From: Chamaea fasciata
Lineage: Eukaryota; Chordata; Aves; Passeriformes; Sylviidae
Direction of reading: 5' to 3'
Assembly: GCA_029207755.1 (NCBI GenBank)
Contig: JARCOQ010000017.1
Span: forward strand, 9,250,945 to 9,314,944
Length of the DNA stretch: 64,000 nucleotides
In this document: positions 1 to 64,000 of the stretch, in pieces
How the letters are laid out: each line of letters begins with the position of its first letter
Position numbering within the stretch: the first letter of the stretch is position 1
Notes under the pieces: generated by a model
What the model was told of the DNA's origin: nothing
Seen by the model: only the letters and a program-made list of their open reading frames with translations
Database searches by the model: none
Position numbers and translations under genes: made by a program

Positions 1-1548
1 GGGCTGGCAGTGGGCTGGAGTCCCCAGGGAAGGGCAGTGAGGATTCCCCTGGAGCACCAGGTGCTGCTCAGCCTGGCACCAGCCAGCCACCGGCAGAGCT
101 GGGATCTCAGGTGCAGGAATTGCAGCTCCTGCTGCTCTCTGTGAACTGCAGTTAACGTGGTCATGGCTCAGCACAGCTCACTCCCTCTCCCAGCTCTGGT
201 GGAGAATGGCTGCACACTGCAACCATCTGTTTCTTTCACTGCAAGTGATTTATAGGGAGGAACTGCTGGAGGGCAGGTGATTTATTGCTTATCAATAACA
301 GTAAACACATGCTGCTTTACAATGACCAGAGTCTCTAATTTATTGCATTCTGTCTGTGAAGGTGTCATTTGTCTTGCGAACAGCTCGTTGTCTGCCAGTA
401 CCTGGAACATTCAACGTCTTTGGTTTCTCTGAACATCCATTTGGATAGCATTTGTTAGCAATCTAATATTGATGCTTTATAGCTTTACTACCTTTTGTCC
501 TTTTAAAAGTTCAATCGATTAAAAACTTGAGAGTATTTTCTGTGCAGTTGCCAGCTTTGAAAATGATGGCAGACTGAATAATTGGCTCTTATTTTGTTGG
601 AACTGGTCTTTGGGTCTGTGCTAGCAGTAGGAAGAAGCCATGCTGAGGATAACGGGGTTAAGGCAGATGCTAGGAATACCTGCATTATATGGGAAAGCTG
701 CTAGTGTGCAACTTTTTTGTAATTTATCATTTTATAGTGTTTCCTGACTTTGCTGTGATCTTCTCAGGTTTATCTTCTTTTTACTTCTGTCTTTTAAGCA
801 GCTTGGTGAAGGTGTCAGATGCAGGCCCTTGCAGTAATCGTTCTGTTCCTCCTTTCTCTCAGCTAAATTACTCAAGTAGTAATTTGTGTTAGTTACTGAG
901 GCACTAGAAAGTGTCTGACTGCTTGGAGAGGAGGAAAAAAAGCTGTATTAGAGTGTGCACGTTTGTAGGTCATTTAAATGGCATCACTGAAAATCAAATA
1001 ATCTTGCGACTTCTATTGAATTATTATGAAACTTAGATTACATTCTTTATTTTATAAGAGAGCAAGTTTCTCTGACCCTTGTGTGATGAATGAAGATTGA
1101 TGGTTCAAAAAGTTTATCTGGATATGTATAGTTTCGTGTAGAAGAATGAAAAAGTTTGGTTAAAGTAGAGCATTTTTCAATAACGTTTTTCGAAGGCTAA
1201 ACCAAACACTTCGAGTGAATCTTCAGGGATTTCTCTGTCCAAATGTTTCTTCCCTTCATCTATCATGAACTCTCTTTTTTCCCAGTGGTGACTGGAATAA
1301 AAATTACTTCTCAGGCACTGATTTTTTCCAATAGTCTTACTTTGAACATAAAGTGAACTTATTTGCTGGGGCATTCATCAGTTTGAGAGATAAAGCCAGA
1401 TCTGCGATGGCTGATTGATATCTCTGTCTAGGCACTATGGAAGTAGGGCAGATTCCTGGTTGGAAAGCAAGAAAACTTGAGATACTTGTCTCTGCTGTCC
1501 TGAATCTAAAATAAAGATTTCTTTCTATGGGAGAGCATTAAGGCTACA

Positions 1549-1569
1549 TTTTTTTTTTTTTTTTTTTTT
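1549..1569. repeat. poly(T) tract, 21 bp
   Basis: Uninterrupted run of 21 T in STK4 intron sequence. No flanking element was recognised. Confidence 0.9.
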
Positions 1570-3514
1570 GGCTGGAGGGAGGGAAACAAACTCGAATAAA
1601 AGGACTGTTTTTCTGACAACAGGAGGCAGTCCAGGATAGACAACCATTGACTTTCAAACCTGAATTGTACCCCCATGGTATCTCCTGTTTATTGAGGAGG
1701 ATCTTGAAGTGTAATACCTAGATGTAGTTTCACTGTGAAGTATGATTTATAAAAAGAGACAGGTTTTCCTGATGTTTTATTCATTGGTTTTAAATGTCAC
1801 CTGTCTTGATTCATAACATTGACATTCCTTGAACGGATTTCCTCTATTTTTTTTTTTCTTCAGCCATCTGCCAAGAATTTTTAAAGCTCTGTTAATTGTT
1901 TATTTCTCTTTAAAGCATTACTGTTCCAGCATATTTAGTATGTTCTTCCCAGCAAATACTTTTAACTTGTGACATCTTTATTAAGGACAAATGGTTCATT
2001 CCGTCACCTTGTAGTCAAACAATCTTTTTAAAAATAAGCCCAGGAGCAGCTTGCTTCTCTCTTTTATTGTTTAAGTAGTCTTGAATCTTCTGTAACATTT
2101 GCATGAGGAAGACACTCTGAACCTCACTGCAAACCTCATTGGGTTCGTGGCTGTGTCAAACCACCAGTGTGATTCACAGCAAGTTCTGCGTACGTAGGTT
2201 TTATAAACCTTTCCAAATTCCCTTTCTAACAACAACAACAAAACTAAACAAAAGAAAAAAAAGAAGAATATACTGCATTTGGTTTTAAAATTCGTTAGCA
2301 ATGTTTAAATTTGAGAAAGGTATTTAAGAGACATGACTCTTGTCTGTGCTGGGGAAGAGAATAGATTCCTGCTCTCTTCCCTTTGGTAACAGGGTCATTG
2401 CTCACCACCTGCTTTCGCTTTGGTGCAAACTGACATTGATTGCAAAGCACTTACTGCCACAACTTGCTGTCAAATTTTCATTTTTTGCTGTATTTTTGTA
2501 TATAGCAGGCCTTCTGTGACATGAGGCTTTTAGATGAAACTTGCAGTGAGTGGGAAGTAAAATGAGTTGCTGTAGTTTGTTGCTTAGGTCATATCCCTTA
2601 ATGGAGACTGAAATAATGCAACCTGAAATCGACTTCATACCAGAGTACTCAGGCTTGTAAATTCAACATCCTGGACTCTCTTGGAGGCCCCTTGCGTGCT
2701 GTAGATTTAATCTGCTGAGACATTGACTGAAAGTTTTGCAGATGAACTAAGTAACTAAAAGAACTTCATCCTGGGTCTCCGATTATTGGATTTGCTCCAC
2801 TGCTGCTGCATGATTAAGGTTGGGCTGCAACAGGCATTTCTGCTTTGGGAGAAAGGGGAGAGGAATGGGTAGTTGAAGGTCTGATGCTGGAAAAATACAC
2901 TCTGACCACACTGAATTCCTTAGAAAACATGTTTGAGCCTTGTTACGCCTTGAGATTTGTTTTCAGGGCTGGATGTGTTCTTGGCACAGCATCTCCCTTA
3001 AAGAAAGAACACTGCTGCTGAAACAAGATCTATTTGAAATGCTTCTGAAATCCTCTTCCAGCTCATCTGTCAGTGCAAATGTTTGTAAAGGGTAATGTAG
3101 CTTAAAAAGACAAGCTTCTCCAGGTTTTTTTCTCATCTGTAGCAGAAAGGGCTCCTTTTGGAGACTCTTTGCATGGAGAGTCTGTTATAGCTGCTCTGGA
3201 TTCCCTCTCGGGGGATGGAGTCTGGACCATCTGGAAAAGCCGGGGCATGAAGCCTCCATCAGGCCTCTGGGAACACTTAGCAGTGGGTAGGGTCTCATCT
3301 GGATAAGTGCCTGACATGATGAGCTGTGAGAGGAGCAAAGTTATCTCAGCTCTGGCTGCTGGACCTGGTGCATTTGACCTTGTGCAGCCTCTTCTTGTAT
3401 TACTTTAAGACCTGCAGGAACACCGAGGTGTTGCTTATTGCCAGCGTAGCTGGTGTGTGTAACCTTTGGGTGTCTGAGATCAGATATTGGGGTGAAATGC
3501 TTCCCTCTGTGGGT

Positions 3515-3692
3515 GCTGTGGGTGCACAGGGTGCCCAGAGAAGCTGTGGCTGCCCCTGGATCCCTGGAAGTGTCCAAGGCCAGGCTGGACAGGGCTTGGA
3601 GCAGCCTGGGACAGTGGAAGGTGTCCCTGCTCATGGCAGGGGTGGCACTGGATGATCTTTAAGGTCCCTTCCAACCCAAACCATTTTATTAT
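3515..3692 (+). mobile_element. CR1 LINE 3' end fragment (sense on +)
   Basis: The segment carries the typical avian CR1 3' end in order: a GTGCCCAGAGAAGCTGTGGC block, a CCTGGAAGTGTCCAAGGCCA block, a GTGTCCCTGCTCATGGCAGG block, and the terminal GATCTTTAAGGTCCCTTCCA block followed by ACCCAAACCATTTTAT. Only the 3' tail is present, as expected for 5'-truncated insertions. It sits in STK4 intron and overlaps no exon. The left boundary is approximate. Confidence 0.9.
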
Positions 3693-5096
3693 CCATAATC
3701 AAAGCTTTGACCTTCAGGAAGAGGGAGAAAGAGCAGCTTAAAGCATATAGACTGATACAGTCTGAAAGGAATATTATTCAGAAATGAAGTGTTTTATTCC
3801 TTCTTGTTTTTGTGTCCTGCCATCATGCAGGATCTTTTTAAATGGATACCCAAGTAATAGTGAACAACTGGGGAAATCTTTCATAGTGAATTGTGCAGGT
3901 TAATTCGAGATGGATTTTGTGGAGATGGTTCACTTGGGGGCTGTCCCAAAAAATATTTGCCTCTTAAACACGTGCCCCTGGTTTTAAAGACAACTGCGTG
4001 AACATGCAGCTGTTCATTTTTCCAGAATGCCCTGGAAATCTCTATAATTTGGTCTTTCCTCAGAAAGCTTGTAGTTCTTTCTCCTGTATTCTTTGCCTTC
4101 AAGTTGCAGCTGTTTCCTCCTTTCCCTGGTGAAACAGGGGAGGCAGAGCAGGGTTGGACCAGGGTTTTGTAATAAGCTTCACTTTTGGGTGGACAATGTG
4201 GGGTCTTCCTGGAAACAAACCCCTTTCAGCAGCTCTTCTGGAGCTGGAACTAAAATGAGAGAGACTAAGACTCAAAAATGTTTGTTGAATGAAGCTTAAT
4301 ACTCTTAAGATAAATTGGCCCAAATTATTTAAAGCTATAATGGCTACTTGCCATGGATGATGTAGTCTTAAGCCTTTGAAACAGAAACTGTGTGTTTTAA
4401 GCCTTCACTGTGCCTTGCAGATTTGACTGTGTGAAGTCTTCAGGTATGTTAATGATGCTTCTTACTCCACATCATTAATAAAGGCTGTGTTCGAGTATTG
4501 ATTTCGTGCTAATTAATTGGTTACCACTTCAGTTACATTAGTGTTTCATACTGAGAAATACTGGATGAATGAATCACTCTGAGTTCAGGTGTTCATACTT
4601 CTTCGTTGTTCTGCTTTGTTCAGGAGAAGTGATCCTGAATGAAGAAATTAATTGTTAATCCTTGTTAATTGTTAAGCAAGTAGAGCACTTAGGAGCAGGG
4701 CAGGGAAGGGTGAAGGGTACCTGGAACTGGAGGGAAGCTCTGTTATGGATACATGTACCCTTCCTAGAGGAACTTGGTTAAACTTTTCAGATTTGTAAAA
4801 AAAAATTGTTTGATTTAAAGGAATCAGCGTTTTCTGACAGATTGCTCTTCCTAAAAAAAGAGAGAAAAACCCTGCATTGGTCAGCTCTGTACTTTATAGC
4901 TGAGTTGTGCAGCTAGCCAGATCCTCATGGCCTAATGACATGATTTATTTTAGCATGTTCAGAGGTATTTTTGTACTCTTACTTAAGAAAATTAAATCAT
5001 AATCACTTAGGGAAGGAAAAAAGCCCTGCTGTTTTTATTTAATCAAACCTCTGGCAAGCAAGTGCTTTTTAAAAGCAAACGGTGCTCCTTTTTTGC

Positions 5097-5098
<2 letters not shown>

Positions 5099-5128
<30 letters not shown>
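5099..5128. repeat. poly(T) tract, 30 bp
   Basis: Uninterrupted run of 30 T within STK4 intron sequence. It is the longest homopolymer in the window and likely length-variable. Confidence 0.9.
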
Positions 5129-5131
<3 letters not shown>

Positions 5132-7425
5132 TGCTTGTCCAGACAGGCTGACCTTTTAGCTTGCTTTGTAATTCAGTTACTGAAAAAAGAATAGCAGTGA
5201 GATAACTTGTCTTTGTGGTTATAGGATTAGTCAGCCACTTTCGAAGTTCCTAAAGGACTTCAAGGTTTGGACTTCTTGAAGTTCAGTGCTCCAGAATAAC
5301 AGTGACATAATTTCTCATTCCCTTTGTTTAGATTAAGTGTGTAGAGGACTTGGGATGATTTTGGAAGTGAATGGAGCTATTCATACTCATAATTGACACT
5401 AAGGCTAAAAAGGGAAATTTAATCTTGGAGTTTAGAAGATTAAAATGAATTGCTCTTTTTTAAAAAAGCTTTATGTGTTAAGTGATCACTCAGCACTTAT
5501 ATCAGTGAGTGGACCTTTGGATGGGTTTTCTTCTTAAAACTTCAGGACAATGCTGAGGGTAGTAACAGCTTGCAGAGGTTCTATGGTTGTGCTGGCTATG
5601 ACACCAGAACTTCCCTGAGCCTGGGAAGGATTAGAGCAGGGATTAGTGAAGTGCAGTTTTGGCTAAGAGCAGCCCAGGGATGCCAGTGCTGTTGATGCAG
5701 GCTGTGGTGTCCCCACAGTTCTGTCTGGGTACAAAGGGGAATGGGATGTTTGCTGTAATCCTCTGAAACTGGGAATTTCCTGATACCTTGCCAAGAGCAA
5801 AGCTGCTCTCTGGTGCTTAAAGGCTTTCGAGGAGCAGGGGAAAACTTCCAAACTGTGGGGAGGGGGGGAAGGCAGAGGTGCCTCTGAGCTGGTGAGGAGC
5901 AGTTTTGTGTCTCTTCCAGAGCGGCCACAGGAATGGGTGGGATTGAGAAAGGTCCTTGCTGAACCAGCAGGATCAAACATTGTGGGTGCAAGTGTAGCCT
6001 GAAATAAGATGCAGAGGAGCAGCAAAGCTGGGGCAGTTCTTGCTGGAGAAGAGCAGTGGCCTCAGCAGCCACTGGTGAGGCTCCAGCAGTGAAGTGAGGA
6101 GCTGATCCTGTGCCTGCTTGGGACAAGCCTTGCTGAGGGAGCAGGGGACCAGGCTGGGGAGAGAGAGAGGTCCTGGCAGTTGTCGTTCCTGCAGAGGCAG
6201 TTTCCAGTTTAGACAGGGTCTTCCCAGTGTGTCTGGCAGGGAGAAGGATGGCACACATGGAAGGACAGTACAGATACCATGGTTTGGTGTCTTGAACCTT
6301 TATTTTAATCAAGCAAGCAGAGCTACATGGAAAATTAACTGGAATCCTTACTGGCATCATAACAATGTGGTGCTTTGCTTTTCATCTGTGCAAGTGAGGT
6401 AGAGCCATCCCAAACACTTCACTGGAGAGGCCCTGGGTCTCCTCTCTCTGAATTCTCTGTTAAGATGCACTTTTCCAGTTCGGCTGGGGATCAAAAGCTG
6501 AGTGTGTGGCAGTGTCCATCTTTTCTTTCACAAAAGTGATGCTGTGATTGCACTTAAATATTTAACTGGCTTAAACTGACTTGACCTCCAGGCCATCCAG
6601 TGATCTCATTGAAAGTGTTGTTTCTTTGTGGAAAACCATCTGCTATTCAGGTGAGGTGGCCTGAGAACAGTCTCCAGGTGTGCACTGATCACAGCTCCTG
6701 GTCTCTTTCTTTGGGCAGTTGTAGCTGCAGTGCTGTTTTGGCTGGTGCTGGATGCTGCAGCCCGTGATATGTTCTGCCAGTACATTGCCTAAATAATTAA
6801 GGTGCGTTAAAAGCAGAGGCTTGTGCTGCTGAGACTTATTTTTCAAATCTTTTGAAAGATTAATATCTGTATTTTTAATCTTGCATGAAATCCCGCGATG
6901 AGTGCATTTCAGCCGCTGCTTTCATAACAGTGAGAAACTTCACTGACATGCTGATGCTAAGAGGGAGGAAAATCAAGATAATTAGTGGTTGTGTAGGCAC
7001 AAGGGCTTGTTTTGATTTACTGCAGCCCCTCTGTAGCATGGCTACTTGACAGACCTGTGAAGTTGCAGGGACCTGATGGATGAGGAAAAATGGTCAGAAA
7101 GGGCCAGTAGGTCCTTGTGTCCTTTGCATTTAAAGTGAATAAATAGTTAATGCCTGCTCATACATTACATCAGGGCTTCCTTGTGCTGGAAACGTAAACG
7201 AGAACAAGGCACTTAATTTTTAGAGCAGTGGTTGAAAGTATGCCAAGTGCTATTGAGGCAGCATTTCAGGAAAAATGCTATGAGAAAAGAATGGCATGCT
7301 ATTCCAGCACTAATTTATATCACCCTCTTCAAGATCTAAAGTCTGGGGCACTGCTTAGTGTGAGAAATTACCTTCTGCATTTAATTTTGGCCAGAGAAAT
7401 TGAGGTCTTTTTTTTTTCTGTTTTT

Positions 7426-7443
7426 AAAAAAAAAAAAAAAAAA
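7426..7443. repeat. poly(A) tract, 18 bp
   Basis: Run of 18 A preceded closely by a T-rich stretch (about 7,408-7,425), so the local sequence is a T-run/A-run pair that could form a hairpin. It lies in STK4 intron. No retrocopy was recognised upstream of it. Confidence 0.85.
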
Positions 7444-10400
7444 GTGCGTAGTACTTTTGAGTAATCTGTGTCCTCAGAGTATATTTGATATGAGCATTTA
7501 ATGGATACCTTGTTTAACCAGTCTTTCAAGTTACAGAAAGCTAATTGCAGGATAATCTCAGCTCTTACTCTCGTCAGAGATCACATTCATGAATCCCTGA
7601 GTTGTGACACCCCTCCCTGGTCTCTGTAGCCCCACTGCACCCCTGGGTGCTGCAGGCTGAGCTCTGCCCCAGGGTGGCTGCTACAAACGGCCACTGCAAG
7701 GGGCATTTGATGGGAGAGCTCCTCCCAAAAATAAAACTCTGTTTGAGGAGGTGATTGAGGAAAAGTTGAGGAGTTGAGGTGGATACACATCAAACTGATC
7801 TGCGGGGTTCTGGAGAAGGAAGTTGTGAGTGTGCCCTTGGTGTTATCAGCAGGGAGGCATCTTGATAGCCTTGGTGATAGCCAAGGTCAAGTGAAGCAGG
7901 AGTTTAATTATACTCTTCTGTGAAGAGCCTCCCTTCCTAAAGGACACCTGAGCATTTAATTGAACTTGTAGGAATTGTTTTATACTCATCTCTGATGTGT
8001 AGCCACTTCTGCTGTCGAGTGTGATAATCAACAACCTCCCCTGAGGGGCTTCCACACAACTGTAGTCCCAGTTGATCGTTCTGGTTTTGTTTTTCCAAAG
8101 TTGACTGTTGCTACTGTATTACTGTGGTGATACTTTTCATTATCTCTAACAGCAAATTCCTATTTGGCATTTAATGTTTAGCACAGCTTGGGTAACTTGG
8201 CTTGGGTAAAACCCCTTCTCAAGCCACGTTTAGAGTTTGCCTGTCTAAATACACACACAAAAAATGATGGGCCTGTGCTCCCTGCTGGTGGGATTGATGA
8301 GTTCCATGGGGGGCTTTGATCACTGGGTATGCAGTCAAGAACTGTTAGATTGCAGCATAAAACTAGGCTTAAAAGGAAGCTATAACAATAAAAGCTGTGC
8401 TAAATAGACAATTAATTTGTTTTTCCTTAGCTCTCATCTAGCTCGTATCTTTTCTACTAAGAATTTATTTCCCTGTGTAGCGTGGGAAGCTGCAATTTTA
8501 TTACTTCTGTATTTTAGTCTTCAAACTCCCACTGCCCCTTATGAAGTGATAATTGCCAAAGCCAGTTTTTTTCTAAAGGCTATATAAAACTTTAAAGTTT
8601 GACATCGAGTTATGTTGAGTAGTAAATGCCACCTGGAATATCTGGGTGAAAGGCAGGCAGAGCGATGGCTGCAGCTGGGTGTTTTCTTTCTGAAAAGCCA
8701 CAGGCTCTTGGTAACAGTGGGAGGATATTCAGAAAATACCCTGAGCATGTGGAAGACAAGTGTTCAAACTCACAAGAACGATGGTAGAGAGATGTGTCTA
8801 GAGGGCTAAGGAAGAAGAGAACAACTTCCTAATTTTATTTGTAGGATTAGTTGTAGTACCAAGACATGAAAATACTCTCCTTCTGAAAAACTCTACAAAT
8901 GCTTTCACCAGGAGGAAAGTATCTTCATCTCACCAGTGTCACACATATTCCAGTTTTGTTCCAGAAGTCAGGGTCCATCTGCACATTTGAAAAGTGATGG
9001 CAGAAAAACTGCATCCTCACCCCAGGGATGGAGGGTTCCTGTTTGGCACAAGCCTCAGGAATTCAAAGACAGTATTTAAAAGCAAAGCCCAGATAGCTTG
9101 AAACTTTGCAGGCATGCAAAGAAGAGGCTTTGTGCTAAATGCAGGGATCAAATTGAGTGTCGGTGTGTCAGTGAGTAAAAAGAAAGCTTCAGGAGGAACA
9201 AGGAACACTTGCCCCAAGATAATATTTCTTGATTCCTGTGCAGTCAGTGAGCTAGAGCTTGGCCAAAACTCTTTGTTGGGGGAGAAGTGTGTGAAAGCTG
9301 CTGGGAAACAGCTTGTTTCTGTTTGATGCTCATAATTCATGCAGCAAGGAGATTTGGCTGGCAGTGGTTTTGCTAGAGGAGCAAATAAGAATGATGGCTG
9401 AAGTGACTCAGGGTTACTGGGTGACCATATTTATGTCAGTAGTGCAGGCTGGTCCGGGCAGTGGTGACCTTGTGCTGCTGCTGAGGCACCAGAGAGTGTG
9501 CAAGTCCCAAACTGGTCAGGCTGCAGACTTTGCTGTAGGCAAAGCAGCGTGTGTGCTCCTCACTGTGAGGGCTGGGGGTACTAAGAGGACTGTGGTAAAT
9601 TATTTGCATTAGCTTCTGCTTCAAAAAGTTTTTACCATTTGGGGTTTTTGTTTGGTTTTCCTGGGGACGGGGCAGAGGCTGAGTTAATTCCCTAGGCTTT
9701 GTGTTTTACAACAGATTTTTTGTTTTACGTGAAACAGAAATCTGGCATGGGCTGTTTAAAAATATCGTGGCAGGGTTTTGGGCTGTGTCCTGCTTAGGAC
9801 AGAACAGCAGAGGTATAAAGTTCAGACCAGGGTGCCCTTGAATACCAAACCTGTGTCTGCAGGGAATTTATATTTATTCTCCTTTTGCTGCTTAGGTTCA
9901 TTTACATTCAGTGGAATATCATGTTGCTGTGACACTCTACCTGACTATAAGAAATGCAAGTGGGGTGGTTTTTTCCCCTGTTTTTAAAATGCTGATTTGA
10001 AAGAACTGCAACTCAGAAGCAGTTTGCAGAGTTGAACATTATTCAGTGGGGTAGTTGTCTGCAGATCTGTCAGAAATGCTGACAAAGGAATGTCATGAAT
10101 AGCTTACAAATCTCCTTGAGGATAAAATTGTTTTTCAAATGATCTGTTCCTGGTTTGTCCATCACTACTGTGTAGGCATGGAAAGGCTGTAGGTTATGTC
10201 CTTCCAAAGGATATAATTATGTATATCCTTCTGAATTATACAGTAGAAATCATCAGCATATTGAAACAAGATGTTGCTGTCAGTGGTGTTTAAAGAAAAC
10301 AAACAGCATCCAACAGCTGTGGGTGTGAGGCTTTCAGATGAACACTTCCACCTCTGACCTTTGTCTTCAGTTGGGGATTTTTACAGAGTTAAGATCGTTC

Positions 10401-13400
10401 TCAAAACCTCAAGTGAAAATGCAACTGTTTATCAAATGGTTAAAAATTAGCTTTCTCAACATAGAAGCTTGCTGGAAGAGTTTCACTGTGCTGCCTCCTC
10501 ACCATTTTGATAGATTTGTTTGGCCAACCTTAGAACAAGTATTTTTTATCCAGCTTTACATTTGAAATGAGATTCCTTCCTTTAAACGTTTGTCTTAGGT
10601 ATTTGATCCGCGTGGACAAAAATAGATAGCTTTTACAGAGACAGTTAGACTTCTTAGAGCAGAGGAATTGCTGAGGAGTGAGGACAGGAATGGGACTGAG
10701 CCCGTGGCTAAAACCAGCTCTAATTGCAGCTGCTCAGCGCTGAGACTTTACCCCGAGCCACCGTCTGTCATGAGATGCTGTCCTTGTCCTTCTTGTCTTA
10801 TTTTGCTCCCGGCGTTTCTCTGAGAGAATAATGTCAGTGTCCCAGGAGTGCAGAAACAGATATACTGGAGTCTAAAACTTCATTTCTGGGAGAAAGCCTG
10901 TCTGTGGCATTGCCTTCCACTGAAATGCCAGGCAGCAAAGTGAAATGGAGGCCGTCACATTTTGAACAGTTTTGTTGGGTTTTTTTTTCCTTCTAAAGAT
11001 GTGTGTGTGAGCGGAAGGACAGGCTGAGTGGTTGCCCAGGCCAGGTGCTATCGCAGCCTGAGGCACAATGGGAGCAGAGGGCTGGGTGTCCCCTGCTCTG
11101 TGTGGCTCTCTTTCCCACTGGGGACCTGTCAGTCTCCCAGTCTGGGCTGAGCCTTCACCTCCTGAGCCTTCCAGCAGTGTTGCCCTTTGGCTTCTCCGCC
11201 TCCTCCAGGAGCAGTGTGGCGTTCACAGACAGTGTGCCATGATTCCAGATGAAAACTCTGCCCGTGCTTCACCCTCACTGACACAGCACTGCACACAGGA
11301 TGTTCCTGTGCTCCCAGAATCCTGGGCCACGTGGACTTGCCTCCCTTCCTTCTCCCACCATCCATCCCCGTTGTGTTTAACCCGTGATCAGGCTCCGTAA
11401 GCAGCCACTCTGCGTCATGCAGGTAACCCACTTCCCAGTTGGTTCATATTAATATAAATCTGTGGGCTTTGCCCACTCCAGACTTAGCTCCAGCATCTTC
11501 CACACTGTTCAGCCATCTGTCCTGACAAACACAGTCCCAGGAGTTGTCAAAGCTGTTGTGTCCCTTGGCAAGCAGCTCTTACACTTTGCAGGAAGGTTCT
11601 GTGTGTCTGTGTCCATGAAGGATGTCCCCTGATGCTCCATCCTGTTCAAGGACAGCAGTAGGGCAGTGTTTTCTTTTTGCCACGTGCTCTGGGAAGCCCA
11701 TCCCTGTACATCTGCTCTGCCAGCTCAGGCACTTTGTTCCTGGCTCTAAGCAGCACCCAAGCACTTGAGGAGGATGGCAGGGAAGGCTCAAAGGGCATCC
11801 CTGGAAGATTGCAGCCCCAGGGCAATTTCTCACATCTAATAGTTGGTTTAAACCTTGAGCAAGGAGTTTTAGATTTGTTCCAGTACTCTCTGTAAGGAGT
11901 CCAGCACTGGGAGAGCTGTAGCTGCTTAGTGTATGTATTCAGTACTTGTATTAATATTTTCTTCTGGTTTGCATTTTTATTTGACTTTTCAATTCCCTAG
12001 ACTGTGAGGAAGTGGAATGTTGAATAATTACCTGCTCCTTAATAAATTAGTGTGAAAAGGCAACCGGTGCCATGCATCAACTTAAACTGCTGCCTGTTAA
12101 AGTTGCATTAATGTGTATAAATAATACATATCTTTGTGGAGGAAGTGCTTTGTCTTTCTAATGAACAGTTGCCTGATTGGAAAGGCTGGAAGACTGTATA
12201 TCCTGGGCAGAAAGGTTGTTTTATATGTGCCTGGATTATTAAAATGGATTTGTGATCTTGAAACAGCAACTAGGAAAGATCTTGGTTAGCAGAATATGCT
12301 AAAGAACTTCAAAAGACATTGTGAGAAATTTGGTAGCAGGTGACTTTGTGATTTAGGGACTGGTATCTCTTCCACCTCAAGAAAAGGCATCAGGAGTTCC
12401 AAATCTTAGTTTTAAGGAGTGATGTAAACTGCCATTAAACATTCATTTGTTGCCTTATAGTAGGCAGCAAACATTTCACTCAGTGTTTCGGTTCAGAAAT
12501 GGCTTGAAGAATAACCATGACAGCTGACTAATTAGCAGCTAAACTAGGACAGCCCCACTTGCATGAAAATAAAGATAAGTCACTTAATTATGACATTTGT
12601 TGAAAGAAAAAAAAAACCTGACAGTTCTTTGTGCACAAGAAAAATCACAAATAATTTTGCATATTCTTAGCATCCACAGCAGGTGCTTACTGATGGCAGG
12701 TGCTGCACAGTCATTTCTGTCCTGCTGGAGTGCCTGTAGAACAGTCTCTCCTGTGGTCACTTGGTCTTGGGTGGGGAAAGGACTGGTGCTTAAGTAAACA
12801 CCTGAAGCATTCCCAGTGTCCATATTTTTAACATTATACTAAAATCCTGTCTGTCCCACCAGTTACAATATTACAGCATTACATAAAGGCTGTAGCTGTG
12901 GACAGTCTAGACTGTCTCAGGCCACACTTGGCATCTGTAATCACAGAGCAAAACTTTCCTGTGCCAGTTCTCAGCAAATTGGCATGGACAAGACAGCCAG
13001 TTAAACAAAGGTCAGGCGGAGAGAGAAGAATTCAGGGGGAGGGAGCTTGTCCAGATGAGCCTGACATCTTCATGTGTACAGGAAAATACAAATTGTACTT
13101 GCATATTTTATCAGTACAAAGCTGACCCAAAGTGACCTGGGGTGTGTTTGTGCTCTGAGATTTCTGGTGTAGCAGAGTCTGAATTCCTCACCATGACTGA
13201 GATTCAGCCTGACTGTACATAATTGTCTTTTTTTCTTCGCATGCGGCTTTTGTTAGTGATATGATTCTCTTCCTGTTCCCTGTGTCCCCCTTTGTCATTT
13301 AGCATGAGGAGGTTTAGTTGCAAGGAAAGGGGAGGAGAACTTTCCTTTCCTTCCCTCTCAGTGCAGCATTTCTGTCCTAAACCTGCAAAACGAAGCATTA

Positions 13401-13673
13401 GAAAAGCAACTCCATGGGGAAGCATTTCACTGGTTGGTTGTATGCTCACACTGCCAGTAACCAGAGCGTGTAATATACCTGTGAAATGAGCAGAAGCGTG
13501 TCCTGAGGCTCACACCACTCTCCCCGAGAGCAGCAGCCTGGAGCAGAGCTCTCAGTGTCTTTCTCTGCCGGAAGATGCGCTGTGGCCGTCAGAGGAGCAG
13601 CAGCATCCCTGCAGGTGTGTGGGTGGTGGCTGCACTGATGCCAGTGTCTGTTCCTCTTTTGTCTCCCTGCCAG

Positions 13674-13832
13674 CTGAAGACTTGGAGCGTGGATGAGCTT
13701 CAGAAGAGGCTCTCTGCCCTGGACCCCATGATGGAGCAGGAGATCGAGGAGATCCGCCAGAAGTACCAGTCCAAGCGGCAGCCCATCCTCGATGCCATCG
13801 AAGCCAAGAAACGGCGGCAGCAGAACTTCTGA
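13674..13832 (+). CDS. STK4: Last coding exon of serine/threonine kinase 4 (MST1), SARAH domain
   Basis: This exon encodes the C-terminal 52 residues of STK4, the Hippo-pathway kinase that phosphorylates LATS and MOB1. It begins LKTWSVDELQKRL, continues with the DPMMEQEIEEI helix and ends in KKRRQQNF before TGA at 13,830-13,832. This is the SARAH coiled coil, which mediates MST homodimers and heterodimers with RASSF and SAV1. The start is set by a pyrimidine-rich tract and CAG acceptor at 13,671-13,673, where homology to vertebrate STK4 begins in phase 0. The open frame continues upstream to 13,575, but that part is intron. Differences from human are conservative (T for S, S-V-D-E for T-V-E-D). 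The kinase domain and linker exons lie left of the window. STK4 is distinguished from STK3 by the close match of the final residues. Confidence 0.97.
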   Translation: MKTWSVDELQKRLSALDPMMEQEIEEIRQKYQSKRQPILDAIEAKKRRQQNF

Positions 13833-14786
13833 GCCATGGGTAGAACGTTCTTCCATCCTCAAACAATCAGCCCCTTGCTTTTATGACTACTGAACAGATT
13901 GATTTCTATTGAAATATGCTAGCAAAATAGAGGGCAATACTTCTGCTCGTTTATTTTTTCCATAGCACCTTTGTGAACTCAGGAATGCCATTACGTGGAA
14001 AATCCTGATTGTATGTTTTAATGTTAGACATATATTTAAAACATTATTCCAAAAGAGTTCTGTTACTGATTTTAGGAGGATTGTTTTTAAACCAGAGGAA
14101 CCAGATAGAAATAGGCTAATGAAAGTTGGCTGACTCTCTTTTCAATTGAACTTTCAGGAGTCCGTTTGGATTTAAGTTAATACGGATTGTTGTCTGTAAC
14201 AGCTGATTCTTTTTGTTTTTGTTTTCCTTTGTGAATGCACAGACTCAGTTTCCAGCTGTTAACTGTTTCTACTGTTAAGGTACTGATAAGTTTTAGGTCA
14301 CTGAAGAGAGCAGGTGAGAACATTTACAAACTGTTCCAACCTTTTGAAAGAAACTTAAATCTCAGTTTTTAAAAAGCCTGTAATAAGCCCCATGCCTTAC
14401 ACTGTGTGCTTTAAGCAAGTGTGATTTCTTCAAGACCTCAATTTTGTCCTCGTTTTGTGTTACTTCATGAATTTATACGTGTAGATAAAGCATGTTGTGC
14501 CTCCATAAGAAATTACATTCTGTAATTTAAAATCCACACCCACTTAAAACCAAAAGCCAGTCAATGATCTCATGCCCCTTTGTCTGTCTGTTTGGAAATG
14601 TCCTTCAGGGAGACCCTGCTGAGAATGGAGTGCTGGGAAAAGGAAACAGTATTTGAATGGGTGGAAGTTGTGTAAACCTCTCTCAGGAATTAGGTACTTG
14701 AGCTGTGTCTAAGAGGACTTACAAATCTCCACAGCTTGTGAAATATTTTATAGGCTTCATTTCAAATTTACATCTTTGGATGCTTG

Positions 14787-14792
14787 AATAAA
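14787..14792 (+). promoter_or_regulatory. STK4: Proximal STK4 poly(A) signal AATAAA
   Basis: Canonical hexamer about 955 bases after the STK4 stop codon. It would give the short 3' UTR form. Confidence 0.5.
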
Positions 14793-16760
14793 AACTTGAT
14801 TTTGCAATCCTTCACATTTCTGCAAGGTTTAGCACATCAGGAGAGTCAAACTGAAAGTAAAGACTGTTGAATTAGCAAAGATGTGCATTTATGGTGGTGG
14901 AGCAGAGGCAGAGTTTATTTGGATGAGAAGACAATTCCCAATGTCCTGCTGGAAGAGGTTCAGTCTCTTCCAGTTCCTCTGGATGCTCTTGTGCTGGGTT
15001 TTTGTTTTTTTTTTTTATTTCCCTGCTATCCCTGCCCAGCATAGCTCAATCAACCACAATGCCCCAAGCATGTACAATCGCTGTGAGGACGGTGCAATCA
15101 GCTCACATCAGAGTGCAGAGTAAAACAAAGCCTGTTCGCAGGGCAGAGACTGAGCAACGCCTCTGCCCCACGGGCTCTAACAGCACAGCTGTGTAGTTTT
15201 AGGTGTTCCTAGCATATGATGGAATGTTTTGGGCAGAGCGAGTGTTTTTACCAATGTTCTTTTATTTTGCTCTGATAGAGGGAACGGTTTCCACGTCGTG
15301 CTTCTGAACTAGGCCTTGGTACATCACCTAGATGATTAAACAGCAGTGTCTCCTGGGTCAAATGCTGCTACAGAGGTGATGTGTTTGTTTCATGTTTCTG
15401 TAGAGTCTTGTTTCCCCCCTGGAGCAGGCTCTTGGCCGCTGCTCACAGTTCTGCTCCACAGCTGTGAAAGGAACCAAGCCATTCTTACCCTCTGCAGGGC
15501 TCGTTGCATCGGTTTGTCTCAGTTTGGTGATGCAGTGGGATCACAGCTGTCCCTAAGGAAAAGGGAGGCAGTAAGCAGTGTATGTAGGGTGCTGCAGGAG
15601 GAGTACATCCTGGGATAGCCAGCAGTCTGACAGCCTCAGGTGCTGGGGAACATCAGGGCTCATCCCGTGCTCATCTGGAATCTGTGCAATAGGCTTTGCC
15701 CTAGCCGTGTCTTTATGATGAGCAATTTTCATGAGCATCCTTTGCGTCAGAGAAACTCCTTCAACTTAGCAGGGAGTTCTCTGGTTGCTGTTGGATCTTG
15801 TATAAATCATTTGGATGGATGTGGCCCAGCACCTCTGGCATGACAGACACAGAGATCTGTGACATGGTAAGTTGTGCACTGCCTGTGTGGCGTGGGTCAA
15901 GCCTGTTCTGCTGAAAGGATTTTTTCTTCTGCACTGTATAGATAACTCTGTAGAGATCAGTGGGCATTAGAAACCCCAGCTTTTAGGTGAAGCACCACGG
16001 GGTGGTGTCTATTTACAGAATATGCAACCTGTGACTGCTGTAACTGAATGTAAGCGCTCTTGAAATACTCTGCTTTGCTGACGTGATTGTCTTAAAATGT
16101 AGCAAACGAACCAAAATAACTAAAACTGGTCCAATGGCTTAGCTGTCTTTGAACCTTTCTTAAATGCTTGCAGTGGGTGAGACTTAATGATGTTTCTTGC
16201 ACTTGGAGCTGTAGTGCAGAGGAATTATTTTCTCCTTCACAGGTTTTCAGTTTGTTGGAGAAAATATTTCCCTTTTTGGCCCCTCTGTAGAATGTCTGGG
16301 AGCACAGTACCTGTTCATTTCTCAAAGTCCTCCAAGCTATGACCAAGGCTGGTACCATAAGGGAAGGATGTTTTGACAAAGTTCTAAGCAAAAAACTTGC
16401 TTAATTGTGAAGCTGCATTCATGTGCTCCTTGAGTCCATCTGCATTGTGGAAAGGGTTCTGGACAAACTATTCTCTTTGCTTCTAAAACCCAGAGATACT
16501 GATGGTGTCGGTCATGTGAGACTTAAAAATGTGAAGTTTGTAGCTTTAACTTTTTTTGTAACAAAGAAATTAGCAACACTGGCATAAACTGCTGACTTGA
16601 AATGCTGTTTTGTAAGATCTGGCTGTTTGTATATAATAGTGTTGGGTCTTTAGTTTGTATATGTATGAAACAGTAACTTTTATTGCATTCCTCTCAGTTT
16701 GATACAGGAGATTTTGTTTGATCTTTCTCAGATATCTTGCCTTATTTGTTCAAAGGGGCA

Positions 16761-16766
16761 AATAAA
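16761..16766 (+). promoter_or_regulatory. STK4: Distal STK4 poly(A) signal AATAAA
   Basis: Canonical hexamer about 2.9 kb after the stop. After it, base composition shifts towards the mixed, GC-richer intergenic sequence. Confidence 0.5.
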
Positions 16767-16785
16767 ATGTCCCTCCCTGAAAACA

Positions 16786-19700
16786 TCAGTGTCATGACTC
16801 ATATTTATGCATTACAATACTTTGGGGTGTTATTGTTTACCAGGACAAATTTTAACATGATGCACCTCGAGTCAGCCAACGTTATGCAATGTTCTGGGGG
16901 AGAGTACAAGCTTTCAGGAACACAGGCAGTGAACATGTCAGACACACATTTTAAAACGTTACTAATTCTGCAGCTGGGGGTGAGATTGCTTAAGCAGAGG
17001 GCCAACTCCATGTGCTGGCAGCCTTGTGGGGGTTCAGGGGGTGATGCTCAGGCAGGTCCAACAGGGGGGAGCACAGGCAGCCCTGCCTGGAGCTCCAGTC
17101 ATGCAGGAGGGATGTTTGCCCCACGGAGTGCTTTGGCAGATGGGGATGCTGAGCTCTGCTGTAGGTCCTTGCTGTCTCTGCAGCAGCTTCCCTGAGCCTG
17201 CAGGCAGATTTGGGGCTAGGTACATATCAATTTATCCACCTTCCTACACAACAGGTGAGGCTACAGGCTCACTCCTAATTCTGGCTCACTTGCTGCACTT
17301 GGAGCTTTCTAGCTCAGAAAAAGATGAAGCTGACAGTAAGTGGGTGCTGCCTTCCAATGGTGAACTGTTGGCTTCGATGTGGTTTCCCTGAGCAGTTACT
17401 AAATCTGTCCTGGAGGGATGACTAACTGGAGCAGAGACAGAATTCATTCAGGAGTCAGCTTTGGTTAGCAAATCCGGAAGAAACAAAATAGATCTGAGCT
17501 TTTAAATGTTAGGAAGGAGCTTGGAAATCAAAGGGAGGGAGGCTGCCGGCTGTTCTAGTAACTGGGGAAGCCTGGAGCGCTCACATATTCTCAGCAACGT
17601 TACCAAGATATTGTGGAGCCCCAGAACAAAGGGAGGGAGGGTTGTGCAGCCATAGCAGGGCAGTGTTTGTGTGCACTCCCTCCGTGCTGGCAGCACTGCA
17701 TCTGCTGCACAAACCTCTGCATGTGACTGACAAACCCAGCAACAGATCACCACAAGCTGGGACTGATGTTGAGCCTTGGGTTTCTCTCCCAAAAGGGAAA
17801 AAGCCAGCTCTCCACTAAACCCATAGCACCAGCAGTTTTTAATAGTTATTAGCATTAAGGTACAGGAGCTGCTGGGCCAGTGTCCTTTTTGCCCAGCTGC
17901 TCATTTCCTACACCCTCATTTTGTACCATTTCCTGCTGTCCACAGGCCAAGAGTCTGAGCTTGGATAAATGCTTTGAGCATTGGCTGACAGCCCTGCCTC
18001 GAGAGTTGACAATTTTTCATTTCACTAATCATTTTGGCAAAATTTTGAAGAGTCAAACCAGGAAATACCCATCAGCTCTTTCCAGACTGAAAGTTAATTG
18101 CTCTTTAATTTAAGAGCCCAGGAAGAAAGCCAATGTGTTTAAAAACTTTGAAACAATTCAATTCCATCCACGAAGGACTGTTCTGCTCCCCTCTAGGTTG
18201 TTGCTGTCCAAATCAATACAGTGCTGGATGTGGAGGGAGCCCAGAGTCCCTGAGTCCCATCCTGAGTGGTCACAGCAGCCTCTTGCAGACCTGTCTATGC
18301 ACAGTCAGCAGACAACTGAGCTGGGGGGTGCATTTTCCTCAGCCCAAGGGGCTCACAGGCTCTGGAGCATCATTCCTTCACTACAGAGAGCATGATCTTG
18401 AAAGAAATGTGGGGCAGTTTTTCCTACTCTGCTGCTCTCACCAGACTCAAGGTCTGGATGTGAACATGCATTGCTGGTGCTGTGCCTCCCTGCATGCCTG
18501 GCCTGTGGTTTTTATTCCCTGAAATGGGGTGACCTGTCTAGACACATTTGGTTAATTTAATTCCATGCCTTCCAGGCTACTCATTTGGCTTTCTCAGATG
18601 GTTAGAATACAAGTCTTGATTTTGTGTTTTTTCCTACAACTAAGTTAGCAGCTTGGGTTCAGTTAAAGGCTAAAGTGAACCCATAAGTATATGCAGACCT
18701 CGGGGCTGTCCCACTACAAGGCAAAAGTGGTTTAGCGTTATTCTGTAAAAAAAAAAATGGAACTACTGCACTGTTTGTCTTTACTGATCTCCTTACATAG
18801 TTCAGCAAATAGAAGTAACACTGATTCAACATGTCAAGCTGTGTGCTCAAGCAATGGGATCTCATTTTTGGTGAGGTGAGCAGGGTTGTAGGAATCCGCA
18901 AGCAGGAGAGATCCCAGAAACACTACCAGTGAGGAGTCGTTCCTTCCTACAGAGGAAGCCCTTTAAAATCTAGTTTTCTAATTACCAGCCAAGTGCACAG
19001 ACCATGCTTGGGGTAGTCGTGGATCTGAAAGTTGGCAAAGGAAAAGAAGTTTTAAACAAAGGTAATGAAGTTTACTTTGTCTCTTTGAGCAGAGTTGTCT
19101 AATTCTCAGCTGCATTAAATAGCTTAATAAGGTCACTCCTTAATCACCATTCCCTGGAGGCAAGAGAGTCATGTGTTAGTCAATCATTTGGTGAATGTGG
19201 AAAGCAGCTTTGTAGGAATAACCTGATAAAGTGTGTAATTGATTTACCCACTGTATCAAATGAAAATGCAGCCACTCAGGAAAACTGATTAGGGATTAGC
19301 AAAAGAACATGAGTTTCCTACTTGCCTTAGAAATAGTAAGTGAGGCCCGTCCTTGCAGCCCGGTGCTGCACAGCCATGTCTCACTGGGGAGCGTGGGCTG
19401 TGCTCACCCACTCTGCTGCTGGGCACCTTCCTGCACCCAGCTCTTCCCTGCTCTGCACAGCTCCAGCTCTGCCAGATCTGCCTGCACAGCAGTGGGAGGA
19501 TTTTCCTAGTGCAGTTACTCAGAGCCATACAAATCCTAATGTCTTCACAGAGAGCAGGAGGCTAAAAAAAGCAAACATCTTTCATGGCTTTCCCAAACCC
19601 GAGCTAGGAGCTCTCGTGCACCAGCCCCCTCTGATGTGCCTTGGCCGTGTGGCAGAGGGGCTCACCGGACATCCTGCCTTGCTTGTAGCCCCCAAAGTAG

Positions 19701-20260
19701 GGGAACTTTTGCCTTGGAATGATTAGCAGCATGTGGATTTTTAATTTTTTTTTAAATGGGAAAGCTCTCCAAGGAATAAAGATTAAACTCTGCTTTTTCC
19801 CCTGACTCCTATCACGCCCAGCAGAATAATGCACCTGACACAGGGAGAGCTGCCCTAAGTCGTGCCCTCCCCAGCCAGCCCCTGCAGAGAAACAGCCGAG
19901 AGATACCCAGAGCATCAGAGAGGCCACACACAGCACCAGGATTTCCTCCCTCCCAGGAGGAGTTCCTTGACTCCCTGAGTGGCTTTTCCCAGAGCCCACC
20001 AGCTCCAACCCATTCCCTCCACACCCCGTGAATGCCTCATTCATTGAGCCTCAGGAAGGTGGGTTATTCAAACTGCTCCAGCCAGGATAACAGCAGTGGT
20101 CCAGGCACGAGGAGTTGCTTTCAGCACAGCATCCAGAGCAGGGGTGAGGTGGGAACTCTGCTGTGCTCCAGGGTGGGGCTGGAGCTGGCTGGCAGGGACC
20201 TGCAGCACTGTGCTCACCTTGACCCAGCACATCCAGCTGCCATGAAACAGAAACCAGCAT
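16786..20260. other. STK4-KCNS1 intergenic interval
   Basis: No gene, RNA gene or intact mobile element was seen. Open frames are short and without family resemblance. The two genes converge here (STK4 on +, KCNS1 on -), so part of the right side may be KCNS1 3' UTR. Confidence 0.5.
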
Positions 20261-20274
20261 CCACAGCAGATCAT

Positions 20275-20440
20275 TAGAGGTCTTTAATAAAATATACAGT
20301 ATGCATCCCATGCATAGATAGAAAATTAATTTACATGCTCCTAATTATTTGCATAATGCTTCTTGATTAATAGATGTAATTTACTCTTCACATTTGAATA
20401 CATTTTGCTACTGGAATATTTATGTTGAGAAGGGGAAACT
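20275..20440. promoter_or_regulatory. AT-rich candidate conserved element with octamer site
   Basis: An abrupt AT-rich island in GC-rich surroundings. It contains a perfect octamer ATTTGCAT at 20,347-20,354 and several homeodomain-type TAATTA/TTAATTA/GATTAATAG cores packed close together. On the minus strand it also holds ATTAAA (plus TTTAAT near 20,282), a variant poly(A) signal that could end a long KCNS1 3' UTR. Either role is inference. The composition and motif density are what the sequence shows. Confidence 0.35.
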
Positions 20441-22071
20441 CCTTCCTGTATTCAAGTAAAAGTGCAGCAGGAGCTGGTTGGAGCAGAGGATGCTGCTCTC
20501 CAGTCGCAGCTCCCAGCAGGAATAAGCACGGAGCAGACCATGAACCGTTGGTACTGGAAGACTTGATGAAGCCAGAAGCGTGAGCACCCTCCCATCCCAC
20601 ACCACCCTTCCTTGGGGACCCTCCACTGGGTTTGGGAAGGCTGGACCTGCACCAGTGTTGGTTTGGCTTTCCTTACCCATAACAGGCAGAGGGCTACAGG
20701 CAGAGCCAGCACCGGCAACTGCAGCCGTGCTGAAACCCAGCCAGGACAACCAGCAGCAAACCCATGATCCAGGTACCTGGGGTCATTCTGCACCCTTCAA
20801 CACGGGTTTGAGGTGGGATTGTGGGATGCACGTTTCTCCTGCTCGAAACAGGCATTGCTGAGTGCACTCCTCTGTGTGCAGCAGAGCTGCACAATTTCCA
20901 AACAGAGAACGGAGGGTGGGAGGGCAAGGAGAAGCTCTGTGGGGAATTAATGCTGTGCTGGGAGCAGCCCCAAAAGTGCTCAGGTGGGCTGGGGGTCCAG
21001 GCAGGAAGGGGGTTTGGTGTTGCAGGCTGTGAGGTGCTGACCCTGCCCGGCTGTGAGGGGCTGAGGCTGCGGTGACAAAAGCAGTGCAAGGTCCCCTCTG
21101 CCCCAGCTCTCTCTGCAGAGGAAAGGTGAGTGCAGTGACACCCGGGGAGCTCAGCTCCCTGTGGGGACACCCGGGGCAGTGTGACCCCTCCTTACAGCCC
21201 TCCTGCCCCTGCCTGGCCCTGACACAGGGAGGGAAGAGACAGGATTAAGCCAGGCTAGGGGTTGTGGTGAGGGAGACCAGGGCTTGGGGGACAGCCCCAC
21301 TGGGACTGGCTCCTCAGTTCCCCCAGCTTGACCCCTGTGATTGCTGCTGTCTCAGAGGACAGCGTTCCTTCTGCCTGGTCATCCCCAGCTGCTGTCCCTC
21401 TCCCAAGTGTGGGCAGTGCTCCCAGCTGTGCCACACTCCCAGCACAGCCCCGGATCCCTGGGGTCCTGGCAGTGGTGGTGCAGGAGAGCAAATAAATCCT
21501 AGCTGCAATGGAAAGAAGGTGAGGTTCAGTCGATCCCACTGCAGGGGCTGGGGACCATGGGGCTCACCCTGAGCTGGACACTACCTCTCCTGCCACACAG
21601 ACTCATTCCCAGGCCCCTTTCTTTATGTATGGGGGGGCAGTTGAGCCTTTTGAGGCTGTTTCCAGCCGGGGGTAGGACAAGGCTGGGGCCAGAGTTGTCG
21701 ACATGGCTCAAGATCTGTAAGGGCTGCCAGCCTGCTTGAGGGCTGCCTCATCCTTGAGCTATTTAACCTCACCCTGGACAACACGAAACCTTAGGGCAGA
21801 GAAAAATCCTACTCCACACATCTGGGGCAGTGCCTGATCAGGGGTCACTTGTATTTCTTATTTTCTGCCTTCCTTTCTTGCAGGGCTATATCCAGCACCA
21901 CAACCTCCCTTTGCAGCCACGGGTGAGCGAGGTGAAGGCTGAGACACGTCCAGGCAGGCACAGGGTCTGGAAGCAGCCGGCACCCACCGGGCATCTCCTC
22001 CAGCCCCTGCTGTCCTTCCAGGGCAGGGGCGATGCCGGCCGCGGCTCCTCCGCCGTGTCCCGGTGCCGTGC

Positions 22072-22551
22072 TCACCGTGAGCAGGCTGGTCCCACCTGCC
22101 CCAGGGCAGCAGTGCCGGGGGTCAGACCACGGCGGTCGGGGCTGCCCCTGTCCAGGGAGGTCTCGCTCAGAGCCTCCGAGTCTCGGTCGCGGCTGGAGAT
22201 GCTCCCGCCCTCCTCCGGGTCCTTCTTGCCGCTGTTCCTCACGGCCGCCTCCAGCGCCTTCTGCTTGCGGTAGAAGTGGGAGAACTTGTTGAAGATGATG
22301 GTGATGGGCAGTGCCACCACCAGGATGCCCCCCAGGATGCAGCCCGAGGCCGCCAGCTTCCCCGCCACGGTGACGGGCACCACGTCGCCGTAGCCCACGG
22401 TGGTCATGCTGACCGTGCCCCACCACCAGCAGGCGGGGATGGTGTCGAAGCCGACGTCCTCCTCCTTCTCAGCAGTGTAGGCCACTCCGGAGAAGACAGA
22501 GACCCCCACGGCCAGGTAGAGCAGCAGGATCCCCACCTCCCGGTAGCTGTG
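22072..22551 (-). CDS. KCNS1: KCNS1 last coding exon: S5, pore, S6 and C-terminus
   Basis: This exon gives residues 323-481 of the Kv9.1 modifier subunit. It starts [17 protein letters not shown] (S5), then an acidic turret, the pore helix [13 protein letters not shown] with the selectivity filter TVGYGD (about 373-378), and S6 ([20 protein letters not shown]). S6 carries PIT rather than the PxP hinge of Kv1-Kv4 channels, a hallmark of electrically silent subunits that must pair with Kv2. The acceptor is CCTTCCAG immediately right of 22,551, in phase 0 with the donor at 27,426. The cytosolic tail after [21 protein letters not shown] is Ser/Arg/Glu-rich and unlike the human tail. The stop TGA at 22,074-22,072 overlaps a donor-like CACGGTGAGC, so a further small exon is possible. 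Confidence 0.93.
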
Positions 22552-25500
22552 CTGGAAGGCAAAGCAGAGCCTCGGTCAGTGGGGGCCGCTGACCAGGACA
22601 CGGAGATCCCACAGTGCAAACACAGCCCTGCACAGACTCCCTGCACACCTCCACAAGCCCCTCAGTGCCTCCATCCACCTCTGCTGTGGGATGTCCTGCT
22701 CCAGGGGTGGGCTGGGATGGGGTGGGAGTGCATGGAGGAATTCACACCTGGAGCAAGTGGTGCAGCCAGGAATCGTTCCTGGCACCCGCAGCTGCCTCTC
22801 TGCACTCCACCAGCCTGCGAGTGCTGGGAGGGAAGACAGATCTGTGCTCCCCTGCCAGGCATCCCCGGCAGAGGCTGCTCCCCTGCCTCCAGCACTCACT
22901 CTGGCCTGATCTCAGCTAGCAATATTTAGCACATTTTCCTTTTATCTTGGCAGGTCCCCAGAAACCACCTAATAGGCAGCCACTAAAAGAAGCAATTTGT
23001 ACCTTCCTGAGTCGCTGGCACTGCTCGCTCGCAAGGAGGACGTGGTCTCTGCTGCAGGCTCAGCTCGGCTCTTACCCAGGTCTCAGCCCAAGCTCCCTGG
23101 GGACCCCTAAGCCCCAGGGTCCCTCCTGTACCCCAACACCATTGAGCCTGAGCATTCATGAAACCCTTTGTTACACACATGTAGAAACATCACATCAGAG
23201 CTGACACGAAACCAAACATCCCTGGGATTTCCAGGGACCCATCCAGTGTCAGCATGGGCTGATGTTAGCACCCATCCCACTGGGTGCTAAAGCCCCAGCT
23301 TGATGAGATAGCGCCCAAGGGGTCTGGGAGCCTTGGTGGGAACAGAGCTGTGGGACACCCAACTCTGATGGCAGTGGTGTGCAATGCTCCTTGAAAAGAC
23401 ATCATTTCTCTGGTTTCAACCTAAAACTTTTGTGCTGCATCTTTCTTTGTATATTCCTAATATTTGAACAAAGTATAAACCTGTGCCAGAAGCCCAGGGG
23501 GAAAAGGCAATGGGTAGTTGGAGGACAAGGCAGCAAGTCATGCCAGGAAGGGACTGCCAGGGGAGACACTTCCACCACCATCCTCCCGGCTTGGCTTGTC
23601 CAATCACTTTTTGACTGCCACAAGTGAATTTTTTGGATGTTTCTGCCCACTGACCTGCCAGCTTGCTCTTCATCTTTTAGGGAAAAGAAAGCAATGCTTT
23701 GATTGTGGGGATTTTTTTTTCCCAGTCTCCTAACAAGCAGAGAATGCTTTATCAGAGACCACATAATTGCTAAAGGAAACAACATTTGAGCAAAGCAAAC
23801 AGCAGCAGATGTGGGAAAAGGCTTCTGTGGTCAGGATGAGACTTAAAGGAGGTGGATTCATGGCAGGGAATGAGGAGACTCTGCTTAGACTGCTGGCAAA
23901 AACAGCTCAGCTAATGCCAGTAATACCAAATAATCTCCTCTTCCTCCCCTTCCTCCTCCTCCTCCCTCACCTGTGGCTGCAAATTCCTTATAGCAGTGCC
24001 AAGGGAGCTCCTCGAGGAGGACAAACAGCTCAGAGCCAAGGGTGTATCACTTGGCCAAGAAAGACCTGCTCCTGGCTGGAAGTTAACAGCAGATCTGTAC
24101 ATCCCAGCTGGGGACCAGCAGCACCAAATAACCTCATCCATTTTTAAAAGTGTATCGGTTCTGGCCCTGGGATGTGTTGGAGGGGGAAGGCAAAGGGGAA
24201 GTCAGGCAGCTCCATAACTCCTGCTGCTTCAATTTACAAGCAGGGTCAGGGTTTACAGCACAGGGAAGGCTCCAGAAATCTCCCAGCTGATCCTCAGGCA
24301 CTGACTGCCACCTATTTGCAGCCGTTTACCTGCAAAACTTCTGGTTTGCTCATTGATTGAGGGGGAAGGCAGCTGCAGCTGGGGTTTGGCTGGGATGCAG
24401 TTTTAGCCATGGTTTGAGTGGGATGCAGGCTTAGCCAGGGTACAGATGGAATGCATGTTTAGCCAGGGTTCAGATGGAATGCAGGTTTAGCCAAGGATCG
24501 GGTGGGATGCAGGCTTGGATAGGGTTTGGGTGGGATACAGTTTTAACCAGAGTTTGGGTGGGTTGCAGGCTTAGCAAGTAGCCAGCCTTGGGGGAGGCAA
24601 TGCTAGGTAACAAAAGACTCCAGCAAAAAGCCCTCTGAACAGCAGTGTCTCCAGCCAAATGCGTATCTTTCCTCCAGTGCAGCAGGAGACAATCAGAATG
24701 GAAGAGCCCACTTTGAGTCTTGCCAGACATGCCAGTGTGGAGACTGAGCAAAGATGGCCCACGGGAGTGAGAGCAGGGTGACATGTGATGAGCAGTTCCA
24801 ACCTCTTTACATATTTAGGCCCCTGAGGGGACAGACCGCAACTCCTGAAGGTCCCTGTATGTGCTGTAATTACCCAGGGACCAACATCTCTGGACTGCCA
24901 GTGGGAGAGGGGATCCAAACCCGCAGTCATGGAGCTGCAATAGCAATAATGGATGTGGGGCATGGCAGAGAGGAAGAACAGAGACAAGTAGGAAACCTCT
25001 CCTCAAATTAAACATGCTGTGGATCAGGCCCCGAGCAATCTGAGGACTGTTCAGGGTTTATGATGCACAAATGGCAGAATTCCCTCTGCTAGCACTTTCA
25101 TGGCAGGGGAACAATCACTCAGCTTGCCAGAGCCATCGCTCCCACTTCCTGGCTGTTAACAGCCTCCACTGCTCTGCTCCTGCTTTCTGCTCTCGCAATA
25201 GGAAGTAAATTATGATTAACAAGACGTTGTAATTTATGTGCCCACTAAATCACCATGCCAAGCTGCTGCATCAGATCTGTGTCTTTGCTCATCCCCATTT
25301 AGAGCTGGCTACGGAGTCCCCAGGAAGGGGCACTTTCCAGCACGTCACTGGGTGAATCAGCTGCTCGTCAGAAGCCAGAGCTGGGAAGCTTCTCGCTCCC
25401 CAGATCTCCTTTGCTCCTTAGTAATATACACATGAGTCCATCAGTGCCTGCTCTGCTGAAAGGTGTTCATGCTCAGATGGTGCACCAGCAGGACTTAGGG

Positions 25501-27425
25501 AGCCCTTTCCACGTGTGCAAGTTTACTTAAATTTCACCAGCAGTGTTACCTGGGTCTGTCACTTGTCAGTGCTCTTTCAAGGTGACTGTTCAGAAATAAG
25601 TATGATGCAGGTAGGACTTCAGGCATCTTCATTTCAAACAACCCACCCTGGACTCTCAGGTTTTGAGAGCATCATTTTGATGCTCTGTGGGCTCTGCAAG
25701 ATTAGTTCTGGGTGGGGCTGATCCTGTTTCACAGCAGAAGCTGGCAGAAGACCTTTTCTGCTGCCCATCCTCACCCCCATTCACACTCAATGTTTGCTTT
25801 TCTCCATGACTCAGCCACAGGAATGGGTCCAGCCCCAGCAGCCGAGATGGCCAATGCCAGTACACCCCCTGCCAACCCTGTCACTGCTGCAGTAGCAAAA
25901 ACAGGGTGTCCCCAGCAACTCATCCCTGTCATGACGCTTCAGAGGCAGCAGCAGCAGGAGCTGCAGCTCCCTCCCATGCCAGGCACCGAGTGGGAGGAGA
26001 GTGGCCCTTTGGTTGAGTTTCAGGCTGTGTTACAAGGCTCATTTCCTTGGCCATTGCTGTGATACACCAGTCATTTGAAGGGTGGAAAGCACTGGGATAT
26101 TTATGCAATTGCCCCGAGAAGGGGCAACGCTTTCCCTGGTGATCATCCCCCCATGCCCAGCACGAGCCCCATGTGTGGTGGGGCACTGGGAGTATGTGTC
26201 ACTGAGTCTTAGCAGGCTCAAGGATCAGCTTTAGGATGCCTATTGTTGCAATCACCAAGAACCAGGGACAATTAAAGGCTGAGTTTAATTGGCCTCTGCA
26301 CCAGGCTGGATTTTCTGTGTAAGCACAGGAGGTGAGTTTCCTTCTCCCCAGATTCAGTAACTAAGATCTCAGCAGAAGGGGGATGGAGAGGAGAGATGGT
26401 GGGAGTGAGCAGGACCACACTGGGTGTGGAAGCTGGTCCTGCTTCACCACTGAGCTGCAGTGATGCAGGTCTGTCTGCAGCACTGGGATAGTGAGGATTG
26501 CATGACAGATTTCAAGTTGCCTTCGGTCTGTCTGAAGAGGCCAGGGGTACTGTGGGTGGGGGTCTGGAGAAACACAGCCTTGGGGCATGGTTTGGGGGAT
26601 GTGAACCCTCTCACCAAACCCGCAGGGATGCACCTCTAGGCCTATCTGAACCCTGGTCCTCCACATGGTCAGCATTTCCTCCTGCAGAGCTTCCTCCTGA
26701 GGACTGCATGGTCCTGGGACCAGCTTCCTCCAGCCCTGCATGCCAAGTTTTCCATCATGCTGAGGGGCAGCTGCTGGCAACCCAGGCTCTGCTGAGGCCA
26801 TAGACCCTGCCTGGGGCTGGTTGTCCCAGGCCATGCAACTCACCCTTTGCTTTTCTCTGGCTGCTTTGTGCCAGCCCCGACCCCACTGTAAACTGAAGCA
26901 TTCAAGTATTAACTCAGCAGGGCCAGGGTTTCTGTTTCCCTAAATGGGCAGACACCAGGGGTTGGACACTGGCCTCTGGTCAGCTGGCAGCATGCCCTTA
27001 GGAGGGTTCCCCTTTTCCCAGGATGGGGACAGGAGCAGCCCTAAGCCACACACACTGATGCTGGCAGACCCAGCGGCTGCTGGCTGGCCTGGTACCTGCT
27101 CAGCATTTGCTCTCAGCCCTACTAGGCAGTGACTCACTTCTGGTGGGACATGCCCATCCACACATGCATGGCTGAGTCTATTCCAGTGCTGTGCATTGAG
27201 GCTTTCATACCACAGTGCATGAGTGCAGTCAGTGCTCCTCACACTTGTCTGCTTTAGCAGACAACCAACAGCCCAAGCCACCACCCCAGGCTCCCAGGCA
27301 GGCTCCCCAGGCACCACCAAGAGCTGGGAGCTCACTGCAAATAGGGACTTCTACATCCCCCAGCCATTCCAGAGGTCTTCTCCTTGCCTGAAAGGAGTAG
27401 ATAAGGAGATAGAGAGACAGTTTAC
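22552..27425 (-). other. KCNS1: KCNS1 coding intron (S4-S5 linker)
   Basis: This 4.9-kb phase-0 intron separates the S4 exon from the S5 exon. KCNS2 and KCNS3 have uninterrupted coding regions, so the intron itself supports KCNS1. It contains the 28-bp minisatellite at 24,392-24,578. I saw no other coding sequence on either strand. Confidence 0.85.
24392..24578. repeat. 28-bp minisatellite, about 6.7 copies
   Basis: Tandem units of 28 bp with consensus GGGATGCAGGTTTAGCCAGG followed by GTTTGGGT. Six full units start at 24,392, 24,420, 24,448, 24,476, 24,504 and 24,532, with a partial unit from 24,560. Units differ at several positions, so the array is old rather than freshly expanded. It lies in the KCNS1 coding intron. 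Confidence 0.9.
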
Positions 27426-28391
27426 CTTCAAGGTGGCCCCCAGTGACCTCAGTCCAGTGGAGTGCCGAGCCAGCTTCAGCACCCGGAATATCCTCATGAG
27501 CCGAAACACCTGCACGACCTTGCCCAGGTTGCCCAGCTCCGAGTCACTGCCCATGGTCACGTCCACCAGGAGGGTGAAGTAGAAGGGCAACACTGAGACA
27601 ATGTCAATCAGGTTCAGCGGGTGCGTGAAGAACTTCCTGGGGTTGGGTGAGAGCAGGAGGCGGGAGGACACTTCGAAGGTGAACCAGGAGATGCAGAAAT
27701 ATTCCAGCTTGTGCAGGATGGGTTCGTCGAGCACGTTGCCGTTCTCATCCACCTCCTGGTACTCGGGCATGCTGTGGATGCACATGGTAGCTATGGACAC
27801 CAGCACCACGCTGATGGACACGAAGCTGAAGAGTTTGCTGGGGATGGAGTAGCCGGGGTTCTCCATGGTGAGCCAGAGGCGCTTGCGCACGTTGCCGCAG
27901 CGCAGGGTGCTGTAGCGCAGCAGATCGTGGTTGATGTCAGAGATCTCATCAGGGGACGTGTCCACACTGCTCACCTCGCTCTCCTCATCCCAGTTGTGAT
28001 GCCGGCTCTCCAGCTTGCGCTCATGGTAGCGGTAGCTGCAGCAGGAGTCCAGGAAGAATTCATTGATGCCCCAGTACTCGATCTCCTGGCAGAAGGAGAA
28101 GACGCACAGCTCCTCCATGACGTGCAGCTTCCCTGTCTGGTAGAAGTGGAGGACGTAGAGGAAGAACCCGGGGTTCCTGTCGAAGTAGAACTCCCTGGCG
28201 CTCACGTCGTAGTCATCGCAGAGCTGCAGGATGGACTCCTCCGAGTCACAGGACAGCAGCCGGCCCAGGCGGGTGTCGGGGAACTTAGAGAGGGCACTGG
28301 AGCTTAGCCGCCTCCTCAGACCCCCCACGTTGATGTTGATAACGTCCTCCTCAAAACCAGGACCCCAGTAATTTAAGGTCTTGTTGACCAT
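27426..28391 (-). CDS. KCNS1: KCNS1 first coding exon: T1 domain and S1-S4
   Basis: Residues 1-322 of Kv9.1, a plasma-membrane subunit that does not conduct alone and modifies Kv2.1/Kv2.2 channels. It starts [10 protein letters not shown] at an ATG with A at -3 and G at +4. The tetramerisation (T1) domain follows, with ININVGG, the LCDDYD and [13 protein letters not shown] signatures and the EIEYWGI block. S1 ([19 protein letters not shown]) comes next, then S2 around [19 protein letters not shown]3 around [16 protein letters not shown], and S4 as [20 protein letters not shown] with regularly spaced Arg. It ends GATLK at donor AAG|GTAAAC. The open frame can be read from a GTG at 28,418, but that is the acceptor junction. 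Position between STK4 and WAP genes matches mammalian KCNS1. Confidence 0.96.
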
Positions 28392-28418
28392 GATCAGCAG
28401 AGCAGGAGCGGGTTCCAC
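28392..28418 (-). other. KCNS1: KCNS1 5' UTR part of the first coding exon
   Basis: The exon begins at 28,418 after the acceptor CTCATCCACAG. The 27 bases before the ATG are untranslated. The upstream exon is probably the CpG-island exon ending at 32,898. Confidence 0.75.
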
Positions 28419-31400
28419 CTGTGGATGAGACAGTGGGGCTGGAGGGGACGCAGGGTTTCCCCAGAGCTGGGTGCTCCTGTGTCAGGGGGGGCCAGAAGCA
28501 CCCTGGGGAGTGAGGAGGGATGTTTGCATTTTGAGAAGGGAGGACCAAGGAGAGAGACAGGGAGAGAAACAGCTTTAGACCTTTGTTCCCCTGCGGTATG
28601 GAAGCTAAAAAAAGAAAAGCCAATGATTTTTTCCATGTGAAACTTTTCCTTGATTTTTTACCTCCTAAAGTTTCTCCCTTTGCAGGTTGTCAATGGCCTA
28701 AGGAAGGCAGTTTAATGCACCTCCAGCACCTCACCCTTGGGGCTCTCCTTCTTCAAACAGGTAATTAGTCACTGAAGAGAAGATTTATTCCCCAAAGAGT
28801 CTCCCGGAGGAAAAATTAGATCTTGTCAAATCACCACTGCTGCGATTCTGCCAAAGTGCTATGTAGCCCCACTACCTACGCTGCTAATTAGACCTGGTCC
28901 AAAAGGCCTTAGATGGTGCAATCTTTCCAGCAGCACAGCCAGTTTTGCCAAAATCAAAGTATTATCACAGAAGGTGTTGATTTTAGGGAGAATTTGAGAG
29001 GAAGAAGTGTCAAAACAATTCATCTGCCTGTTGTGTTTCCTCTTGTGTGTTCTGCCATGTAAAATATTAAGGTTATTTTCATTATGTTGAAACATAACAA
29101 AAACATGATTCAGAATCATTGATGACCGAATAAAATTTGTATGTCAATGGGGAAATAAAAACACAGAGTTTTGATTTCTATTGTGTTTTAGGAATTTATA
29201 AGTTTCATGGAGCCAGGCTTTTTTGTGCAGCAGAAATTCTATTTTTTTAATGAAAAACAGTTAAAGCATCAAAGAAAGAGAAATATTCCCACACCTTCAG
29301 ATGCATTTACCTGTCTTGACCAGAAATTTAGAGCAAAAAGGCAAATAAAAAGCATTGTGATCTTTATGCACCACCTTGAAATCAGATTTTTCCACCTACC
29401 TTTTTCATCAAAACAACCAGGGGACACATGGAGCAGCCCTGTGCTCACGGGATCCCCCTGCTCCTGGCACAGAGTGGTGGGGTTTGAGGGACACTGCTTT
29501 GCCCTCTTGAGGTTGAGGAATTACATTTTTTCCTGTCTTATGTCACCCACAGAATTTTCCAAGCTTTTAGGAGGTGCAGGGGCAGAGGGCACAGACAGGC
29601 AGCAGGAGCCAAGGGAAAAAAGGCTGCAGCCCCGGCAGTGATGCTGAGGCGCCAGCAGACCCCACACAGAACAGCTTGGTCCCACAGCAAGGCCAGATCA
29701 GTGACACAAGGTGGGTCCCTCCACCCAGAGGAGTCCTGTGGACCCTGCTGCAACCCTTTCTTCCTCACCAGCCATCTCACAGGATTTATGGGGCAAACGC
29801 CAGGGCTCTCCAGTCTGAGAAACTCGGTGTAAAAGGTTTGTCACTCTGGGAGGGACCTGGGGGACATGGTCACATCTAAATCTGTAGGTCACAGCAGAGC
29901 TGCAGAGGAACAGGTAATGGAGCCACGGTTAAGCCCCGGAGGTGTTTTTAACACTGAGCAGGGCTGTGGGTGCAGGAAATGCCAGATTTGTGTCAAACAG
30001 CCTGGCAAAGGCATCTGCGAACTCCACTGCATCTCCCGGCCAGGGCTCCTTAAAGACACAGCTTTGCACCACAACCAGTGCTCCCATTACACCACGTCTG
30101 GAGGAGAAAACCAGCTCGTGATAAACCTCAGAGCTTAACGGACTCATTGTCTTGCCTTTCAAAGGGATGGGAAGAAAAGAAGGATCCATTTTTTTAATGC
30201 TTAAGCCAAAAGCAAGGGAGAAGAAGGGGTGTAAACACTTCTTTCAGGAATAAATTGGAATTTCAGTGTCAGATTAGCTTTTCCAGAGAAGACATCACAC
30301 AGCCCATCTGTGGGGTAGGGATGACTAATCCAGGTTCCTTCCAGAAGGATGCTCATGCATTCTGGCTACAAGCACACACACAGATGGGGGGCCCTGGAGG
30401 TGCATCTGTGGGATCCAGCTTATCCCAAAACCAACCTCAGACTCTCTGTGCACCCTCCCTATAGAGCAGCCTCTCTGAAAGGTCAGGCCAAATGCCACCA
30501 AAATCAAAGGCAAGGTGGGCTGGAGGCTGGGCTGGGGCACAGGACAGCCCAGGATGGCAGGACAAGCCTGAAGCATTGCTCCAGCTCAGCCAGACCATCC
30601 CCAGTGCACGGCTGTGGCTCTGGGTGAGACATGCCAAACCCTGACAGCCAGAAAGGAGATGACTCCTACCTCTCTCCCAGCTCAAAATTAAAAGGTGGGT
30701 ATCAGGACCCTGCAATCTTTGTACACAAGGGAAATCCCTTCATCCCTCCTGCACTGGAAGCAGAGCGAGGAGAAGGGTCACGAACTGCCAGAGATGTTCC
30801 TTTCTGATCTTCACTTATGAATAGACCAAATTATTTCTGCCCACATACAGCTTTCATCTAGGAATCTAAAGCAGCAATTAATAGTTTTATAACTCTCTTG
30901 CCTATTTGTTTCACAAGCAGCTAAGCTCAGCTTTAGAACAAAACTGGGCTTTGAACTGGGACCCAGTGTGATCTCCCCTGTTGGACCACCAAAGCGTGCA
31001 CGTCATTCACAATTGCAGGAGTATCAGCTGGGAAACAGAAGCTTACTTTGGGAAGCTTGGGTGATTTTTATTTAAAAGCGTGACGGACAGAGAATACAAA
31101 TGTGTCTGTCTGGGATAAAGTGAATTTGCAAAATTTTCCTTTAGTTGACCCAAAATTTCCATGAATGATTGGAAAAAGGGAACAGATAAAGCCAGTATCT
31201 TTCTGATAAATGTTGAAATATATTGTAAGCTATTTTGAGACAACCATCAGAATTACACAAGCCCAGTGTGAGCTGGGTGTTGGGCGTTCAAATTAATATC
31301 TATCTTGTGGAGAAAAAAATCCTGATATATGCATTTTTGACAGTAAAAATAAAATATAAAACAGATCAAGCATGTCTATAAGAAATGCTAGAAGAGTTTC

Positions 31401-32897
31401 CCTTGACAACATATTTTTTTTTTCTCAAAGGCTTTCAAATGGAAGTTATGTATATTTATTCTACCTGGCAGAGGGAACTCAAGGGAGTGGGAAGGAAGGT
31501 GCTAATAGACATTCAAGTGAGGATGCAGCAAGTGCAGGGAGCATTGCACACAGGGTCTTTTCCAACCAGGTACAATGGATTTAGATTAACAGCCCAAATA
31601 AAAAACCCTGTACTTACAGCTCAGCGAGGCTTCCCAGCAGGGAGTCGTGTGGCTTGTCTCAAAGGAGCCATTAGAAAAGCGTAGAGGAGGAGGAACCTCT
31701 TATCCTTTGCCTGTAGCCTAGACCTAAATGCCCTGTCACCCGGGGCTTGTGACCGTGCACGTCCCAGGTGTGCAGGCGTGGTGGCTGCAAATCACTGAGG
31801 AGATCCTGTGCAGGATATCCATGGCACTGGGGTAGGACTGGGGGTCCCCTGCTGAGTACCTGAGGGGGGCCAGTGGGGCTGGGCGGCATCCCAGCTCCTA
31901 CAGGGTGGTGTCCTCATATGCTGGGACAGGACTGGGGAGATATCTGCTTTCGGGTCATCCAAAATTGCCCCTGCAGAGCCCCGTCCCCATTGCTGAGCGT
32001 CTCTGTGCTCATCGGCTTGAAGATGCTCAGGACCAAGCCCTGCCTTGGGCGGTGCGGGGGTTTGCCAGGCAGGCAGTGGGGAGAATGGAAGGGGGATTCC
32101 CACTACTGGCTGCTCCCTGCAGGCAGAGCACAAGCTGCTGCTGTACGCTGAGAGGCCACCAAAATGCCCGGGGCCGGAGATGACGGGGGACTCCCTGCTC
32201 GCCTCGGGTGCAGGAGAGGGTGATTACCAACAGCCCAGCGCTGTGCCAGCCTCCACTCCCGGGTCTCACGCTGCGCGTGCACAGCTCTCCAGAGGGACCT
32301 CCGTGCTCCGTTCCCAGGGGAGGAGGGATGCAGCCCCCGGGGGAGGCAGGCTCCGGGGCGAGGGACTCCCCTACACCCGCCCGCGCAGGGACGGGGAGGA
32401 GTGTCCCTGCGCCCCGGCACCGAGCAGCATCCCGGGGTGTGGATACTGGCACGGCGGCTCCCCGCTTACCCCGGGATGTCGGTGCCTCGCTTCCCCGCTC
32501 ATCCCCGCATGCCGCTGCTCCGATTGCCCTCTCACCCCGGGATGCCGATGGCCCGGGTCCCCGGCGCACCCCAGGGTGCTGAACCCTGCAATGCCCGGGG
32601 GTTCTGGTACCCCGGGTACCCGGGTTGCCGGTGCCCCGGTCCCTGTGTTACCGATCTTAAGGTCCTCGCCGCGCCCCGGGATGCCAGTGCCGCGGGTCCC
32701 CGGGATGTCGGTGCCTGCAGCGCCCCGGGATGCCGATGCCGCGGGTCCCCACCCCGCCCCGGGATGCCGGTCCCTGCTGCGCCCCGGGATGCCGCTGCCC
32801 TCGTCCCCGCCCGCCCCGGGTGCCGGTGCCGCGGTCCCCGCGCCGCCGGTGCCCGCAGCACCCCGGTGGCGGAGCCCGGCCCCGCGCCGCCGCTCAC
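28419..32897 (-). other. KCNS1: Inferred KCNS1 5' intron
   Basis: Sequence between the CpG-island donor (GAGGCAG|GTGAGCGG) and the acceptor at 28,419. No coding sequence was recognised on either strand. The sequence is mixed, AT-rich in the 28.8-29.4 and 30.8-31.6 kb parts, and becomes GC-rich towards the island. Confidence 0.55.
32460..32870. repeat. Degenerate GC-rich minisatellite in the CpG island
   Basis: Recurring block GCCCCGGGATGCCGGTGCC with variants (GGGATGTCGGTGCC, GGGATGCCGATGCC, GGGATGCCAGTGCC), separated by GCGGGTCCCC-type spacers. At least eight recognisable repeats occur with irregular spacing. It lies just downstream of the inferred KCNS1 exon-1 donor, inside the 5' intron. 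Confidence 0.7.
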
Positions 32898-33077
32898 CTG
32901 CCTCGGCGCCGCCCCCGCCGCAGCGAGCGCGCCCGGCGCGGAGCCGTGAGCCCTGCGGGGCCGGCGGCGGCGGCGGCAGAAGCTCCGCGGGGCCGGGGGT
33001 CCCGCCCGCCGCCCTTCCCGGTGCCGCCCTCCGCCCGCCCGCCGGCGCCGCGGCGCGGGAACAGCCGGCGAGAGCCC

Positions 33078-33119
33078 GATTCCCGATTCCCGATTCCCGA
33101 TTCCCGATTCCCGGTTCCC
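33078..33119. repeat. Heptamer tandem repeat (GATTCCC)5-GGTTCCC
   Basis: Five exact GATTCCC units from 33,078 to 33,112 and one GGTTCCC variant. It lies in the CpG island about 180 bases upstream (minus sense) of the inferred KCNS1 exon-1 donor, so it may be in the 5' UTR or core promoter. Confidence 0.9.
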
Positions 33120-36100
33120 AGTCCCCGCTCCCAGACTGCCGGTGCCCGTTTCTTGGCTGCCTCTGCCTCCCACCAGCCCCTCCCGAGCTCTGTACGGAGG
33201 GACAGGGCTCAGGACGCCCGGGGAGAACCCACCGGACAAGACCAGCGACCTGATTTTGGCGAAACCGACTGACAGGTCGGCGCAGCTCCGTGCCAGGCTG
33301 GCACTGTCCCCCGCGAAGGCACCACCACGGCTGTCAATCTGGACCAGGCGAGGGTACCCCTGGCTTTCCTGAAGTCTTACCTGCTGGAAGTCCCTTGGAA
33401 GGCGGGCGAGCTCACAGGATGGCTATGGCAGCCGCGTTGAGGGTACCCTTCTCACCCGGCCCTGGGCTACCCCAGGTCTTTGCGAAGCTGCCCGGGTGCC
33501 AAGCGCTGCCCTTGGGGCTGAGCCCCCGGAGCTGGGAGTGCCGAGCCGTGCCGTGCCGGGCGCGTTCAGGCCGAGCAGGGCCCCGGCAGCCGTGCCGCCC
33601 TGCGCCGGGCACACCGGGCACCGCTGCCCTCGCAGTCGCCCTCCGTGCGATCCATCTTCATCTTGCTCCTTGGAGCTGGGAGTGTGTAGGGCACCGGGGC
33701 AGCCCCGCGGGGAAGCGCTCCCCCGGCTTGCTGAGCTCCTCGGTGTCTCTTTAAAGGCTCATTGGGGGGTGGGTGAAGGCAGCGAGTCCCGGGCATGGCA
33801 CACGCTGGCTTTCAGGTCAGCGAGCTGCCGCCGCCGCCCGGGGCCATCCCCAGACAGCCCGGGGAGCACCGCAAGCGCATCGACTCCCCCGGAAGTCAGC
33901 TGCTGGAGCACAGGGATGGCAAGGAGAGGATGGGAAAGGGACCTTCCCAGGGTGACGGCCGGGGCTGCGTGTCCCCGCAGCGATGGCTCATTACTCCGGC
34001 AGCCAGCTCAGAGCAGCTGTGTCAGACAGGCGGCTCGCACGGGGCGAGACTTCGCAGCACCCTCTGCATCCCTTCCATCGGCTTGCTGATTTGCAGCCCG
34101 AGGGGCTGGAGCCCGAGGGCTCTCAACCTTCTCCAGGCTTGCACGAGGCGGACTGAGAGCTCTTTTTGGTGGCGAGCATCCTTCCCCCTGCCCGCACGCC
34201 CGCCTCCCGCGTGTGCTGCCAGTCCTGTCCCTGTGCCAGGCAGTGCTGGCCGCTGCAGGGCCATCAGCGTGTCTCCATGTGTGTGATGTGTCAGACTGTG
34301 TGTGCCTGTGCTTGTTTACATGGCAAGGAAGCAGCGGAGGGAGGGGGAAGGGATGACTTTGAGGGAGGCCTCAGAAAAGAGGAGAAGAAAGAAAAAAAAT
34401 TTAAAAAAAAACAGAGGGAAATTCCTCTGTTCTGTGATATGAAGCAAAAAACATTTATTTTAATGGCAATTAGAGATGGCTGAGCATCCCTGGAAGCTGC
34501 AAGATAAACATGCCCATCTTTGTCTGCTCCAGGCAGCTGCGAGCCTGGCTGATGGTGGGTGCTGAGTCCCAGCAGGGTGCAGCCCACGGGGTAGGAGGAG
34601 GGCTGGCTCCCACGTGGGGTTTTCTCTGCCTGTCACTGACATATGGTGATCAGGGTGAATTTTCTTTTCCCTTCTGAAAATAGTTCTCATCCAGCCATTT
34701 TTCAGGGAAGGAGCTGTGCCTGGCACTGCAAGGGCACCCACTCCATCTGGCACTTTGTGTCTGCACCAAAGCCCTGTTTATGCTCTACTACAGAGTAGAC
34801 CTCAGCCCTGTCCCCCCCAAAATCAACTCTCCCAGTACAAGGAGGTTTGCTGAGTGTCCCTGGGCCATGTGGAGGAGCTGAATAAGGAGTGGAAAGGGAG
34901 TTGCCAGTGCTCTGCCGTTATTGCCCCCAGACTGGAGGGATCACCCTGGGAAGGGGCTGAGGACACACAGAGAGGAGATACCTCCATGTTTCCTGCTCCA
35001 GCTCAAGGCTCTGGCTGGAAGCAACTGCAGAGAAGGGAAGTTCACTTTGCAGGATGCAGAGGCCCCAAGCAGGTTTGTGCTGGCATCACGGCATCCTTCA
35101 GAGGGGACTTGGCTGCTACATCAGTGGCACCCGAGGTGAATTTTCCCTTTTCTGCACAAATTCAGAGGCAAAAGGCCTGACTCTGCCATGAGCCAAACAG
35201 AGCTCGTTGGCCTGCCTTTGCACTGACACTGGTATGCTGTGGCAGGAAAGGGAGACCCCCATTTTAAGGTTGTTTTCCAGCAAATTGAGGTGTAAGGGCT
35301 GTTCCTTGGCACAGCTGCATTTGCAATGGCCCAGGTAAGGCGCAGCTCCCCAGGGCACAGGCCAGCCCCGTGCCCCCACTGCCACCCCTGAGCTAAATGG
35401 CAGTGATGTGGAGATGGGAGCAAGCAGAAAATCAGGTCAGCTGGAAATGCCTCGCCATCTCTTCCTTTCATGTTTCCCCCATCTTCCTCTCTTGAGGAAG
35501 GCAGGTCTCCTCCCGCCGAGCACCAGGGCGGATTATGTCGATAACCACACGGCCAATCCTCCACACGGGCACGGGGGGCAAAACCTCTTGCCGTGGTCTC
35601 TTCTGCAGTCTGGAAGCAAATCGCAGAGGCAGGGTGAGTCTGAAGCCAGCAGCCATTTCAGTGCTGCAGTGAGTCATCCCAAAAGGCGCTCAGCTTGTGG
35701 CAGCTCCCTTCCTTTCTTCTTTTTTGCCTTTTTTTTTTTTAATAGCTGATGTAGCAATAAATTAAAAAATAGCAGGAAATACATATGAATATAGCATGTC
35801 TCCAGAGCTCCTCTAATTAAAAGAAAAATCTTCAGGCACTTTTGAGCCCCTTGGATATCTGTTGTGAAAGGCTGGAGCCACTGGGTACCTGCCACGTGGG
35901 AGGGTGGGATAGAGCAGCACACCTGCGAGTGCAGGGGGATCCGCGGAGCCGGCGGCTGGCAGGGGCTGATTAATGCCGGGGACATGAGCACAAAGCATTT
36001 CACAAATAGTCCTTTCCAGAGGGAAAGAGCTAAATTAGGGCAGACGCAAAAGCCTGGTCTTGTGTTTCTCAGTGGCAAAGACTTATGACTGAATACAGGG

Positions 36101-39100
36101 GCTTTCCTTAATACTGTTATTTCCTGGTGGTTTCTGTGCTCGCTGGTGTGTTTGTTCCCTGAGCTATGGGAGGGGGTTGCTCCAGCCGCAGGGGTTTGGG
36201 CTTTTCCTTCCCATGCCATTGGCTGTTCCCATTCTTGTGCCATCAGCTGTCCCAGTTTCCGTGCCTCTCCCTGCAGCCAGTTCATGGGGTGGGAGGAGAG
36301 AAAGTGAGTTATGATGGCAGCATCCTCTGAGCAGGAGGAGAAAAGTGGGGACACAAACTCCACGGGATTCCACCCCTACAACCCCCATCTTCCTTCCAGA
36401 GCCACAGAGTGTCTGTAGATGCTGATGACGGGCGTATCAGCCTGCTCCATGCTGGAAATTAATTAACCAGCTTCATTCAGCTCCTGGAGCCCTTGGATAC
36501 CCCTGCATATCCAGCCCCCTGCAGAAAGGTGATTTGTTGGAGTCCATCTGCAGCAGGCCTGGGGCAGGCTCTCAGTATGGCCTGCAGCAGCTCATCCCTC
36601 TGACAGCCTGGAACTCTCCTGGACTTGAGTTTTACTGAGCTCACTGAGTGCCTGAGACAGGAGAGATCCATGAACACTCACTGAACTTGCTGGAGACCTT
36701 GACTTGCATTTGGACTCCGGAACTCTAACAGGAAACATAAGAAAATCTGGAAAGTTGTACCAAAGCAGTGGCTATTTTTTATATAGATGGAGAGCCTCCA
36801 GTGAGGGAGCAGGGAGATGCTGCAGTGTAAGGTCATACATTTCAGAGCACTGATTTACTGTCTGGCGAGTTCCCACATGCCTTCAGCATGCGGATTGCCT
36901 CCATCTCACAGCAACCTGCAATCTCCATGTGGTACATCCCCTCCATCCACTCTGTCTCTGCTCCAGGTTGTGTCACCATCCTCCAACAGCCCGGACATAT
37001 TACCAAAACTGAATTCATCAAAATCAAAGGATATTCCCAGGCTCATCATGAACCTGTTGGAGCATCTCGGGCCAGGGTTTCCCACGGGCCAAGCCCTCTC
37101 CAGACCATTCCCAGCAGGGCTAGGAGCTGCCACAGGTAGGGATGCTGGCAGAAGGGCAGCATGGTGTCAGAGGAGAGGTTAATGGCAGGACTTGCTCTGT
37201 TCCTTGACACCCATCTTTGGTGTCAGGTCGGTCACACTTCATTTACCAGTACAGCGAAAGCCACAAAACCCAGTCATCATACCCACACTTGCTCAGGCAG
37301 CATGGGCTCACTTCTTGGATTCTCTGCCGGGAGAGAGACAGGTGAAGATGGAAGCACGACTTTAAGAGTAATTAAATCTTACAATACTGCAGGTCGAATG
37401 ATGCCAGTAACCAAGAATGCAGCTGAGCTTTGACTCTCTGCAGGCTCATGCAGTGAGGACACTTGCCCTGTATTTTGGTTTTGATAGCTTTTTGATAGCT
37501 GTGCACAGCCAAGGCCATGGCCATGGAGGGAACCAGAGGTGGCCTCTGATTCCTGCCAGCAAGGCCAGGCTGGGTGGAGCAGGACGTCCATCACCTGCCC
37601 CTGTGCTGCACTGCACATGGAAATGCCTTATAAATTAGTATTCAGAAATGATACAATGAGGCAAATCAGGAATCAGTCTTTTCATGTACTAAGGGAGGTC
37701 AAGTTAAAAGGTGATTTCCCTGAGATTTATCTGGTCCTGTGGATGATTTCATACCACAGCAAACCCAGGTGAGGGCCTGGCACTGGTGGAAGCAGGGGCA
37801 GCAAACCTGCCCTGAGGCTCTGCCTCTCCACCAGAGCTGGAGACAGAGAGTGGAAACTGGGTTTGGGGCTCTTCAGACTCTGCCCAGCTCTGATGACACA
37901 GCTGAGAATTTCAAAACTATAAATTGCTGGTGAATTATCACTGTGGTAGTGTTGCAGGTGGAAGTGCCCTGGTGATTTGAGGCTCCGGGTGAGCGCCCTG
38001 CTTCCATTCCAATTCTGCCTCCAGCTGCCTCTGTGCTGATAGGGATGAACACGCAGAAACAACTACAGCTGGAGATGCTTGGGTGCAGGGAAGGGTCTTC
38101 TCTCCTGTCTCTGCAAGGATGCTGCCTTTTGGGCTCTCTGCAGAAGGTTCAGGCAGTACTGGGGGTGGTGAGAGAGAGCTCTGCTGCCAGAGTGTCTTCA
38201 GGTCTTGAGGCTCTGAAGGATGCCAGGGACTTGCTGGCTTCCCTCCATCCCATCTCTGCCTCTCCATCACCCCAGCATGGGCAGGACACCTCAGTCCAAG
38301 GAGGAGAATGTGGGACTGGAGGTGCTGGAGCGCTGGGGAGTGGGCTGACGTGACACCCAGGGCTGCAGGGTGGCTCTGGGGGGCCAGACTAGTGTGGGAC
38401 CCCCTAAGCCCCCCAGGTGCCCTTGGCAGCAGATGAGCCATGCTGTGGTTCTGTGGTTCAGGGCTGGTGACTCATTGCCAGCCCTGGGAAGGCTGCAGAG
38501 CCATGGCAGGGGGGAGCAGGGGTGTCTGACAGCTCCTCAGTCTCCTGATAGATATTCCTCTGCTGCTGCATGGAGAATCACTGCTGTCTCCATGTCAGAG
38601 CCCAGGTTTGCTATGCTGGCTATAGATTTTTCCTGCTGTACAGCCATCCTGGCTGCTTGTCACTAGATTTTTGTTGTTTTGAGGGATTTTTTACCAGGAA
38701 TCTTTGAGCAAGCAGCAGAGGAGAAGCCAAGGATGCAGGATGCAGGTGGATGGGAGCTTGCTGGCTGACTCTGGATAGCTGGGGGAGACATGGGCACTTG
38801 CTCCTGCAATATGCGCACAGGATCCCACATTTCATTACCTCCTTACACCAGCTGCAATGTTGAGAGCACCCCTCATTCTTTCACTGATACTGATGGAGCT
38901 CAGGACCTGCCTTTTTAGGCAGATTCAGGTACCAAGAGAGGACACATTGACCTTCTTTCCAAACTCTTGGAGCAGTGGAAGACGCATTTGTGTCCCAAGA
39001 AGATCCCTGTTGGTTTGCTTGGAGGCAGCATGGCATCCAGGCAGAAGCCCCATTTGCCTGAGCCCTGGAAAGAGCCTCCTGATGACATTTCAGGAAAGCA

Positions 39101-39469
39101 TTTTTCTATTTTTAGAGGCCATCGTGCACAGAGCCAGGGAGTCAGTACAGGATTCCCAAGCGCTTGCAGGAAGCAGTCGTGCATCTCAGGATGCTCGGAG
39201 CAGCCGCCCTGGGGTCATTAACACGATCGAGTCACAGGAGTTCCTGAAGCAGAAAGGTATTTGGGCAAGTCTGCTGCCTCTCAGTCTCTGCTGGGTCAGG
39301 CTCTAATCATGCCGGGACCAGGGTGCTCCTCTGATTGGCACCACATCTCTGCCCTGTGCCTCGAAGGTCCAAAGCTCCCCGTTGGCCCGGCTGTGCAGGA
39401 GCGAGACAGGGCGGTCTGCGATGCTCTGCTGCTTTTGCCCATCTCTGCCTGATTAATGTGAAACCCGGC

Positions 39470-39765
39470 CTCATGAATCATTCATGAAGCTTTATTTAGT
39501 ATAATGATTTCTGACATCCACCGCCTGGGAACGGCATTTTGGGACAGACCGTTTGCGACCAGAGAACTCCCGAAATAGGGAGCTGACGTTTGTCCCGTGT
39601 GAACGGGGAGGGAGAGGGGCAGAGCAGCCCTGCCTCCCGCTCAGGGAATCACAGGTTGCCTCCTAATTAGCCAAATGTGTAAAAGCTAAATATTGACACC
39701 GCGTTGCGGTTCCCTGTGTCTTGCCATCACATTGCATGTTGTTAACCTACATAATGTCAGGGAAA
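39470..39765. promoter_or_regulatory. AT-rich candidate regulatory islets
   Basis: Two AT-rich patches (about 39,470-39,510 and 39,655-39,765) stand out from GC-rich flanks. The first contains ATGAATCATTCATGAAG, a near-palindrome. The second contains CTAAATATTGACACCG and CATGTTGTTAACCTACATAA. Their look is that of vertebrate conserved noncoding elements. There is no direct evidence of function. Confidence 0.25.
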
Positions 39766-42700
39766 GGAGCATCTGTGTGTGCCTTGGCACAGGCTGGGCT
39801 GAAGAGACAGGAATTCCCCCATGCAGCACTGCTGGGGGGACCTGAAGGAGCTGGGAAATGGCTTCCCCTGCATGGCTGGAGCTAGGGAGAGAGCGAAGCT
39901 CGTTGGGCTGCCCCGTGGCATAAATAGCCCACCCTCCTCTTCCAGAACGCTGTGCTGTAGGGAGGCACTGGTTTCAGATAGGAGGGGCTCTCCGCAGGTG
40001 AGCAGCCCCATTTGGGAGGGGTGTGCAGGTACCTTTGCTCCTGTGCTGGTGGATTTGGGAGCGCTGGTGAGTTTACGACTGTGTGTGGGCCACAAGGTGG
40101 GATCTGTGCTGCAGTTTAATGCATGAGCAGGGGCTGGTGCAGGGCTGGCATCTATGGGAGCTGCTTTCCTCCCTGCAGACTGCTTCATGTGAGTCTCTGT
40201 GTGTTTCACCAGCCTTTGCCAGAGCTGTTATTTGTGGAGCATCCCAGCTGCTTGGCTGAGCACAGACATCAGCCTCTCTGAGGGACTGTGGAGGGAGTGC
40301 CCTGCTGAGAGATGGGGCTACAGAGAGGGCAGGGATGATGGAGTCCAGCTGCCCTGCCTGCCATGGGACACAAGGAGGCCCAGCTGCCCTGCCTGTGCCA
40401 CTGCCAGCCTCCTGCTGAGCTCTCACAAGTGTCTTCATGCAGTGTGGCTTACTGCAGAGAAAAGAGATGTCTCCTTTCCTCTCTTTCTGCATGGGGAAAA
40501 GGATTGCTGGCATGTAGGGATCTCCCTCAGCTACAGGGTGCTGTCAGTGCCTCATCTTTTTTAGCTTCCTTTTGGCTCCTCAGCTTAGGGAAGTCCTGCC
40601 AGCATCTGAAAGGCTTCCTGGGTGTGTGCAACCTTGTGAGGCTGCAGCAAAGAGCAGTCTGCTGAGGATTCCTGGTGGGATGGAGGGGAGATGGAGCCAA
40701 GCCGCTCAGCACAGCTCTGCTGCCTCTTGGCTGGGGCAGGCAGAGCTGTTCCCTGCCAGACTCAAGGCCTTCGTCACAAGCAGCTTGTGAGCTTTGGCAG
40801 CACTTTGGGCAGGAGAGAAATCACATTGGGCCGCTCTGGTATTCCTCAGCCGTGGTTCCATCCTCTGCCAGCCCCCACCACTCTGGGGCTCCCCACCATG
40901 CAGGGGGCTGGGGGCAGTGCACAGCTGAGATGATCTGCCAGAGCCAGGCAGAAGGGACAGCTTCCATCCCTGGTCTCAAATGTGCCCTGGTGGCAGCCAC
41001 TGCCCCCCTCCGCTCTGTAATTCCAGGATTCCCCTCTGCCCTCCCCTCCCAGCACGGTGGGAGCTGTGGGTGTCCGGTGTTGCTGCTCACTGGCGACAGT
41101 GGGAGGCCACTGGGAAAGGTTACTGGTGTATTCCGGCCGCGTAAGACAAAGCACCCCTGTGTCTTCAGAAAGAAAATGCTGGAGGGCGCCAGCTGGTGTG
41201 AGACAGCCCTGGCCCAGCCCACTCTCCCTGCCACTGGAGAGGGTCTAGGTCCAGGTGAGGAGCTGAGTTTGTATAAACCAACCCACAGACAAAAGCACAG
41301 AGTGAATTCGTACATTTGTTGACCTTTAACTGTGAGGATTGTTTGTTTTTCTGCAGAGGTGTGTATCTATTTCTTCTATGGTGGGGAACAGAATGCTATT
41401 GACTCCTTTTCCCTCCTGGAATATTGCTGCTGCTCAGCAGGAATGATGAGGGCTGTGCATAGCTCCTGACCATGGGCAGAGCTGTTGCTGAGTGGATCTG
41501 CTTTGCCCAGGGTATTTTCTCCTCTGGAACTGATGTGATTGCTGAGATCCTGCTGGGACTACAGATTCCCACTCCTAGACCAGGCTAGCTAAATAACCCT
41601 CCCCTTTCAAAGGTTGTCAAAGCTGTAGTAATTCTTATTAGGCTCGTTTGAATCATCTCTTGAAAAGGTCTCACGTCACTGTTGAACACCAAACTGTTCT
41701 GTATTCAGACCCCAACCACCCAGTCTTCCGAGCCAGACCATAACATCTGCAGGGGGAGGCTCCAAGGAAATATTAGAGATGTTCTGCAGTGCCGTGGGTG
41801 AGACCTGACTTCTCCATCCTCTGTCCTGTGTACATTTCAGAGTGGAACAAAGGGCATTGTGTGGAGCAAGGATGCTCTGCGGTGCTGATGGACCCCTGGG
41901 GAGACACTCTGGATTCCATCCCCTGGGATCCTGGGGAGTGTTGGATGTTTCTTTTGGGAATTGTCCAAAAGTGACTGGCCTGAAAACCTTTGCTTTGAGG
42001 GATGATGGAGTAAGCCAGACTTGCAGCCTGCCCTGCAGTGGTGCTGCTGTGATGTGCCGTGCTGGATGTTTCTAACTCAAAGCTGGGCCCTGGAGTGCAG
42101 CCTTTGCCCACATTCCCAGCACCAGACCTGGTGGGCCTGTCCCAGGAGATGTGGTGAGCTCTGAGCCCCCAGGCAGAGAAAATGAACACCTTCATCCCCA
42201 GGCTGCTCTGGCCTTGGGGAACAGGTGATGTGGGAAGAATCTCTGACACAGCACTCACTGCTTTTCCCACTATCTTGCTGGCACCAACCTAGAACAAAGA
42301 GGGAATTTCCCTTCCTCCTCAGGGACCTGAATCAAAGGATTTCAGCCAATGCACACTGCCAGGAGCTTAGCACAGTGATCCTGACCTGTGTGTTTTGGTG
42401 CACTGCCCAGCTCCTCCCAGGTGGGTGCTGCTTCATGGAGGGGGCAGAGGTGAGCCTAATCCAGTGCTGGGAGCTCCCCGGGCTCCCCAGCACAGCTGGT
42501 GAGCCCTGGAAATGCTGGGCACGGGAGGCAGGGACCTGTGCCTGGGAAAAGGCAGAGCTGCAGGTGGAGGCACAGTTGGTGCATTGCTTCGGGGATTTCT
42601 GACTTGCAGAGCTCCAAAACAGAAAGCAGCCGGACTGAGACAGACTAGATGTCCCCAGAGCATCCCCTGGCCCAAAGCCACCTCCTCCTGCCTTCCTGGC

Positions 42701-42904
42701 CAGCAGCTGGGTGACAGTGGTGACATGAGCAAAGCTGTCTCAGAGCAGGAAGAGGGACCTCTCACAGGGTGATCTGGAGGCCTCAGGCAGCAGGTTTTGG
42801 AAGGATGAACCCTTCCTGCCATTTCCTTTTCTCTGCAGAGGAGCTGCTGCCCTGGGTACGGCGGCCGTAGGGTTGTGCAGGGCCAGCTGAGAGGCACCCC
42901 ATGC

Positions 42905-43030
42905 CTGGAGCTCTGTGCTTAATCAAACCAATTAGCAATTTAATCTTGTTAACAAACCAAGATAATTGCAGCATTATCAAATTAGCCAGCTGTATGGAAA
43001 TGCCTGCTTAATAGCTGATAATAGCTGGTG
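42905..43030. promoter_or_regulatory. AT-rich candidate element with HNF1/homeodomain-like sites
   Basis: Sharp AT-rich island about 1.5 kb beyond the 3' end of the WAP gene. It holds AACCAATTAGCAATTTAATC, then CTTGTTAACAAACC, which contains a GTTAAC half-site and a forkhead-like AACAAAC, then CAAGATAATTGC and GCTTAATAGCTGATAATAGC. The close packing of such cores suggests an enhancer. This is inference from motifs. Confidence 0.3.
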
Positions 43031-44559
43031 CTGATGGAGGAGGAGGAGGGTTGTGATCCGTGACTAATGACCGCGGGAGGTGTAATCAGGCTGCTCTGCC
43101 CCGGCTGCCGGGACTGGGGATGGCTGGGGGAGCGCTGGGGCTCAGCCTCTCCCAGCCCACGCCTTGTGTGGCACAGCTCTGCCTGTGCTGGGCTGGTGTC
43201 AGGGAGAGATTTTCCTTTCCAGCCCACTACACTGGGCTGAAGCAATGTCTGATTTTACACCGAGTTGGGCTGATGAGCTCCCAGTTCTTGTTTTGCCTGT
43301 CCCTGCTGGATCATCACCTGCCGTTTTCAGCCTCCCCAGTGCTGCATGAGCTCTCCAGTTCTCCCCGCCCTCCCGTGGCCAGGCTAAGCAAAGAGATGGC
43401 TTTTTTCACTGTAGGACTTCTTCCTTCTCAGTCAGAGTAATTTCTGGGTCTTTTCCTTCTTCTCGTTCCTCCACAGAGAAGAAGTCACCAACATAAATGT
43501 GGCCATAGAAGGACTCCCTCCAGCAGAGGCTCCCCCCAGTCTTGGCCAGGAAGCTTCCAGCATCTCCCATGGACCATGCAAGCTGTCAATCCCACAGCCA
43601 GAGTCTTCATCCTTCTGTGTTTGTGGGTAGTTTAAGATCTGGCCAGCTGGTGCTGCTCTCCAGATCACTTTGCTCCTGCCTGGCCCTGGGGTTCATTAGC
43701 TCAGCGCTCACACAGCAGCAGCAGCTCCTCTCTGTTCCCTCGGTGTGTGCAGATGGACCAAGCTCCTCCCCTAGTCTGGGCTGGGGCTGGTTGTTGAGAA
43801 GGGACATTCTCAGCAAGCCTGGCATCAGCAATGGGCCGGGGAGAGCAGGCAGGCCCTCTTTGGGTATTGGGCTGGGTGATGCTCTGCCCCTGCAGTGGAT
43901 GGTGGCAATGCCCGGTTCTGCCACTGCACAGAGGCCAGCAGGTCCCTCAGGCTGCACGCACTCTCTTCTGCTGATGTTTCTTGGCATTGCCTGAATTTTT
44001 GTCCCCAGCACTGAGCTGTACAAAAATTACCAGAACCCCTTGGACCTATGATTTTATTGCCTTGGCTTGAGGCTTTCCCAGCCAAGTTTCTCCAGCTGAA
44101 TTTTCCTCACCAGCTTGGGTTCAGTGAGGGGTTCAGCACCACGTGAGGTTTGGGTCTGTGTAACCCCCTCCTCTGCTCTCCAAATGTGCCCCAAGCAGGG
44201 TATTCATAGGCAGGCTCTGCCTTCTGTATCCCCCTGGACAGGCAGGATCAGTCCCCTTCCATAGCCCTGTCCAGCTGGGAGGGGCCTGGAGGAAACACTG
44301 CCCTCCAGGGCCTCTTGCAGCCTTCCTGAAGCAGCCTGTCATGTTTTGTTCCAATCCTTTCCATTGCTCTCTCCTCCTGGAGGTTTGTGTGCCTCTGGAT
44401 GAATTTTCTCCCCCAAACCAGTCCCTAACCACACTGCAGGTGTGTGGCCAGACTGTGTTCATAATCTTCCTCCAGTGGAAATTCTGGGGTGAAAGCAGCA
44501 GTGGGACTGTGTGCCAGGAGGGAGGGAGGAGGTGGGAAAAGGAGACACACATCGCAAAC

Positions 44560-44727
44560 ACCCTTGAGAAAAGCCTTTTTTATTTGTTAAAGGAGCAGTG
44601 GGGAAGCAGAGAGAGAGGGGAGGCGAGTGGCACAGAGCACTGTGCAGCAGCTGTCACAGAGTGATCCTGCAGCTGAGGTGGGATGGGGATGCTGAGATGC
44701 CCCTCAGTCTGTCCTGGAACCCAGAGC
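44560..44727 (-). other. WAP gene 3' UTR (exon 3)
   Basis: Exon 3 begins at 44,732 and is almost wholly untranslated. The poly(A) signal AATAAA lies at 44,584-44,579 with cleavage expected near 44,560. Confidence 0.8.
44579..44584 (-). promoter_or_regulatory. WAP gene poly(A) signal AATAAA
   Basis: Canonical hexamer on the minus strand (TTTATT on plus), about 145 bases beyond the stop codon. Confidence 0.85.
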
Positions 44728-45300
44728 TCACACTGAGGAAAGGGAGAGAAAGAAAGAGGTTGGGTCTGGTGCTCACCCCAGCCAGCGTGTTTGTTCAGCA
44801 GTCACCCCCAGCCTGGCCGGACACCCCCCAGCTGGACACTGCTCCCTGCCCAGAGCCACCTCATCCTATCCCGCTCTGCTACCCGTGGGCAGGAGGGGCT
44901 CCTGAGCTCCTACCATAGGAGACGTGGATGACAGGAGATTTGGAGACGCATTTCTTCCCGCAGAAGGTCCGGCAGCACTTCCTGCCGCGGGGGCAGTGCC
45001 GGTCCACCAGGCACTGGTTCCGCGGGTTGTGCAGAGCGCAGGTGAAGCGCACGGGGGGACAGGACCAGGCGCTGCCTGCAAGAGGAGGGACAGGTTTCTC
45101 CAGGCCAGCTGAGGGGCACTGGGGAGATGCTGCCCAGCAAATATCACCCTCTCCTCCTGCAGGATCCATGTGAACATGGCTCCTTCCCAGCACCTGAACT
45201 TTTCCTCCCCGTACCTTATCCCTGGACATCTCCTACCTGTTGGCAGCTCTGCCCAGAGGACGAGCATCCCCACCAGGAGAAGGGCGGCCACCGTCTTCAT
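44728..45300 (-). CDS. Secreted single-WAP-domain protein, 76 residues, three exons
   Basis: Model: exon 1 45,300-45,237, exon 2 45,075-44,914, exon 3 from 44,732. Exon 1 encodes a signal peptide, MKTVAALLLVGMLVLWAELPT. Exon 2, phase 1-1 as usual for WAP exons, encodes the mature domain with eight cysteines in the four-disulfide pattern: WSCPP, FTCAL, NQCLVDRHC, RKCCRTFCGKKC. Exon 3 adds one residue (Val) and then TGA at 44,730-44,728. Donors are CAACAG|GTAGGA and CTATG|GTAGGA. Acceptors are CTCTTGCAG and a pyrimidine-rich CCTTTCCTCAG. WAP proteins of this locus (elafin, SLPI, WFDC12) are secreted protease inhibitors or antimicrobials; the basic mature part (RGRKCCRTFCGKK) fits an antimicrobial role, which is inference. 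Position next to KCNS1 matches WFDC5/WFDC12 in mammals, but one-to-one orthology cannot be claimed. Confidence 0.9.
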
Positions 45301-45350
45301 GCTGCCGTGTCCCTGAGAGGTGTGAGCGTGAGAGGTGGGGGACACCAACA

Positions 45351-45356
45351 TTTAAA
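45351..45356 (-). promoter_or_regulatory. TATA-like box of the WAP gene
   Basis: TTTAAA at 51-56 bases upstream of the ATG, in the context GGGTTTAAATGTTGG. With a start about 30 bases downstream, the 5' UTR would be only some 20-25 bases. Small secreted-protein genes of this kind commonly have TATA promoters. Confidence 0.5.
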
Positions 45357-46933
45357 CCCTTAGGGAGGCTGGGGGTGGGGAACAGGGCTGAGCATCTGCC
45401 GGTTTTGTATGGTTTTCCTCTCCGGAAGCCTTTTGCGCAAATGCACAGGGGATTGTTCCATTGCTCAAAAGGCAGTTATTCCACTGCAGTTATTGCATGC
45501 AGCCACACCTGGGGCTGAGGGACAAGCCAAGGGGACATGAGCTGGGGCACTGTCCACCCTGACAGGCTGGAGGTGGTGGAGCTGTTTTCTCCTGGGCAGG
45601 TATCTTCTCCAGGTATCCTTTTTCAGGAGAAACCCTTGTGGTGGCCGTGTTCACTTCTGGGGCCTGTTAAATGGGTTTCCTTCTGTACTTTGCTTACATG
45701 TGGTGGTGCAAACCAAACCTCACAACATGATCCAACTCTTCATGAGGCTGTCTGTGCCTTCCCAGGGATGATCCCTCAAGTTTCCTGGAGGTAATTTGCC
45801 CCAGCCCCAAATCCTCCTTACTCCTGCCCTATTGGGAGTATAAATTTGTATAGAGAAAACAGCTTTGGCTTAGTCAAGGGTGAGTCTTTCCCAAGCTCTG
45901 TGGGGGTCACCTGGACTCCAGGACCTTCTCTGGGTGGCTTCTGCTATATAGGAAGCTGGTTGGGGCTGAAAGAAAGTGGCTGACCTCTCTGGGGTAGGAT
46001 AATCCACTCCTTCTAGACCTGTCACCAGCTGTGATGCAGCACAAGGACAACTTGGCTAAGCCCTAACTCTTGATGGCTGTAGGGATTGGGGGCTGGCAAA
46101 GATCCCACCACCTGTTCCTCCTTTCCAAGGAAATTGTAACCCTGCCCTGGCCTCCAGGTAAATCTGTTTTCTTTAGGTGCCCTTGGGCAATGGGAAGTTA
46201 CTCCATTTCCCACCAACTGGTCAATGTCCCACTCAGCTTGTGTAAAGGGTTCCTGAAACATTTCTGTGGGACTTCTGGGGCTGGCAGGAGCCCAAGCTGT
46301 CCTGGAAACAGGTTCTGGGAATTCCTGGGAAGGGGAAGGCACCCACAGCCAACCTACCCCAGTCCTCCAAAGGGCAGCTGCTGATTTCACAACCAGGCAG
46401 GGACGAAGAACAGCAAAAGCCCAGTGTCATCTCTGCATGCTCTGTGCAGCCCCTGAATCCCCCAGAACTGCACTGATCCAGCCCCTGGAGCTGCCTCTTT
46501 CCATCCAGGGCATGGTGGGTGTCTCACTGTGCCCTTTCCTGCTCAGACTTCCATTCTCAAGTTGCAATGGGCCCTGTTAACTGGACTTCAACTAACCCTG
46601 TATGTGTTAATCATTGTCCAATTTCCCTGTTGACTCTGTGGCTGCATTTAGCTCTTTGTGAAGTCATATATTGAATAACGTGCACAAAATATAGCCAACC
46701 CAAAAAGATTTTTTGGGCTGTGCACCAACAGTTTGGCACTTTTAATGAGAAATACAAGCACTGGATTAATTTTTAAGCAATCCATTGCCATTCAGCTGCT
46801 GCTGGGGCTGAAGAGGACAATATTGTGCTCCCAGCTGGTGATAGAATCTGGCTGAGGTAGTGCTTGAACCTATGCCTCCAAGGGAGGGGAAAAGATCAAG
46901 GACCAAAGCTTGGATTAAGCTGAAGAGAATATT

Positions 46934-46948
46934 GGGGGGGGGGGGGGG
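46934..46948. repeat. poly(G) run, 15 bp
   Basis: Fifteen consecutive G on the plus strand, a G-quadruplex-capable and sequencing-difficult tract. Confidence 0.9.
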
Positions 46949-47425
46949 AGGGTTGGAATCCACCTGAAAAACATTCTATAGTGCTTAATTCATAGCAGGG
47001 GGAAAAGTGTGAACTCTTTTTGTTGCAAACTCCCATGTAATAACCAGAACCCAGCATTTCTGGGCACAAGATTGCCTGCAGTCCTCATGCTGCATTCTGT
47101 TACCTGTGCAGCACCTGTTGCCCCAACATCCCTCATAGCAGTCCCCATCCCACATGGCTAATGCTCCTCTCCATGAAAACCACTTTGTGTCCCTCCTTCC
47201 TGCATGTGTGATGATTGAGGGTATTGTGGCAGATGCTGCATTTTCCCGGCCAGAGCATGGCTCTGCAGTTTGTATTCCCTGGGAAGGGAAAGGAGGGAGA
47301 CCAGTAGCCCCTGATCCCTCAGCCTTACCCAGGTACACAAAACACCCCGGGAACGGCTTGTGGCCTGCGAAGCAGCCTTAGGCCCCCACCAGGTGATGCA
47401 AAGCTTTCAGCCTGATGGTGGGCTC

Positions 47426-47460
47426 CATCCCTCCATCCCTCCCTCCCTCCCTCCATCCCT
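47426..47460. repeat. CCAT/CCCT simple repeat
   Basis: Short tract of CCATCCCT and CCCT units (CCATCCCTCCATCCCTCCCT and continuation) beside a Pro-coding, C-rich stretch. Confidence 0.8.
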
Positions 47461-47906
47461 GCCCGGTTCATGGCTCCTCTCAGCTCCGGGCCGGCTCCAG
47501 CCGCTCGGGGTGCCCGGGAGAAGGAAGGAAAGGGGTTCCTGGGAGAAGGAAGGGGGTGCCCGGGAGATGGAAGGGGGTGTCCGCCGCCCAGCCTTGCCGT
47601 CCCAGCGCTGGTGTCTGGTGCCACCTAGTGCAGTGTCATCGATGAGGCTCTGCAGGACCACGCCGGCTCGGCCCTGCTCCCAGATGTAATCCCACGGGAA
47701 AGGACCCTGTGGGGTCTGCCTCTACAGATACCAAGGGTGTACAGATCTCGAAGTGGGACCTGCTCTGTGCACAGGTACCGACAACCCAGCACTCCCAGAC
47801 ATTTCCAGCCCGGGGAACCCGGAGCAAGAGGAAACCACAATTCTGGACATGCTGCCTGTGCCCAAAGCAAATGGAAAGAGAGCTGGGGTGTGAAAAATAA
47901 AGATTG

Positions 47907-47912
47907 TTTATT
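47907..47912 (-). promoter_or_regulatory. Poly(A) signal of array gene copy 1
   Basis: AATAAA on the minus strand, in CTGTAAATAAACAATC. In copies 2-8 the same place reads AATAAG, and their signal lies about 77 bases earlier in the 3' exon, where copy 1 reads ATAGGG instead of AATAAA. Confidence 0.7.
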
Positions 47913-48471
47913 TACAGAAGAGCAGAAACAACAGCGAACTACACCATGTATTTAAACAGTAAGAATCCCTATAACAACAAAAACAAACTGTAAAATGTGT
48001 TAACAAAAGAACCTATATATCAACAATGTATGAAACATATTTACAAAAGGCAAAAACACTCCCTAAAACGTAGAGAAGACTACTGAAGAAAACTCTATAT
48101 ATATCCAGAAGGGTGGCATCCCTGCCCGGCATCTCCATCAGCCCTGGAAGAAAAGCAAGTGACAGGGTCACTCCAGGCAGGCACAGAGGGCTCTTCCCTG
48201 TGCCCCCAGGCAGAGAGGGACTCTGCTGCCAGCACTGAGCCTGGCTGGGGCTGAGGGCTGGGCCCCAGGCAGTGGGACCCAAAGCCTGGCCCAAAGCCAG
48301 CCCAGGGCGGGCTGGGGGTGGTGTTTGTGCCACCAGAACCCAGGGCCCCCCCGGGCACCGTGTCCCTGAGTGGGGACACCCAGCCCAGCCCCAGCCTGGC
48401 AGCAGGGCACCCACTCTGCCTGTGGGCAGGGCATGGCCAGCACCTACCTGTGCTGCTGCTGGGCTCCCTCT

Positions 48472-48927
48472 TCATCCCAAGACCATCTTCTCCTCCTCAC
48501 TTTCCTCATCTACATCCATGTCTTCAATGTAATCCTGCACATCCACCTCCATCGCTTCCTCCATCTCCTCCTGCACATCCACCTCCATCGCTTCCTCCAT
48601 CTCCTCCTGCACATCCACCTCCATCGCTTCCTCCATCTCCTCCTGCACATCCACCTCCATCGCTTCCTCCATCTCCTCCTGCACATCCACCTCCATCGCT
48701 TCCTCCATCTCCTCCTGCACATCCACCTCCATCGCTTCCTCCATCTCCTCCTGCACATCCACCTCCATCGCTTCCTCAGTGTCTGTGCCAGCCTGCATAG
48801 GGAGCAAAACCTCACGGTGGGGTCCCTGTCCCACACCATCCCCACAGAGCTCCAGCCCACCCAGGCACTTGGGGGTGTCCACCTCCATGGAATGGCACTG
48901 TACCTTCATTGGGGCAAAAGTGGGCAT
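48472..48927 (-). CDS. Acidic 12-residue-repeat protein, array copy 1
   Basis: Family not recognised. Favoured model: ATG at 48,927, short exon ending 48,904 (MPTFAPMK, donor AAG|GTACAG), 111-bp intron, acceptor CCCTATGCAG, exon 48,792-48,448 with TGA at 48,474-48,472, then donor CACAG|GTAGGT, a 304-bp intron, acceptor CTTTTCTTCCAG and a noncoding 3' exon from 48,143. The product is 114 residues: AGTDTE, six full and one partial EAMEVDVQEEME repeats, then an acidic tail DYIEDMDVDEESEEEKMVLG. It has no cysteine, no signal peptide and no membrane segment. Met or Val recurs every fourth residue, a stripe suited to a helix. The frame is also open through the intron and upstream to 49,092, so a 206-residue unspliced reading exists. 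The start is uncertain; the coding strand is supported by splice sites and poly(A). Confidence 0.6.
   Translation of the reverse strand: MPTFAPMKVQCHSMEVDTPKCLGGLELCGDGVGQGPHREVLLPMQAGTDTEEAMEVDVQEEMEEAMEVDVQEEMEEAMEVDVQEEMEEAMEVDVQEEMEEAMEVDVQEEMEEAMEVDVQEEMEEAMEVDVQDYIEDMDVDEESEEEKMVLG
48538..48777. repeat. 36-bp minisatellite inside the coding exon, 6.7 copies (and in every unit)
   Basis: Exact 36-bp units, in plus sense CACATCCACCTCCATCGCTT followed by CCTCCATCTCCTCCTG, six full plus 24 bp. All have the same sequence. The same block with the same copy number is at 50,595-50,834, 52,652-52,891, 54,709-54,948, 56,766-57,005, 58,823-59,062, 60,880-61,119 and 62,937-63,176. A degenerate further unit (TACATCCATGTCTTCAATG) precedes it and encodes the DYIEDMDVD tail. 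Confidence 0.97.
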
Positions 48928-49175
48928 CCTGCAGGGATGGATGGCAAGATCCAGGCACCAGAGAGATACCGCTTCTGACAGCAGCGTCAAAGTTGCGCTT
49001 TCCCGCTTTGCCGCGTGCACTGTCAGGTGCACCCTTTGAGCAGGGTGTGGTTCTTCTGGGCTGCAGGACACATCATGGCATTGTGGGTACATTGTTAAGC
49101 GTTGGAACGTTTGGGCACTGTTCCGTTATGACTTACAGGAGTTGCAGGACCGCTCCACTTTGGGCAACAGGGACC
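48928..49175 (-). promoter_or_regulatory. Putative promoter/5' region of the array gene (copy 1; repeated in all units)
   Basis: This ~250-bp stretch lies between the CR1 3' end and the first ATG of the model. It contains a local CpG cluster (GCGGCAAAGCGGGAAAGCGC on minus) and several AACG cores: TAACGG at 49,128-49,123, a perfect MYB-type site, plus CCAACG at 49,105-49,100 and AAACGTTCC nearby. No TATA box was seen. A donor-like CTCCT|GTAAGTC also lies here, so an upstream noncoding exon is possible. Promoter role is inference. Confidence 0.3.
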
Positions 49176-49184
49176 ATTGAATGG

Positions 49185-49620
49185 TCTAATCCTGTCCTGA
49201 TTTTGCTCGGAAAGGCCCCTAAAGTTCATCTTATTCCAACCGGAGCAAACTCCCCCCAGACCAGGTTGCTCAGAGCCTCCTCCAGCCTGGCCTTGCACGT
49301 TCCCAGGGGTGGGGCATCCCCAGCCTCTGTGCACAGCCTGGGCCTGTGCCTCACCACCCTTACTGTAAAATGCCAGTTTCCTTAGGTACAGCCCAAATCG
49401 ACCTCCTGCAGTTGAAAGCCATCCCCCCTTCTCCTCCCACCACAGACCCTGTTGAACACTCTGTCCCCATCTTTCCTGTGGGACCCTTCAAGTCCTGCAC
49501 GGTCACAGCGAGGCGTCCCCATGGCCCTCTCTTCTCCAGCCTGAGCATCCCCCGCTCTCTCTTCATGGGTGGTTATAAAGTAAAACGAAAGCAGGAGCAC
49601 TGCTGGGCTCCTTCCTCCAG
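49185..49620 (-). mobile_element. CR1 LINE 3' fragment in unit 1 (sense on -)
   Basis: In plus sense it shows the usual inverted CR1 pattern: ACCAGGTTGCTCAGAGCCTC, CAGCCTGGCCTTGCACGTTC, GGGGTGGGGCATCCCCAGCC, CCTCACCACCCTTACTGTAA, TTGAAAGCCATCCCCCCTTC, CTCTTCTCCAGCCTGAGCAT. The 3' end (about 49,185) points toward the acidic-repeat gene. It is well diverged from the consensus, so the insertion is far older than the array homogenisation. The left and right ends are approximate. Confidence 0.85.
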
Positions 49621-49714
49621 TCTGGCATCTACCTTCTCCTTCCATGACTCCTGTGTGTGTCTAAGTCATCTCCTTGTCTGCCACTTCAGGAAGCCACACA
49701 AGTCATTTTGATCT

Positions 49715-49787
49715 TGGAAACCTCAGCAAGAAATACTTTATTTTTTTCCTTTCCAGTGCAAACATGTACCATGCATGTCCAAAGCAC
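49715..49787 (-). other. Candidate alternative 3' terminal exon / transcription end (unit 1-2 spacer)
   Basis: Minus strand: a good acceptor CACTCTCCTTGCAG ends at 49,788, followed by about 45 bases and AATAAA at 49,742-49,737. It lies downstream of the copy 2 poly(A) signal, so it could serve as an alternative last exon of copy 2. The same arrangement recurs every 2,057 bp in the other spacers. It may equally be an unused relic. Confidence 0.3.
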
Positions 49788-50008
49788 CTGCAAGGAGAGT
49801 GTGACCTGTCACTGGGACCCTCTGTACTAAAGGATGACCATGGCAACAGCCCCAGGGACCTCCAGCCCCAGGCACCCACAACCCTGCAAACGCTCCCTGC
49901 ACCCAAAGCCAATGCAAGTAGAGCTGGGGTGTGAAAAATAAAGATTGCTTATTTACAGAAGAGCAGCAACAAAAACAAACTATATGAGGCATTTTCAATG
50001 TAAGAATC

Positions 50009-50014
50009 TTTATT
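50009..50014 (-). promoter_or_regulatory. Poly(A) signal of array gene copy 2 (repeated in copies 3-8)
   Basis: AATAAAGATTCTTAC on the minus strand, about 175 bases into the 3' exon that starts at 50,186. The equivalents are at 52,066-52,071, 54,123-54,128, 56,180-56,185, 58,237-58,242, 60,294-60,299 and 62,351-62,356. It is preceded by T/TTG-rich UTR-like sequence. Confidence 0.75.
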
Positions 50015-50528
50015 ACAACAACAGTCTATAAAACGTATTTACATTACAAAAACCTATATAACAATGTATGAACCATACAGAAGAGAACAACAAACTCTGA
50101 AACATATTTACAGATGAAAATGTAACAACAAACTCCAAAACATGTATCCAGAGGGGTGGCATCCCTGCCCGGCATCTCCATCAGCCCTGGAAGAAAAGCA
50201 AGTGACAGGGTCACTCCAGGCAGGCACAGAGGGCTATTCCCTGTGCCCCCAGGCTGGGACACGCTGGCAGAGAGGGACTCTGCTGCCAGCACTGAGCCTG
50301 GCTGGGGCTGAGGGCTGGGCCCCAGGCAGTGGGACCCAAAGCCTGGCCCAAAGCCAGCCCAGGGCGGGCTGGGGGTGGTGTTTGTGCCACCAGAACCCAG
50401 GGCCCCCCCGGGCACCGTGTCCCTGAGTGGGGACACCCAGCCCAGCCCCAGCCTGGCAGCAGGGCACCCACTCTGCCTGTGGGCAGGGCATGGCCAGCAC
50501 CTACCTGTGCTGCTGCTGGGCTCCCTCT

Positions 50529-50984
50529 TCATCCCAAGACCATCTTCTCCTCCTCACTTTCCTCATCTACATCCATGTCTTCAATGTAATCCTGCACATC
50601 CACCTCCATCGCTTCCTCCATCTCCTCCTGCACATCCACCTCCATCGCTTCCTCCATCTCCTCCTGCACATCCACCTCCATCGCTTCCTCCATCTCCTCC
50701 TGCACATCCACCTCCATCGCTTCCTCCATCTCCTCCTGCACATCCACCTCCATCGCTTCCTCCATCTCCTCCTGCACATCCACCTCCATCGCTTCCTCCA
50801 TCTCCTCCTGCACATCCACCTCCATCGCTTCCTCAGTGTCTGTGCCAGCCTGCATAGGGAGCAAAACCTCACGGTGGGGTCCCTGTCCCACACCATCCCC
50901 ACAGAGCTCCAGCCCACCCAGGCACTTGGGGGTGTCCACCTCCATGGAATGGCACTGTACCTTCATTGGGGCAAAAGTGGGCAT
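50529..50984 (-). CDS. Acidic 12-residue-repeat protein, array copy 2
   Basis: Same model as copy 1: ATG 50,984, intron 50,850-50,960, coding exon 50,849-50,505 with stop at 50,531-50,529, intron of 318 bp, 3' exon from 50,186. The predicted 114-residue protein is identical to copy 1. The downstream intron carries 14 bp (CTGGGACACGCTGG) that copy 1 lacks. The 3' UTR differs strongly from copy 1 and uses a different poly(A) signal. Confidence 0.6.
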   Translation of the reverse strand: MPTFAPMKVQCHSMEVDTPKCLGGLELCGDGVGQGPHREVLLPMQAGTDTEEAMEVDVQEEMEEAMEVDVQEEMEEAMEVDVQEEMEEAMEVDVQEEMEEAMEVDVQEEMEEAMEVDVQEEMEEAMEVDVQDYIEDMDVDEESEEEKMVLG

Positions 50985-51241
50985 CCTGCAGGGATGGATG
51001 GCAAGATCCAGGCACCAGAGAGATACCGCTTCTGACAGCAGCGTCAAAGTTGCGCTTTCCCGCTTTGCCGCGTGCACTGTCAGGTGCACCCTTTGAGCAG
51101 GGTGTGGTTCTTCTGGGCTGCAGGACACATCATGGCATTGTGGGTACATTGTTAAGCGTTGGAACGTTTGGGCACTGTTCCGTTATGACTTACAGGAGTT
51201 GCAGGACCGCTCCACTTTGGGCAACAGGGACCATTGAATGG

Positions 51242-51677
51242 TCTAATCCTGTCCTGATTTTGCTCGGAAAGGCCCCTAAAGTTCATCTTATTCCAACCGG
51301 AGCAAACTCCCCCCAGACCAGGTTGCTCAGAGCCTCCTCCAGCCTGGCCTTGCACGTTCCCAGGGGTGGGGCATCCCCAGCCTCTGTGCACAGCCTGGGC
51401 CTGTGCCTCACCACCCTTACTGTAAAATGCCAGTTTCCTTAGGTACAGCCCAAATCGACCTCCTGCAGTTGAAAGCCATCCCCCCTTCTCCTCCCACCAC
51501 AGACCCTGTTGAACACTCTGTCCCCATCTTTCCTGTGGGACCCTTCAAGTCCTGCACGGTCACAGCGAGGCGTCCCCATGGCCCTCTCTTCTCCAGCCTG
51601 AGCATCCCCCGCTCTCTCTTCATGGGTGGTTATAAAGTAAAACGAAAGCAGGAGCACTGCTGGGCTCCTTCCTCCAG
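51242..51677 (-). mobile_element. CR1 LINE 3' fragment in unit 2
   Basis: Copy of the CR1 segment of unit 1, carried by unit duplication rather than by a new insertion. I saw no difference from unit 1 in it. Confidence 0.85.
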
Positions 51678-52585
51678 TCTGGCATCTACCTTCTCCTTCC
51701 ATGACTCCTGTGTGTGTCTAAGTCATCTCCTTGTCTGCCACTTCAGGAAGCCACACAAGTCATTTTGATCTTGGAAACCTCAGCAAGAAATACTTTATTT
51801 TTTTCCTTTCCAGTGCAAACATGTACCATGCATGTCCAAAGCACCTGCAAGGAGAGTGTGACCTGTCACTGGGACCCTCTGTACTAAAGGACGACCATGG
51901 CAACAGCCCCAGGGACCTCCAGCCCCAGGCACCCACAACCCTGCAAACGCTCCCTGCACCCAAAGCCAATGCAAGTAGAGCTGGGGTGTGAAAAATAAAG
52001 ATTGCTTATTTACAGAAGAGCAGCAACAAAAACAAACTATATGAGGCATTTTCAATGTAAGAATCTTTATTACAACAACAGTCTATAAAACGTATTTACA
52101 TTACAAAAACCTATATAACAATGTATGAACCATACAGAAGAGAACAACAAACTCTGAAACATATTTACAGATGAAAATGTAACAACAAACTCCAAAACAT
52201 GTATCCAGAGGGGTGGCATCCCTGCCCGGCATCTCCATCAGCCCTGGAAGAAAAGCAAGTGACAGGGTCACTCCAGGCAGGCACAGAGGGCTATTCCCTG
52301 TGCCCCCAGGCTGGGACACGCTGGCAGAGAGGGACTCTGCTGCCAGCACTGAGCCTGGCTGGGGCTGAGGGCTGGGCCCCAGGCAGTGGGACCCAAAGCC
52401 TGGCCCAAAGCCAGCCCAGGGCGGGCTGGGGGTGGTGTTTGTGCCACCAGAACCCAGGGCCCCCCCGGGCACCGTGTCCCTGAGTGGGGACACCCAGCCC
52501 AGCCCCAGCCTGGCAGCAGGGCACCCACTCTGCCTGTGGGCAGGGCATGGCCAGCACCTACCTGTGCTGCTGCTGGGCTCCCTCT

Positions 52586-53041
52586 TCATCCCAAGACCAT
52601 CTTCTCCTCCTCACTTTCCTCATCTACATCCATGTCTTCAATGTAATCCTGCACATCCACCTCCATCGCTTCCTCCATCTCCTCCTGCACATCCACCTCC
52701 ATCGCTTCCTCCATCTCCTCCTGCACATCCACCTCCATCGCTTCCTCCATCTCCTCCTGCACATCCACCTCCATCGCTTCCTCCATCTCCTCCTGCACAT
52801 CCACCTCCATCGCTTCCTCCATCTCCTCCTGCACATCCACCTCCATCGCTTCCTCCATCTCCTCCTGCACATCCACCTCCATCGCTTCCTCAGTGTCTGT
52901 GCCAGCCTGCATAGGGAGCAAAACCTCACGGTGGGGTCCCTGTCCCACACCATCCCCACAGAGCTCCAGCCCACCCAGGCACTTGGGGGTGTCCACCTCC
53001 ATGGAATGGCACTGTACCTTCATTGGGGCAAAAGTGGGCAT
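52586..53041 (-). CDS. Acidic 12-residue-repeat protein, array copy 3
   Basis: ATG 53,041, intron 52,907-53,017, coding exon 52,906-52,562, stop at 52,588-52,586, 3' exon from 52,243. The predicted protein is identical to copies 1 and 2. The unit-specific base differences lie outside the exon: C at 51,892 in the spacer to its left (downstream on minus) and A at 53,701 in its CR1 part. Confidence 0.6.
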   Translation of the reverse strand: MPTFAPMKVQCHSMEVDTPKCLGGLELCGDGVGQGPHREVLLPMQAGTDTEEAMEVDVQEEMEEAMEVDVQEEMEEAMEVDVQEEMEEAMEVDVQEEMEEAMEVDVQEEMEEAMEVDVQEEMEEAMEVDVQDYIEDMDVDEESEEEKMVLG

Positions 53042-53298
53042 CCTGCAGGGATGGATGGCAAGATCCAGGCACCAGAGAGATACCGCTTCTGACAGCAGCG
53101 TCAAAGTTGCGCTTTCCCGCTTTGCCGCGTGCACTGTCAGGTGCACCCTTTGAGCAGGGTGTGGTTCTTCTGGGCTGCAGGACACATCATGGCATTGTGG
53201 GTACATTGTTAAGCGTTGGAACGTTTGGGCACTGTTCCGTTATGACTTACAGGAGTTGCAGGACCGCTCCACTTTGGGCAACAGGGACCATTGAATGG

Positions 53299-53734
53299 TC
53301 TAATCCTGTCCTGATTTTGCTCGGAAAGGCCCCTAAAGTTCATCTTATTCCAACCGGAGCAAACTCCCCCCAGACCAGGTTGCTCAGAGCCTCCTCCAGC
53401 CTGGCCTTGCACGTTCCCAGGGGTGGGGCATCCCCAGCCTCTGTGCACAGCCTGGGCCTGTGCCTCACCACCCTTACTGTAAAATGCCAGTTTCCTTAGG
53501 TACAGCCCAAATCGACCTCCTGCAGTTGAAAGCCATCCCCCCTTCTCCTCCCACCACAGACCCTGTTGAACACTCTGTCCCCATCTTTCCTGTGGGACCC
53601 TTCAAGTCCTGCACGGTCACAGCGAGGCGTCCCCATGGCCCTCTCTTCTCCAGCCTGAGCATCCCCCGCTCTCTCTTCATGGGTGGTTATAAAGTAAAAC
53701 AAAAGCAGGAGCACTGCTGGGCTCCTTCCTCCAG
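53299..53734 (-). mobile_element. CR1 LINE 3' fragment in unit 3
   Basis: Duplicate of the unit 1 CR1 segment. It has A at 53,701 where all other units have G. Confidence 0.85.
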
Positions 53735-54642
53735 TCTGGCATCTACCTTCTCCTTCCATGACTCCTGTGTGTGTCTAAGTCATCTCCTTGTCTGCCACTT
53801 CAGGAAGCCACACAAGTCATTTTGATCTTGGAAACCTCAGCAAGAAATACTTTATTTTTTTCCTTTCCAGTGCAAACATGTACCATGCATGTCCAAAGCA
53901 CCTGCAAGGAGAGTGTGACCTGTCACTGGGACCCTCTGTACTAAAGGATGACCATGGCAACAGCCCCAGGGACCTCCAGCCCCAGGCACCCACAACCCTG
54001 CAAACGCTCCCTGCACCCAAAGCCAATGCAAGTAGAGCTGGGGTGTGAAAAATAAAGATTGCTTATTTACAGAAGAGCAGCAACAAAAACAAACTATATG
54101 AGGCATTTTCAATGTAAGAATCTTTATTACAACAACAGTCTATAAAACGTATTTACATTACAAAAACCTATATAACAATGTATGAACCATACAGAAGAGA
54201 ACAACAAACTCTGAAACATATTTACAGATGAAAATGTAACAACAAACTCCAAAACATGTATCCAGAGGGGTGGCATCCCTGCCCGGCATCTCCATCAGCC
54301 CTGGAAGAAAAGCAAGTGACAGGGTCACTCCAGGCAGGCACAGAGGTCTATTCCCTGTGCCCCCAGGCTGGGACACGCTGGCAGAGAGGGACTCTGCTGC
54401 CAGCACTGAGCCTGGCTGGGGCTGAGGGCTGGGCCCCAGGCAGTGGGACCCAAAGCCTGGCCCAAAGCCAGCCCAGGGCGGGCTGGGGGTGGTGTTTGTG
54501 CCACCAGAACCCAGGGCCCCCCCGGGCACCGTGTCCCTGAGTGGGGACACCCAGCCCAGCCCCAGCCTGGCAGCAGGGCACCCACTCTGCCTGTGGGCAG
54601 GGCATGGCCAGCACCTACCTGTGCTGCTGCTGGGCTCCCTCT

Positions 54643-55098
54643 TCATCCCAAGACCATCTTCTCCTCCTCACTTTCCTCATCTACATCCATGTCTTCAATG
54701 TAATCCTGCACATCCACCTCCATCGCTTCCTCCATCTCCTCCTGCACATCCACCTCCATCGCTTCCTCCATCTCCTCCTGCACATCCACCTCCATCGCTT
54801 CCTCCATCTCCTCCTGCACATCCACCTCCATCGCTTCCTCCATCTCCTCCTGCACATCCACCTCCATCGCTTCCTCCATCTCCTCCTGCACATCCACCTC
54901 CATCGCTTCCTCCATCTCCTCCTGCACATCCACCTCCATCGCTTCCTCAGTGTCTGTGCCAGCCTGCATAGGGAGCAAAACCTCACGGTGGGGTCCCTGT
55001 CCCACACCATCCCCACAGAGCTCCAGCCCACCCAGGCACTTGGGGGTGTCCACCTCCATGGAATGGCACTGTACCTTCATTGGGGCAAAAGTGGGCAT
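54643..55098 (-). CDS. Acidic 12-residue-repeat protein, array copy 4
   Basis: ATG 55,098, intron 54,964-55,074, coding exon 54,963-54,619, stop at 54,645-54,643, 3' exon from 54,300. Protein identical to the other copies. The intron before the 3' exon carries T at 54,347, a variant shared with copies 7 and 8 but absent from the neighbours 3, 5 and 6. Confidence 0.6.
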   Translation of the reverse strand: MPTFAPMKVQCHSMEVDTPKCLGGLELCGDGVGQGPHREVLLPMQAGTDTEEAMEVDVQEEMEEAMEVDVQEEMEEAMEVDVQEEMEEAMEVDVQEEMEEAMEVDVQEEMEEAMEVDVQEEMEEAMEVDVQDYIEDMDVDEESEEEKMVLG

Positions 55099-55355
55099 CC
55101 TGCAGGGATGGATGGCAAGATCCAGGCACCAGAGAGATACCGCTTCTGACAGCAGCGTCAAAGTTGCGCTTTCCCGCTTTGCCGCGTGCACTGTCAGGTG
55201 CACCCTTTGAGCAGGGTGTGGTTCTTCTGGGCTGCAGGACACATCATGGCATTGTGGGTACATTGTTAAGCGTTGGAACGTTTGGGCACTGTTCCGTTAT
55301 GACTTACAGGAGTTGCAGGACCGCTCCACTTTGGGCAACAGGGACCATTGAATGG

Positions 55356-55791
55356 TCTAATCCTGTCCTGATTTTGCTCGGAAAGGCCCCTAAAGTTCAT
55401 CTTATTCCAACCGGAGCAAACTCCCCCCAGACCAGGTTGCTCAGAGCCTCCTCCAGCCTGGCCTTGCACGTTCCCAGGGGTGGGGCATCCCCAGCCTCTG
55501 TGCACAGCCTGGGCCTGTGCCTCACCACCCTTACTGTAAAATGCCAGTTTCCTTAGGTACAGCCCAAATCGACCTCCTGCAGTTGAAAGCCATCCCCCCT
55601 TCTCCTCCCACCACAGACCCTGTTGAACACTCTGTCCCCATCTTTCCTGTGGGACCCTTCAAGTCCTGCACGGTCACAGCGAGGCGTCCCCATGGCCCTC
55701 TCTTCTCCAGCCTGAGCATCCCCCGCTCTCTCTTCATGGGTGGTTATAAAGTAAAACGAAAGCAGGAGCACTGCTGGGCTCCTTCCTCCAG
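55356..55791 (-). mobile_element. CR1 LINE 3' fragment in unit 4
   Basis: Duplicate of the unit 1 CR1 segment without differences that I could see. Confidence 0.85.
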
Positions 55792-56699
55792 TCTGGCATC
55801 TACCTTCTCCTTCCATGACTCCTGTGTGTGTCTAAGTCATCTCCTTGTCTGCCACTTCAGGAAGCCACACAAGTCATTTTGATCTTGGAAACCTCAGCAA
55901 GAAATACTTTATTTTTTTCCTTTCCAGTGCAAACATGTACCATGCATGTCCAAAGCACCTGCAAGGAGAGTGTGACCTGTCACTGGGACCCTCTGTACTA
56001 AAGGATGACCATGGCAACAGCCCCAGGGACCTCCAGCCCCAGGCACCCACAACCCTGCAAACGCTCCCTGCACCCAAAGCCAATGCAAGTAGAGCTGGGG
56101 TGTGAAAAATAAAGATTGCTTATTTACAGAAGAGCAGCAACAAAAACAAACTATATGAGGCATTTTCAATGTAAGAATCTTTATTACAACAACAGTCTAT
56201 AAAACGTATTTACATTACAAAAACCTATATAACAATGTATGAACCATACAGAAGAGAACAACAAACTCTGAAACATATTTACAGATGAAAATGTAACAAC
56301 AAACTCCAAAACATGTATCCAGAGGGGTGGCATCCCTGCCCGGCATCTCCATCAGCCCTGGAAGAAAAGCAAGTGACAGGGTCACTCCAGGCAGGCACAG
56401 AGGGCTATTCCCTGTGCCCCCAGGCTGGGACACGCTGGCAGAGAGGGACTCTGCTGCCAGCACTGAGCCTGGCTGGGGCTGAGGGCTGGGCCCCAGGCAG
56501 TGGGACCCAAAGCCTGGCCCAAAGCCAGCCCAGGGCGGGCTGGGGGTGGTGTTTGTGCCACCAGAACCCAGGGCCCCCCCGGGCACCGTGTCCCCGAGTG
56601 GGGACACCCAGCCCAGCCCCAGCCTGGCAGCAGGGCACCCACTCTGCCTGTGGGCAGGGCATGGCCAGCACCTACCTGTGCTGCTGCTGGGCTCCCTCT

Positions 56700-57155
56700 T
56701 CATCCCAAGACCATCTTCTCCTCCTCACTTTCCTCATCTACATCCATGTCTTCAATGTAATCCTGCACATCCACCTCCATCGCTTCCTCCATCTCCTCCT
56801 GCACATCCACCTCCATCGCTTCCTCCATCTCCTCCTGCACATCCACCTCCATCGCTTCCTCCATCTCCTCCTGCACATCCACCTCCATCGCTTCCTCCAT
56901 CTCCTCCTGCACATCCACCTCCATCGCTTCCTCCATCTCCTCCTGCACATCCACCTCCATCGCTTCCTCCATCTCCTCCTGCACATCCACCTCCATCGCT
57001 TCCTCAGTGTCTGTGCCAGCCTGCATAGGGAGCAAAACCTCACGGTGGGGTCCCTGTCCCACACCATCCCCACAGAGCTCCAGCCCACCCAGGCACTTGG
57101 GGGTGTCCACCTCCATGGAATGGCACTGTACCTTCATTGGGGCAAAAGTGGGCAT
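56700..57155 (-). CDS. Acidic 12-residue-repeat protein, array copy 5
   Basis: ATG 57,155, intron 57,021-57,131, coding exon 57,020-56,676, stop at 56,702-56,700, 3' exon from 56,357. Protein identical to the other copies. C at 56,595 in the last intron is shared only with copy 6. Confidence 0.6.
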   Translation of the reverse strand: MPTFAPMKVQCHSMEVDTPKCLGGLELCGDGVGQGPHREVLLPMQAGTDTEEAMEVDVQEEMEEAMEVDVQEEMEEAMEVDVQEEMEEAMEVDVQEEMEEAMEVDVQEEMEEAMEVDVQEEMEEAMEVDVQDYIEDMDVDEESEEEKMVLG

Positions 57156-57412
57156 CCTGCAGGGATGGATGGCAAGATCCAGGCACCAGAGAGATACCGC
57201 TTCTGACAGCAGCGTCAAAGTTGCGCTTTCCCGCTTTGCCGCGTGCACTGTCAGGTGCACCCTTTGAGCAGGGTGTGGTTCTTCTGGGCTGCAGGACACA
57301 TCATGGCATTGTGGGTACATTGTTAAGCGTTGGAACGTTTGGGCACTGTTCCGTTATGACTTACAGGAGTTGCAGGACCGCTCCACTTTGGGCAACAGGG
57401 ACCATTGAATGG

Positions 57413-57848
57413 TCTAATCCTGTCCTGATTTTGCTCGGAAAGGCCCCTAAAGTTCATCTTATTCCAACCGGAGCAAACTCCCCCCAGACCAGGTTGCTCA
57501 GAGCCTCCTCCAGCCTGGCCTTGCACGTTCCCAGGGGTGGGGCATCCCCAGCCTCTGTGCACAGCCTGGGCCTGTGCCTCACCACCCTTACTGTAAAATG
57601 CCAGTTTCCTTAGGTACAGCCCAAATCGACCTCCTGCAGTTGAAAGCCATCCCCCCTTCTCCTCCCACCACAGACCCTGTTGAACACTCTGTCCCCATCT
57701 TTCCTGTGGGACCCTTCAAGTCCTGCACGGTCACAGCGAGGCGTCCCCATGGCCCTCTCTTCTCCAGCCTGAGCATCCCCCGCTCTCTCTTCATGGGTGG
57801 TTATAAAGTAAAACGAAAGCAGGAGCACTGCTGGGCTCCTTCCTCCAG
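57413..57848 (-). mobile_element. CR1 LINE 3' fragment in unit 5
   Basis: Duplicate of the unit 1 CR1 segment without differences that I could see. Confidence 0.85.
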
Positions 57849-58756
57849 TCTGGCATCTACCTTCTCCTTCCATGACTCCTGTGTGTGTCTAAGTCATCTC
57901 CTTGTCTGCCACTTCAGGAAGCCACACAAGTCATTTTGATCTTGGAAACCTCAGCAAGAAATACTTTATTTTTTTCCTTTCCAGTGCAAACATGTACCAT
58001 GCATGTCCAAAGCACCTGCAAGGAGAGTGTGACCTGTCACTGGGACCCTCTGTACTAAAGGATGACCATGGCAACAGCCCCAGGGACCTCCAGCCCCAGG
58101 CACCCACAACCCTGCAAACGCTCCCTGCACCCAAAGCCAATGCAAGTAGAGCTGGGGTGTGAAAAATAAAGATTGCTTATTTACAGAAGAGCAGCAACAA
58201 AAACAAACTATATGAGGCATTTTCAATGTAAGAATCTTTATTACAACAACAGTCTATAAAACGTATTTACATTACAAAAACCTATATAACAATGTATGAA
58301 CCATACAGAAGAGAACAACAAACTCTGAAACATATTTACAGATGAAAATGTAACAACAAACTCCAAAACATGTATCCAGAGGGGTGGCATCCCTGCCCGG
58401 CATCTCCATCAGCCCTGGAAGAAAAGCAAGTGACAGGGTCACTCCAGGCAGGCACAGAGGGCTATTCCCTGTGCCCCCAGGCTGGGACACGCTGGCAGAG
58501 AGGGACTCTGCTGCCAGCACTGAGCCTGGCTGGGGCTGAGGGCTGGGCCCCAGGCAGTGGGACCCAAAGCCTGGCCCAAAGCCAGCCCAGGGCGGGCTGG
58601 GGGTGGTGTTTGTGCCACCAGAACCCAGGGCCCCCCCGGGCACCGTGTCCCCGAGTGGGGACACCCAGCCCAGCCCCAGCCTGGCAGCAGGGCACCCACT
58701 CTGCCTGTGGGCAGGGCATGGCCAGCACCTACCTGTGCTGCTGCTGGGCTCCCTCT

Positions 58757-59212
58757 TCATCCCAAGACCATCTTCTCCTCCTCACTTTCCTCATCTACAT
58801 CCATGTCTTCAATGTAATCCTGCACATCCACCTCCATCGCTTCCTCCATCTCCTCCTGCACATCCACCTCCATCGCTTCCTCCATCTCCTCCTGCACATC
58901 CACCTCCATCGCTTCCTCCATCTCCTCCTGCACATCCACCTCCATCGCTTCCTCCATCTCCTCCTGCACATCCACCTCCATCGCTTCCTCCATCTCCTCC
59001 TGCACATCCACCTCCATCGCTTCCTCCATCTCCTCCTGCACATCCACCTCCATCGCTTCCTCAGTGTCTGTGCCAGCCTGCATAGGGAGCAAAACCTCAC
59101 GGTGGGGTCCCTGTCCCACACCATCCCCACAGAGCTCCAGCCCACCCAGGCACTTGGGGGTGTCCACCTCCATGGAATGGCACTGTACCTTCATTGGGGC
59201 AAAAGTGGGCAT
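58757..59212 (-). CDS. Acidic 12-residue-repeat protein, array copy 6
   Basis: ATG 59,212, intron 59,078-59,188, coding exon 59,077-58,733, stop at 58,759-58,757, 3' exon from 58,414. Protein identical to the other copies in the favoured model. It shares C at 58,652 with copy 5. It alone has C at 59,312 in the 5' region, which would change His to Gln only if the longer 206-residue reading were real. Confidence 0.6.
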   Translation of the reverse strand: MPTFAPMKVQCHSMEVDTPKCLGGLELCGDGVGQGPHREVLLPMQAGTDTEEAMEVDVQEEMEEAMEVDVQEEMEEAMEVDVQEEMEEAMEVDVQEEMEEAMEVDVQEEMEEAMEVDVQEEMEEAMEVDVQDYIEDMDVDEESEEEKMVLG

Positions 59213-59469
59213 CCTGCAGGGATGGATGGCAAGATCCAGGCACCAGAGAGATACCGCTTCTGACAGCAGCGTCAAAGTTGCGCTTTCCCGCTTTGCCGCG
59301 TGCACTGTCAGCTGCACCCTTTGAGCAGGGTGTGGTTCTTCTGGGCTGCAGGACACATCATGGCATTGTGGGTACATTGTTAAGCGTTGGAACGTTTGGG
59401 CACTGTTCCGTTATGACTTACAGGAGTTGCAGGACCGCTCCACTTTGGGCAACAGGGACCATTGAATGG

Positions 59470-59905
59470 TCTAATCCTGTCCTGATTTTGCTCAGAAAGG
59501 CCCCTAAAGTTCATCTTATTCCAACCGGAGCAAACTCCCCCCAGACCAGGTTGCTCAGAGCCTCCTCCAGCCTGGCCTTGCACGTTCCCAGGGGTGGGGC
59601 ATCCCCAGCCTCTGTGCACAGCCTGGGCCTGTGCCTCACCACCCTTACTGTAAAATGCCAGTTTCCTTAGGTACAGCCCAAATCGACCTCCTGCAGTTGA
59701 AAGCCATCCCCCCTTCTCCTCCCACCACAGACCCTGTTGAACACTCTGTCCCCATCTTTCCTGTGGGACCCTTCAAGTCCTGCACGGTCACAGCGAGGCG
59801 TCCCCATGGCCCTCTCTTCTCCAGCCTGAGCATCCCCCGCTCTCTCTTCATGGGTGGTTATAAAGTAAAACGAAAGCAGGAGCACTGCTGGGCTCCTTCC
59901 TCCAG
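59470..59905 (-). mobile_element. CR1 LINE 3' fragment in unit 6
   Basis: Duplicate of the unit 1 CR1 segment. It has A at 59,494 (G in units 1-5), shared with units 7 and 8. Confidence 0.85.
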
Positions 59906-60813
59906 TCTGGCATCTACCTTCTCCTTCCATGACTCCTGTGTGTGTCTAAGTCATCTCCTTGTCTGCCACTTCAGGAAGCCACACAAGTCATTTTGATCTT
60001 GGAAACCTCAGCAAGAAATACTTTATTTTTTTCCTTTCCAGTGCAAACATGTACCATGCATGTCCAAAGCACCTGCAAGGAGAGTGTGACCTGTCACTGG
60101 GACCCTCTGTACTAAAGGATGACCATGGCAACAGCCCCAGGGACCTCCAGCCCCAGGCACCCACAACCCTGCAAACGCTCCCTGCACCCAAAGCCAATGC
60201 AAGTAGAGCTGGGGTGTGAAAAATAAAGATTGCTTATTTACAGAAGAGCAGCAACAAAAACAAACTATATGAGGCATTTTCAATGTAAGAATCTTTATTA
60301 CAACAACAGTCTATAAAACGTATTTACATTACAAAAACCTATATAACAATGTATGAACCATACAGAAGAGAACAACAAACTCTGAAACATATTTACAGAT
60401 GAAAATGTAACAACAAACTCCAAAACATGTATCCAGAGGGGTGGCATCCCTGCCCGGCATCTCCATCAGCCCTGGAAGAAAAGCAAGTGACAGGGTCACT
60501 CCAGGCAGGCACAGAGGTCTATTCCCTGTGCCCCCAGGCTGGGACACGCTGGCAGAGAGGGACTCTGCTGCCAGCACTGAGCCTGGCTGGGGCTGAGGGC
60601 TGGGCCCCAGGCAGTGGGACCCAAAGCCTGGCTCAAAGCCAGCCCAGGGCGGGCTGGGGGTGGTGTTTGTGCCACCAGAACCCAGGGCCCCCCCGGGCAC
60701 CGTGTCCCTGAGTGGGGACACCCAGCCCAGCCCCAGCCTGGCAGCAGGGCACCCACTCTGCCTGTGGGCAGGGCATGGCCAGCACCTACCTGTGCTGCTG
60801 CTGGGCTCCCTCT

Positions 60814-61269
60814 TCATCCCAAGACCATCTTCTCCTCCTCACTTTCCTCATCTACATCCATGTCTTCAATGTAATCCTGCACATCCACCTCCATCGCTTC
60901 CTCCATCTCCTCCTGCACATCCACCTCCATCGCTTCCTCCATCTCCTCCTGCACATCCACCTCCATCGCTTCCTCCATCTCCTCCTGCACATCCACCTCC
61001 ATCGCTTCCTCCATCTCCTCCTGCACATCCACCTCCATCGCTTCCTCCATCTCCTCCTGCACATCCACCTCCATCGCTTCCTCCATCTCCTCCTGCACAT
61101 CCACCTCCATCGCTTCCTCAGTGTCTGTGCCAGCCTGCATAGGGAGCAAAACCTCACGGTGGGGTCCCTGTCCCACACCATCCCCACAGAGCTCCAGCCC
61201 ACCCAGGCACTTGGGGGTGTCCACCTCCATGGAATGGCACTGTACCTTCATTGGGGCAAAAGTGGGCAT
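60814..61269 (-). CDS. Acidic 12-residue-repeat protein, array copy 7
   Basis: ATG 61,269, intron 61,135-61,245, coding exon 61,134-60,790, stop at 60,816-60,814, 3' exon from 60,471. Protein identical to the other copies. The last intron has T at 60,518 (as copies 4 and 8) and T at 60,633 (as copy 8 only). I found no difference between copies 7 and 8 over their shared length, so they are the most recently duplicated or converted pair. Confidence 0.6.
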   Translation of the reverse strand: MPTFAPMKVQCHSMEVDTPKCLGGLELCGDGVGQGPHREVLLPMQAGTDTEEAMEVDVQEEMEEAMEVDVQEEMEEAMEVDVQEEMEEAMEVDVQEEMEEAMEVDVQEEMEEAMEVDVQEEMEEAMEVDVQDYIEDMDVDEESEEEKMVLG

Positions 61270-61526
61270 CCTGCAGGGATGGATGGCAAGATCCAGGCAC
61301 CAGAGAGATACCGCTTCTGACAGCAGCGTCAAAGTTGCGCTTTCCCGCTTTGCCGCGTGCACTGTCAGGTGCACCCTTTGAGCAGGGTGTGGTTCTTCTG
61401 GGCTGCAGGACACATCATGGCATTGTGGGTACATTGTTAAGCGTTGGAACGTTTGGGCACTGTTCCGTTATGACTTACAGGAGTTGCAGGACCGCTCCAC
61501 TTTGGGCAACAGGGACCATTGAATGG

Positions 61527-61962
61527 TCTAATCCTGTCCTGATTTTGCTCAGAAAGGCCCCTAAAGTTCATCTTATTCCAACCGGAGCAAACTCCCCCCA
61601 GACCAGGTTGCTCAGAGCCTCCTCCAGCCTGGCCTTGCACGTTCCCAGGGGTGGGGCATCCCCAGCCTCTGTGCACAGCCTGGGCCTGTGCCTCACCACC
61701 CTTACTGTAAAATGCCAGTTTCCTTAGGTACAGCCCAAATCGACCTCCTGCAGTTGAAAGCCATCCCCCCTTCTCCTCCCACCACAGACCCTGTTGAACA
61801 CTCTGTCCCCATCTTTCCTGTGGGACCCTTCAAGTCCTGCACGGTCACAGCGAGGCGTCCCCATGGCCCTCTCTTCTCCAGCCTGAGCATCCCCCGCTCT
61901 CTCTTCATGGGTGGTTATAAAGTAAAACGAAAGCAGGAGCACTGCTGGGCTCCTTCCTCCAG
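61527..61962 (-). mobile_element. CR1 LINE 3' fragment in unit 7
   Basis: Duplicate of the unit 1 CR1 segment, with A at 61,551 as in units 6 and 8. Confidence 0.85.
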
Positions 61963-62870
61963 TCTGGCATCTACCTTCTCCTTCCATGACTCCTGTGTGT
62001 GTCTAAGTCATCTCCTTGTCTGCCACTTCAGGAAGCCACACAAGTCATTTTGATCTTGGAAACCTCAGCAAGAAATACTTTATTTTTTTCCTTTCCAGTG
62101 CAAACATGTACCATGCATGTCCAAAGCACCTGCAAGGAGAGTGTGACCTGTCACTGGGACCCTCTGTACTAAAGGATGACCATGGCAACAGCCCCAGGGA
62201 CCTCCAGCCCCAGGCACCCACAACCCTGCAAACGCTCCCTGCACCCAAAGCCAATGCAAGTAGAGCTGGGGTGTGAAAAATAAAGATTGCTTATTTACAG
62301 AAGAGCAGCAACAAAAACAAACTATATGAGGCATTTTCAATGTAAGAATCTTTATTACAACAACAGTCTATAAAACGTATTTACATTACAAAAACCTATA
62401 TAACAATGTATGAACCATACAGAAGAGAACAACAAACTCTGAAACATATTTACAGATGAAAATGTAACAACAAACTCCAAAACATGTATCCAGAGGGGTG
62501 GCATCCCTGCCCGGCATCTCCATCAGCCCTGGAAGAAAAGCAAGTGACAGGGTCACTCCAGGCAGGCACAGAGGTCTATTCCCTGTGCCCCCAGGCTGGG
62601 ACACGCTGGCAGAGAGGGACTCTGCTGCCAGCACTGAGCCTGGCTGGGGCTGAGGGCTGGGCCCCAGGCAGTGGGACCCAAAGCCTGGCTCAAAGCCAGC
62701 CCAGGGCGGGCTGGGGGTGGTGTTTGTGCCACCAGAACCCAGGGCCCCCCCGGGCACCGTGTCCCTGAGTGGGGACACCCAGCCCAGCCCCAGCCTGGCA
62801 GCAGGGCACCCACTCTGCCTGTGGGCAGGGCATGGCCAGCACCTACCTGTGCTGCTGCTGGGCTCCCTCT

Positions 62871-63326
62871 TCATCCCAAGACCATCTTCTCCTCCTCACT
62901 TTCCTCATCTACATCCATGTCTTCAATGTAATCCTGCACATCCACCTCCATCGCTTCCTCCATCTCCTCCTGCACATCCACCTCCATCGCTTCCTCCATC
63001 TCCTCCTGCACATCCACCTCCATCGCTTCCTCCATCTCCTCCTGCACATCCACCTCCATCGCTTCCTCCATCTCCTCCTGCACATCCACCTCCATCGCTT
63101 CCTCCATCTCCTCCTGCACATCCACCTCCATCGCTTCCTCCATCTCCTCCTGCACATCCACCTCCATCGCTTCCTCAGTGTCTGTGCCAGCCTGCATAGG
63201 GAGCAAAACCTCACGGTGGGGTCCCTGTCCCACACCATCCCCACAGAGCTCCAGCCCACCCAGGCACTTGGGGGTGTCCACCTCCATGGAATGGCACTGT
63301 ACCTTCATTGGGGCAAAAGTGGGCAT
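62871..63326 (-). CDS. Acidic 12-residue-repeat protein, array copy 8
   Basis: ATG 63,326, intron 63,192-63,302, coding exon 63,191-62,847, stop at 62,873-62,871, 3' exon from 62,528. The gene model is complete; only the CR1 part of its unit is cut by the window end. Protein identical to the other copies. It carries the same variants as copy 7 (T at 62,575 and 62,690, A at 63,608). Confidence 0.6.
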   Translation of the reverse strand: MPTFAPMKVQCHSMEVDTPKCLGGLELCGDGVGQGPHREVLLPMQAGTDTEEAMEVDVQEEMEEAMEVDVQEEMEEAMEVDVQEEMEEAMEVDVQEEMEEAMEVDVQEEMEEAMEVDVQEEMEEAMEVDVQDYIEDMDVDEESEEEKMVLG

Positions 63327-63583
63327 CCTGCAGGGATGGATGGCAAGATCCAGGCACCAGAGAGATACCGCTTCTGACAGCAGCGTCAAAGTTGCGCTTT
63401 CCCGCTTTGCCGCGTGCACTGTCAGGTGCACCCTTTGAGCAGGGTGTGGTTCTTCTGGGCTGCAGGACACATCATGGCATTGTGGGTACATTGTTAAGCG
63501 TTGGAACGTTTGGGCACTGTTCCGTTATGACTTACAGGAGTTGCAGGACCGCTCCACTTTGGGCAACAGGGACCATTGAATGG

Positions 63584-64000
63584 TCTAATCCTGTCCTGAT
63601 TTTGCTCAGAAAGGCCCCTAAAGTTCATCTTATTCCAACCGGAGCAAACTCCCCCCAGACCAGGTTGCTCAGAGCCTCCTCCAGCCTGGCCTTGCACGTT
63701 CCCAGGGGTGGGGCATCCCCAGCCTCTGTGCACAGCCTGGGCCTGTGCCTCACCACCCTTACTGTAAAATGCCAGTTTCCTTAGGTACAGCCCAAATCGA
63801 CCTCCTGCAGTTGAAAGCCATCCCCCCTTCTCCTCCCACCACAGACCCTGTTGAACACTCTGTCCCCATCTTTCCTGTGGGACCCTTCAAGTCCTGCACG
63901 GTCACAGCGAGGCGTCCCCATGGCCCTCTCTTCTCCAGCCTGAGCATCCCCCGCTCTCTCTTCATGGGTGGTTATAAAGTAAAACGAAAGCAGGAGCACT
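63584..64000 (-). mobile_element. CR1 LINE 3' fragment in unit 8 (cut by the window end)
   Basis: Duplicate of the unit 1 CR1 segment, with A at 63,608. The array clearly continues beyond 64,000. Confidence 0.85.

What the first reader, a model, noticed from the sequence alone, without database searches (positions are those of the whole stretch)
47790..64000. Gene-bearing macrosatellite: eight near-identical 2,057-bp units encoding a novel acidic repeat protein
Seen: eight head-to-tail units, seven at an exact 2,057-bp spacing, open at the right edge. Each has a minus-strand gene model with acceptor, stop, strong donor (CACAG|GTAGGT), second acceptor (TTTTCTTCCAG) and a poly(A) signal. The encoded protein is almost entirely EAMEVDVQEEME repeats. 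Inference: a lineage-specific multicopy gene family kept uniform by unequal crossing-over or gene conversion. I know no family that matches. Identical copy after copy points either to very recent expansion or to selection for dosage.
Basis: partly seen in the sequence, partly recalled or inferred. Interest (0 to 1): 0.88.

Follow-up and report, generated by a model that had tools for sequence, protein, structure and literature searches.

The report
Songbird tandem array of acidic-protein genes
A perching-bird chromosome carries a row of nearly identical small genes for a very acidic, repeat-built protein of unknown role, a family found so far only in perching birds and sitting where mammals keep their semen-protein genes.

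Summary
The array is real. The window holds eight head-to-tail units, seven spacings of exactly 2,057 bp, with 7 variable columns. In the assembly it runs on to 15 copies. It lies between a WAP-domain gene and MATN4-like exons, the place of the semenogelin/WFDC cluster in mammals (mammalian order recalled). Three protein searches gave 40 relatives (E up to 0.1); the 31 with species names come from 13 passerine species. Of the 40, 16 show the predicted exon 1/exon 2 join. The genome has a second, separately homogenised array of 16 copies on another contig, with different inner repeats; there a lost start codon is compensated by a nearby ATG and a one-base deletion, good evidence for translation. 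Both edges of the window's array diverge, so this is concerted evolution rather than simply a young expansion. Function is inferred only: a disordered acidic protein, perhaps a germline charge buffer under Pumilio control. No expression data were available.

The parts
47806..64000 (-). tandem array of 2,057-bp gene units; eight copies in the window (the eighth cut by the window end), 15 in the contig (to about window coordinate 77690)
48904..48927 (-). coding part of exon 1 of the leftmost gene (MPTFAPMK); 5' end of the exon not determined
   Evidence: same exon 1/exon 2 join in 16 of 40 deposited relatives
48793..48903 (-). intron 1, 111 nt, GT..AG, phase 0; open in frame here, but flycatcher and manakin read-through records follow other frames in it
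48448..48792 (-). exon 2: acidic repeat protein, stop codon at 48472-48474, 24 nt of 3' UTR
48533..48777 (-). 36-bp minisatellite, 6.8 copies, coding for EAMEVDVQEEME
48144..48447 (-). intron 2 (304 nt here, 318 nt in the other seven window units)
47890..48143 (-). untranslated exon 3 of the leftmost copy, divergent from internal units; AATAAA at 47912; 3' end approximate
49995..50186 (-). untranslated exon 3 of an internal unit; UGUAAAUA at 50112 and 50043, UUUUAU at 50033, AATAAA at 50014; 3' end approximate
49184..49600 (-). 3' end of a CR1-like LINE upstream of each gene (name and limits recalled or judged by eye; a dispersed copy of part of it lies at 3524-3683)
   Evidence: hits to this part alone on other contigs
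48999..49014 (.). two adjacent E2F-like sites upstream of exon 1, found in 14 units of this array
44733..45300 (-). neighbouring WAP-domain (WFDC-type) gene, left flank of the array; limits approximate
22075..28481 (-). KCNS1-like potassium channel gene (BTB and ion-transport exons; the name KCNS1 is recalled)
13671..13832 (+). last coding exon of STK4 (Mst1 SARAH domain)

Best explanation
A family of short three-exon genes, so far found only in passerines, that encode strongly acidic, disordered repeat proteins and have been amplified into tandem arrays kept uniform by unequal crossing-over and gene conversion. SHOWN from sequence: the array, the gene model, the relatives, the divergent edges, a second separate array in the same genome, the location between a WAP gene and MATN4-like exons. 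STRONGLY INFERRED: the genes are spliced and translated. WEAKLY INFERRED: the mRNA is under Pumilio (perhaps CPEB) translational control, which points to germ cells or early embryo; the protein (pI about 4, 45% D+E, no predicted fold) acts by charge, buffering or chaperoning basic partners such as histones, and copy number sets its dose. I put the gene-family and concerted-evolution part at 0.9, translation at 0.8, germline setting at 0.4, charge-buffer/chaperone action at 0.25.
For: Array and uniformity. Homologues: searches (3 hits; 33; 34), together 40 different proteins, 31 with a species name, 13 species, all passerines (the manakin Lepidothrix looked up, the others recalled). Splicing: 16 of 40 deposited proteins join exon 1 to exon 2 as predicted, 14 read through intron 1, none does both, 10 show neither; a Geospiza model enters exon 3 at the predicted acceptor. 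Translation: in the C15 array the ATG of related copies is ATA, a new ATG lies 2 nt downstream and exon 2 is one base shorter at its start, which restores the acidic frame, in 16 of 16 copies (L019 for comparison); 14 of 16 C15 copies are intact; among four related loci (6.54 and 6.57 Mb, C9, C46) pN is 0.008-0.087 and pS 0.097-0.263, pN below pS in 6 of 6 pairs. Concerted evolution: the left-edge tail matches internal units at 77.8% over 418 positions while the rest of that unit is identical or nearly so; the right-edge copy keeps a flycatcher-like 5' region. 3' UTR: UGUANAUA matches, 3 in an internal unit (2 before the poly(A) signal), 2 in the leftmost copy, 3 in C15, 4 in L019, 3 in each of L022-L025; motif columns have 0.79 pairwise identity, other columns 0.68. 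Acidic, without domain or fold.
Against: No RNA or protein data. Names of the relatives (ASF1-like, LAS1L-like and so on) are automatic. Three of the 40 (P0024, P0038, P0040) gave no pairwise BLASTP alignment to the query in the A2 search. Two of 16 C15 copies share a frameshift. L019, L020, L021 and L026 have a shortened reading frame, and C46 a premature stop; L020, L021 and L026 show no UGUANAUA and no AATAAA in the 1,000 nt after the stop. Coding letters are less conserved than intron 1 (and, in one pair, intron 2/exon 3) read as if coding in 9 of 11 pairs, two at p<0.01 uncorrected. Right-edge and internal copies differ by 5 nonsynonymous and 0 synonymous changes. The E2F-like pair belongs to this array, not to the family. 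The pN/pS comparison may pair repeats that are not orthologous, and pS exceeds flank divergence. UTR and promoter motifs were chosen after seeing the sequence.
Confidence: 0.6

Rival explanations
1. Avian counterpart of the mammalian REST (semenogelin/Svs) genes: a secreted, fast-evolving reproductive protein that arose from a WFDC gene at the same place.
For: Same interval (STK4, KCNS1-like, WAP gene, array, MATN4-like, RBPJL-like, SDC4-like; mammalian order recalled); three exons with an untranslated third exon and a repeat-expanded second exon, as described for REST genes (PMC7556508 and PMC3209443, passages). Some house sparrow records (P0014, P0020, P0021) are deposited with an upstream start and a hydrophobic N-terminus that could be a signal peptide.
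Against: From the ATG used here there is no hydrophobic N-terminus (best 10-residue hydropathy 0.2; 1.07-1.41 for three relatives; 3.07 for the neighbouring WAP gene). Intron 1 is phase 0, not the phase-1 acceptor stated in PMC3209443. Similarity to the local WAP gene is at chance level: 2 of 30 region pairs at p<=0.02, the best 0.005 with 200 shuffles. Acidic, while the major coagulum proteins are described as basic. Copies on other contigs.
Confidence: 0.1
2. Neutral macrosatellite: the gene copies hitch-hike on DNA prone to unequal exchange and the protein has no selected role.
For: Uniformity alone needs no selection; the seven variable columns lie outside coding exons, but so few could do so by chance; frameshifted and shortened copies exist; coding letters diverge as fast as introns.
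Against: The frame and a C-terminal acidic-MVLG-like ending recur among deposited relatives (21 of 40), manakin included; compensated start shift; pN below pS in 6 of 6 pairs of one subfamily.
Confidence: 0.22
3. Noncoding or chromatin role: the arrays act as macrosatellites (as D4Z4 is thought to) and the transcript or DNA matters, not the protein.
For: Tandem arrays on two contigs with related genes but different units.
Against: Inner repeats change by whole 36-bp steps in C17 and by 33- or 30-bp steps in 14 of 16 C15 copies, and the frame is restored after a start shift.
Confidence: 0.07
4. Assembly artefact.
For: No reads could be examined.
Against: Array and both flanks lie in one 15.8-Mb contig, and 11 of 14 anchor-to-anchor units differ; a cluster of 13 hawfinch sequences on one contig.
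Confidence: 0.03

Closest known systems
Uncharacterised passerine proteins: Ficedula LOC101806841, Cyanistes LOC111944444, Lepidothrix LOC108493989, Oenanthe LOC130261381, Passer LOC135284397, zebra finch 'LAS1L-like', Geospiza 'ASF1-like' and others
   Same: Homologous: similar N-terminus, acidic MEVD repeats, MVLG-like ending in 21 of 40, same intron 1 position in 16 of 40.
   Different: The perfect 12-residue repeat was seen only in this array. A search for five of the LOC names found no paper.
Mammalian REST genes (SEMG1/2, Svs2-6) at the WFDC locus
   Same: Location, three-exon layout, untranslated third exon, repeat expansion within exon 2.
   Different: No signal peptide from the ATG used here, other intron phase, acidic instead of basic, no similarity to the local WAP gene above chance. 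No mammalian REST sequence was compared.
Human VCX/VCY (features recalled; only a search listing seen)
   Same: Multicopy genes with a coding minisatellite that gives an acidic repeat.
   Different: Sex-linked, primate; homology was not tested here.
D4Z4-type macrosatellites (features recalled; only a search listing seen)
   Same: Kilobase-scale tandem units each carrying a gene.
   Different: Different gene, introns present, 15 and 16 copies in two separate arrays.

Membership tests
Passerine acidic MEVD-repeat family (unnamed) | short N-terminus like M-x-T-F-x-P-x-K, acidic repeats, acidic-MVLG-like ending | tested here: met
Passerine acidic MEVD-repeat family (unnamed) | intron at the K|A junction | tested here: met
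   (16 of 40 relatives)
REST (semenogelin/Svs) genes | location in the WFDC locus, between a WFDC gene and MATN4 | tested here: met
   (mammalian gene order recalled)
REST (semenogelin/Svs) genes | exon 3 untranslated, stop and a few UTR nucleotides in exon 2 | tested here: met
   definition
REST (semenogelin/Svs) genes | exon 1 encodes a signal peptide | tested here: not met
   (hydropathy only, from the ATG used here; three sparrow records start upstream with a hydrophobic stretch)
REST (semenogelin/Svs) genes | phase-1 acceptor of exon 2 | tested here: not met
   definition. In the C15 array, after the start shift, the junction is phase 1
REST (semenogelin/Svs) genes | nucleotide homology of exons 1 and 3 to WFDC genes | tested here: not met
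   against the neighbouring WAP gene only
REST (semenogelin/Svs) genes | transcription in male accessory tissue | not testable with these tools
   no RNA data
Gene-bearing macrosatellite | kilobase units in tandem, near-identical, each with an intact gene | tested here: met
Histone chaperones (ASF1 and others) suggested by automatic names | recognisable domain or fold | tested here: not met
   no Pfam match at E<=0.01 for six relatives; for the window protein three Pfam matches at E 0.028-0.093, all below cut-off; no PDB sequence match up to E 0.1; AlphaFold model of a zebra finch member pLDDT 55.9, pTM 0.12

The most novel reading that the evidence does not exclude
The same chromosomal interval that bred the semenogelin genes in mammals has independently bred a fast-turnover, repeat-built reproductive gene array in passerines, with repeated amplification on more than one chromosome. 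Arrays with their own unit length and own minisatellite would then be the mark of an arms race (sperm competition, meiotic drive or conflict with the songbird germline-restricted chromosome) fought by copy number of an acidic chaperone-like protein under Pumilio control.
Probability: 0.15. Interest if true: 0.85.

Novelty: new variant of a known kind. Interest (0 to 1): 0.6.

Why it matters
A gene family with dozens of copies in one bird genome and relatives in at least 13 passerine species is scattered under wrong or empty automatic names. Two arrays of related genes, each homogenised to its own unit, are a natural pair for measuring concerted evolution, with edge copies preserving older states. 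If germline expression is confirmed, copy number could be tested directly as a trait.

Tried and rejected
Rfam (0 matches at gathering scores) and tRNA search (0). A WFDC/REST origin was tested by local alignment with shuffles against the neighbouring WAP gene and not supported. Reading intron 1 as coding was rejected because flycatcher and manakin read-through records follow other frames there. E2F-like sites looked promising but the pair belongs to this array. Structure prediction gave no fold, so no fold search was run. A coding-versus-intron identity test was inconclusive. Loci L001-L008 and L034 were fetched and not analysed; L033 only in the E2F count. Literature: the listings (20 of 68 shown; 20 of 25; 20 of 296; none; none) show no title on this family. 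PMC4377847 (abstract and passages) and PMC10172847 (passages) describe other genes in what I saw; PMC4377847 also mentions further de novo genes in a supplementary table that could not be opened here, so this family may be listed there. The first tblastn failed on a wrong option and was redone.
Full report
OBSERVATION. The array is real and far beyond chance. A unit anchor recurs eight times at seven spacings of exactly 2,057 bp. Seven of 2,057 columns vary among the eight window units, the last of which is cut by the window end; the mean pairwise difference of the seven full units is 2.67 bases. Each unit holds a perfect 36-bp tandem of 6.8 copies. Homology begins at 47806.

GENE MODEL. On the minus strand each unit reads: exon 1 with ATG at 48927 and eight codons; donor at 48903; a 111-nt intron; exon 2 from 48792; stop; 24 nt further the donor CACAG|GTAGGT; intron 2 of 304 nt in the leftmost and 318 nt in the other seven window units; acceptor TTTTCTTCCAG; untranslated exon 3. 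All eight window copies encode the same 114-residue protein of pI about 4 and 45% D+E. The poly(A) signal is AATAAA at 50014 in an internal unit and at 47912 in the leftmost copy. The start codon is inferred: three house sparrow records (P0014, P0020, P0021) are deposited with an upstream start and a hydrophobic N-terminus, while three zebra finch records and one hawfinch record start at the ATG used here. Upstream of exon 1 lies the 3' end of a CR1-like element (name recalled): part of it matches a dispersed copy at 3524-3683 (67% over 160 bp), and hits on contigs C3, C5 and C7 cover this part of the unit. CR1-like translations also precede the gene in Vidua, Lepidothrix and Hirundo records, so this neighbour seems old.

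RELATIVES. Three protein searches (3 hits at E<=0.001, only the 7,988 candidates sharing most words scored; 33 hits at E<=0.1, only 7,985 scored; 34 hits at E<=0.1 among 5,782 candidates) gave 40 different proteins. Thirty-one carry a species name, from 13 species, all passerines (looked up for the manakin; otherwise recalled); nine carry no name. Three (P0024, P0038, P0040) gave no pairwise alignment. Absence from other birds was tested only by these capped searches. The manakin (family Pipridae; suboscine recalled) puts the family at or before the oscine-suboscine split. One hawfinch cluster stands for 13 sequences on one contig. Names such as ASF1-like, LAS1L-like, HDT2-like or RRP1 look like products of acidic composition. 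In 16 of the 40 the exon 1/exon 2 join is as predicted, 14 read through intron 1, none does both. Manakin isoform X2 is spliced and X1 retains intron 1. A Geospiza record enters exon 3 at the predicted acceptor, though from an earlier donor.

THE SAME GENOME. The window lies in contig C17 at 9250945-9314944. Reading on, the array has 15 copies, twelve spacings of 2,057 and two of 2,021 bp, that is one 36-bp repeat less. Thirteen copies encode the 114-residue protein and one a 102-residue form; the right-edge copy encodes another 102-residue form with five amino-acid changes. Eleven of 14 anchor-to-anchor units are distinct. A second array of 16 copies lies in contig C15 at 17.074-17.118 Mb, spacings 2,859-2,957 bp, with inner repeats of 33 bp (DDTMDMEVDVQ) and 30 bp (DTQEEMEVDV); 14 of 16 are intact, two share a frameshift. 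Further copies lie at C17 6.54, 6.57, 12.22, 13.43 and 14.08-14.28 Mb, C9 and C46, with partial hits on C44 and C70. Of those I read, 6.54, 6.57 Mb and C9 have long frames, C46 a premature stop, and L019, L020, L021 and L026 a shortened frame. Counts are lower bounds: 38 of 1,243 candidates were scored, and the window's own array was not listed.

CONCERTED EVOLUTION. The left-edge copy is identical to internal units down to 48209, has small gaps just beyond, is again identical at 48164-48115, and then falls to 60-72% in most 50-column bins through its 3' exon (46 of 50 in one bin); overall 77.8% over 418 positions. The right-edge copy shares exons and introns with the array but has another 5' region, whose translation (SESIPVTLIVTRCLTLPSVLKG) resembles the flycatcher record. 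Of four shared variants three are in neighbouring units only and one is also in a distant unit. Edges that escape homogenisation are what unequal crossing-over predicts. The array is therefore probably old and continually renewed; I did not date it.

IS IT TRANSLATED? The best evidence is in the C15 array: where L019 has ATG, C15 has ATA, the same change creates an ATG two bases on, and exon 2 is one base shorter at its start, which restores the acidic frame, in 16 of 16 copies. That L019 is the older state is inferred. Among 6.54, 6.57 Mb, C9 and C46, pN is 0.008-0.087 and pS 0.097-0.263, lower pN in 6 of 6 pairs; repeats may be mispaired, and pS exceeds flank divergence. Against: coding letters are less conserved than noncoding stretches read as if coding in 9 of 11 pairs, two at p<0.01 uncorrected, and edge versus internal copies differ by 5 nonsynonymous and 0 synonymous changes, with 0 of 111 and 1 of 324 intron differences. 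The protein seems held to a composition and, in 21 of 40 relatives, to a C-terminal ending rather than to exact letters.

REGULATION. The 3' UTR carries UGUAAAUA, the Pumilio-type motif (recalled): in an internal unit two before the poly(A) signal and one after it; in the leftmost copy two, one of them overlapping AATAAA; three in C15, four in L019, three UGUANAUA in each of L022-L025; none in L020, L021 and L026. In a 7-sequence alignment motif columns have 0.79 pairwise identity and others 0.68. For two UTRs 0 of 2,000 shuffles reached the observed number (expected about 0.04), but the motif was chosen after seeing the sequence. An internal unit also has UUUUAU 13 nt before AATAAA. Two adjacent E2F-like sites occur in 14 units of this array; there is none in the 47.8 kb to its left and 0-2 single matches in each of the other long loci, so the pair is not a family trait.

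PLACE. In order: STK4, a KCNS1-like gene, a WAP gene, the array, VWA and EGF-like exons of MATN4 type at 82.2-84.2 kb, an RBPJL-like exon at 100.4 kb and a syndecan tail of SDC4 type at 117.6 kb (paralogue names from recalled gene order). One WAP-like motif, that of the known gene, appeared in a 144-kb pattern scan; a genome-wide WAP search did not complete. This is the interval of the mammalian semenogelin/WFDC genes (order recalled). REST genes share the three-exon layout with an untranslated last exon (PMC7556508, PMC3209443; passages), but signal peptide, phase and similarity to the local WAP gene fail for this array. I treat it as convergence of place and layout, not membership.

HOW IT MAY WORK. 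The protein has no Pfam domain above cut-off, the family no PDB relative, and a zebra finch member no predicted fold. The simplest mechanism is charge: a small disordered polyanion binding basic partners, dose set by copy number. Germline use is suggested only by the UTR motifs. Both are inference.

VERDICT. A real, uncharacterised passerine gene family in at least two homogenised arrays in this genome, of unknown function; a new variant of the known class of gene-bearing tandem arrays.

Noticed in passing
contig C17 of the own genome, 14.08-14.28 Mb (L020, L021): Shortened family copies recur at about 45.4-kb spacing (14081410, 14126786, 14172162, 14217540) and then 64.7 kb, which looks like a segmental duplication.
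   Followed up: partly
window 32000-34000: A 72% G+C, CpG-rich stretch with several short tandem repeats (units of 7-59 bp) between the KCNS1-like gene and the WAP gene.
   Followed up: no
window 47912 and 50014: Poly(A) signal switched between copies: the leftmost copy keeps a distal AATAAA and lacks the proximal one; an internal unit has the proximal AATAAA and a broken distal one.
   Followed up: partly
L031, contig C15 17103523 and 17106416: Two neighbouring C15 copies share the same frameshift, so a broken copy has itself probably been duplicated.
   Followed up: partly
protein collection records P0007, P0009, P0011, P0014, P0017, P0026, P0035: Automatic names (ASF1-like, LAS1L-like, TRIM44-like, RRP1, ZBED3-like, ring-infected erythrocyte surface antigen-like, HDT2-like) are given to members of one acidic family.
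   Followed up: yes
window 48085-48143 and the Geospiza record P0007: The Geospiza model leaves exon 2 before the C-terminal ending and continues in frame into exon 3, a possible alternative splice form.
   Followed up: no
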